Origin: Myxococcota bacterium
Lineage (GTDB): Bacteria; Myxococcota_A; UBA796; CAJQPC01
Direction of reading: 5' to 3'
DNA: 39,669 bases
NCBI GenBank assembly: GCA_023150845.1
Contig: JAKLKD010000030.1
Coordinates: 1-39,669 of the forward strand
Below are positions 1-39,669 of the stretch, piece after piece. Numbering within the stretch: the first letter of the stretch is position 1; every line of letters begins with the position of its first letter. The translations under genes were made by a program, and so were the position numbers. The notes below the pieces were generated by a model. That model searched no databases. It was not told where the DNA came from and saw nothing but the letters and a program-made list of their open reading frames with translations.

Positions 1-2
1 CC

Positions 3-230
3 GAGGCCGTCGCGGAGCTCTCGGCACGGGTAGACACCGAGGTCGCGGCCCAGGCGAAGCGGGCGCGGGCCGCCGCAACGGACGGGCGGCGGCGAGACGC
101 GCGCATCCGAGAGATCGAGGCTCAGTTGTTGCGGGTGACGACGCTCTTGGGGACGCTGGAGCAGCGGCTCGTGGCGATGGAGCAGGCGATCGTCGTGGCG
201 ACGGCGCGGCTCGGAGGGCCGCGACGGTGA
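3..230 (+). CDS. C-terminal fragment of a coiled-coil protein
   Basis: An open frame enters from the left edge and stops at TGA 228-230, giving 75 residues without a start. The piece is rich in Ala, Arg, Glu and Leu with a heptad-like spacing of Leu/Val (LLRVTTLLGTLEQRLVAMEQ), so it is probably a coiled coil. Codon third positions are GC-rich like the confident genes. No catalytic motif is visible. It could be the C-terminus of a structural or transposase-associated coiled-coil protein; I do not recognise the family. What follows is non-coding and repetitive. Confidence 0.55.
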   Translation, partial: EAVAELSARVDTEVAAQAKRARAAATDGRRRDARIREIEAQLLRVTTLLGTLEQRLVAMEQAIVVATARLGGPRR

Positions 231-240
231 GAGGTTGGCG

Positions 241-490
241 GGGTGGCGCGTTTCCAGGCCATCAGAGTTTGCTGGTCTGGTAATATCGGGCGCCCAGGCG
301 AGATCGGCCCTCTCGGGGTCGTGAAGGCCGATTTTTGCGGTGTCGCGCGTTTCCAAGACGGTCGGACCTCGCTGGTCTGTCAAATCTCAGAGTTGTGACA
401 AGATCGGCCCTCTTGGGGTCGTGAAGGCCGATTTTTGCGGTGTCGCGCGTTTCCAAGGTCGTCAGACCTCGCTGGTCTGTCAAATCTGGA
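241..490. repeat. 100-bp tandem repeat, two copies plus a partial third
   Basis: Copies begin at 301 and 401 and match for about 88 bases with few changes; a degenerate partial copy of the same right-hand part is visible at about 245-280 (gcgcgtttcca.../gctggtctg). Each full unit carries a short inverted pair, atcggcc near its start and ggccgat about 20 bases later, able to form a hairpin. No protein is supported on either strand. The origin is unknown; it could be a decayed intergenic repeat family. Confidence 0.8.
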
Positions 491-519
491 GTGCTTGGGC
501 TGGGTTTGTGAAAGGGCGC

Positions 520-582
520 ATAACCTTGTTGAGCTGAGCGGTGGAGGCGTCCTCGTTCAGATCGCCTAATACACAAGGTTAT
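520..582. repeat. AT-rich 10-bp perfect inverted repeat
   Basis: ATAACCTTGT at 520-529 is the exact reverse complement of ACAAGGTTAT at 573-582, with a 43-base loop between. It stands out as an AT-rich island in GC-rich surroundings. It could be a hairpin or the boundary of a lost insertion. No gene lies within it. Confidence 0.5.
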
Positions 583-663
583 ACATAGCGAATCGGCGGA
601 TCTTGTCGCGTCGGAGATCGTCCAGCGAGACCGCGCCCGCGCCAAGACTCCCGGGCCTCGTTC

Positions 664-811
664 TTGACCAAGGCCGCTTGGTCAGCTTGACCAAGGGTAG
701 CGCTTCGGGCTGGTCAGCGTTGACCAAGGGCCTGGTCAGCTTGACCAACGGGCTGGTCAGCGTTGACCAAGGGCCTGGTCAGCTTGACCACGGGCCTGGT
801 CAACGCTGACC
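664..811. promoter_or_regulatory. Phased array of GGTCA-N3/4-TGACC palindromes
   Basis: Six palindromes start at 680, 712, 734, 755, 777 and 798. Three have a 3-base centre (GGTCAGCTTGACC) and three a 4-base centre (GGTCAGCGTTGACC type). The last five start 22, 21, 22 and 21 bases apart, i.e. about two DNA helical turns, so all would face the same side of the helix. An additional TTGACCAAG half-site is at 664. The 3-base-centre form contains GGT-N7-ACC, the core known for NorR sites upstream of NO-responsive sigma-54 genes. Assignment to NorR is inference; the nearest sigma-54-type promoter is about 0.95 kb downstream, which is far for such a site. Confidence 0.6.
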
Positions 812-1755
812 AGGCCGATTCTGCCAAGAAACGACTTAGAAGAGGTGACGCACCGGCGACGCGCTTGTCGCGGCGAGGGGATCCGGGTTGGCAGAGTGGA
901 GCGCCGGGGATGCGGCGCCGACGACAAGCCTACGAACACAAGACGGCTCAGGGCAGCGCCGCGGAGGGGGGCGGCCTGTACTGTGTCGCGTTCGACCGCA
1001 GCACGCCCTCGTGTGCCCTCGACGATCTCTGGCTCCAGCTCGGATCGGGCGACCGCATCCGCGAACCCGACGGCTGACCGAGCCCTCAATAGGCCGAGGC
1101 TCGTGCCGCTTGAGCGCGCCGAGGAGAGGCCGCTGGCCCACTGGCGCTCGGGTGTCGCCGTACGCTCCCTCGACAAGCCCTCGGGGGACACGAACGAGGC
1201 GCGATGACGAGGCGCGTGTCGACGGGCCGCGCAGATGCGACGCCATGCGGCCCAGGTCACCAACAAAACCCCCGTGGAAGTCGAAAAATCGCATGTTTCT
1301 CACGTCCGAGGCGCTTCCGACTCGCTTCCACGGAGCTTCCGAGCCACCTCCACGCGCTTCCGCGACGTATCTTACGGTTTCCACGCTCCGATACGTCTCA
1401 GAATTACAACTTCCACGGCGACTCTGCACCTCGGCGCCTTCAGAATTACAACTTCCGAAGAGTCATCTCTGCGCGCCTCAGCGCGTTCCACACGAGAGAC
1501 GCGATGGCAGGCCGCAGAGGGTGGAGGCGCGGTCACTCAGGAGGCCCCTCGGGCTACGCGGGCGAGACGCGCGGATGAGCCGTCCTCCGCACAGTCCTGA
1601 TCGCGCAGGGGCTCAACGATACGCGCGGTATAGCCCCCGCCGAACGCCCGTCCCCTCCTCATCAACGCCCCCTGGCTCGCCGGGCACAACCAGCCACCCG
1701 CCTTCGTCACGAGCTGGGTCCGTCTCGATAACCAACGCCGGTCACGCCTAAGCGA
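812..1755. other. Non-coding stretch, no supported gene
   Basis: Overlapping frames exist on both strands, but their translations are Arg/Pro/Ser-rich low-complexity sequence with no recognisable domain, and none has a good ribosome binding site. The visible structure is a 16-bp direct repeat CAGAATTACAACTTCC at 1399-1414 and 1441-1456 (AT-rich in a GC-rich context) and an iterated CTTCC(G/A)C motif between about 1313 and 1390. This could be degenerate repeats or an old decayed gene. Confidence 0.6.
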
Positions 1756-1771
1756 TGGCACGCTTCTTGCT
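1756..1771 (+). promoter_or_regulatory. Sigma-54-type -24/-12 promoter
   Basis: TGGCACGCTTCTTGCT matches the sigma-54 consensus TGGCACG-N4-TTGCW at every fixed position, with the invariant GG and GC separated by exactly ten bases. The predicted transcript start is near 1782, leaving a leader of about 27 bases before the GTG of the RIC gene. Sigma-54 plus NorR control of a RIC-family gene is known (norA of Ralstonia eutropha), so the function fits. No sigma-54 activator gene is in the window. Confidence 0.85.
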
Positions 1772-1790
1772 TAACTGAACGCATCAACTC

Positions 1791-1810
1791 AACAGACATG
1801 GAGGTCCAGT
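1791..1810. promoter_or_regulatory. Possible operator at the RIC start codon
   Basis: The left half AACAGACAT is a perfect match to the half-site deduced from the norC, nirK, porin and nap upstream regions; the right half (AGGTCCAGT) matches at 5 of 9 positions. It overlaps the ribosome binding site and the GTG start and lies just after the predicted sigma-54 transcript start. A regulator bound here would block elongation or translation. It is weaker than the norC and porin copies. Confidence 0.3.
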
Positions 1811-2489
1811 GACTTCAACTTCTCTCAGCGTCGGTGAGCTCGTCACCGCCCATCCCCGCGCCGTCGCCGTGCTTCAGCGTCGGCAGATCGACTTCTGCTG
1901 CGGCGGAGCGCGACCTCTGGCTGAGGCCTGCGCTGCGCGGGGCATCGACCCGCAGGCGCTTCTGGAGGAGGTCCACGCCGAAGAGGTCCGCTGGCGCGCG
2001 GACGCCGTGCGCTGGGACGAGCGCCCTCTGCCCGAGCTGATCGACCACATCCTCACCCGCTACCACGAGCCGCTGATCACCGAGCTGCCGCGGATCTTGG
2101 CGATGGCGCATCGTGTGCAGCAGGTCCATGGCGACAAAGACCCCCGAATCGCTGAGCTGGTGGCCCGGGTCATCGCGCTCAAGGATGACCTGCTGCCCCA
2201 CATGCAGAAGGAGGAGCTGGTGTTGTTCCCGCTCATTCGTGGGGGCCGTGGCATGTTGGCGGGTGGGCCGATCACCGTGATGCACGTCGAGCATGAGGAG
2301 GTCGGGGCGCTCCTGCGCCAGATCCGCGCGCTCACCGATGACTTCACCGCCCCAGACGGCGCCTGTGGCACCTGGCGCGCCTTGTGGCAGGGCCTCGCAG
2401 ATCTGGAGGCCGACCTGCACGAGCACATCCACCTGGAGAACAACATCTTGTTCCCCAAGGCGCTGCACGACGGGGCTGAAGCCGCCTGA
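1809..2489 (+). CDS. ric: RIC-family (ScdA/YtfE) di-iron Fe-S cluster repair protein
   Basis: 226 residues. Residues about 6-60 form the ScdA_N (DUF542) domain with the diagnostic IDFCCGG motif (Cys30-Cys31). Residues about 75-220 are a hemerythrin-like four-helix domain with candidate iron ligands His80, His86, His131 with Glu135 (HMQKEE), His159/His162 and His204/His208 with Glu210 (LHEHIHLENNILFP). The length is typical of the family. Known RIC proteins restore Fe-S clusters damaged by NO or peroxide in the cytoplasm. The start is GTG, chosen because GGAGG ends four bases before it and because the family begins about eight residues before the conserved GELV. It is first in a + strand cluster with other hemerythrin and radical SAM genes, behind a sigma-54-type promoter. 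Confidence 0.92.
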   Translation: MTSTSLSVGELVTAHPRAVAVLQRRQIDFCCGGARPLAEACAARGIDPQALLEEVHAEEVRWRADAVRWDERPLPELIDHILTRYHEPLITELPRILAMAHRVQQVHGDKDPRIAELVARVIALKDDLLPHMQKEELVLFPLIRGGRGMLAGGPITVMHVEHEEVGALLRQIRALTDDFTAPDGACGTWRALWQGLADLEADLHEHIHLENNILFPKALHDGAEAA

Positions 2490-2511
2490 TCTGCCGCCCT
2501 CGGAGGCCATG

Positions 2512-3024
2512 ATGCGACCGCGCCTGCTCCCAACCCCCGCGGCGGCGCCCTCGCCGCTGCAAGCGCTCTTGGACTGCCACGAGCGAATCCGGCGGTTCTG
2601 CGGCGGGATGTTGCTCCTCTGTGAGCAGCCCGATCCCGACGACCCCCGCGTCGTGAACACCGCCGAGCGCGTCGCCCGCTACCTGCGCGTGGGCCTGCCG
2701 CTTCACGCCCAAGACGAGGATGAGTCGGTCACGCCGCGCCTCATGGCCTTGGCGCTGCCGGACGAGGTGCTCGCCGCCTTGGCCGTCCAACAAGACGAGC
2801 ACGTCACCATCGAGGCCCTTCGGTGTGAGGTGGTCCTGGGCCTGGAGCGGGTGGTCACACACCACACCGCGCTCCCGGTCGTCTCAATGGGCCACCTCAC
2901 GCCCCTTCTTCTGTCGCACATCGACGCTGAGGAGCGCCTGATCTTCCCCCACATCCCGCGCCTGCCTCAAGACGAGCAGCAGGCCATTCTGCGAGAGCTC
3001 CTCGCCCGGCGTCAGAGCCCCTGA
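2512..3024 (+). CDS. Hemerythrin-like domain protein
   Basis: 170 residues, all one hemerythrin-like helical domain. Candidate metal ligands are in LDCHERIRRFC near the N-terminus, PLHAQDEDESVTPRL, QQDEHVTIEALR, and LLSHIDAEERLIFPHI near the C-terminus, which follow the H-xxx-E and HxxxE..FP patterns of the family. GGAGG at 2502-2506 sits five bases before the second of two adjacent ATGs, so I chose 2512 over 2509. It lies 22 bases after the RIC gene and is probably cotranscribed. The cysteines and the lack of an ScdA_N domain separate it from RIC. Its substrate is unknown: it could bind O2 or NO, or hold iron for RIC-type repair. Confidence 0.8.
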   Translation: MRPRLLPTPAAAPSPLQALLDCHERIRRFCGGMLLLCEQPDPDDPRVVNTAERVARYLRVGLPLHAQDEDESVTPRLMALALPDEVLAALAVQQDEHVTIEALRCEVVLGLERVVTHHTALPVVSMGHLTPLLLSHIDAEERLIFPHIPRLPQDEQQAILRELLARRQSP

Positions 3025-3109
3025 GCCCTCCGTTGCCTGTGTCATACCGCCCGGTCCTGTGTGGCAAAACCCACGATCGGGATCGGGCGGATCCCACGAG
3101 GAGAGGTGA

Positions 3110-4135
3110 ATGAAGACGTCCACTCTGCTCCGGTTCGGCCACGTCGCGACCCGTTACCACCTCACGGGCCAGCGCGCGCCGCTGAACACGATGATCGCCC
3201 TGACCGACCAATGCAACGCCCGCTGCGCCTACTGTGACATCCCGGCGCGGGGGCGGCCCGGCTTAGAGAGCAAGGCGCTTCTGCGTCTCATTGATGAGCT
3301 GGCCGAGGCGGGCTGCGCTCGGCTCGGCTTCTGGGGCGGCGAGCCGTTGTTGCGCCCGGATCTCGGCGCCTTGATTGATCACGCCCACGCCCTGGGCCTC
3401 TGGACGAGCCTCGACACCAACGGCTACCTCTTCCCCAAGCGGGCCCAGGAGCTACACAACCTGGACCACGTCGTTTTTTCGCTGGACGGATTCCGCACAA
3501 ACCATGAGCTGAACCGTGAGGCGGGCGCCTATGACAAGGTGATGGCGGCGATTCATCGCGCGGCTGAGATGAAGAAGCCGTTCTGGACGCTCACCGTGCT
3601 CACCCGGCACAATCTGGGCGACATCGGGATGATCTTGGATCTCGCTGAGGCGACCGGCGGTCGGGCGGCGTTTCAGGTGCTTCATCACCCGCCGGGCGTG
3701 GCCTCGACGGAGGCGGGCTCCTTGGCGCCAGAGCCCGAGGCCCTGCGTGACGCTCTGCGGGCGCTCCTCGCGGCCAAAGAGGCCGGGCGCCCCGTCGCTG
3801 TGAGCCGAGGCACCCTCCACCACCTCATCACCTGGCCCGATTACAGCCAGCGCTGCTCCTACACCCCGAGTCGGCCCCGCTGCTTGGCTGGGGAGCTGTG
3901 GGTGAACATCGACCCCGAGGGCCAGCTCTTCGCCTGCTCGTTGTGGCCCGATCACAAGAGCCCGCCGAACGCCGTCACCGAGGGCTTCGCCGCCGCGTTT
4001 GAGCGCCTCACCGCCCCGCCCTGCCGAGCCTGCCTCGCGACCTGCTTCACCGAGGTCCAAGGCTTGTTCTCCTTACAACCCGCCGCCCTCAAAGAGGCCC
4101 TGGTGAACCTCCTCCCCCAACGGAGCGCGCCATGA
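3110..4135 (+). CDS. Radical SAM enzyme with C-terminal Cys-rich (SPASM/Twitch-like) region
   Basis: 341 residues. The radical SAM cluster motif is CNARCAYC (Cys35, Cys39, Cys42), followed by GFWGGEPLLRPDL (the GGEP SAM-binding motif) and SLDTNGYL/VVFSLDG strands of the partial TIM barrel. The C-terminal part has six further cysteines (249, 258, 276, 305, 308, 312), arranged C..C...C...CxxCxxxC, as in auxiliary-cluster SPASM or Twitch domains. This resembles PqqE/NirJ-type enzymes that modify peptides or tetrapyrroles, but no heme d1 genes are present and the nitrite reductase here is copper-type. AGGAGAG precedes the ATG. The stop overlaps the start of the next gene in ATGA, so the two radical SAM proteins are probably translationally coupled. 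Confidence 0.85.
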   Translation: MKTSTLLRFGHVATRYHLTGQRAPLNTMIALTDQCNARCAYCDIPARGRPGLESKALLRLIDELAEAGCARLGFWGGEPLLRPDLGALIDHAHALGLWTSLDTNGYLFPKRAQELHNLDHVVFSLDGFRTNHELNREAGAYDKVMAAIHRAAEMKKPFWTLTVLTRHNLGDIGMILDLAEATGGRAAFQVLHHPPGVASTEAGSLAPEPEALRDALRALLAAKEAGRPVAVSRGTLHHLITWPDYSQRCSYTPSRPRCLAGELWVNIDPEGQLFACSLWPDHKSPPNAVTEGFAAAFERLTAPPCRACLATCFTEVQGLFSLQPAALKEALVNLLPQRSAP

Positions 4136-5958
4136 ACACCCCCAGCGCCGTCACGATGACCCCCGCCGAGCTGGCCGCTCTCGCCGAGCACATCTTAGGC
4201 ACCCACCACGCGCTCCTGCACCGGGAGCTTCCTCGGCTCGACGCCGCGCTCAGCGCCGCGCCGCGCTCGCTCCGCGCGCCGTTTGGCCACCTCAAGTCGC
4301 TCCTTGATGATCACCTGATGAAAGAGGAGCGCATCCTGTTCCCGGCGATCTTCGCGCTCTGTGGCGGCGAGGGCGCGGCTGGCTGCGGGCTCTTTGGCCC
4401 CATTCAGCAGATGCAGCACGAGCACGAGCAGATCCGCCTGCTGGAGACGGCGCTGCGCGAGGCCGCGAGAGACGCGGGGCCTCTGGAGGTCGATCTCTTG
4501 GCGCTGCTCGACGACCTGAGCGTTCACGCGGAGACCGAGGACACGCTGCTGTTCCCGGCGGCGGTGGCTCTGGAGCGCGCGGCGCTGGGGGGTGACGACG
4601 AGGAGGCGCCTGCGCCGACGATGCCCGACGGCGACGAGCTGGTGCGTGAGACGCGCGGCGCCTGCTCCACCTGCCTTGAGGACGTGCCCGCGGCGGTGAT
4701 GATCCGACACGGTGAGGCCCTCCTCGTCAAACGATGCCCTGAGCACGGCGAGACCACCCAGCTCCTCAGCCGTCACGGCGCGGAGTGGGCCGAGCTCGAC
4801 CGCTTCTTCTTTCAGGTGAACGGCGACACCCGCCCCCAGCGCGACTACATCGTGCGAATGACCGAGCGGTGCAACCTCGCCTGCCCGATCTGTCTCGCCA
4901 AGGCGAACACCCAGGACACGCCCGATCTCCCGCTGAGCGGCCTGGAGGAGCTCCTGAGCGCGCGCCGGGGCCTCAAGATCGACCTCATGGCCGCCGAGCC
5001 CACCTTACGCGAGGATCTCCTCGACTGGGTGCGCCGGGTGAAGGCCGCCGGGCACACCGCGGCGCTGCACACAAACGGCCTCAAGCTCGCCAGCCGCTCC
5101 TTTGTTCGTGCGCTCAAAGAGGCCGGGGTGAGCGAGGTGTTCTTACAGTTTGACGGCCTGAATGAGCAGGCGAACGTCACGCTTCGGGGGCGACCCTTGC
5201 TCAAGGCGCGGCTGGCGGCGCTCAAGAACCTGCGTGAGATCGGCGTGGCCGTGAGCCTCATCGTCGTGATCGGCAAAGATATCAACGAGGAGCAGGTCGG
5301 CGAGACCTTACGTTTTGCCCTCCAGCCCGAGAACAGCCACATCCGAGAGGTCTTTTATCTGGGCCTGCGGTCCTTGGGCAGCGCGCGGGCGTCGGGGGAC
5401 TTCGCAGGGCAGGCGCTCATGCCCGATGAGGTGCTCGACCTGCTCTGCGCCCAGGAGCCCGCCGTGCGGCGCCAAGATGTGCGTGACTTCAACAAGATCT
5501 ACTTCACGATGCTCTCGGCGATGCGGGTGAGAAAGTGTCTGTATGTGCAGCACTACCTGCTCAGCCGCGACGGAAAAGGCGGATACAAGCCGATCTCCGA
5601 GGCCCTGGACCTCTCCCGCCTCGCCGCCGCCTGTGATCGTTACGCCGATCGTGCGCAGTCTTCGCCTCACCTCGCCCGGGCCGCGCTCATCCCGTCGTTT
5701 ATTCGCCAAGGTCTACGCCCCCAGGCTTTGCCCCTGGCCCCGGATCTGCTGCGGCTGGAGAGCCTCTTCGCCCGCGGCTTCAACTTGGATGAGGTGCCGA
5801 GCCGCTTCTTGTTGCTCGGCTTCATCACGGCCTGCGACCCTGACAACTACGATCAGATGGTCTCGGCGGGCTGCGGAAAGGGGGAGCTCTCCGCCGATGG
5901 GGGCTTCGTGGAGTCGGGCGCGGACGCGAACGTCGCCCGTGAGCGCCGCTTCGTTTAG
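4132..5958 (+). CDS. Hemerythrin domain fused to a radical SAM enzyme (tetraether-synthase-like architecture)
   Basis: 608 residues. Residues about 10-150 are a hemerythrin-like bundle: His25/His26, His61 with Glu65 (DDHLMKEERILFP), His96/His98 (QHEHEQ), His132 with Glu136 (HAETEDTLLFP). After an acidic linker, a small Cys motif follows: Cys178-Cys181, then Cys202-PEHG (residues 172-210), the layout that precedes the barrel in MJ0619/Tes-like radical SAM proteins. The radical SAM motif is CNLACPIC (247, 251, 254). Later strands include LHTNGLKLA and VFLQFDG. The C-terminal 200 residues are less familiar. Overlap ATGA with the upstream radical SAM gene. The reaction is unknown; lipid or cofactor modification gated by a di-iron O2/NO sensor is conjecture. 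Confidence 0.8.
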   Translation: MNTPSAVTMTPAELAALAEHILGTHHALLHRELPRLDAALSAAPRSLRAPFGHLKSLLDDHLMKEERILFPAIFALCGGEGAAGCGLFGPIQQMQHEHEQIRLLETALREAARDAGPLEVDLLALLDDLSVHAETEDTLLFPAAVALERAALGGDDEEAPAPTMPDGDELVRETRGACSTCLEDVPAAVMIRHGEALLVKRCPEHGETTQLLSRHGAEWAELDRFFFQVNGDTRPQRDYIVRMTERCNLACPICLAKANTQDTPDLPLSGLEELLSARRGLKIDLMAAEPTLREDLLDWVRRVKAAGHTAALHTNGLKLASRSFVRALKEAGVSEVFLQFDGLNEQANVTLRGRPLLKARLAALKNLREIGVAVSLIVVIGKDINEEQVGETLRFALQPENSHIREVFYLGLRSLGSARASGDFAGQALMPDEVLDLLCAQEPAVRRQDVRDFNKIYFTMLSAMRVRKCLYVQHYLLSRDGKGGYKPISEALDLSRLAAACDRYADRAQSSPHLARAALIPSFIRQGLRPQALPLAPDLLRLESLFARGFNLDEVPSRFLLLGFITACDPDNYDQMVSAGCGKGELSADGGFVESGADANVARERRFV

Positions 5959-6317
5959 AGCCCGGCGCGGGCCTCGGGGGCGATGTGCTCCGGGCTCCAC
6001 GGCGGGTCGAACACGACCTCCACCTGGGGCGTGAAGCCGACCGACACGATGGCCTCTTTGACGTCTTCGTAGAGATCAAACGCCGCCGGGCAGCCTTCAG
6101 TGGTGAAGGTCATCTGCACCACCGCGACCGCGTCCCGAAGCGTGACGGCGCGGATGAGGCCCATGCTCACGATGTCGAGGCCCACCTCGGGGTCGATGAC
6201 GTCGCGCAACTTGTCCAGAAGCGCGCCCTCGGCGCCAGCGAGGGCGTAGATCGCCGGGGACGGCGGCGGGGCGAGGAGCGCGCTGAGGCGCTCGGAGAGT
6301 TTGTGTACGAGGGTCAT
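5955..6317 (-). CDS. DUF59/MIP18-family Fe-S cluster assembly factor
   Basis: 120 residues. Residues about 30-110 show the family pattern LRDVIDPEVGLDIVSMGLI...VVQMTFTTEGCPA, including the conserved DPE and the reactive-type Cys in TEGCPA. Family members (PaaD, SufT, MIP18) aid Fe-S cluster maturation in the cytoplasm. The start at 6317 overlaps the stop of the upstream membrane-protein gene by four bases (ATGA). Its own stop overlaps the convergent stop of the hemerythrin/radical SAM gene. With RIC across the convergent boundary, it suggests an Fe-S repair theme; that link is inference. Confidence 0.85.
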   Translation of the reverse strand: MTLVHKLSERLSALLAPPPSPAIYALAGAEGALLDKLRDVIDPEVGLDIVSMGLIRAVTLRDAVAVVQMTFTTEGCPAAFDLYEDVKEAIVSVGFTPQVEVVFDPPWSPEHIAPEARAGL

Positions 6318-7552
6318 GTGGCCTCCAGACCGGGCAGCGCCCGGCGTTTGACGACAGCGAGCCAGCCCCGAGCGGCCGCCCGCGTGAGCAGGACGATGTG
6401 CAGCGCCGCGCCGAGCAGCCCCAGGACCGCGCCGATCCGCCCCACGGCGACCGGCGCGCCGAGAAGCACGAGGCTCACCCCGAGGCCCGCGAGCATCGAG
6501 AGCGCCATCGACAGCCTCGGCAGGCGCTCCCCGGTGAGGGCCTTCGCCGTCGGGGCGCGCTGAAGCTGGCCGACGAACAGATGAACCTCCAGCAAGAACG
6601 GGAGGATCTTGAGCGCCACCCCCCGCAAGAACGGCAGCGCCCATAGGCCCAAGGCGAGGGCGACGGCCTCAGGGCGCGGCCCCCAGCCTAGGCTCACCAC
6701 CGCGAGGCCGATGAGCGCGACGAGGCCCAGCGCGGCGCCCCAGACGCCTGGATCGACGCCGCGCCGCGCTCTGCGGCTCAGCGAGAGCAGCAGCGTGAGC
6801 GCCGCGAGGGCCGCGCCGATGGCCCAGACCGCCGGGACGCCCAGGGCGAGCCCGACAAACCAGGCGGTGGCCGCGAGGGCCCAAGGCCAGGGGCGAGGCT
6901 CGGCGGAGAGGCTAAACATCGGCAGCAAGAGCCCGCCGAGGCCGAGCATCCAGCCGCCCACCCAGCCCAACAGCAGGAGCGCGGCGTGGTGCGCGATGCC
7001 CACCATCGGGGGCAACACGAACCAGAACCCCGCCCGCCCGCTGTACAGGAGCGCGCCCAACGTGAGGCCAGCGAGGCCCGAGAGCTCCGCGAACAAGAGC
7101 CACAGCCGGGTCACCCGGCGCCCCTTCGCCCGGGAGAGCGCCCAGAGCACCCCGACGGCGCGGAGGCAGAGGCCAAAGATCAGCCCGGCGCCGCCGACCG
7201 CGCCGAGCACGCCGAGGGCCTGGGGCCAGCCGAGGCCGAGCATCAACCCCGCGCCGCCGCCGAGGATCAAGGCGTCACAGACGGCGGCGAGGCGGGTCCA
7301 GCCCGGCGGCGGCGTTTGTGCGGTCACCACGGGCACAAGCTGCCAGCCCAAGCCGACGATGGCCATCATCAGCGTGCCGACGGTGATCAGGTGGACCGCG
7401 ACCAAGAGCCCGCTCCGCCCGTACCACGCCGCGCCGTCGAGCACGCCGGGCCAGGCCAAGAGCAGCCATGCGAGGGGCTCGGCGACGAGCGCGACGGCGA
7501 CGGGCGGGATCACCACCCTCGGCGGGATGAGGGTCTGGGGGTCAGGGCGCAT
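6314..7552 (-). CDS. Polytopic membrane protein, NnrS/haem-copper-like
   Basis: 412 residues with about 11-12 predicted membrane helices. Histidines lie within helices: AVHLITVGTLMMAIVG, GIAHHAALLLLGW, LEVHLFVG and ALHIVLL, a distribution reminiscent of NnrS or haem-copper oxidase subunit I relatives that are common in denitrification clusters. I cannot confirm haem or metal ligands without alignment. The ATG at 7552 (MRPDPQ) is preferred because it overlaps the end of the upstream DUF2249 gene by 11 bases; an ORF extension upstream to 7615 is unlikely. It is flanked by DUF59 and DUF2249 genes in one compact operon. Confidence 0.7.
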   Translation of the reverse strand: MRPDPQTLIPPRVVIPPVAVALVAEPLAWLLLAWPGVLDGAAWYGRSGLLVAVHLITVGTLMMAIVGLGWQLVPVVTAQTPPPGWTRLAAVCDALILGGGAGLMLGLGWPQALGVLGAVGGAGLIFGLCLRAVGVLWALSRAKGRRVTRLWLLFAELSGLAGLTLGALLYSGRAGFWFVLPPMVGIAHHAALLLLGWVGGWMLGLGGLLLPMFSLSAEPRPWPWALAATAWFVGLALGVPAVWAIGAALAALTLLLSLSRRARRGVDPGVWGAALGLVALIGLAVVSLGWGPRPEAVALALGLWALPFLRGVALKILPFLLEVHLFVGQLQRAPTAKALTGERLPRLSMALSMLAGLGVSLVLLGAPVAVGRIGAVLGLLGAALHIVLLTRAAARGWLAVVKRRALPGLEAT

Positions 7553-8342
7553 GAATCTGGAGCTCGATGTGGTCTTCGCGCTTCGCCATCGTCCAGACAA
7601 GCCCCCGCGCCTCAAGCTGGGGAAAGAGCAGGGCGGGCTCCCGGTGATGAAGCACGGTCAGCGGTGTGCCTTGGTCCAGCGCCCAGAGGATGAGGCGCAG
7701 AGGCTCGGGCGGCGGCAGGCCACGCACGTCGAGCACACCCGCCCGAAGGCGCGCTTGGCCTAGGCGGGCCGTGTCGGCGTCGGGCGCTCCCGGATCAACC
7801 GCCCCGCCGTGGCCCTCGGGCGGGCGCCAAAACGACGTGACGCAGACCTCACCCTCCCAGCGCACCCAGGCCAACCACCCGCGACGGCCCAGAAGGTCCA
7901 CGAGCGGCGCGGGCTCAAACGGCGCGGATAGCGCCAAGACGGCCCCGGGCTTGAGGCCACGAAGGGCGGTCATCACCGCGCCGAAGGGCTCTTGGCCTTG
8001 TTGGAGGAGCGGCGAGACGTCGAGGCGCTCCACGGGGGCGCCCCTCGCCCAGGCCGGCTCGGGGTCGTCTCGGCGCGCGGCGGCGGGCAAGGCGGCGGCG
8101 CCGGTAGCATCAGCGGCGGGCGGCCCTTGGAGGTTAAACACCGCCAAGAGCGACTCGGCGTCTACCCCGGCCACCCGGGCGGCGGACTCAATGGTCACCA
8201 GCTTGGGCAGCACCCGGCCCAAGACCGGGTGGTTGAGCCGCTCAAACGCCGGGTGGAACGCCGGGAGCAGGGTGCGCAGGGCGGGCTTCTCGGCCAAGGC
8301 CTCGGAGACCCGGGTGTGCAGTGTGAAGGGGGCGATGGTCAT
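7542..8342 (-). CDS. DUF1858-DUF2249-DUF2249 protein
   Basis: 266 residues. Residues about 5-70 match DUF1858 (LHTRVSEALAEKPALRTLLPAF...LVTIESAARVAGVD), and two TusA-like DUF2249 modules follow: one with GAVLALSAPFEPAPLVDLLGRRGW...CVTSF and a C-terminal one starting DVRGLPPPEPLRLILWALDQG. Such fusions commonly sit beside nitric oxide reductase and hemerythrin genes in denitrifiers; the biochemical role is not known. The start at 8342 is chosen because two upstream in-frame starts would lie at or before the transcript start predicted from the sigma-54-type promoter at 8379-8394. First gene of a three-gene operon. Confidence 0.8.
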   Translation of the reverse strand: MTIAPFTLHTRVSEALAEKPALRTLLPAFHPAFERLNHPVLGRVLPKLVTIESAARVAGVDAESLLAVFNLQGPPAADATGAAALPAAARRDDPEPAWARGAPVERLDVSPLLQQGQEPFGAVMTALRGLKPGAVLALSAPFEPAPLVDLLGRRGWLAWVRWEGEVCVTSFWRPPEGHGGAVDPGAPDADTARLGQARLRAGVLDVRGLPPPEPLRLILWALDQGTPLTVLHHREPALLFPQLEARGLVWTMAKREDHIELQIHAP

Positions 8343-8378
8343 GGCGAGCGCCTCGGGGACAGGCAGGGAGACGCACAT

Positions 8379-8394
8379 TGCAAGAAGCGGTCCA
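8379..8394 (-). promoter_or_regulatory. Sigma-54-type -24/-12 promoter (minus strand)
   Basis: Read on the minus strand the sequence is TGGACCGCTTCTTGCA. GG and GC are ten bases apart, the -12 element TTGCA is perfect, and the -24 element differs from TGGCACG at two positions. It shares the internal GCTTCTTGC with the promoter at 1756. The predicted transcript start is near 8368, about 26 bases before the ATG at 8342, matching the leader length before the RIC gene. Confidence 0.75.
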
Positions 8395-8498
8395 GCCCCA
8401 GAGACGCTCAATTGACAATAACCTCTGTTGAGTTGGCGGCAGTTGACACAGGCCGGGTGTGTGGGATCACACCCTCACCCCCAATCGTGACGCCGGGC

Positions 8499-8948
8499 TC
8501 AGTCCTTGGGCGGCGCCTGGCTCGCCAGCTCGGCGTGCAGGTGCTCCAGGGAGCGCACCTCGGCCAGCGTCGTCTTCTTGGCCCACTGGTTCACGCAGCC
8601 GTGGAGCTGCGACCAGGCGTTGTGCAGGCTGCACGGGTTCTTGGGGTTACACGCCCCGAAACCAAAGGCGCAGCGGCGGTCCTCAGACGACCAGTCCGAG
8701 GCGTCGAGCACCTCCATGAAGGTGATGGCGTTGGGCGGTCGGGCGAGGCGAAAGCCGCCACCGTGGCCCCGCAGCGCCTCGACGAGCCCCGCGACGACGA
8801 GGTGGCGCATCACTTTGGAGATGTAGTGCTCGGGGATGGCCGCCAGCTCGGCGAGCTCCTTCGCGCGCACCCGCTCGCCGGAGTCGTAGTTCCCAGCGAG
8901 GATCGCCATCGCGCGGAAGGCGTACTCAGCGGTGTGGTTGAGGAGCAT
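8499..8948 (-). CDS. Rrf2-family Fe-S transcriptional regulator (NsrR-like)
   Basis: 149 residues. The N-terminal winged helix-turn-helix has the Rrf2 hallmarks HTAEYAFRAMAILA, RAKELAELAAIPEHYISKVMRHLVVAGLVEALRG and GGGFRLARP. Three cysteines in RRCAFGFGACNPKNPC (spacing C-X6-C-X5-C) would bind an Fe-S cluster, as in NsrR (NO sensor) and IscR, though the first gap is one longer than in IscR. The start at 8948 (MLLNHTAEYAF) matches the family start; a longer frame upstream lacks homology. It is divergent from norC with a 156-base shared upstream region. NsrR-like control of the NO genes here is inference. Confidence 0.88.
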   Translation of the reverse strand: MLLNHTAEYAFRAMAILAGNYDSGERVRAKELAELAAIPEHYISKVMRHLVVAGLVEALRGHGGGFRLARPPNAITFMEVLDASDWSSEDRRCAFGFGACNPKNPCSLHNAWSQLHGCVNQWAKKTTLAEVRSLEHLHAELASQAPPKD

Positions 8949-9072
8949 GTCGTCGGCCTCTGCGAGCGGATGCGGTATCCCGAGCCTTGGGCAGCGTCCA
9001 GGGGCGGGCCCAGCCCGAATCCTGCTCTGGGTCAGTACCGCCCGCAGCCCAAGCTCCTTACACTGGCAAAAC

Positions 9073-9092
9073 AACGGATACCGATGTCTGTT
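9073..9092. promoter_or_regulatory. Candidate operator upstream of norC
   Basis: AACGGATACCGATGTCTGTT fits the near-palindrome AACAGACAT-N2-ATGTCTGTT at 15 of 18 half-site positions, with the right half perfect. The 14-bp core ends 15 bases before the norC ATG, so a bound repressor would cover the ribosome binding site and probably the start of transcription. Similar sites precede nirK, the porin and the nap operon. The best candidate protein is the divergent Rrf2 regulator. Confidence 0.5.
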
Positions 9093-9104
9093 GAAGGAGT
9101 CTCA

Positions 9105-9812
9105 ATGCTCTCGAAGTCACAGGCGAGGAGCTTCTTCCTCTTCGCGACGGTCGGCTTCTCAGGCGTGTTCTTGTGGTTGACGGTCGATACGGTCCGTCAG
9201 GTCCCGGCGCGCTCTCATGAGGAGAACATGAACGCCTCGGTGATCCGAGGCAAAGAGATCTGGGAGAAGAACAACTGCATGGGCTGCCACACCATCCTCG
9301 GTGAAGGCGCCTACTATGCGCCGGAGCTGACGAAGGCCGTGGAGCGCCGCGGTGAGCCGTGGCTGCGGATTTTCCTCAAGGATCCCCAGGCGATGTACCC
9401 GGGGCGTCGCAAGATGGTCCAGTACAACTTCACCGAAGAAGAGATCACCGACGTGATCGCCTTCTTGGACTGGATCGGCAAGATCGACACCAACGGCTTC
9501 CCCGCCAAGCCGGACATGGCCCCCGTCGCCGTCGCGGCCGCCGCGACCGTCACCCCTGCCGCGGGCGCCCCGAGCGCCGTCGCCGCTCCCGCGCTGTTCA
9601 CCCAGGTCTGCGTGGCCTGTCACAGCCTCGGCGGCACCGGCGGCGTGGTCGGCCCGGCCTTGGACGGCGTCGGCACCCGCTACGATCGTGATGGCCTGCG
9701 CGCCTGGCTCGACAACCCCCAGTCGGTCAAGCCTGGCACGGCGATGCCCGATCTCAACCTCTCGGCCAGCGACCTCGACGCGCTGACCGATTTCCTCATG
9801 TCTCAGCGCTGA
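9105..9812 (+). CDS. norC: Nitric oxide reductase cytochrome c subunit with an extra C-terminal cytochrome c domain
   Basis: 235 residues. Residues about 9-30 are the N-terminal membrane anchor. The NorC domain follows, with haem site CMGCH (58-62), the family signature HTILGEGAYYAPELTK and a probable axial Met104 (RRKMVQYNF). After an Ala/Pro-rich linker (140-162), a second cytochrome c domain has CVACH (169-173) and likely axial Met214 in GTAMPDLNLS. Canonical NorC is about 150 residues with one haem, so the second domain is an addition. GAAGGAG ends five bases before ATG 9105, preferred over the in-frame ATG at 9084. It delivers electrons from periplasmic donors to NorB, nine bases downstream. 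Confidence 0.93.
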   Translation: MLSKSQARSFFLFATVGFSGVFLWLTVDTVRQVPARSHEENMNASVIRGKEIWEKNNCMGCHTILGEGAYYAPELTKAVERRGEPWLRIFLKDPQAMYPGRRKMVQYNFTEEEITDVIAFLDWIGKIDTNGFPAKPDMAPVAVAAAATVTPAAGAPSAVAAPALFTQVCVACHSLGGTGGVVGPALDGVGTRYDRDGLRAWLDNPQSVKPGTAMPDLNLSASDLDALTDFLMSQR

Positions 9813-9821
9813 GAGGTCACC

Positions 9822-11201
9822 ATGGACAACCCGCTCAAGTTTCAGTCCTGGCGGATCGCGTGGACCTTCTTCGCGACCTGCCTCCTCCTTCTCTCTTTAC
9901 AGATCGTCTACGGCTTCATCATGGGCTTCGCCCACATGGGCTATGACGTCCTGCACGACTGGATCCCGTTCAACACCGCCCGCGCGACCCACACAAACCT
10001 GCTCGTGGTCTGGCTGCTCGCCGGGTTCATGGGCTCGGCGTACTACATTATTCCCGATGAGTCCCAGACGGACATCTGGAGCATGAAGCTCGGCTGGGCC
10101 CAGTGGGGCTCGCTGGTGGTCGTCGGCGTGATCGCGGTGGCGGGCTTCCACTTCAACTGGTGGGAGGGCCGCAAGTTCCTAGAGATCCCGCGTCCGCTTG
10201 ACTACCTCGTCGTGGTCAACGTCCTGACCTTCTTGTTCAACATCGGGATGACGGTCTACAAAGGCAAACGGTACACCACGACGGCGCTCACGCTGCTCGC
10301 TGGGCTCACCGCCGCTGCGCTGTTGTACCTGCCGGGCATGATCACCTTCGACTCCCAGGTGATCGACTCGTACTTCCGCTGGTGGGTGGTGCATCTGTGG
10401 GTCGAGGGCGTTTGGGAGCTGGTGATGGGCGCGATCCTGTCGTACCTGCTCATCAAGCTCTCGGGTGTTGACCGCGAGATCATCGAGAAGTGGCTCTACG
10501 TCATCGTCGGGCTCACCTTCTTGAGCGGTATCCTCGGCACGGGCCACCACTACTACTGGATCGGCGCGCCGGAGTACTGGCTCATGGTCGGCGGACTGTT
10601 CTCGGCCCTGGAGCCTCTGGCGTTCTTGGGCATGGCGCTCTACACCGTGGCCATGGCCCGTCGCGGCGGCCGCAAACACGCGAACAGCGTCGCGCTCTCC
10701 TGGTCGGTGGGCTGCGGCATCATGAGCTTCGTCGGCGCGGGGTTCTTGGGCTTCGCCCACACCTTGCCTCAAGTCAACATCTGGACCCACGGGACCTTGG
10801 TGACCGCGATGCACGGACATATGGCCTTCTGGGGCGCCTACGCGATGCTCGTCTTCGCGATGATGGCCTACGCCCTGCCGGAGATGACCGGGCGCAAACA
10901 CTACGACTCTTGGGTCGCGGAGTGGGCGTTCTGGCTGAGCAACATCGGCATGATCTCCATGACCGGCGCCTTCGCCGTCGCGGGCATCACCCAGGTGTAT
11001 CTGGAGCGCCGCGTCGGGATGGACTTCTTGTTGGCCCAGGAGGCCGTCGAGGTTCACTTCTTGGGGCTCATCCTCGCCGCGAGTCTGTTCACCTTGGGCA
11101 TCAGCCTCTACATCTGGAACTTCAGCCGCTATGGCGTCGTGGCCCTGTCCAGTGACGTCTCCGGTGACGCGCCGAGCCCGGCGCCGAGCCTCGCGAAGTG
11201 A
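9822..11201 (+). CDS. norB: Nitric oxide reductase catalytic subunit (cNOR)
   Basis: 459 residues, about 12 membrane helices. Haem-copper-superfamily ligands are all visible: His57 (ATHTNLLVVW) and His333 for haem b, His331 (MHGHMAFWG) for haem b3, and His191, His242 and His243 (VVHLWVEG, GTGHHYYW) for non-haem FeB, with Glu195, Glu199 and Glu264 near the site as in cNOR. It reduces two NO to N2O in the cytoplasmic membrane. The long N-terminal periplasmic extension of quinol-dependent qNOR is absent, consistent with the separate NorC. The stop is followed by norQ, with an alternative GTG overlapping it. Confidence 0.97.
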   Translation: MDNPLKFQSWRIAWTFFATCLLLLSLQIVYGFIMGFAHMGYDVLHDWIPFNTARATHTNLLVVWLLAGFMGSAYYIIPDESQTDIWSMKLGWAQWGSLVVVGVIAVAGFHFNWWEGRKFLEIPRPLDYLVVVNVLTFLFNIGMTVYKGKRYTTTALTLLAGLTAAALLYLPGMITFDSQVIDSYFRWWVVHLWVEGVWELVMGAILSYLLIKLSGVDREIIEKWLYVIVGLTFLSGILGTGHHYYWIGAPEYWLMVGGLFSALEPLAFLGMALYTVAMARRGGRKHANSVALSWSVGCGIMSFVGAGFLGFAHTLPQVNIWTHGTLVTAMHGHMAFWGAYAMLVFAMMAYALPEMTGRKHYDSWVAEWAFWLSNIGMISMTGAFAVAGITQVYLERRVGMDFLLAQEAVEVHFLGLILAASLFTLGISLYIWNFSRYGVVALSSDVSGDAPSPAPSLAK

Positions 11202-11275
11202 TTGAACCGCGCGGGCGCTGCGAGATCAGCGCCCGCGCCTCGGCCATCACCCTCGGGCTGGCCACTGGAGCGAAG

Positions 11276-12088
11276 ATGTCTCTGTTCGAGGACGAGCACG
11301 TCGATCCCCAACCCCCCTCGTTGCCCTGGTATCAGCCGGTCGGTGATGAGCTCGTGCTGTTTGAGCACGCCTATCGCCAGCGCCTCCCGCTGATGATCAA
11401 GGGCCCCACGGGCTGCGGCAAGTCCCGGTTTGTGGAGCACATGGCCGCGCGGCTGGGCCGCCCGCTCATCACCGTCGCTGCCCACGACGACACCTCGGCC
11501 ACGGACCTGCTCGGGCGCTGGCTCATTCGCGGCGGCGAGACCGTGTGGCAAGACGGCCCGGTCACCCGCGCCGTGCGCCAGGGGGCCATCCTGTACATCG
11601 ACGAGGTCGCCGAGGCCCGCCCGGACGTGGTCGTGGCCTTACACCCGCTCACCGACCACCGCCGCAGCCTGTACCTCGACCGCTGTGATGAGGAGCTCAG
11701 CGCGCCGCCTGAGTTTATGCTCATCGTCTCGTTTAACCCCGGCTATCAGCGCTCCCTCAAAGAGATGAAGCCGTCCACCCGCCAGCGGTTTATCGGCCTG
11801 CGCTTTGACTACCCGGCGCCCGACCTAGAGGCGCGCATCGTGTCTGGTGAGACGGGGGTAGAGCCGTCTGTGGCCAAACGGCTCGTGGCCTTGGCGGCGA
11901 AGGTGCGCTCGCTGGAGACCTTGGGCCTCGCGGAGCTGCCGTCCACCCGCCTGCTCGTGGACGCCGCGCTGCTGATCCGCTCGGGGCTCGGGGCTCGGGC
12001 GGCCTGCCGCGCGGGGGTGGTCGAGCCGCTCACCGACGATCCCGACGTGCGCGACGGCCTGATGGACCTCGTGAACCTGGTGTTCTGA
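11276..12088 (+). CDS. norQ: MoxR-type AAA+ ATPase for NO reductase maturation
   Basis: 270 residues. The family start PWYQPVGDELVLFEHAYRQRLPLMIKGPTGCGKSRFVEHMA contains Walker A GPTGCGKS; Walker B is ILYIDEV, and sensor residues follow in LIVSFNPGYQ. NorQ acts with NorD to insert FeB into NorB (shown for Paracoccus). ATG 11276 has GGAG five bases upstream and matches the length of homologues; a GTG at 11198 overlapping the norB stop would add 26 unconserved residues. The gene leads into norD 14 bases later. Confidence 0.95.
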   Translation: MSLFEDEHVDPQPPSLPWYQPVGDELVLFEHAYRQRLPLMIKGPTGCGKSRFVEHMAARLGRPLITVAAHDDTSATDLLGRWLIRGGETVWQDGPVTRAVRQGAILYIDEVAEARPDVVVALHPLTDHRRSLYLDRCDEELSAPPEFMLIVSFNPGYQRSLKEMKPSTRQRFIGLRFDYPAPDLEARIVSGETGVEPSVAKRLVALAAKVRSLETLGLAELPSTRLLVDAALLIRSGLGARAACRAGVVEPLTDDPDVRDGLMDLVNLVF

Positions 12089-12102
12089 GCCGGAGGTGCC
12101 CT

Positions 12103-13986
12103 GTGTCTGGACCTTCGTTTGATCTCGACTGGGAGCTGGGGCTGTTTAAGGCCGTCCGTGCGCTGTGGCGCGCGGTCGCGCCGAGCCCCGCGCCGCTGTT
12201 TGACCCCGCTCGGGCCGCGACGCTGGCCGCCCATGGCCCGGCGCTGCGGGTGCTCGGCCAGATGATCGCCGGGGAGGCCGTGCGGCTTCAGCCCGCGCGT
12301 TCCGAAGGCGGCGTTCGGGGTCGTGATCTGCTCATCCCCGCCTGGATTGAGGTGTGCGCCGATCCTACGCTCAACCGGGAGATCATGGCCCTGCGGGTGG
12401 TCGTCGCCGCCGAGCAGCGCCGCCTGCGGCTCGTCGCCCCGGAAGAGGAGCTGGAGAACCTCTTCGTGAGCGTCGGCGCCGCGCAAGACGCCGCGTTGGG
12501 CCTCTCGGCGCGCCTGCCACGCTTCGCCGAGGCTTGGGCCGAGGCCAGCGCGCTCGTGCTGCGGGGTCGCCCCGATCCCGCGAGCTTGTCGGGCCGGGCG
12601 CGGCTCATCGAGGAGCTGCGTCAATCGGCCCTGCGCGGTGAGACGAGCTGGCGAACCCCGGAGCGCCTCGCCCTCTTGCGCGCCACGGCGGAGCGCGGCG
12701 CGGCGAGCCCGCCGGTGCCCTTGTGGGGTCGGCTTCACCCGGCGTCCCCTGAAGACGCCTTGGGTGGAGACGACTCCCCGGACAAGCTCGACCAGCAGCC
12801 GCCCAGCGCGGAGGCGACCGAGCGTGAGGCCGGGGCGATCGAGGAGCTCAAGCTCGTCCAGCTCAAGCCACAACAGGGCCTTGAGCTGCCGACCCACGTC
12901 TTTGAGAAGGTCGAGACGGCCGAGGGCTTCAACGGCTCGATGCGCCAGCTCGACGGGGAAGACGAGCTGAACGATCACATGGAGGCGCTCGACGAGGTGG
13001 ACCTCTCGCATCTTGTGCGGGGTGGGCCGCGGGCGAGCTCGGTGCTCAAGGCGGAGATCGGCCTCGACGTGGAGGTGCCCGACATCTCCCGCGTCTCGCC
13101 GGGTGAGCGGGCGGTGCTCTACGATGAGTGGGATCACCGGGCCAAAAATTACCGCAAAGGTTGGTGTCAGGTGTACCCGACCCAGGCGCCCCGCGGGGAT
13201 CAGCGCTGGGCGATGGAGGCGCTCTCCCGACACAGGCGCCTCGTCGAGCGGCTGTACCAAGACCTCGCCAAGCAGCGGGCGGCGCTGGCCCCGGCGCCCC
13301 GACAGGCGGACGGCGAGGAGATCGATCTGGACGCCGTGGTGGAGGCTTGGTCGGAGCTGCGCGCCCGCCGCTCACCGCCGGATCGGCTGTACATTCGTGC
13401 CCGGCGGCAGCGCCGCGATGTCGCCACGACGGTGCTCCTCGACCTCTCGCTCTCCACCGACTCCTGGGTGCAGGAACGCCGGGTGCTCGACGTCTCCCGC
13501 GAGGCTGTGCTTGTGCTGGGTGAGGTCGCTGAGCGGCTGGGAGACTCGCTGCAGGTGCTCGCCTTCGCCAGCCAGACCCGCAACCAGATCCGGGTGTGGG
13601 AGGTGCGCGGCTGGAGCGAGCCCTGGTCGGTGGGCCGGGGTCGGCTCGGCGCGCTCTGCCCGCAGGGCTACACCCGCATCGGCCCAGCCATTCGCCACGC
13701 CGTCGCCGGGCTCAGCAAACGAGACGCCCGGGAGCGCCTGCTGCTCATCGTGAGCGACGGAAAACCGACGGATCACGACCGGTATGAGGGCCGGTATGGT
13801 GTGGCGGATGTGCGCCAGGCGCTCCGCGAGGCCAAACGAGACGGCGTCCACGTTCACGCCTTGGCCATCGACGCCGTCGCCCGAGATTATCTGCCGTCGA
13901 TGTTAGGGCCCGGCGGCTGGACGATCTTGCCGCGGCCCGACCGGCTCCCCGAGGCGATCACGCAGATCTACGGGAGGCTCGTGTGA
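12103..13986 (+). CDS. norD: NorD, von Willebrand A-domain protein for NO reductase activation
   Basis: 627 residues. A charged N-terminal half of about 430 residues precedes a C-terminal vWA domain with the MIDAS motif DLSLSTDSW, followed by GYTRIGPAIRHAVAGL and IVSDGKPTDHDRYEGRYG. NorD binds NorQ and acts at the cytoplasmic face of NorB. The start is GTG 12103, with GGAGG six bases before it. The stop TGA overlaps the next ATG in TGATG. The length fits the family. Confidence 0.95.
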   Translation: MSGPSFDLDWELGLFKAVRALWRAVAPSPAPLFDPARAATLAAHGPALRVLGQMIAGEAVRLQPARSEGGVRGRDLLIPAWIEVCADPTLNREIMALRVVVAAEQRRLRLVAPEEELENLFVSVGAAQDAALGLSARLPRFAEAWAEASALVLRGRPDPASLSGRARLIEELRQSALRGETSWRTPERLALLRATAERGAASPPVPLWGRLHPASPEDALGGDDSPDKLDQQPPSAEATEREAGAIEELKLVQLKPQQGLELPTHVFEKVETAEGFNGSMRQLDGEDELNDHMEALDEVDLSHLVRGGPRASSVLKAEIGLDVEVPDISRVSPGERAVLYDEWDHRAKNYRKGWCQVYPTQAPRGDQRWAMEALSRHRRLVERLYQDLAKQRAALAPAPRQADGEEIDLDAVVEAWSELRARRSPPDRLYIRARRQRRDVATTVLLDLSLSTDSWVQERRVLDVSREAVLVLGEVAERLGDSLQVLAFASQTRNQIRVWEVRGWSEPWSVGRGRLGALCPQGYTRIGPAIRHAVAGLSKRDARERLLLIVSDGKPTDHDRYEGRYGVADVRQALREAKRDGVHVHALAIDAVARDYLPSMLGPGGWTILPRPDRLPEAITQIYGRLV

Positions 13987-15053
13987 TGGAGCGCGAGTCC
14001 CAGGGCTTCACCGTCGCCACGCTCACGACCCTCGTGCTGCTGAGCCTCGTGGGCACGCTCACCCTGGGCGTCGGGCTGCGCTGGGCGCTCGCCGGGGTGC
14101 CGCTTCTGCCGGGCGGCTTCGTCGAGCTGCGGCACGCCCACTCCCATCTGGGCTACTACGGCGTGCTGTTCCCGCTGATGTGGTGGGCGTGGGGCCGCTT
14201 GGGGCAGCGCGCGCCGGGGCTGGGCCTGCTCGGACTGTACGCCGTCGGGGTGGTCATGAGCGCCGTCGGGTTCGCCCGCGAGGGCTATGGCCGACCGGCG
14301 ATCATCGGCTCAACGATCGTGCTCGGGGTGTGGTTGGCCTCGGCTTGGCGCCTGCGCGGCGTGATGATGCAGCCGCGGTCGTGGCTCGGCGGCGCGGCGC
14401 CGACCATCGTGCTCGGCGCGCTCTGTATTGGGCCCGTGGCCGTCGTCTCGGGCCGAGATCCCGCCTTGGCCACGGGGCTGGTGCGGATGTTCTTGACCTT
14501 GCTCTTGCTCGGCGCGGTCACCCCCGCCGCCCTCGCGGCCCTGCGCGCGCCGGCGCCTCCCTGGCCGATCTGGCTCGGCGCGGTGCTCTGCGGCGCGGCG
14601 TTCTTGGGGCCGCTGCCGCACCCCGCGCTGGGCCTGGGCTTGCTCGTCGTCGGCGTGCTCCTCGGCCGCGCCGCGCTGCGGGCGCCGTCTTTGGGCTGGG
14701 ACGAGCGCGGGCTGTGGCTCGCCTTCGCGCTCGGCCTCGTCGCGCCGGGGGTCGGCCTCGTGTCCCCCGGACACAACCTCGCCGTGGCGGGGGTTCATTT
14801 CGCCGCCCTGGGGCCCCTGCTCGTCACGCTGACGCGCCCCCTCTGGCCCGCGCGGCCCCCGGCTTGGGCGCGCTGGAGCTATGCCGTCTCGGTCGGCGCC
14901 TTCGCTACGGCGCTGCTCGTCGGAGAGTCCCGCCTCGCCGCCGTGTTTGGCAGCGTCGTCGCCGCGCTGTGGGCGCTGGGCGTGGTCTGGATTGTTCGCC
15001 ACACCCTCAGCCAAGGCGCGCCCCTCAGCGTTCGCGTGGGCACAAGGGCGTAG
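13986..15053 (+). CDS. Polytopic membrane protein of the nor operon
   Basis: 355 residues with about ten predicted membrane helices. The first loop has a conspicuous His-rich stretch, VELRHAHSHLGYYGVLF, resembling His motifs at helix ends of haem-binding membrane proteins. A late motif is VSPGHNLAVAGVHFAALGPLL. The ATG at 13986 overlaps the norD stop by one base (a GTG lies three bases earlier), so it is translationally coupled to the nor genes. It may aid NO reductase assembly or haem handling; I do not recognise a named family. A 109-base gap with a candidate operator separates it from nirK. Confidence 0.75.
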   Translation: MERESQGFTVATLTTLVLLSLVGTLTLGVGLRWALAGVPLLPGGFVELRHAHSHLGYYGVLFPLMWWAWGRLGQRAPGLGLLGLYAVGVVMSAVGFAREGYGRPAIIGSTIVLGVWLASAWRLRGVMMQPRSWLGGAAPTIVLGALCIGPVAVVSGRDPALATGLVRMFLTLLLLGAVTPAALAALRAPAPPWPIWLGAVLCGAAFLGPLPHPALGLGLLVVGVLLGRAALRAPSLGWDERGLWLAFALGLVAPGVGLVSPGHNLAVAGVHFAALGPLLVTLTRPLWPARPPAWARWSYAVSVGAFATALLVGESRLAAVFGSVVAALWALGVVWIVRHTLSQGAPLSVRVGTRA

Positions 15054-15126
15054 AGAGCTGACGTAGATCCTACATTTGAGCGTTCGCTGTGAACGCCGTT
15101 GAACACGTCGCGGCCCGTGCACTATC

Positions 15127-15146
15127 AATAGTTATAGATGTCCGGT
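15127..15146. promoter_or_regulatory. Candidate operator upstream of nirK
   Basis: The sequence matches AACAGACAT-N2-ATGTCTGTT at 13 of 18 half-site positions (core AGTTATAGATGTCC, 15130-15143). It ends 19 bases before the core-to-ATG boundary of nirK, about the same distance as at norC, and it is the AT-richest part of the 109-base gap. Weaker than the norC and porin copies. Confidence 0.4.
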
Positions 15147-15162
15147 GACAAAGGAGTCCCCC

Positions 15163-16665
15163 ATGATCCGTGCTCGCTCGCTGATGCTCCTCGCTCTGTT
15201 CTCTTTCGCCTGCAACGGGGCTCAGACGCCCGGCACGCCCTCCAAAGCCGCCTCGGATGAGACCGGCGGCTCCAAGAAGGGCGACCTCGGCCCGCCGGTC
15301 GGTGAGCCGATTCAGGCGGTGCTCACGAACTCCCCCGAAGTTCCGCCGCCTACCGGGCGCACCCAGCCCGCCAAGGTGGTCGTCGAGCTGGAGGTTCGTG
15401 AGGTGACCAAGGCCATCTCCGAGGGTGTGGACTACACCTTCTGGACCTTCGGCGGCGAGGTGCCGGGCAAGTTTATCCGCATTCGCCAGGGCGACACCGT
15501 CGAGTTTCACCTCCAGAACCACCCGTCGAGCAAGATGCCCCACAACATCGACCTGCACGCGGTCACCGGCCCCGGCGGAGGGGCGGCGAGCAGCTTCACC
15601 GCGCCCGGGCACGCCTCACAGTTCACGTTCAAGGCGCTCAACCCTGGGCTGTATGTGTACCACTGCGCCACGGCGCCGGTCGGGATGCACATCGCCAACG
15701 GCATGTATGGCCTCATCCTGGTCGAGCCGCCGGGGGGGATGCCCCCGGTCGATCGGGAGTATTACGTCATGCAGGGCGACTTCTACACCGTCGGCAAGTA
15801 CCGTGAGAAGGGGCTCCAGCCCTTCGACATGCAGAAGGCCATCGAAGAGAACGCGACCTATGTGCTGTTCAACGGCTCCGAGGGCGCCATCGCCGGAGAC
15901 GCCGCGCTCACCGCGAAGGTCGGCGAGACCGTGCGCCTCTACGTCGGCAACGGCGGTCCCAACTTGGTGAGCAGCTTCCACGTCATCGGCGAGATCTTCG
16001 ACAAGGTCTACTACGAAGGCGGCTCCCGGTTCCAAGAGAACGTGCAGACGACGCTCATCCCGGCGGGTGGCTCGGCCATCGTCGAGTTTTATGTGGAGGC
16101 CCCGGGCACCTATGTGATCGTCGATCACAGCATCTTCCGCGCGTTCAACAAGGGCGCGGTCGGGATGCTCAAGGTGGACGGCGCGGACGATCTCGCCATC
16201 TACTCGGGCAAAGAGGTGGACTCGGTCTACCTCGCCGACATGTCGGTGACGCCGGGCGGCGCCATCGCCGAGGCCACGTCCCAGGCCGCCGCGGGCCAGC
16301 TCACCCCCGCCGCCCAGGTCAAGGCCGGTGAGACGCTGTTCGCGGGCACCTGCTCCACCTGTCACCAGGCGAACGGGGCGGGGCTGGAGGGTGTGTTCCC
16401 GCCGCTCGCGGCCTCGGACTACCTCAACGCCGATCCCAAACGGGCCATCGGTGTGGTGGTGAACGGGCTCTCGGGGCCGGTCACCGTCAACGGCAAAGAC
16501 TACGTCTCGGTGATGCCGCCGATGAGCCAGCTCAACGACGATGAGATCGCGAACATCCTCACCTACGTCTACGCGAGCTGGGGCAACTCGGGCGTCGTGG
16601 TCAGCGCCGCTGAGGTGGCCCAGGTGCGCGCCTCGACGACCCGTCCTGCGGGCGCGGCCCACTGA
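15163..16665 (+). CDS. nirK: Copper nitrite reductase with C-terminal cytochrome c domain, lipoprotein
   Basis: 500 residues. A lipoprotein signal ends at FSFAC (Cys17), followed by a low-complexity linker. Two cupredoxin domains follow. Type 1 copper ligands are His127, Cys168, His176 and Met181; type 2 ligands are His132, His167 and His322 (VDHSIFRAF). Catalytic Asp130 and His273 (SSFHVIG) are present. Residues about 385-480 are a haem c domain with CSTCH (397-401) and a likely axial Met in SVMPPMSQL, which would feed the type 1 copper internally, as in the three-domain NirK of Ralstonia pickettii. It reduces nitrite to NO at a membrane surface. AAGGAG ends six bases before the ATG; the preceding in-frame start at 15145 is ignored. 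Confidence 0.95.
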
Positions 16666-17405
16666 TGTTCGCGCTGTTCACAAACCTCGCCTTCGCCGCC
16701 GGGACCGTGCTGATCCCGGCGGGGAGCCACCGCGTCTTTTACCCGCTCTCCCCTGAAGAGACGGAGGTGTGGGTCCCGGCGTTTCGCCTCGACGTGACGC
16801 CCGTGACCAACGCCGAGTTCTTGGCGTTTGTGACGCGCGCTCCGAGCTGGACACGCGGCCAGGCCCCGGCGCTGTTTGTGGACCCCCAGTACCTCAGCCA
16901 TTGGGGGAGCCCGACGAGCCTCGGCGGTGCTCTGCCCAACGGCCCCGTGGTGAACGTGAGCTGGCACGCCGCGCGTGCCTATTGCCGGGCCCAAGGCGGC
17001 GAGCTGCCCACTACAGACCAGTGGGAGCGCGCCGCCGACGCCACCCTGACCGCCCCGACCGGCGCCCGAAGCGACCCGCAGATGACCGCCCGGGTGCTCG
17101 ACTGGTACGGTCGAAGCGGTGACGCGGCGCCGGGCACCGTAGGCCAGCACGCCGCCAACCACTTCGGCGCCCACGATCTCCTCGGGCTGGTGTGGGAGTG
17201 GACCCTCGATTTTGACAGCCAGCTCCTCTCCGCCGACGTGCGTGAGGCCGGGGACGAGGATCGCTCCCGGTTCTGCGGATCGGGCGCGGCGTCGGCCACG
17301 GACGTCGCCGACTACGCCTCGTTTATGCGCTTCGCGTACCGCTCCAGCCTCAAGGCCAGCTACACCACCTCCAACCTGGGTTTTCGATGCGCGTACTCCC
17401 CTTGA
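16665..17405 (+). CDS. nirV: NirV, formylglycine-generating-enzyme-fold protein
   Basis: 246 residues. After a signal-like N-terminus (FTNLAFAAG) the FGE/sulfatase-modifying fold is visible: VLIPAGSHRVFYP, RLDVTPVTNAEFLAFV, VVNVSWHAARAYCRAQGGELPTTDQWERAA, DLLGLVWEWTLDF, and the C-terminal SNLGFRCA. Homologues (NirV) are cotranscribed with nirK in Rhodobacter and others; their role is unresolved. The ATG overlaps the nirK stop in TGATG. The gene overlaps the SCO gene by 19 bases. Confidence 0.9.
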   Translation: MFALFTNLAFAAGTVLIPAGSHRVFYPLSPEETEVWVPAFRLDVTPVTNAEFLAFVTRAPSWTRGQAPALFVDPQYLSHWGSPTSLGGALPNGPVVNVSWHAARAYCRAQGGELPTTDQWERAADATLTAPTGARSDPQMTARVLDWYGRSGDAAPGTVGQHAANHFGAHDLLGLVWEWTLDFDSQLLSADVREAGDEDRSRFCGSGAASATDVADYASFMRFAYRSSLKASYTTSNLGFRCAYSP

Positions 17406-17980
17406 TCGGCCTGCTCAGCGGGCTCCTGTTCGTCGCTTGCGGTGAGACGCCCGAGGCAACCCACGCCGAGGCGCCCCCGGCGGGGCCCATCCCCGGCGAC
17501 TCGGTGTACCAGCTCGACCTCACGCTCACGAACCAAGCCGGTGAGCAGGTGCCGTTCGCGGTGCATCGGGGACATCCTGTGCTCATCTCGATGTTTTACG
17601 CGACCTGTCCCTCGGCCTGCCCGATGTTGATCAAAGACATTCAGGCCATCGAGGCGAGCCTCAGCCCCGAGGAGCGTGACGGGCTGCGGGTGCTCCTGGT
17701 GAGCTTGGATCCCAACACCGACACCCCGGCGGAGCTCCAGAAGGTCGTGGTCACCCACGGCCTCGACACGAGCCGCTGGACGCTCGCCGCCACCGCGCCG
17801 GACCGTGTGCGAGACGTCGCCGCCGTGCTCGGCGTCACCTGGCGGGTGATGGGGCCGGGCAACATCAACCACACCTCGGGCGTGACCCTGCTTGACGGTG
17901 AGGGGCGCAAACGGGCGGCCATCGACGGCCTCAAACAAGACCCGGCGCCCTTGCTCGCCGCGCTGCGCGCTGGGTCTTGA
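17387..17980 (+). CDS. SCO1/SenC/PrrC-type copper chaperone, lipoprotein
   Basis: 197 residues. A lipobox FVAC ends the signal at residue 18. The thioredoxin-like SCO fold shows the copper site TCPSACPM (CxxxC) and the third ligand His in NINHTSGV. Known members deliver copper to CuA or, in some denitrifiers, to copper reductases. Overlap with nirV and position after nirK suggest supply of copper to NirK; no CuA protein is in the window. The gene is convergent with the norE/norF-like genes. Confidence 0.92.
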   Translation: MRVLPLIGLLSGLLFVACGETPEATHAEAPPAGPIPGDSVYQLDLTLTNQAGEQVPFAVHRGHPVLISMFYATCPSACPMLIKDIQAIEASLSPEERDGLRVLLVSLDPNTDTPAELQKVVVTHGLDTSRWTLAATAPDRVRDVAAVLGVTWRVMGPGNINHTSGVTLLDGEGRKRAAIDGLKQDPAPLLAALRAGS

Positions 17981-18000
17981 GGCCCGGCGGGGTGCGCCGT

Positions 18001-18243
18001 TCAGCCGGTGAGCAAGGCCGCGGCGCCGCCCAAGATCGCCGTGATCACCACCGCGGCGATCACCGCCCACACCCACCAGGCCCGACCCAGCTCCAAGAAC
18101 ACGATCCCGACGATCATCACCTTCACGACGCTGATCCCGGCCAGCGCCCAGGCCCCCAACGACGCCTCGGCGACGCCGTTAAACACGAAGGTGAGCCCCA
18201 TCAGCGCGAGGTACGCGAGCACGGCGCGGCGGGTGTGGTTCAT
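18001..18243 (-). CDS. norF: Small membrane protein, NorF/cytochrome oxidase subunit IV-like
   Basis: 80 residues with three predicted membrane helices (RAVLAYLALMGLTFVFNGV, WALAGISVVKVMIVGIVFLEL, WVWAVIAAVVITAILGGAAALL). The sequence GISVVKVMIVGIVFLELGRA and the partner gene match the COX4-like proteins named NorF. The start overlaps the stop of the upstream norE-like gene by four bases. It probably stabilises NO reductase function; the assignment rests mostly on context. Confidence 0.75.
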   Translation of the reverse strand: MNHTRRAVLAYLALMGLTFVFNGVAEASLGAWALAGISVVKVMIVGIVFLELGRAWWVWAVIAAVVITAILGGAAALLTG

Positions 18244-18851
18244 GGTCTCATCCCATACAGAACGGCGAACAGAAGGAGCCAGATCACGTCCACAAGATGC
18301 CAGTACGCGGCGCTGCCCTCTACGGTGAGGGCGTTTGTGGGCCCGTAGTCCCCTCGCCAAGCCCGCCACGCCACCACGGCGAGCAGCCCGACGCCGGGCA
18401 GCACATGGAGCAGGTGGAGCTGGGTCAAGAACAGGTAAGTGAACCAGAAGCCGTTTGTGGAGAGCGTCACGCCGTCGTTGAGATGGGGCGCCCACTCCAT
18501 GAGCTTGTTCACGGTGAAGATCACGCCGGTCAGGCTCCCGGCGAGGAGCCAGGCCGCCGTCGCCCGCTGAGCGCCCGCCGCGTTGGCCTGGGCGCCGAGC
18601 GCGACGAACAGGCTCCCGGTCAACAGGAGCGCCGTGCCGATCGTCGCTGAGTTGAGGCTGAGCTGGGCCTGGGCCGCGGCGTAGGCCTCGGGATCCCCCG
18701 CCCACGACGCGGCGTGCCAGATCAAGAACATGCCGAAGGTGACCACCTCTACGGTCATGAAGATCCACACCGCGACGCCCCCGGTGAGGGGCTCGCCGTC
18801 TGGTGGCCGCGGCGGGTCGCCGAGCTCGTTGAGCGTCTGATCCACATCCAC
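18240..18851 (-). CDS. norE: NorE, cytochrome c oxidase subunit III-like protein
   Basis: 203 residues with five helices. COX III features are visible: VAVWIFMTVEVVTFGMFLIWHAASWAG, LTQLHLLHVLPGVGLLAVV and the terminal SAAYWHLVDVIWLLLFAVLYGMRP. NorE proteins accompany NO reductase in many denitrifiers. The start is GTG, one base after the stop of the porin gene, indicating coupling to it. Lack of a subunit I or II nearby other than NorB supports NorE over a true oxidase subunit. Confidence 0.88.
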   Translation of the reverse strand: MDVDQTLNELGDPPRPPDGEPLTGGVAVWIFMTVEVVTFGMFLIWHAASWAGDPEAYAAAQAQLSLNSATIGTALLLTGSLFVALGAQANAAGAQRATAAWLLAGSLTGVIFTVNKLMEWAPHLNDGVTLSTNGFWFTYLFLTQLHLLHVLPGVGLLAVVAWRAWRGDYGPTNALTVEGSAAYWHLVDVIWLLLFAVLYGMRP

Positions 18852-18852
18852 C

Positions 18853-20364
18853 TCAGAACTTCGCGGTCACGACCTGCTTGATCTCCCAAGCGGGCGCGAG
18901 GTTGTTACTATGGCCCAAGATGAGCAGGCCCGCGCCATCGCCGGGCAAAAACACGCCGGTCTGCGCCTGGTACGAGAAGCCCTTCCACACGTTCCAGTCG
19001 AGGTTGAGATCGACCTCTTGGCCCAGGGACGACGACTGGGCGTCGGTGAGCGCGCCCGTGGCGTCCCAGCCCTGAATCGGCGTGGTGGCCTGGAGGAAGG
19101 TGTAGGTGGCGAGGAGCTTCACCTTCTCATGGGGCTTGACGCCGAGGCGCCCTTGCACGGCGATGGTGTTCTCAAACTCCCGATAGCCCCGGCTGAGCGG
19201 CGAGCCTAAGCCTTGGGGGCTGATGCCCTCTTGGTCGGGCATCACGGAGTCTTCCCAGACGTTCGTGAAGTTGAACTGACCCATCGTCATGATCTTGTTG
19301 AGGTTACCATCTCCGCCCGCGCGGTCGGCGTCACCGCTGCCCGCGCCGAAGGCCGCGCCGAGGCTCACCGGCAGCGCCTCGCCCAAGGTCTGATCGGCCA
19401 GGGCGTAGGCCACCCAGCCCTTGAGCTGACCGTTGTTGATGTCGAGGGTGCCGCCCGCGGAGTCGAGGTTGTCCACGTCGTCTTGCCCTTGGAGCCACGC
19501 GGCCTCCGCCGCCCAGCTCAGCCCGCCGAGGACCGGGGCTGTGCCCGAGCCCGCCGCGCCCAAGGCCAAGGCCGAGCTGATGTTGGGGCGGAACCGCGCC
19601 AGGTTGTGACCGAGGCCGTTGGGCACATAGGTCGCCGAGCCACCGCCGCTGTTGTCGAGGTAGTACAGACCATACAGCTCACCCTTGAGGTGATCGTTCG
19701 GCTCCACACGCACCCGGCCCCCGAAGAGGTCGGCGTCGGCCATCGTGTCGGCGTCGCTCATCAGCGTCCCCGTGGGCGCTTTGGTCGAACCTTCGCCTTC
19801 AGAGAGTTTTGCCCACCACAGATCGATGTTGAGGGGCTTCATCGGGGTGATGAGCACCTGCACACCGTCGGCGTTTTGGTCCAACACCAACCCTTGCCCC
19901 ACCCAATAAAACTGGCGGCCCACCATGACCTTCACCGGCAGGTTCGGCACCTCCGCCCAGGCGTAGGCGAGGTCAAAGTGGACGGTGTAGTTGGTATCTT
20001 TGTCACGAAACAGCTTGTAGGGGTTGTAGGTCGAGGCCGTGGTCACCGTGCCGTCTTCAGCGACAGTGGTGGTCTGCTCCACGTCAGGGGAGTTGTCTAC
20101 CCCCCACCAGCCCTGGGCGGCGTCAAAGCGGGTGACGACGCCGAAGTGCTCCTGGTTAAACTTCACCAGCACCCGCAGGTTCTGTACGACATAGTCGCTG
20201 TCGTCGTAGGGCTGGGCGGGATCCCCCAAGAAGAAGTTCCGCTGGTTCAGCGCCCAGGCCGTGTAGGCGCCGGAGAGCTCGATGGCCTTGGTCGCAGGCG
20301 CGGGGGCCGCAGCGGGCTCGGCGGCCCAGAGGGCGGGAGAGATGAGCAGGAGCGCGGAGGTCAT
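18853..20364 (-). CDS. Outer membrane beta-barrel protein (porin, alginate-export-like)
   Basis: 503 residues. After a short signal (ALLLISPALWAAEP) the mature protein alternates hydrophobic and polar residues and ends in a Phe (VVTAKF), typical of outer membrane barrels. MVGRQFYWVGQGLVLDQNADGVQVLI and LATYTFLQATTP resemble alginate-export-type porins. GGAG lies eight bases before the ATG. In this position it could carry nitrate, nitrite or metals across the outer membrane; substrate unknown. An inverted repeat immediately upstream is a likely operator. The norE-like gene follows one base after its stop. Confidence 0.85.
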   Translation of the reverse strand: MTSALLLISPALWAAEPAAAPAPATKAIELSGAYTAWALNQRNFFLGDPAQPYDDSDYVVQNLRVLVKFNQEHFGVVTRFDAAQGWWGVDNSPDVEQTTTVAEDGTVTTASTYNPYKLFRDKDTNYTVHFDLAYAWAEVPNLPVKVMVGRQFYWVGQGLVLDQNADGVQVLITPMKPLNIDLWWAKLSEGEGSTKAPTGTLMSDADTMADADLFGGRVRVEPNDHLKGELYGLYYLDNSGGGSATYVPNGLGHNLARFRPNISSALALGAAGSGTAPVLGGLSWAAEAAWLQGQDDVDNLDSAGGTLDINNGQLKGWVAYALADQTLGEALPVSLGAAFGAGSGDADRAGGDGNLNKIMTMGQFNFTNVWEDSVMPDQEGISPQGLGSPLSRGYREFENTIAVQGRLGVKPHEKVKLLATYTFLQATTPIQGWDATGALTDAQSSSLGQEVDLNLDWNVWKGFSYQAQTGVFLPGDGAGLLILGHSNNLAPAWEIKQVVTAKF

Positions 20365-20382
20365 TGGGGGGTCTCCTCTATT

Positions 20383-20402
20383 AACAGACTTGCATGTCTA
20401 TT
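20383..20402. promoter_or_regulatory. Candidate operator upstream of the porin, the most symmetric copy
   Basis: AACAGACTTGCATGTCTATT matches AACAGACAT-N2-ATGTCTGTT at 16 of 18 half-site positions. The symmetry extends into flanking TTAA on both sides (20381-20404). The core lies 21 bases before the porin ATG. As the only nearly perfect palindrome of the series it defines the motif best. It may overlap an AT-rich -10 element. Confidence 0.55.
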
Positions 20403-20453
20403 AACTTGAAGGAGCCCCGAGGCCTCGACGGGGCGCTGTGCGCATGATCCCCG

Positions 20454-20759
20454 TCAGGGTCTCAGCGGGGCCATCCGGACGACGCGGTAGCCGTGGGGCA
20501 GACGCATCACCGTGTCGAGCCACTCTTGGCCCTCGTGGCGATAACGGAGCTGCACGGCGCGCCACTCACCGCGAAGGAGGCCGTCCAGGGCGCGCTCGGG
20601 GGTGAGGCGCTCGGGGCTGGCGTGCTGGAGGGACGTGGTCTTCACGAGCACCTCCAGGGCCTCGCCCAAGGCGCTCACGTCGCGAAAGAGGGCGCGCAGC
20701 GTGTCTTCGTCGATGTCTTGCTGGAGCAGCTCGGGCAGCACAAGCGGCGGCTCATCCAT
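20454..20759 (-). CDS. Small protein of the nap operon, unknown function
   Basis: 101 residues, cytoplasmic by appearance (no signal or membrane helix), acidic N-terminal half with LPELLQQDIDEDTLRALFRDVSALGEALEVLVK, then RAVQLRYRHEGQEWLDTVMRL. I do not recognise the family. The ATG at 20759 is eight bases after the stop of the tetraheme NapB-like gene and no promoter is evident between them, so it is the last gene of the nap operon. A role in Nap maturation is possible but not shown. A start at 20885 would overlap the upstream gene by over 100 bases and is rejected. Confidence 0.6.
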   Translation of the reverse strand: MDEPPLVLPELLQQDIDEDTLRALFRDVSALGEALEVLVKTTSLQHASPERLTPERALDGLLRGEWRAVQLRYRHEGQEWLDTVMRLPHGYRVVRMAPLRP

Positions 20760-20767
20760 GGGGGCGC

Positions 20768-21511
20768 TCACGGCGTCACGCCGGGGCGCAGGTCGAGCTC
20801 CGCCGAGGAGGCGTGGCACTGCACGCAGTTTGAGCGGTCGGGGTGGGTGCTCCGTAAGGCGTCGCGGCCGTTGGGGCCGTGGCACGACATGCAGCGCTCC
20901 CGCATCGTCGTCTTGTGGGGGATGACCGGCGGGGCGATGGACCAGGCCCGCGCCCCGGCGGTGGGGGACACGAGGCCGACGAAGGCGTTCTCGCCAAACG
21001 AGGCGTCAGGAGGCAGCGCCGCGCCGGGGGACGGCCCCTCGTTGACGACGTGGCATTGTGTGCAGGAGGTGTAGGCCTCATGCGACATCGGCGGCGCGAG
21101 GCGCCCCCGAATCTGCATCCCCGCGTCGTGGCAGGCGAGGCACTCCGAGACGCTCTGCTGGCGGATGTCGTGCGGGATGGTGGGCGGCGCGCCGTCATAG
21201 GCCCGCAGCGCGGCGCGGGCGGTGAGATCCTCAGCCTTGGAGGTGCCGTCTAAGCTCACCGGGTCGAGCACGCCCGGCCCGGCGAAGCGCGCGAGCTCCG
21301 TGGGCCAGTCGCTCCCCAGCCGGGGCGGGATGTGGCGCTTCTCGGAGTAAGTGATCGCTGGGGGCGCCTCGTCCGACTCCGAGGCCTCGACGGCGCCAAG
21401 GTCCATCGCCTCCGGCGGACGCTGCACCCCGACGAAGAAGCCGATGAGCGCGATCCCGATGATCACGGCGAAGCCGACATGGAGGGCCTGCTCAGAGGAG
21501 GGGGTGGACAT
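20768..21511 (-). CDS. napB: Duplicated NapB-like tetraheme cytochrome c
   Basis: 247 residues. An N-terminal membrane helix (about 12-28) anchors the protein. Two NapB-type modules follow: GAPPTIPH (107-114) with CLACH (124-128) and CTQCH (150-154), and APPVIPH (193-199) with CMSCH (207-211) and CVQCH (229-233). Canonical NapB has one such module and two haems, so this appears to be an internal duplication giving four haems. It would carry electrons to NapA in the periplasm. Gene order napA-napB is usual, and the spacing to napA is three bases. Whether both halves bind NapA is unknown. Confidence 0.85.
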   Translation of the reverse strand: MSTPSSEQALHVGFAVIIGIALIGFFVGVQRPPEAMDLGAVEASESDEAPPAITYSEKRHIPPRLGSDWPTELARFAGPGVLDPVSLDGTSKAEDLTARAALRAYDGAPPTIPHDIRQQSVSECLACHDAGMQIRGRLAPPMSHEAYTSCTQCHVVNEGPSPGAALPPDASFGENAFVGLVSPTAGARAWSIAPPVIPHKTTMRERCMSCHGPNGRDALRSTHPDRSNCVQCHASSAELDLRPGVTP

Positions 21512-21514
21512 GGC

Positions 21515-23914
21515 TCAGCTCACGATGCGCGTCACGGAGACGGCGCATTTTTTGTAGTCGGGCTGCTTCGAGAAGGGGTCGTACTCGTGCAGGGTGAGCA
21601 GGTTGATCTGTATCCGCTCATCAAAGAAGGGCACGAACAGGCTGCCCGGAGGCGGATCGCCGCGGCCGTCGATCCACACCGGCAGCTCGATGGACCCGCG
21701 CCGGGTGGTCAGGCGCACCGTCTCACCGTTCCGGATGCCGAGCTTCTGGGCGTCGTGGCGGTTCATCTCGACGTAGGCCTGGGGCATCGCCGCGCGGAGC
21801 TGGGGGATACGCCGCGTCATCGTGCCGCTGTGCCAATGCTCCAGCACCCGGCCTGTGCACAGCCAGAAGGGGTATTGTCCGTCGGGGGACTCGGGCGGCG
21901 GGTCGGCGGGGTGGAACCAGATCTGCGCCCGGCCATCTTTGGTCGTCGAGTGATAAAACTCGATCTCCGCGCCCTTCTTGACGTAAGGATCGTCAAACTC
22001 GGAGAAGCGGAACCGGGTCTCGCGCCAGGTGCCGTCCGGCTGCTGCACGACGGGCCAGCGTAAGCCGCGCGCCTTCACATACTCGTCATAGGGGGCGAGG
22101 TCTTTGTGTTTGGTGCGGCTGAACAGGCGATACTCCTCAAACAGCGCCTTGTCGACGTTCAGCTCGTAGTACCGGCGCCACTCCCAGACCGGCACCTCGC
22201 GGCCCTGGGCGTCGGCGAAGGTGAACAGAAAGCGCCCGTCTTTGTCGAGCATCCCCGGGTGGCCCCGGCGGTGCAGCTCTTTGGCCAAGGCGATGGTCTG
22301 CCAGCAGTCGTCGCGGGCGTCGCCCGGTGGGCTCACCATCTTGAACCACTGCTGGGTGCGGCGCTCGGAGTTGCCGAACATGCCGTTCTTCTCCACCCAC
22401 ATCGCGCTCGGCAGGATGAGATCGGCGATCTGGGTGGTGGCGGTGGGGTACACGTCGGAGCAGATGAGGAACTTGTCGGGGTCTTTGACGCCGGGGTCCA
22501 CGAGCAGCGCCCGGTTGGGCATGGTCTGGCCGGGGTTGGTGACCTGCACCCAGATCGTGTGAATGTCGCCGCCGTCTTTTTTGGGCGTAGACCAGCGCTT
22601 CCACATCTCGACGGTGTGGTAGCCGGGCTTGGCGCTGATGCGCCCGGCGGGCAGGTTCCACAGCTTCTCGGCGTTGGCCCGGTGCTCGTCTTTGGTGACC
22701 ACGCCGCCGCCGGGCAAGGCGTGGGACAGGGTGCCCACCTCACGCACCGTGCCGCAGGCGCTCGGCTGGCCGGTGAGGCTCGTCGGGGCGTCGCCGGGGC
22801 TTCCGAAGTGCCCGCTGAGCAGGTGAACCCCATGCACGAGGCTGTTGATCGCCGTGCCGCGGGTGTGCTGGTTCATGCCCATACACCACAAGGACGTGAT
22901 CTTGAGGTCCCGACGGCCAAACAGCCCGGCGAGCATCCTGATGTCTTTGGCGGGCACACCGCTCAGCCGCTCGACATACTCCGGCGTGAACGGCGCCAAG
23001 GCCGCGCTGAACTCCTCAAAGCTCATCGCGGCGCCCTCCAGAGCCGCGGGCTCTGAAGGTTTACGGAAGTTGCAGTGTTTGCTGACGAAGTCTTTGTCGT
23101 AGGTGCCGCTCTTGATCAGCAGGTGGGCGACGCCGTTGGCGATGGCCAGATCGGTGTGCGGCTCAAACTCTAAGAAGTGCTGGGCGTGGGCGGTGGTGCG
23201 GGTGCGCCGGGTGCCAATGTCGATGAGCAGCACCTCCTCACCCCGGTTGCGGCGGTCGATCACCCGCGAGAACAGGACGGGGTGCATCTCGGCGGGGTTG
23301 TTCCCCCAGCAGATGAGCACGTCACACTCGTCGAGATCGGTGTAGCAGCCCGCGGGTTCATCGACGCCGTACACCGCCAAGAACCCGGTCACCGCCGAGG
23401 CCATACAGAGGCGCGCGTTGGGGTCGATCTGGTTGTTCGCGATGCCCCCCTTCATCAGCTTTTGCGCGGCGTACCCTTCAGGGATCGTCCACTGGCCGCT
23501 GCCGTACATGGCGAAGCCCGCCGGGTCCATCATCACGCGGTCGGCGATGGTCTGGATCGCCTCTTCCCAAGAGATCGGCACGAGCTGGCCGTTCTTGCGC
23601 AACATCGGCGTGCGCAGGCGGTCCTCCCCGTACAGCGCGAGGCCGACGTGGTAACCCTTCACGCACAGAAGCCCCTTGTTCACCTCGGCTTGGGGGTCTC
23701 CGGCGATGGCGACGATCTTGCCCTTCTCGACGCCCACCTGGACGTGGCAGCCCGTGCCGCAGAACCGGCAGGGGGCCTTGTCCCAGCGCACGCCCGGCCC
23801 GTAGGCGCGGGTGGGGTCTTCAGCGGCGGCCTCTTGGGCGAAGGTGCCCGCGGCGGCGGCGCTCGCGGCGGCCAAGGCGCTCAGCTTGAGGAACTCGCGG
23901 CGGTCGGGGGTCAT
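21515..23914 (-). CDS. napA: Periplasmic nitrate reductase catalytic subunit
   Basis: 799 residues. A Tat signal (DRREFLKLSALAAASAAAAGTFA) is followed by the 4Fe-4S motif Cys49-Cys52-Cys56-Cys84 (CRFCGTGC...GLLCVKGYHV) with Lys86 between cluster and molybdopterin. Cys170 in NARLCMASAVTGF is the molybdenum ligand, and DEPAGCYTDLDECDVLICWGNNPAEMHP is characteristic of NapA. It is a bis-MGD enzyme that reduces nitrate to nitrite in the periplasm. The start overlaps the napD stop by four bases. Length and motifs are complete. Confidence 0.97.
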   Translation of the reverse strand: MTPDRREFLKLSALAAASAAAAGTFAQEAAAEDPTRAYGPGVRWDKAPCRFCGTGCHVQVGVEKGKIVAIAGDPQAEVNKGLLCVKGYHVGLALYGEDRLRTPMLRKNGQLVPISWEEAIQTIADRVMMDPAGFAMYGSGQWTIPEGYAAQKLMKGGIANNQIDPNARLCMASAVTGFLAVYGVDEPAGCYTDLDECDVLICWGNNPAEMHPVLFSRVIDRRNRGEEVLLIDIGTRRTRTTAHAQHFLEFEPHTDLAIANGVAHLLIKSGTYDKDFVSKHCNFRKPSEPAALEGAAMSFEEFSAALAPFTPEYVERLSGVPAKDIRMLAGLFGRRDLKITSLWCMGMNQHTRGTAINSLVHGVHLLSGHFGSPGDAPTSLTGQPSACGTVREVGTLSHALPGGGVVTKDEHRANAEKLWNLPAGRISAKPGYHTVEMWKRWSTPKKDGGDIHTIWVQVTNPGQTMPNRALLVDPGVKDPDKFLICSDVYPTATTQIADLILPSAMWVEKNGMFGNSERRTQQWFKMVSPPGDARDDCWQTIALAKELHRRGHPGMLDKDGRFLFTFADAQGREVPVWEWRRYYELNVDKALFEEYRLFSRTKHKDLAPYDEYVKARGLRWPVVQQPDGTWRETRFRFSEFDDPYVKKGAEIEFYHSTTKDGRAQIWFHPADPPPESPDGQYPFWLCTGRVLEHWHSGTMTRRIPQLRAAMPQAYVEMNRHDAQKLGIRNGETVRLTTRRGSIELPVWIDGRGDPPPGSLFVPFFDERIQINLLTLHEYDPFSKQPDYKKCAVSVTRIVS

Positions 23915-24192
23915 GGTGTGCTCTCCACGGCGCCAACGTCGGCGTCCTGGTGGTTTGAGAGGTCGGAGAAGTCAGCGAACACCAGCTCAATGAACGTGAC
24001 GCCGGGCAGAGACTCCAAAGCGTCCCAGGCGGCCTTGTCTTGGGCGCGGTTGGGGGTGTCGAGCACAACCGGCACACGGTCGCCGTGGGCCTCGCCGAGC
24101 GTCACCGCCGGGGCGGCTTGGAGCGCGGCGAGGGCGGCGGCGCGCAGGGTGGACGTTTGACTCAGGGTCAAGACGGCGCTCACGATGGGCAT
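23911..24192 (-). CDS. napD: NapD-like Tat proofreading chaperone
   Basis: 93 residues with the NapD-style opening PIVSAVLTLSQTSTLRAAALAALQA, a VTLGEAHGDRVPVVLDT strand and GVTFIELVFADFSD near the end. NapD binds the NapA Tat signal. The ATG overlaps the stop of the NrfD-like gene (TGATG) and its own stop overlaps the napA ATG, so the three are tightly coupled. Sequence similarity to typical NapD is moderate; position supports the call. Confidence 0.8.
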   Translation of the reverse strand: MPIVSAVLTLSQTSTLRAAALAALQAAPAVTLGEAHGDRVPVVLDTPNRAQDKAAWDALESLPGVTFIELVFADFSDLSNHQDADVGAVESTP

Positions 24193-25451
24193 CACACGCC
24201 TCCTGCGGCTTGGGGCTCGTCAGGCTCGGCGGCTGGGAGCTGGTGACGCATCCGACCGGCGAAGATCTCCACAGCGATCTTGATGCCCAAGGTGAACACG
24301 ATGAGCCCGGCGGCCCAGATGCCGACCACCACACGCCACTCCAGCTCGTTGGGCATGTACTCGACGAGCTCATGCAGGGTGGAGGGCACAAAGCCGGGGA
24401 TGATCAGGCCCATGCCCTTCTCGATCCAGACGCCGACGAAGGTGAGCGCGCAGGCGATGTCGGCCAGCCAGAGCTGGCTCTTGGCGCGGGCGGAGAGCAA
24501 GATCACCGCGGCGACGCTGTTGAAGGCCAAGGCCGTCCAGATCCAGGGCACCAGCGCGTTGTGTCCGTGCAGGCCCAAGAACAGGTAGCTCGCCGAGGCC
24601 GTGTGGCTGCCGCCGGAATAAAACTCGGTGAACACCTCGGAGCCCACAAAGAACAGGTTGAGCAGCACCGTGACCCGCAAGATGCCGAGCAGGGTGTGCA
24701 GGGGCGCGTCAGGGATCGGCACCTTCGCGACGCGGCGGATCACCTGCAACGCCAGCACAATAAACGCCGGGCCCGAGACGAAGGCCGAGACGATGAAGCG
24801 CGGGGCCAAGATCGCCGTGTTCCAGAACGGGCGACCGCCCAGGCCGCTGAACAGAAACGCTGTGACGGTGTGAATGGACACGGCCCAGGCGATGCTCAAC
24901 ATCACGAACGGCAGGTACCAGCGCTTCTCGGGGCGGCGCCCCAAAAACCGCGTGTACAGCAGATACCCGCAGATGTGCAGGTTGATGAGCAGGTAGCCGC
25001 CGAGCACCACGACGTCCCAGGTCAACATCGAGACCGGCCAATGAAACCGGCCCAGCCCCGGCATGAGGTGCCAGGCGCGGTCGGGGCGCCCGAGGTCTAC
25101 GTTCACGAACAGAAGCGCCATGAGGATCGCCGCCACGGCGAGGAGCTCACCGACGATCACCACGTCGTGCATGGCCTTGTCTTTGTAGATGTAGGCCGGG
25201 ATCACCATCATCACCGCCCCGGCGGCGAGGCCAACGGTGAAGGTGAAGTTGGCGATGTACAGCCCCCACGAGACGTGGTCACTCATGGCCGTGAGGCCCA
25301 TGCCGCCCACGACCTGCTGGGCCCAGGCGTTCACGCCCACGAGCGCCAGCGCCGTGAGCAGGGTCATCCAGGTGTAGAACGGCCAGCCGCCGTCGGTGGC
25401 GACACCCACGGCGTCGCGCAAGAACGCGGGGTAGGATCGAGCGTGGTTCAT
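24192..25451 (-). CDS. NrfD/PsrC-family membrane quinol oxidoreductase subunit
   Basis: 419 residues, about ten membrane helices. Family features include DHVSWGLYIANFTFTVGLAAGAVMM, NVDLGRPDRAWHL and the later GLHGHNALVPWIW. NrfD proteins exchange electrons with quinol and pass them to an adjacent ferredoxin subunit. I chose ATG 25451 (MNHARSYPAF) because it follows the ferredoxin stop by eight bases; the longer frame upstream of it is antisense-like and unconserved. It sits where NapC or NapH is found in other nap operons. Confidence 0.93.
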   Translation of the reverse strand: MNHARSYPAFLRDAVGVATDGGWPFYTWMTLLTALALVGVNAWAQQVVGGMGLTAMSDHVSWGLYIANFTFTVGLAAGAVMMVIPAYIYKDKAMHDVVIVGELLAVAAILMALLFVNVDLGRPDRAWHLMPGLGRFHWPVSMLTWDVVVLGGYLLINLHICGYLLYTRFLGRRPEKRWYLPFVMLSIAWAVSIHTVTAFLFSGLGGRPFWNTAILAPRFIVSAFVSGPAFIVLALQVIRRVAKVPIPDAPLHTLLGILRVTVLLNLFFVGSEVFTEFYSGGSHTASASYLFLGLHGHNALVPWIWTALAFNSVAAVILLSARAKSQLWLADIACALTFVGVWIEKGMGLIIPGFVPSTLHELVEYMPNELEWRVVVGIWAAGLIVFTLGIKIAVEIFAGRMRHQLPAAEPDEPQAAGGV

Positions 25452-25459
25452 GCGCCCTC

Positions 25460-26362
25460 CTATTTGTCGAAGAAGTAGAAGAAGCGCGGGCGTGTGCCGA
25501 GATCCTCTTTGAGCACAAACGTGCGTTTGTTCTCTAAGACCCAACGAATCTCGCTGTTGGGGTCGAGCATGTTCCCGAACACCCGCGCCCCGGTGGGGCA
25601 GGCCTCCAGGCAGGCGGGCAGGCGCCCTTTGCGGGTGCGATGCAGGCAGAACGTACACTTCTCCATCACGCCTTGGGGTCGCACACGGTTGCTGAGGTAG
25701 GCCTGATCGGGGTTGATCTCCTCCGCGGGGATCTCCGGCTTGTGCCAGTTGAAGCGGCGGGCGTGGTACGGGCAGGCCGCCTCACAATACCGGCAGCCGA
25801 TGCACCAGTTGTAGTCCACGACGACGATGCCGTCGGGCTCCTTCCAGGTGGCCTCGATGGGGCACACCGACACGCAGGGCGCGTTGTCACACTGGTGGCA
25901 CTGCACGGGCATGTAGCTCCGCCCCTTCTTGGGGACGGCGTGGTCATAGTCTACGGTGCCCATGGCGAGGTCTACGGAGCCGTTCTTGATCTCCAGCACA
26001 CGGATGTAGGACTGGTTTGTGGCGCGGTCGTGGTTGTTCTCGACATGACAGGCCTCCGCGCACTTGCGGCAGCCGACACAGACGCTGAGGTTCAGCGCAT
26101 AGCCGAACTGCACTTCAGGGATGGGTCGCACGTCGTCGATGGTGACGACGGCGCCGTACTGATCGAGGGTCTCTTGCTCTAAGCGGCGCAGCACCCGGAC
26201 CATGTCGTCGCGGCTGAGCTCTTTGTAGTGCCGCTGGAGCAGCTCATCAATGGACAGATCTTCAGGCCACGCGGCCAGGGGCGCCATCGCCCGGGCGAAG
26301 GCGGCGGCCCCGAGGGTCGCGCCGAGGGCTTTGAGGGTCGTGCGGCGGCTTGCGTCTTCCAT
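25460..26362 (-). CDS. Tat-exported ferredoxin-type subunit with four Fe-S cluster sites (NrfC/PsrB-like)
   Basis: 300 residues. A Tat-like signal RRTTLKALG (R6-R7) is followed by an extra segment, then sixteen cysteines for four clusters: 95/98/101/105, 155/158/163/167, 187/190/193/197 and 236/239/251/255 (CVGCRKCAEAC, CHQCDNAPCVSVC, CIGCRYCEAAC, CTFC...CLEAC). This is the standard four-cluster arrangement of NrfC and PsrB. It would take electrons from NrfD to the cytochrome. The ATG overlaps the tetraheme gene's stop (TGATG). Confidence 0.93.
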   Translation of the reverse strand: MEDASRRTTLKALGATLGAAAFARAMAPLAAWPEDLSIDELLQRHYKELSRDDMVRVLRRLEQETLDQYGAVVTIDDVRPIPEVQFGYALNLSVCVGCRKCAEACHVENNHDRATNQSYIRVLEIKNGSVDLAMGTVDYDHAVPKKGRSYMPVQCHQCDNAPCVSVCPIEATWKEPDGIVVVDYNWCIGCRYCEAACPYHARRFNWHKPEIPAEEINPDQAYLSNRVRPQGVMEKCTFCLHRTRKGRLPACLEACPTGARVFGNMLDPNSEIRWVLENKRTFVLKEDLGTRPRFFYFFDK

Positions 26363-26949
26363 CAGTGGGTCTCCGATGCGGGGAACACGACACGGTCAAC
26401 CGCGCGCGGCGCGGGCTGGACCTGGGGCGGCTTGGGGCTGTGCGGCGCGTGACACTCAACACAGTGGTTACGCACCCGCTCACCTTGGCGTAGGTCCCAG
26501 TAGCCGGTCATGCCGCCGTGGGCGCCCTTCTGATAGTCGCGCGCTTGAGGGCCGTGACACTGGGCGCAGAGCTGCATCGCCTCGGCCATCTCAAGCTTGG
26601 CGCCGTCGGCGAGGTGGAGCAGGCGCCGGTCTGTGGGCTCATGGCAAGCGTCGCAGGCGAGCCCACCATGAAGCAGCTCAATCGTGCCGTGCATCTGCTC
26701 CGGGTTGCCGTTGTCTCCCACGACGATGGCGTCTTCGCCGGGCCCAGCGTGGCAGGTGGCGCAGGACACGCCGATGGGCGCGCCGTGGATGTCTCGCCGG
26801 GGGGTGTCGACCGCGCCGAGGCTCGTGGGCACATGCACCCGCGAGACCTTGGCCGGGGCGTCGGGCACAGGCGGCCCGTACTCCCGCGACGGGTCCACAA
26901 AGCCCTGATCGCAGGCCAGAAACAGCGTCAGCGCGGTGAAGAGGGGCAT
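26362..26949 (-). CDS. Tetraheme cytochrome c lipoprotein, first gene of the nap operon
   Basis: 195 residues. Lipobox FLAC (Cys13), then four CXXCH sites: CATCH 63-67, CDACH 99-103, CAQCH 128-132 and CVECH 163-167, with distal histidines such as His87, His94, His144 and His170 available as second ligands. It is probably anchored in the outer leaflet of the cytoplasmic membrane, or exported to the outer membrane, and links the NrfD module to the NapB-like protein. ATG 26949 has GGAG five bases upstream. It resembles NrfB-like partners only in role, not in obvious sequence. Confidence 0.87.
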   Translation of the reverse strand: MPLFTALTLFLACDQGFVDPSREYGPPVPDAPAKVSRVHVPTSLGAVDTPRRDIHGAPIGVSCATCHAGPGEDAIVVGDNGNPEQMHGTIELLHGGLACDACHEPTDRRLLHLADGAKLEMAEAMQLCAQCHGPQARDYQKGAHGGMTGYWDLRQGERVRNHCVECHAPHSPKPPQVQPAPRAVDRVVFPASETH

Positions 26950-26966
26950 CGGCGCTCCGATCGATC

Positions 26967-26986
26967 AGTGGATATTGATGTCTTCT
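26967..26986. promoter_or_regulatory. Candidate operator upstream of the nap operon
   Basis: The + strand sequence AGTGGATATTGATGTCTTCT matches the deduced AACAGACAT-N2-ATGTCTGTT at 12 of 18 half-site positions, with ATGTCT intact. The core 26970-26983 lies 20 bases before the ATG of the tetraheme lipoprotein gene. It is the weakest symmetric copy but shares GGATA and GATGTCT with the norC site. Confidence 0.4.
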
Positions 26987-27111
26987 TACACGAGCGGCGC
27001 GCTCCCACCACGGCCTCAGCGCCGGGCTATGACCTACCGCAGCGTTCCGGCCCTTGTCCTCGCGCTGGCGAAGAGACCGATTATCAGCGCCAAGATCGTG
27101 AGGGCGAGGCC

Positions 27112-27537
27112 ATGCCGTTGTACCCCCTGGACCGACTCATCCGAGATCTCGCGCGCACGGCGCACCTGGGCGCGATGGCGTGGTGGCTCGGCGCCGAGCT
27201 GAGCGGAGGCGCGGTGGGCTTCGCGCCCGCGGCGGTGCTCATCAGCGGCGGCGCCTTGGCGGGGGTGCAGCTCCACCGCGCGGGCCCCGAGGCCCTCGGC
27301 CACCTGAGCACTTGGGTGGTCGGCGTGAAGCTCGGCCTCGCGTTTGTTGCCGTCATCGCCCCGTCGCTCAGCCTGCCCGCGCTGCTGGTCGCGCTCTTGC
27401 TCGGCGGCCTCATCAGCCACGCGCCGGGGGCGGTTCGTCAGGCCGCTGTGTTTGGCGCGCCGGGGCCTTGCGCGACACGCGACGCCCCTGGTGAGGATGC
27501 GGCGCGGTCATGCTCGGCGCGGGGTGAGGGGGGGTGA
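27112..27537 (+). CDS. Small membrane protein, unknown function
   Basis: 141 residues with about four predicted membrane helices in residues 13-100 (AHLGAMAWWLGAELSGGAVGF, LSTWVVGVKLGLAFVAVIAP and following) and a polar, Cys-containing tail. The ATG (MPLYPLDRLIRDLARTAHLG) has GAGG a few bases upstream. It is divergent from the nap operon. A larger frame reading in from the antisense of the tetraheme gene is not credible. It may be a subunit or assembly factor of a membrane complex; unknown. Confidence 0.55.
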   Translation: MPLYPLDRLIRDLARTAHLGAMAWWLGAELSGGAVGFAPAAVLISGGALAGVQLHRAGPEALGHLSTWVVGVKLGLAFVAVIAPSLSLPALLVALLLGGLISHAPGAVRQAAVFGAPGPCATRDAPGEDAARSCSARGEGG

Positions 27538-27732
27538 GATCCTGGCTCCAGCGCCGCTAGGCGCGGGCTTGTTGGGCTCGACGTGCGCCCCCCAATCTGA
27601 TCCGCTGCTTTGTCCAAACTCAACCAACTGGACGACGCCGACCGCCACACAGACATCGCCCGGGGCCGCGCGCGTCTCAGCGAGGCGCTGGAGGCCGAGG
27701 ACGTGCGTCGAGCGCGGGCGCTGCGAGGCCCC

Positions 27733-29289
27733 TCACCCCCAAACCTCCTCCATCAGCCCAAGCGCCGCCCGCAGCTCATCCATGATCTCCGCCGCCAGCA
27801 CCTCCGGCTCAGGCAGGCTCTCGGCGTCCAAGAGGCTGTCATCCTTGAGCCAGAACAGGTCCAGGCTGCACTTGTCGCGGCTCACCAGCTCGGCGTGGTC
27901 ATACGCCCGCCAGCGCCCCTCGGGGTTGGCCTCGCTCCAGGTGGCCTCGCGCTTCTGCGGCGCGTCGGGCTTGTAGCAGGCGACGAAGTCGTCCAGGCTC
28001 GCCCGCGTCATGGGGTTGGTCTTGAGCGTGAAGCGCTGGTTGGTGCGCAGGTCGTACACCCAGAGCTTCTTGGTCCAGGCGCCGCCGTCGGCCTTGGCCT
28101 TCTTGCGGGTGAAGAACAGCACGTTCGCCTTCACGCCTTGGGCGTAGAAGATGCCCGTGGGCAGGCGCAAGAGGGTGTGAACGTCACACTCGGCGAGCAG
28201 GCGGCGCCGGATGACCTCGCCCGCGCCACCCTCAAAGAGCACGTTGTCGGGCACCACCACCGCCGCGCGACCGTCAATCTTGAGCAGGGACTTCACATGC
28301 TGCACGAAGTTGAGCTGCTTGTTGGTGGTCGTCGCCCAGAAGTCATCACGCTCGTAGGTGATGCTGTCGCGCTCGGTGCCGCCGTGTTCACCCACCACGA
28401 GGATGCTCGACTTGCGGCCAAAGGGCGGGTTGGTGAGCACCAGGTCATACCGCTCGCCGCCCAGCTCTCGCAGGCCGTCGTCGGTGCGCACGGGCAGGCT
28501 GGCGTCGAGGCGCCCGTCGGCCTCCTCGGGGCTCACACCGCCCTTGATCAAGGCCGCCCGCATGGCGTCAAGCTCCTGGGGCGTGGGGCCGACGTTGTGA
28601 AGGAGCAGGTTCATCGCGCACAGTCGGGTGACCGACTGCACGATCTCCACGCCACGCAGGGCCTCCCGACGAAGGTGCTCGCGCTGCTCCTTCTCGATCT
28701 TGGGGTTTCGGGCGGTGATGTGCTGGTGCGCCGAGAGCAAGAACCCGCCCGTGCCGCAGGCCGGGTCGATGATCTTCTCGCCGGGCCGGGGGTTCATCAC
28801 CTCGACGATGGCGTCGATGAGCGGTCGCGGCGTGAAGTATTGCCCCGCGCCGGACTTGGTGTCCTGGGCGTTGCGCTCCAAGAGGCCCTCGTAGGCGTCG
28901 CCTTTGATGTCGGCGTCTACGAGCGTCCACTGCTCACGGTCGATCAGGTCGCTGATGAGCCGCTTGAGCTTGGCCGGGTCTTGGATCTTGTTCTGGGCCT
29001 TCCGAAACACGAGGCCCAAGAGCCCGTGCTGACGGCCCAGGTGCTCCAGCGTCGCCCGAAAGTGCTGCTCCAGGGCCACACCGTCGAGCGCGTTGAGGCT
29101 CGGCCAGTCGTACCCCTCGGGCACCGGAGACGGCTTGTTCCACGGGCGCTGGGTCTGCTCGTGGGCGAGCTTGAGGAACAGGAGCACGCTGAGCTGCTCC
29201 AGGTAGTCGCCATAGGAGAGCCCGTCGTCCCGCAGGATGTTGCAGTACGACCACAGCTTGTTGACGATGCGTGACGCCTCGGCGCTCAT
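27733..29289 (-). CDS. hsdM: Type I restriction-modification methyltransferase subunit HsdM
   Basis: 518 residues. An N-terminal helical HsdM_N domain (SRIVNKLWSYCNILRDDGLSYGDYLEQLSVLLFLKLA) is followed by the N6-adenine methyltransferase core: SAGQYFTPRPLIDA-like segment (147-160), SAM motif DPACGTGGF (175-183) and catalytic NPPF (287-290, LTNPPFGRK). It methylates adenine within the site chosen by HsdS. Start overlaps the hsdS stop by four bases. Last gene of the system, so the order is R, S, M rather than the commoner R, M, S. Confidence 0.96.
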   Translation of the reverse strand: MSAEASRIVNKLWSYCNILRDDGLSYGDYLEQLSVLLFLKLAHEQTQRPWNKPSPVPEGYDWPSLNALDGVALEQHFRATLEHLGRQHGLLGLVFRKAQNKIQDPAKLKRLISDLIDREQWTLVDADIKGDAYEGLLERNAQDTKSGAGQYFTPRPLIDAIVEVMNPRPGEKIIDPACGTGGFLLSAHQHITARNPKIEKEQREHLRREALRGVEIVQSVTRLCAMNLLLHNVGPTPQELDAMRAALIKGGVSPEEADGRLDASLPVRTDDGLRELGGERYDLVLTNPPFGRKSSILVVGEHGGTERDSITYERDDFWATTTNKQLNFVQHVKSLLKIDGRAAVVVPDNVLFEGGAGEVIRRRLLAECDVHTLLRLPTGIFYAQGVKANVLFFTRKKAKADGGAWTKKLWVYDLRTNQRFTLKTNPMTRASLDDFVACYKPDAPQKREATWSEANPEGRWRAYDHAELVSRDKCSLDLFWLKDDSLLDAESLPEPEVLAAEIMDELRAALGLMEEVWG

Positions 29290-30713
29290 TCGGGGGTGAC
29301 CTCAGCAGAAGGGGGAACCAGGCGGCCCTCAAAGGCGCGCTTGAGGATCGACTGCCGCAGCGAGGCGCAGCGGGTCAACGAGCGGCCCACGAGGGCCTCG
29401 ACCTGATCGAGCACAGACAGGCGGCGATCGACCTCGGCGACGATGCGGGCCTGCTCGGCGAGTGGGGGGAGCGAGAATGGAGCGGCCCGTAGCTTTTCTA
29501 GCGTCAGATGCGCGATATTGGTCGTAATTGATGCGCGCCGCATAAAAACACGATTCATCACCCACGCGCGGAAAACGATCTGGGCGAACTCAGGCGTAGG
29601 CCCCCCAATAAGCGGGCGAAAACGATGAAGCGTCTTCTGGAAGCACACATTGGGCCGTTCGCCTCGATAGATGGCGCTCTGACCTACTAGCTCTGGACTC
29701 TGACCTTCACACAGCAGAATATCGCCCGACTCAAGGCGGTACTTCGCGAAGTGTTCATCAGAGAAATCCATTTCTTCAACATCTCTCCAATCGATCCAGT
29801 TGTCCCGGATGTTCGCGACTCGAAGATATGGACGTGGACTGATACCCTTTAGGTACTGAGGCGCCCGCTGGCGGCCTAACAAGATGTCGCCTGCTTGATC
29901 ACAACTCGCCCACACCCACCCCTCCGGCAGCTCCGGCAGCCCCTCCGTCTCGGGGGCGACGGGCTCCTTGTACTTGCCGCGCTCCCCACGCTCCGCCCAG
30001 CGGGCGCGGCGCTCCGCGAGCACACGAGCCAAGAGCGCGGAGCCGGGCTCGTAGCGTCGGCCCTCGGCCCGCGCCAAGGCGGCCTCGGTGGGCACCAGAC
30101 GACCCTCCACCGCCGCCTTGAGCACGCTCGCGCGGGCGTGCTTGAGCTTGGCCTGCACCCGCTTGAGCCCCTGCTCAGCGGCGTCGAGCCGGGAGAAGTG
30201 GGCCTCGATGGCGGCGACGATGTCGCGTTGCTCTTGGATCGGCGGGATCCCTATAGAGACCCCCTTGAGCGCGGCAAACTCAATGCTCGCCACCGTCGTG
30301 CCGTTTTTTGCGCATTCACGGATAATTCGGCTTCCAGAAGAGACAAGAAAGTACGCGACGAAGACAGCGTCTACGCCTTCATCCGGTGTCAGCGCCTTCA
30401 TGTCTTGATTGAGCGTCACCGGAGTCGCACAAACGGCTACAGGAAACGAGTGGGCTAAAATCCCACTTCGCACCACCATGAGTACGGACTCTCGCGGGAC
30501 GATCTTGGTCGCCGAGCCCTCGATCGCAGCCTCAGTGATGTGGTCTTCGGCCTGAACCAGCCGAAAAACCTTCATGTCCTTGGGTGAGACCCACGGAATA
30601 GTGCCGTCCGTCCAGAACGCTGCATTCAGCTTGGAAGGCGTTCCACCGCCTGACCATGTGCCGACATCTCCCAGATGAAGTGAGCGCCAGTGTTGCGGGT
30701 GTTTCGTGCTCAT
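29286..30713 (-). CDS. hsdS: Type I restriction-modification specificity subunit HsdS
   Basis: 475 residues with the duplicated HsdS layout: target recognition domain 1 (HWRSLHLGDVGTWSGGGTPSK to about 150), conserved helix IPPIQEQRDIVAAIEAHFSRLD, linker with ASVLKAAVEGRLV, target recognition domain 2 from LPEGWVWASCDQAGDI, and second helix LPPLAEQARIVAEVDRRLSVLD ending RAFEGRLVPP. The recognition domains (about 29490-29880 and 30230-30650) are clearly lower in GC than their surroundings, as expected for exchangeable recognition domains. Sequence specificity cannot be read from the sequence. Confidence 0.95.
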   Translation of the reverse strand: MSTKHPQHWRSLHLGDVGTWSGGGTPSKLNAAFWTDGTIPWVSPKDMKVFRLVQAEDHITEAAIEGSATKIVPRESVLMVVRSGILAHSFPVAVCATPVTLNQDMKALTPDEGVDAVFVAYFLVSSGSRIIRECAKNGTTVASIEFAALKGVSIGIPPIQEQRDIVAAIEAHFSRLDAAEQGLKRVQAKLKHARASVLKAAVEGRLVPTEAALARAEGRRYEPGSALLARVLAERRARWAERGERGKYKEPVAPETEGLPELPEGWVWASCDQAGDILLGRQRAPQYLKGISPRPYLRVANIRDNWIDWRDVEEMDFSDEHFAKYRLESGDILLCEGQSPELVGQSAIYRGERPNVCFQKTLHRFRPLIGGPTPEFAQIVFRAWVMNRVFMRRASITTNIAHLTLEKLRAAPFSLPPLAEQARIVAEVDRRLSVLDQVEALVGRSLTRCASLRQSILKRAFEGRLVPPSAEVTPE

Positions 30714-30733
30714 GCCGTCGTCCCCTCAGATGC

Positions 30734-31007
30734 GGGAAACGAACCACAGAGGCACAGAGGACACAGAGTTATGAACACAGAGGACTCGGTGGTGGGTGAA
30801 GGCGGCTGCCGCGACTCGGAGGGCTGGAGGGAGGGGGTGGGCACGGAGAGGTTGTGGCGGAATGACGTGGGTTTGGGTGTCCCGCTCAGCCTCGGGGCGG
30901 CGGTGGAGAGGGCGTAGGGGCGCCTCTTTAGCCGGGATCGCCGCACGGCGCCACCAACCCCTCTGTGTCCCTCCTCTGTGTCCTCTGTGCCTCTGTGGTT
31001 CGTTCCC
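30734..31007. repeat. Large inverted repeat with CACAGAG arms
   Basis: Arms of about 34 bases are reverse complements: GGGAAACGAACCACAGAGG... (30734-30768) and the matching ...CTCTGTGGTTCGTTCCC (30974-31007). Inside each arm the 9-base unit (ACAGAGG(C/A)) is iterated. The interior of about 200 bases has no supported gene. Similar CACAGAGG arms are known as intergenic palindromic repeats in many bacteria; this copy separates the GxxExxY gene from hsdS. It fills the 343-base gap between those genes. Confidence 0.8.
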
Positions 31008-31056
31008 CCGAATCCCCACCAACCCTGAACGAGCCCCAGGCCCCGCACCACGCCAC

Positions 31057-31470
31057 TCATAAGCTCACCCGCTTGATCCCGTGCTTGAGCAGCTCCGCGT
31101 TGAAGTTCAGCAGCAACCCCACCCGCACACCCGAGAGCCGCAGGTACGTCAAGATCTGCGCCGTGTGGATCGGCTCCAGGGCCTTCACGGCCTTTAGCTC
31201 GACGATGACGGCGTTCTCGACGAGCAAGTCCACCCGGTAACCGAGCTCTAGCCGCATCCCTTTGTAGACCACCGGCACAGCGACCTGCCGCTCTACGCGA
31301 AGCCCCTTGGACTCCAGCTCCCACACGAGGCAGGCTTCATAGGCGGATTCAAGGAGCCCCGGCCCCAAGGCGCGATGCACCTCCAGGGCCGCGCCGAGGA
31401 TTGTGTCGGTGAGCCGCGCGTGAAGCGCCTCCGGGCTGGACTCCACCACAGGCGATGTCTCTACGCTCAC
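31057..31470 (-). CDS. GxxExxY protein (PD-(D/E)XK nuclease-like)
   Basis: 137 residues. The family signature GLLESAY lies in LEVHRALGPGLLESAYEACL, and a nuclease-like core follows: GYRVDLLVENAVIVELKAV, with D and ExK of the PD-(D/E)XK pattern. The C-terminus is LNFNAELLKHGIKRV, the usual family ending. The cellular role is not established. The start overlaps the hsdR stop by four bases, and an inverted repeat lies just downstream, so it may have arrived together with the repeat. Confidence 0.9.
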   Translation of the reverse strand: MSVETSPVVESSPEALHARLTDTILGAALEVHRALGPGLLESAYEACLVWELESKGLRVERQVAVPVVYKGMRLELGYRVDLLVENAVIVELKAVKALEPIHTAQILTYLRLSGVRVGLLLNFNAELLKHGIKRVSL

Positions 31471-34319
31471 GCCACCAGCTCCGCCGTGAGCTCCTCGACG
31501 AGCGGGTCGAGGTCGTCCCCAAAGAGCTTGTCGGCCTTGCCCAAGCCGCCGCGCTCGATGAAGGGGGTGTCGTCGAGGTCGTCGCGGGTCAGCTCCATGT
31601 CCACGATGACGCGGTCCTTGATCAGGTGCAGCCAGTCGAGCTGCTCGGCGGTGAAGGTGCGGCCACGGTTGGATTGTGTGGCGAGCCAGTTGTTGAAGCG
31701 GGCCTCGGCGTGCTCGGCGAAGGACACGAGCTCCTCCTCGACGCCCAGGGCGTGCCGCACGAGGCTGATGAGGTCGGTGAGCTGGGCGCCTTTGCTCTGG
31801 CCGCGCACCCGGCCCGCCTCGACGCGCTCATAGGCCGCCCAGAGGTCGGCGCGGGTCCACTGGCGGGGCGGCCGCTCCAGGGCGCTCACCAGCTCACGCA
31901 GGGCGGCGCGGGTGAGGCGCTGGGCGTAGGGCCGGGCGTAGAGCACACGCAGGGCGCTGTATTGGTCGCGGTGCTCTTGGCAGAAGGTCTGAAACGCGCT
32001 CACGACGGCCTGGGCGTTGTTGTACTCCAGCTCCAGATCAGCCCGGCGGCCTACGCGGGTCAGCTCGTCGGCGGTCGTGTGGTCGATGAGCACATGCTGG
32101 TCACGGCGAATGGAGAGAACAGCCTCGCGGAGCGGCTCGACGTAGGCCAAGGGCGCCACGGCGGCCTCCCGCAGCTCCTCCTCAGCGGCCTGGCGCTGGT
32201 CGTCGGTGGGTGTTGTGCCGGGGGCGAGGTGGTACATCTCACGAGCCTTGGCCAGCGCGTGCTCCTCGTCCAAAGAGTTGATGAGGTCGGCGGTGAGCTG
32301 GCGCAGGCTGAGGCCCTCGCTCGCCTCCACCACCTGCGCCTGCTGGGCGGAGGTGGCGATGCGGTCCAGGCGGTCCAGGCGCGCGGCGAGGGTCGAGAGC
32401 AGGTCCGGGTCACGGTCGCCGAAGGCCACGAGCTTGAGCAGCTTGTCTAAGCTCAGGCTGGGGTCGCGGTCCATCGGCGGGTCGTTCGGGGTGTCCTCCA
32501 TCACCCCCACACAGTCCACGAGCACGAAGTGGGTCTTTGTTAGCGCGTCGGGGGTGAGCGCCTGGAACTCATCATCCGAGATCGTGCGCACGCCGCGGCC
32601 CTTCATCTGCTCCAGCAGCACCCTGGAGCGCACCGAGCGCATAAACACCACACACTCCAAGGCGCGGATGTCGGTGCCGGTGGCGATCATGTCCACGGTG
32701 ATCGCCACGCGCAGGGTGGGGCTGTTCTTGAACGCGGTGATGAGGTCTTCGGGCTTGCGGGAGGCGCCCTTCGCGCCGTCTCGCTCGGTCTTGTAGGTGA
32801 TCTTGACGGCCTGCTCGTTGGAGAGCGCCCACTCCTCCCGCAAGATGCGCAGGATGTCTTCAGCGTGGTCGTCGGACTTCGCGTAAAAGAGCGTCTTGGG
32901 GATCGTGCTGCGTCCGGGGAAGATCTCGGTGAACATCCGCTCGCGCAGGGCGCGCAGCACGGTGCGGATCTGGTCGGGCACCACCACGCTGCGGTCGAGC
33001 GCCGTCGCCGCATAGCTCACGTCCTCGTCGAGCGCCTCCCAGGTGGTCTTGCGGGTGCTTCGGTCGCGTCGCGCAACAGCGGTCTGGGGCTCGGCGATGA
33101 TCGTGCCGCCCTCCTCGCTCACCCGCGTGCGCAGCTCGTACACCTGATACGGTACGTTCACCCGGTCCCGCACGGCCTGCTCGTGGCGGTACTCGCTGAC
33201 GACGTTGCCGTCAAAGAAGCCGTAGGTGTGCTTCGCGGGCGTGGCGGTGAGGCCGATGATCGAGGCGTCAAAATACTCAATCACCTGCCGCCAGAGCGTG
33301 TAGATCGAGCGGTGGCACTCGTCCACCACCACCACGTCAAACAGGTCCGGGGGCACGAGCGGGTTGTAGGTCACCGGGGGCGGCTCCCGCAGGATCGCCG
33401 GGCCGTCGCCCAGAAATCCCGAGCCCTCCTCGGCGTCTTCAGGCAGCGACGGAGCGCCGCTCAGGACGCTGTAGAGGCGCTGGATGGTGGTGATGACCAC
33501 CTTGTTCACGGGGTCGATCTGATTGTGTCGCAGCCAGGTCGTCGTGTACACGTCGCTGAACTTGCGCCCGTCGTCGGGGAGCGAGAAGCCCTGAAACTCC
33601 CGCTCGGCCTGACGCCCGAGGTTGCCGCGGTCCACCAAGAACAGCGCCCGCCGCGCGCCGCCCTCCTTGATCAGCCGGTAGAGCGCGCTCACGGCGGTGA
33701 AGGTCTTGCCCACACCCGTGGCCATCTGCACCAGCGCGCGGGGGCGGCCCTCACACACGCTGCGCTCAAGGTTCTGGATGGCGCTTACCTGCGGCGGGCG
33801 CATCCCGGCGGCGTAGAGCGGCGGCGCGTGGCGCATTCGACCGATGAGCGTCGGCGCGCTGGGCGCGGCGGGCAGGCCCTTCCGAATCTTGAGCGCGTCG
33901 TCGAGCCAGAGCTGGAGCGTCTCCGGGCGATGAAACCAGAACACCCGCCGGGCGCGGGGCTCTGGGTCAAGGCCGTTGCTGAACCAGGTCTCCACACCCG
34001 TGCTCTCGTACAAGAACGGCAGGGGCGTGATCGGCGCCTTCGCCATGCTCGGCACGCCGCTGGCGTAGGCCCGCGTCTGGGCCTCGACGCCGCCCAAGGT
34101 CGTCCCCACCCGCTTGGCCTCGATGATGCCGACGAGCTGGGTGCCCAAGAACAGGGCGTAGTCGGCGGTGCCGCCCTTCATCGGCAGCTCGCGCAGGGCG
34201 ACGCCGGTGCCAGGGCGCAGGCTCATCTGACGCGCGCTCTGCACGGCCCAGCCCGCTTGGCGCAGCATGTCGTCGATCTGCTCGCGGGCGTGTTGTTCGG
34301 GGGTCAAGGGCTGGGGCAT
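31467..34319 (-). CDS. hsdR: Type I restriction enzyme endonuclease/translocase subunit HsdR
   Basis: 950 residues from ATG 34319. The N-terminal nuclease has TADYALFLGTQLVGIIEAKR (Asp53, Glu67-x-Lys69). The SF2 motor has Walker A ATGVGKT (200-206) and DECH (333-336), then TATPAKHTYGFF and the helicase C-terminal motif VDMIATGTDI...MKGRGVRTI. The C-terminal EcoEI-type domain ends in DKLFGDDLDPLVEELTAELVA. It cuts unmodified DNA after translocation, in complex with HsdM and HsdS. The frame extends 48 residues upstream but that part is Pro-rich and unconserved; a good ribosome site is not obvious. Confidence 0.95.
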   Translation of the reverse strand: MPQPLTPEQHAREQIDDMLRQAGWAVQSARQMSLRPGTGVALRELPMKGGTADYALFLGTQLVGIIEAKRVGTTLGGVEAQTRAYASGVPSMAKAPITPLPFLYESTGVETWFSNGLDPEPRARRVFWFHRPETLQLWLDDALKIRKGLPAAPSAPTLIGRMRHAPPLYAAGMRPPQVSAIQNLERSVCEGRPRALVQMATGVGKTFTAVSALYRLIKEGGARRALFLVDRGNLGRQAEREFQGFSLPDDGRKFSDVYTTTWLRHNQIDPVNKVVITTIQRLYSVLSGAPSLPEDAEEGSGFLGDGPAILREPPPVTYNPLVPPDLFDVVVVDECHRSIYTLWRQVIEYFDASIIGLTATPAKHTYGFFDGNVVSEYRHEQAVRDRVNVPYQVYELRTRVSEEGGTIIAEPQTAVARRDRSTRKTTWEALDEDVSYAATALDRSVVVPDQIRTVLRALRERMFTEIFPGRSTIPKTLFYAKSDDHAEDILRILREEWALSNEQAVKITYKTERDGAKGASRKPEDLITAFKNSPTLRVAITVDMIATGTDIRALECVVFMRSVRSRVLLEQMKGRGVRTISDDEFQALTPDALTKTHFVLVDCVGVMEDTPNDPPMDRDPSLSLDKLLKLVAFGDRDPDLLSTLAARLDRLDRIATSAQQAQVVEASEGLSLRQLTADLINSLDEEHALAKAREMYHLAPGTTPTDDQRQAAEEELREAAVAPLAYVEPLREAVLSIRRDQHVLIDHTTADELTRVGRRADLELEYNNAQAVVSAFQTFCQEHRDQYSALRVLYARPYAQRLTRAALRELVSALERPPRQWTRADLWAAYERVEAGRVRGQSKGAQLTDLISLVRHALGVEEELVSFAEHAEARFNNWLATQSNRGRTFTAEQLDWLHLIKDRVIVDMELTRDDLDDTPFIERGGLGKADKLFGDDLDPLVEELTAELVA

Positions 34320-34529
34320 GAGGGGCGCGGGGGTGGCGGTTTCGGCAAGGGTAGCATGAGGGGGGGGCGAGGGTGGTGGCTTGCGGCGGTCGTTGTTGGC
34401 TGGAGGTGCCTGTAGACCCTCCGCTGCGGCCAGCCTGCCCGGCCTCGCGGTCCTCATCCGCACGACTGGCGAGTGTAGGGCAACAACCGCAGCGCTACCG
34501 CGTAGCCAAGCGGCTGCGAGCTGCGCAGC

Positions 34530-35369
34530 TCACCCTGAAGATGCGGCGGCGCGAATGAAGGGCCGTGATTGACGCGAACCGTCGAGGTCGTAGTTTGACC
34601 TCCACTCAAAGGCCCTCTCTTTCCTCTGATCGGACATGGAGCCACAACGAGCCTTGAGGACATAGGAGGCGCCGCCCGAAGCGGAGCCGTCCTGGTCGTT
34701 TGGGGGGCGCACATGAAAGATCACATCCACCGCTTCGGCGGCCTTATCGAATGAAGCCAGCGTGGGCATTCCTTTCCGCTGAGCGTGTACGACCCCAACA
34801 ACGATGGCGACGTTGAGCGCTTTGGCCAAGGCTTTCAGTTCGTTACAAGTCTCGGGTATTCTTCCCTTCATGACCGTCAGATTCGTCATAAGGACCACGC
34901 GCAGCCCTTGAGAGTTTGACTTAAACTGACGCAGACGCTCACGGATGTTTTTACGTTGATCCTGTACGAAGTAGAGGATTTGGGTTGGGTGAAGGGACGC
35001 TTCGACGAGCTTTTGTCTTACCTGAGAATCGCGCTTGATCTCGCCAAACGCAAACCCGATCCCCTCGACCCCCAACACCGCGCCAATTGTGGTGACCAAG
35101 CCTATGACCGTCCTCTCGTCGTGGCTGGAGATCACGACCAGCTCTTTGGGCTTAAGTCCGCCTAGTTCGTTGTCAAATTCAGGGATGCCCGTTGGGACCA
35201 TGTCGTCTCTGTAGCTGTTGACTACGTTCACACTCGTCGAATCCCGACCAGAGCCATCTTCCACACGACCTCCGAGAGTTGACGGCTCAGGCTGGCCTAC
35301 GATGACCTCTGAGCCCTTCTCAGACTCAGCGACGTCCATGCCAGCTTTGCCGCGCGGCAAGCTATCCAC
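34530..35369 (-). CDS. DnaB-like RecA-fold protein with a degenerate Walker A
   Basis: 279 residues. Residues about 55-260 follow the DnaB C-terminal helicase domain: TGIPEFDNELGGLKPKELVVIS, GFAFGEIKRDSQVRQKLVEA, LRVVLMTNLTVMK, ELKALAKALNVAIVVGVVHAQRKGMPTL and AAEAVDVIFHVRP. But the P-loop is replaced by SSHDERTVIG instead of GxxxxGK(T/S), so ATP hydrolysis is doubtful. The N-terminal primase-binding domain is missing. GTG 35369 has GAAGG seven bases upstream; ATG 35339 (MDVAESEKG) is an alternative. Base composition is lower in GC than the neighbours. Possible role as a regulator or remnant phage/plasmid helicase. Confidence 0.65.
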   Translation of the reverse strand: MDSLPRGKAGMDVAESEKGSEVIVGQPEPSTLGGRVEDGSGRDSTSVNVVNSYRDDMVPTGIPEFDNELGGLKPKELVVISSHDERTVIGLVTTIGAVLGVEGIGFAFGEIKRDSQVRQKLVEASLHPTQILYFVQDQRKNIRERLRQFKSNSQGLRVVLMTNLTVMKGRIPETCNELKALAKALNVAIVVGVVHAQRKGMPTLASFDKAAEAVDVIFHVRPPNDQDGSASGGASYVLKARCGSMSDQRKERAFEWRSNYDLDGSRQSRPFIRAAASSG

Positions 35370-35919
35370 GATGAAGCCTTCGGCAAGTTTAGACGCCGAT
35401 GAAACGACGCGACAGCCGTGATCTTGTGGTGCGGTTGCCTTGGGGGCTGGCGCTTACGGGGATGCGAGCCGCTGCCCCTTGTGTATCGCCGAGGTGGCCG
35501 CCTCCCCGTCAACCAGCCGATGCGTCCATCCTGACTCCTGGCCGCCAAGACTCTCTCGCCTGAGCGCGCGGGCTTGGTCGGTCCCGCGCCTCCAAGGACC
35601 AGCGCCCCGCTGCGCGAGAAGACGGTGAGCCCGACGTGCTCGACGCCAGGGACACGCCGAGCGCAGGCGACGCTAGGCCACTGAGACGAGCGAGGCTGTG
35701 ACCCAGGACGCCGAAGGAGGAGGCTGCCGCTCACGCGCTTCGCTTGGCGGCGTGTCGGAGGGACAGACCGCTAGCGTGCCGACGGAGCTGGCCATCCCCC
35801 AGGCGGCGGTGGGGCGTCTCGGGCCGGTAGACGTCGGGAGGTGGGGCGAAGCGCGCTGGACCCTTGGGCCAGAAGCGGGCCGAAGAGGACGCTCGGGCGC
35901 TGCGCCCGGCTGTGCCTGC

Positions 35920-35960
35920 TGTGCCCCTGCGGGGCACAACCCGGCGCCACGGGGCGCCGG
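35920..35960. other. Two adjacent perfect hairpins
   Basis: Hairpin 1: TGTGCCCC-tgc-GGGGCACA (35920-35938). Hairpin 2: CCGGCGCC-acgg-GGCGCCGG (35941-35960), separated by only two bases. Both stems are 8 bp without mismatch. They could be a terminator-like RNA structure without a U-tract on the + strand (followed by TAAACAGC), or a protein binding or recombination element near the Rhs cassette. Confidence 0.6.
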
Positions 35961-36061
35961 TAAACAGCCTCCAAGGGTCATTGGAGCGGGTTTAGGCCGA
36001 ATCTCCCGTTCTACGGGGGCCTCCAGAGCTCCCGCGAGAGACGACCGCTCCCCCTCACGCG

Positions 36062-36172
36062 GGGCCGACCCCGGCGCTGGTCGTGGTGATTCGGGCACAA
36101 TGAGCGGGGCACAGTGGAGACGACCGCGGCACAGACAGGGCCGACCCCGGCGCTGGTCGTGGTGACTCGGGC
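36062..36172. repeat. 35-bp direct repeat, 76 bp apart
   Basis: GGGCCGACCCCGGCGCTGG continues through CGTGGTGA(T/C)TCGGGC in both copies (36062-36096 and 36138-36172), with one difference. Each copy is followed within six bases by an ATG (36102 and 36176). The second of these is the apparent start of the Rhs frame, so that upstream part probably arose by duplication. Confidence 0.75.
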
Positions 36173-36175
36173 TCT

Positions 36176-37954
36176 ATGAACGATCAGCGCGCGGCGAGGG
36201 GGCGGGAGGCGCGGCGGCAGGCGCGGGCGCTGATGCCCGCTGAGGATCGTGACCCCCGCTGCACATTCCTACGCGACGGCGCCGAGGCCTACGCGGCCGA
36301 CATGACCGCCTGCGATGCCGCCGACGAGGGCTATACTCCAAGCGCAAGCAAAGGAGAGACGCGCATCCTGCCCGACGCCGCCGGCACCCCGCTTCGCTCT
36401 GGGCGCTCCGGCGGCCACCGCCTCCGTCCGCTCCACGGCGCCGCGCGCCGCCCGGCTGGGCTCGTGTTCGACGCCGCCGCAGGCGTGGGGCAGGTCAGGA
36501 GCTCCATCTTCGGCGACACGCTCATGGACGAGAGACCTAAGACCGCGGGCGGCAACGAGGCCAGGCGCAAACGGTACGGCTCGGGCGTGCTGCAAGAGGA
36601 GCGTCAAACGCTGCACGTCTTGGACGACCAGCGCCGCGCCGCCATGATCGAGACCCTGACGGTGACCGGCGGGAGCGCGGTGAGCACGCCGACGCCGAGG
36701 TTCCGCTACCAGCTCGACGACCAGCTCGGCTCGGCCTTGCTGGAGGTGGACGATGACGGCGGGGTGATCCGCTACGAAGAATACCACCCCTACGGCACGA
36801 CGGCCTGGTGGGCCGAGGACGCGGCGATCGAGTTGAGCCGCAAGCGGCATCGGTACACCGGGAAAGAGCGGGATGAGGAGACCGGGCTGCAAGTCCACTC
36901 GGCGAGGACCTACGCGCCTTGGCTGGGGCGGTGGGATAGGCCGGATCCGATTGGGTTGAGGGATGGGGGGAATCGGTGGGGGTATGGGGGGGGGAGGCCG
37001 CTGGCGTCGGTCGATCCTTCAGGCACAGCAGATTTTCCTGTTGAGGGCGACTATTTCAATCCGTATAATACGCTAGGCAGCATAACTGTGTATAGGGATG
37101 AGGCTCCGGGACCACACCCTGCGAACGCTATGTCGTGGACAGAGTATCAGCGGCGCGAGCAGAGCACAAAGCCATTAGAAAGGGAGAGCTATACTGGAGC
37201 GTTGCTCAGTCCCTTTGAGGCGCTTATTGAAGACGTCAATGCGGTTCAATCAGAGTTTAATGACCTTGTTGCTCCTGCAGTGAACCCAGGAGGTGCGGCT
37301 ATCTCATTCGGGGCCGGTATGGCCTACGACTACTTTCTGTCGGCGTGTCCTGAACAATACCAAGAGGCAGTAGAATTTGCCAACAATGCCTTGAACAGCG
37401 ACCTATATTTAGCAGCGGAAGACCTTCCAGCGTTGTGGCTGGCGGGCAAAGCGGCGAAGACTGCATCAACAGTGGTGATCGCAGATACAGCGGAGCTACT
37501 TACTGACGCTTCTCGTCATCTTGACTCTGCACTCTCGCGTGGCGCGTTGACTCCCGATGGCAGATTGGTCCCAATTCCTGACAGGCCAAACCCTAATAGA
37601 GCGCCAGATGCTCCGAAGTCCCCTGATGCGAATTTTATGGCTGGGTATGGAAAACCTCTGGACGCAATCGTTGAGGACAAGTCGGGTAACTTTTTCCCGG
37701 GAATTCGTTATAGCATGGGCACGGTACTAGGACTTAAGAGTGTAAAGGGCGGCTTAACAGTTCAACCCGTTACAAATCCTGCGAATTCGGAGGCGTTGCG
37801 CAAGCAAATCCCGGGAGCCTGGGAGAAGGTTTATCAGGATGGTTACAATATGGCGGGTGAGAGAGTTTCGGTCCACTATTATCGACATACAGATACTAAA
37901 CAAGTCTCTGCTGTGAAAACAGTCGGTGGATGGAGCAACAAAAGTGAGCAATGA
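36176..37954 (+). CDS. Orphan Rhs core fragment with variable C-terminal toxin tip
   Basis: 592 residues. Residues about 90-280 are Rhs core: RYQLDDQLGSALLEVDDDGGVIRYEEYHPYGTT, RHRYTGKERDEETGLQVHSARTYAPWLGRWDRPDPIGL, ending in the hallmark ASVDPSG. The following 310 residues are a variable tip; its DNA (from about 37021) drops sharply in GC, the usual sign of an exchanged toxin module. The C-terminus (GAWEKVYQDGYNMAGERVSVHYYRH, VSAVKTVGGWSN) may be the toxic domain, target unknown. The first 88 residues are unrelated to Rhs and the N-terminal thousand or so residues of a full Rhs are absent, so this is an orphan cassette. The stop overlaps the immunity gene in ATGA. Confidence 0.7.
   Translation: MNDQRAARGREARRQARALMPAEDRDPRCTFLRDGAEAYAADMTACDAADEGYTPSASKGETRILPDAAGTPLRSGRSGGHRLRPLHGAARRPAGLVFDAAAGVGQVRSSIFGDTLMDERPKTAGGNEARRKRYGSGVLQEERQTLHVLDDQRRAAMIETLTVTGGSAVSTPTPRFRYQLDDQLGSALLEVDDDGGVIRYEEYHPYGTTAWWAEDAAIELSRKRHRYTGKERDEETGLQVHSARTYAPWLGRWDRPDPIGLRDGGNRWGYGGGRPLASVDPSGTADFPVEGDYFNPYNTLGSITVYRDEAPGPHPANAMSWTEYQRREQSTKPLERESYTGALLSPFEALIEDVNAVQSEFNDLVAPAVNPGGAAISFGAGMAYDYFLSACPEQYQEAVEFANNALNSDLYLAAEDLPALWLAGKAAKTASTVVIADTAELLTDASRHLDSALSRGALTPDGRLVPIPDRPNPNRAPDAPKSPDANFMAGYGKPLDAIVEDKSGNFFPGIRYSMGTVLGLKSVKGGLTVQPVTNPANSEALRKQIPGAWEKVYQDGYNMAGERVSVHYYRHTDTKQVSAVKTVGGWSNKSEQ
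36440..36975 (+). repeat. Rhs core repeat, copy 1 (copy 2 at 39128-39669)
   Basis: The segment is closely similar to 39128-39669, apart from a 6-bp deletion in copy 2 at the ACCGG/CAGC region (about 39349). It begins abruptly at GCCGCGCGCCGCCCGGCTGG in both copies. Such repeated core fragments flank swapped tips in Rhs loci and allow homologous recombination to change the toxin. Confidence 0.85.
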
Positions 37955-38343
37955 AACCAAACATACATGCTGAAATCTGGCAGTTGGAGCAGGTGCTCGT
38001 CCTTCTGACTATTGGAATCATAGATTCCATAAAACGAGGTGGGATGTCCTTCGGCGAGGCACGTGAGATCCTATTTCAACCTAAGACGCTATGGACCTTG
38101 ATGCGTCCTGACATTCAGGATGTCATTCAGCCGGAAATACTGGATCTCGTCCGTCAAACAATAGAGCTTGAGGATACGCATCTCTTTTGGCCGGACCATC
38201 TACCAGAATCATTAGACAATATTCACCAGATCGCGTACACTTGTCTAAAGAATCGACGAGAAGCCAGTCTCTCGCCAGAATTTTGGCTTCACTGTATTAC
38301 AGGTAGTGAGATGACACCCAACTTCGATGACGATGCTGAATAA
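37951..38343 (+). CDS. DUF3969 immunity protein
   Basis: 130 residues with the DUF3969 pattern: LLTIGIIDSIKRGGMSFGEAREILFQPKTLWTLM, then IELEDTHLFWPDHLPESLDNI. GC content is low, like the tip that precedes it. Overlap ATGA with the Rhs stop and its position directly after the tip are those of a cognate immunity gene; that pairing is inference. Complete, with no signal peptide, so it would act in the cytoplasm. Confidence 0.8.
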   Translation: MKPNIHAEIWQLEQVLVLLTIGIIDSIKRGGMSFGEAREILFQPKTLWTLMRPDIQDVIQPEILDLVRQTIELEDTHLFWPDHLPESLDNIHQIAYTCLKNRREASLSPEFWLHCITGSEMTPNFDDDAE

Positions 38344-38815
38344 GATGCTACAGGCCATTCCTGCGGCCTAATCTGGGCCTCAGGAGCGGCCATACTCGCC
38401 GAAAACGACAATACAGTTCCCCCAGTTCGAGTAGAGCGTAAGATCGCGCCGCAATATGACGTAATATGACGCCCAGGTAGCCACGATCTGACGGAGACAT
38501 GGGAGATCATGCCGAGGAAGAGCGGGGTCGCATAGGCGCCGCAGGGCAAGCGAGGTGACCGTTACTTGAGCCGGAGGAGATGTAAGCACCTCGAGGGCAC
38601 GAACACGGCGACCGCAGTGGATTGGCCCAACGAATTGGTTGTCTCCCTCACGAACATAAACACTGACCCGGAACCAGCGACACTCCCAGCGCCAGACGTC
38701 AGCCAACTAGACGACCTGCTCGTGGTGTTGGAACTCTCAGTGACCTGAGCCGCCCCCCAACCCCCATAGGCGCTAACATACTGGACACCTGATCCGCATC
38801 GGATAAAGATGGCGC
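38344..38815. other. Gap between immunity gene and transposase fragment
   Basis: The GC content rises across this stretch. A minus-strand frame (38380-38706, WRWECRWFRVSVYVREGDNQF...) is open but has no recognised domain or credible start. A short hairpin ATCCG-cat-CGGAT precedes the transposase start. It may contain remnants of another tip or the left end of the insertion element. Confidence 0.5.
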
Positions 38816-39669
38816 GTGTCTCGCTCCATCACCGATCTGCTCTCGTCCGCGGCTTGGGAAGACCTCACCGCATGGCTGCCCCATGATCTCGACGCGCTCG
38901 CCGCCAAAAGCGGCGGTTTCCAGCGTCGTCGCGCGATTCAGTCGCCACTAGATTTCATCCGGCTCGCGCTGGCGTATGGGCTCCTCGACCTCTCGCTGCG
39001 CTCCGCTGCGGCCTGGAGCGCAGATCATGGCCTCGGCCAGCTCTCGGATGTCGCTGTTTTGGGCCGACTTCGTCGTGGCTGGCCGTTCTTGGAGGCGGTG
39101 TTCCAGGCGATGCTAACCCGTCAAGTTGCCGCGCGCCGCCCGGCTGGGCTCGTGTTCGACGCCGCCCCAGGCGTGGGGCAGGTCAGGCGCTCCATCTTCG
39201 GCGACACGCTCATGGTGGAGAGACCTAAGACCGCGGGCGGCTACGAGGCCAAGCGCAACGGGAACGGCTGGGGCGTGCTGCAAGAGGAGCGTCAAACGCT
39301 GCACGTCGTGGACGACCAGCTCCGCGTCAGAGTGATCGAGGCCGTGACCAGCAGGTGCTCGATGGGCACGCCGACGCCGAGGGTCCGCTACGCGCTCGAC
39401 GAAGAGCTGGTGTCCGCCATGCTGGCGGCCGACGGCGACAGCGGGGTGAGCCGCGACGAGGAGGTCCACCCCTACGGCACGACGGCCTGGTGGGCCGAAG
39501 ACGCGGCGATCGAGGTGAGCCGCAAGCGGGTTTGGTACAGCGGGAAAGAGCGGGATGAGGAGACCGGGCTGCTAGTCCACTCGGCGCGGACCTACGCGCC
39601 TTGGCTGGGGCGGTGGGATTGGCCGGATCCGATTGGGTTGAGGGATGGGGGGAATCGGTGGGGGTATGT
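38816..39669 (+). pseudogene. Truncated IS4-type transposase fused in frame to an Rhs core fragment
   Basis: From GTG 38816 the frame has the N-terminal domain of an IS4-like transposase: AAWEDLTAWLPHDLDALAAKSGGFQRRRAIQSPLDFIRLALAYGLLDLSLRSAAAW..LSDVAVLGRLRRGWPFLEAVFQAML (about 105 residues). At 39128 it passes, without a stop, into the second Rhs core copy (ARRPAGLVFDAAPGVGQV..., EERDEETGLLVHSARTYAPWLGRWDWPDPIGLRDGGN) and runs off the window. The DDE part of the transposase is lost. The DNA join is sharp, in frame at the protein level, so it may make a chimera, but most likely it is a decayed rearrangement. Confidence 0.75.
39128..39669 (+). repeat. Rhs core repeat, copy 2, incomplete at the window edge
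   Basis: Second copy of 36440-36975, with a 6-bp deletion and scattered substitutions, some in the DP.GLRDGGN motif region. Its right end, where a second toxin tip would follow, lies beyond the window. Confidence 0.85.

Follow-up and report, generated by a model that had tools for sequence, protein, structure and literature searches.

Sequence comparison and a modeled structure confirm that the open reading frame at positions 4132 to 5958 (+ strand) encodes a 608-amino-acid protein in which a RIC/YtfE-type hemerythrin (HHE) domain is joined to a radical SAM enzyme, the nearest solved relative of the latter being Tes/MJ0619. The window analyzed here is the complete 39.7-kb contig JAKLKD010000030.1 (39,669 nt) of a 7.13-Mb Myxococcota genome, and as the same fusion is present in 16 other genomes, it is neither a chance nor an assembly join. 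The parts of the protein are of known kinds; their arrangement and their placement in a nitric oxide (NO) regulon appear to be new, and together they point to an undescribed enzyme that would be made when NO is present. Few proteins are as sensitive to NO and O2 as iron-sulfur radical enzymes, and the mode in which RICs repair clusters is still debated. With a RIC-type domain naturally joined to a radical SAM enzyme, this question of cluster repair becomes directly testable within one polypeptide.

Domain organization of the fusion

The initial annotation, made from the sequence alone, had read this frame as a hemerythrin bundle with His/Glu pairs fused to an MJ0619/Tes-like radical SAM enzyme, and Pfam, phmmer, and Foldseek agree. 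Above the Pfam cut-offs, residues 20 to 144 match Hemerythrin (PF01814, E = 3e-14), residues 171 to 213 match Zn_ribbon_HMPTM (PF23545, E = 3e-12), and residues 242 to 396 match Radical_SAM (PF04055, E = 1e-17), while phmmer against PDB sequences aligns residues 12 to 146 with YtfE (7bhc) and residues 163 to 409 with Tes (7tol, E = 4e-30). The top Foldseek match of an AlphaFold2 model built on 21 relatives (pLDDT 86.8, pTM 0.70) is again Tes (7tom, E = 8e-22, TM 0.69 over the target), and both halves are thereby assigned, the N-terminal part as a hemerythrin and the remainder as a radical SAM enzyme. On the + strand, the HHE domain (residues ~12 to 152) occupies 4165 to 4587, a rubredoxin-like/Zn-ribbon domain 4642 to 4770, the radical SAM core 4855 to 5319, and a C-terminal Tes-like domain 5320 to 5955. 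The interdomain linker is variable among relatives and is modeled with low confidence.

Alignment with YtfE places the di-iron ligands of the HHE domain at H26, H61, H98, H132, E65, and E136, such that all six YtfE ligands (H84, H129, H160, H204, E133, and E208; PMC9268430) are kept, and E97 lies at the position of YtfE E159; the YtfE channel residue E125 is not conserved and is L57 in the fusion. The six ligands are also kept in nearly all first HHE copies of the relatives, the exceptions being G152 and the first copy of G128, which is frameshifted or incomplete in its assembly. Second copies, found in G166, G243, G092, and G128, are degenerate, with the fold kept and ligands lost. The four-His/two-Glu ligand set and the E159 equivalent are thus common to the fusion and to RIC/YtfE/ScdA proteins, but the fusion is without the ScdA_N domain and carries a radical SAM enzyme instead. 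Pfam did not find PF04405 in the fusion, and its HHE domain scores 50.9 bits against TIGR03652, a model that includes ScdA_N and has a cut-off of 204.7.

In the radical SAM half, the motifs named in the initial annotation (C178xxC181, C202PEHG, and C247NLACPIC) are all present. The rubredoxin site, C178-x2-C181-x20-C202-x2-H205, has spacing identical to that of the Tes motif (PMC9433317), and the CX3CX2C cysteines (C247, C251, and C254) are invariant across the 21 aligned sequences, as are C469, C568, and C581. Because C469 and C581 fall near Tes cysteines in a profile alignment, we infer that the three residues C469, C568, and C581 may be ligands of a putative C-terminal auxiliary cluster. 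Tes/GDGT-MAS (MJ0619; PDB 7TOL and 7TOM) is the best match of the core by both sequence and fold and has the rubredoxin-like site, the CX3CX2C barrel, and the C-terminal domain in common with the fusion. It differs, however, in its [Fe4S4]N motif, its C-terminal cysteine pattern, and its identity of only ~20%, and the fusion adds the N-terminal HHE domain; alignments of the fusion family lack the Tes N-terminal auxiliary [4Fe-4S] motif (C73, C77, and C80). Among NCBIfam models, TrsS (NF045646) fits the core best with 158.8 bits against a cut-off of 490, and the Tes model (NF045702) gives 116.6 bits against 450. Membership of either family is ruled out by these scores together with the missing N-terminal cluster motif; the difference from TrsS extends to the added HHE domain and to a gene without selenocysteine context. 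Elsewhere in the source genome, a paralogue on contig C88 (L066:3413-4840, G000) has the complete MJ0619/Tes set of cysteines, with the N-terminal auxiliary-cluster motif among them.

Distribution and gene neighborhoods

When 379 Myxococcota genomes were surveyed for the core at >=48% identity, it was found in one order (21 of 63 genomes) and in two further families of the class. The HHE domain is fused to it in 17 genomes including the source, the other 16 being Myxococcota of the same order, and several families have kept the fusion; 12 genomes carry one HHE copy and four carry two, and in G210 the gene is split over two contig ends. Five genomes (G035, G195, G289, G175, and G010) have a core without HHE, and the G185 gene runs to a contig edge. 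The tree does not separate a single from a multiple origin of the fusion. A wider scan of genome contigs, in which other phyla are thinly sampled, gave a near-identical Myxococcota genome as its only match, and a plasmid search returned distant radical SAM proteins and no fusion. The initial annotation knew of no well-described enzyme of this layout, and none is described in the literature searched, where coverage of subscription journals is thin.

Upstream of the fusion lie a RIC of the ScdA/YtfE family (1809 to 2489, +; above the TIGR03652 cut-off), which is the first gene of a putative operon, a separate hemerythrin protein, HHE2 (2512 to 3024, +; PF01814), whose homologues lie close to the fusion in G243, G166, and G295, and a second radical SAM gene (3110 to 4135, +; PqqE/PTO1314-like by Pfam and NCBIfam, 341 amino acids). 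The RIC and hemerythrin had been recognized in the initial annotation, as had the ATGA overlap of the second radical SAM gene with the fusion start; this gene is on the upstream side of the fusion. The further proposal that these four genes form one system is only partly borne out: comparison of neighborhoods places RIC and the second radical SAM gene beside the fusion in the source genus only, which rules out a conserved operon beyond it. The second radical SAM family (~40% identity) is found in 24 of the 63 genomes of the order, many of them without the fusion.

The recurrent partners of the core gene are instead NnrS, hemerythrins, and a protein of the MBL fold, and NnrS, nor, hemerythrin, or RIC genes lie near it in several genera. 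In G295, the fusion is surrounded by norBQD, hemerythrin, NnrS, and nap genes. In both G243 and G166 a hemerythrin lies directly 5' of the fusion and NnrS 3', after the stand-alone core of G289 come an Rrf2 gene and an interrupted NnrS, and in G225 a RIC lies 14 kb from the fusion on the same contig. Many fusion genes adjoin unrelated genes.

The MBL-fold protein, which lacks the usual metal-binding motif, lies directly 3' of the fusion in G295 and G210, adjoins NnrS in G190, G312, G322, and G185, and adjoins hemerythrin in G092; in G025, an MBL-fold domain is itself fused to the same HHE type beside nirK and norCBQ. An NO-related role for this family is likely. Representative loci are L044:10389-11108, L045:8670-9458, L063:8339-9595, and L113:2188-2892. 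In the order, not counting family f2 (where both the core and the MBL gene are missing), genomes with the core exceed those without it in carrying the MBL protein (18/21 versus 9/21, p = 0.004), divergent NnrS (11/21 versus 3/21, p = 0.01), and norB (9/21 versus 2/21, p = 0.016), these p values ignoring relatedness.

A small PAS-LuxR regulator whose PAS domain is rich in cysteine (L044:7877-8341, L121:5484-5939, and L120:7780-8268) lies directly 5' of the G295 fusion and also in the nor or RIC neighborhoods of G210 and G225. Three genomes have a tryptophanase/tyrosine phenol-lyase-type gene next to the fusion or close by (L044:11108-12454, L054:7973-9370, and L049:12854-14260). A common pathway was sought from such neighbors and rejected as inconsistent, with a GMC oxidoreductase in two genomes and homogentisate-pathway genes in one; in the neighborhoods compared, no neighbor common to the core genes reveals the substrate.

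A shared operator and the NO regulon

It is a common operator that ties this Tes-like enzyme to NO. A 26-bp palindrome, CTCAAnnGA-N8-TCnnTTGAG, is present at the RIC start (1788 to 1813, CTCAACAGA-CATGGAGG-TCCAGTGAC), between an Rrf2 gene and norC (9070 to 9095, 34 bp 5' of the called norC start), and before an operon of DUF1858/DUF2249, membrane protein, and DUF59 genes (8407 to 8432), the last being the one perfect match genome-wide. The palindrome was first noticed upstream of genes in G243 (L048) and G289 (L059), with weaker look-alikes in the window. When 12 fixed bases were searched genome-wide with at most one mismatch, the source genome gave six sites and the reversed control one; three of the six fall inside the window, a stretch that makes up 0.56% of the genome (binomial 3e-6), although the look-alikes seen there at motif discovery mean that the window is not a wholly blind test, and the genome-wide searches are the stricter ones. 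At the same threshold, G243 has two sites in its genome, before its HHE--HHE-HHE-rSAM operon and before NnrS, and G289 also has two, before the stand-alone radical SAM gene and before the Rrf2 gene.

A weight matrix, which scored no higher than 10.6 across a 686-kb shuffled control, adds sites before nirK, porin, nap-type operon, NnrS-MBL, HHE2-MBL, norC, and nosZ-like genes. The weaker copies in the window are at the nirK start (15124 to 15149, two mismatches), 5' of a porin gene at 18853 to 20364 (-) (20380 to 20405, two mismatches), and 41 bp 5' of the multiheme cytochrome that heads a nap-type operon (-) (26964 to 26989, matrix score 21). The distribution of sites suggests that a single repressor may serve the whole denitrification cluster. 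Relaxing the genome-wide search to at most two mismatches returns mostly background in several genomes, and at most fusion genes of family f5 both the operator and a directly adjoining NO gene are missing; in G295, a PAS-LuxR regulator takes the place of the site directly 5' of the fusion.

The likely binder of the operator, paired with it by position alone, is the Rrf2 protein encoded at 8499 to 9074 (-). It belongs to the Rrf2 family (PF02082, E = 5e-27) and is NsrR-like by context, with homologues of 55% and 63% identity beside sites in G289 and G152, and it scores 33 bits against the 182-bit cut-off of the E. coli-type NsrR model. In known NsrR regulons (PMC1274295), the regulator is likewise of the Rrf2 type and palindromic operators precede nirK, nor, nnrS, and RIC-type genes, but their published motif, gATGyAT-N5-ATrCATc (Rodionov et al. 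2005, PMC1274295), differs from the palindrome found here. The remaining members in the window include norC-norB-norQ-norD (9105 to 13986, +; assigned by sequence and order) and the DUF2249/DUF1858, membrane protein, and DUF59 genes (5955 to 8411, -), a set that also flanks the G210 nor cluster. The multi-pass membrane protein of this set (6314 to 7615, -; L121:3883-5109) has no Pfam match and is conserved beside DUF2249 and DUF59 in nor clusters.

From the predicted sites, membership of the fusion or core family in an NO/denitrification regulon is well supported in at least three lineages, and the myxobacterial denitrification regulon that the common operator defines includes several uncharacterized members. 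The NO connection suspected in the initial annotation is borne out by these operators, common to the fusion and NO genes, and by the NnrS, nor, RIC, and hemerythrin neighbors in other genomes.

Possible function and its alternatives

The reading we prefer, to which we give about even chances, is that of an NO-regulon radical SAM enzyme of the Tes/TrsS/MJ0619 superfamily whose own RIC-type di-iron domain protects or re-supplies its clusters. An NO-responsive Rrf2 repressor would leave the operator, RIC-HHE2-rSAM1-fusion would be transcribed as a single unit, and the fused di-iron domain would trap NO (or O2) or return iron, whereby the enzyme's own [4Fe-4S] clusters would stay working, or be restored, at sites of NO production. 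The enzyme could then cleave SAM reductively, with the 5'-deoxyadenosyl radical taking a hydrogen from a substrate conceivably held between the barrel and the C-terminal domain. By analogy with Tes, and given the Tes-like C-terminal domain, this substrate might be hydrophobic, perhaps a lipid, which is the weakest step of the proposal. RICs donate iron and react with NO, acting in nitrosative stress (PMC8117158, PMC9268430), and in Campylobacter Fe-S enzymes are shielded by hemerythrins (PMC4257069), which makes a protective role for the di-iron domain a reasonable inference. The HHE domain cannot be obligatory, as five relatives do without it, including the operator-bearing G289, and the absence of norB from many fusion genomes counts against the explanation. 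It is a tentative and somewhat doubtful extension that an attached RIC-type module repairs or shields the clusters of its partner in cis, with an NO regulon using the enzyme for a new, possibly lipid, modification.

Instead of guarding the clusters, the HHE domain could act as a gas or redox sensor, turning the radical SAM enzyme on or off in response to NO, O2, or iron status. The variable, low-confidence linker would suit such a switch, as would the same HHE on an MBL-fold domain in G025 and the sensor HHE domains fused elsewhere to output domains, as in the BRUTUS-type iron sensors (PMC12022348); the ligand set, however, is that of the iron-lending, NO-reacting RIC type, and the second copies keep the fold and lose ligands, leaving a sensor rather unlikely.

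Heme d1 is not required by nirK-type nitrite reductases, which bears on the idea of a maturase or peptide-modifying radical SAM protein that serves a denitrification cofactor or protein with the PqqE-like enzyme as partner. The overlapping SPASM-like gene upstream and an operator common to the nor, nirK, and nap genes speak for this, but the nitrite reductase here is of that nirK type, the PqqE-like partner is not adjacent outside the genus and is widespread without the fusion, no small precursor gene was recognized, and the nearest fold is Tes rather than a SPASM maturase, making it distinctly improbable. Improbable too is a fusion by chance, in which HHE gives local scavenging of NO or O2 to an enzyme whose role is housekeeping and unrelated to NO; stand-alone cores and the many fusion genes beside unrelated genes would fit, yet the fusion is kept across several families, and in three lineages operators stand before the gene for the fusion or the core.

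Elsewhere in the window, an apparent type I restriction-modification set with methylase, specificity, and helicase-like subunits is encoded at 27733 to 34463 (-), and translations of two partly repeated open reading frames (36176 to 37954 and 38816 to 39667) resemble RHS-type fragments joined to transposase-like sequence.
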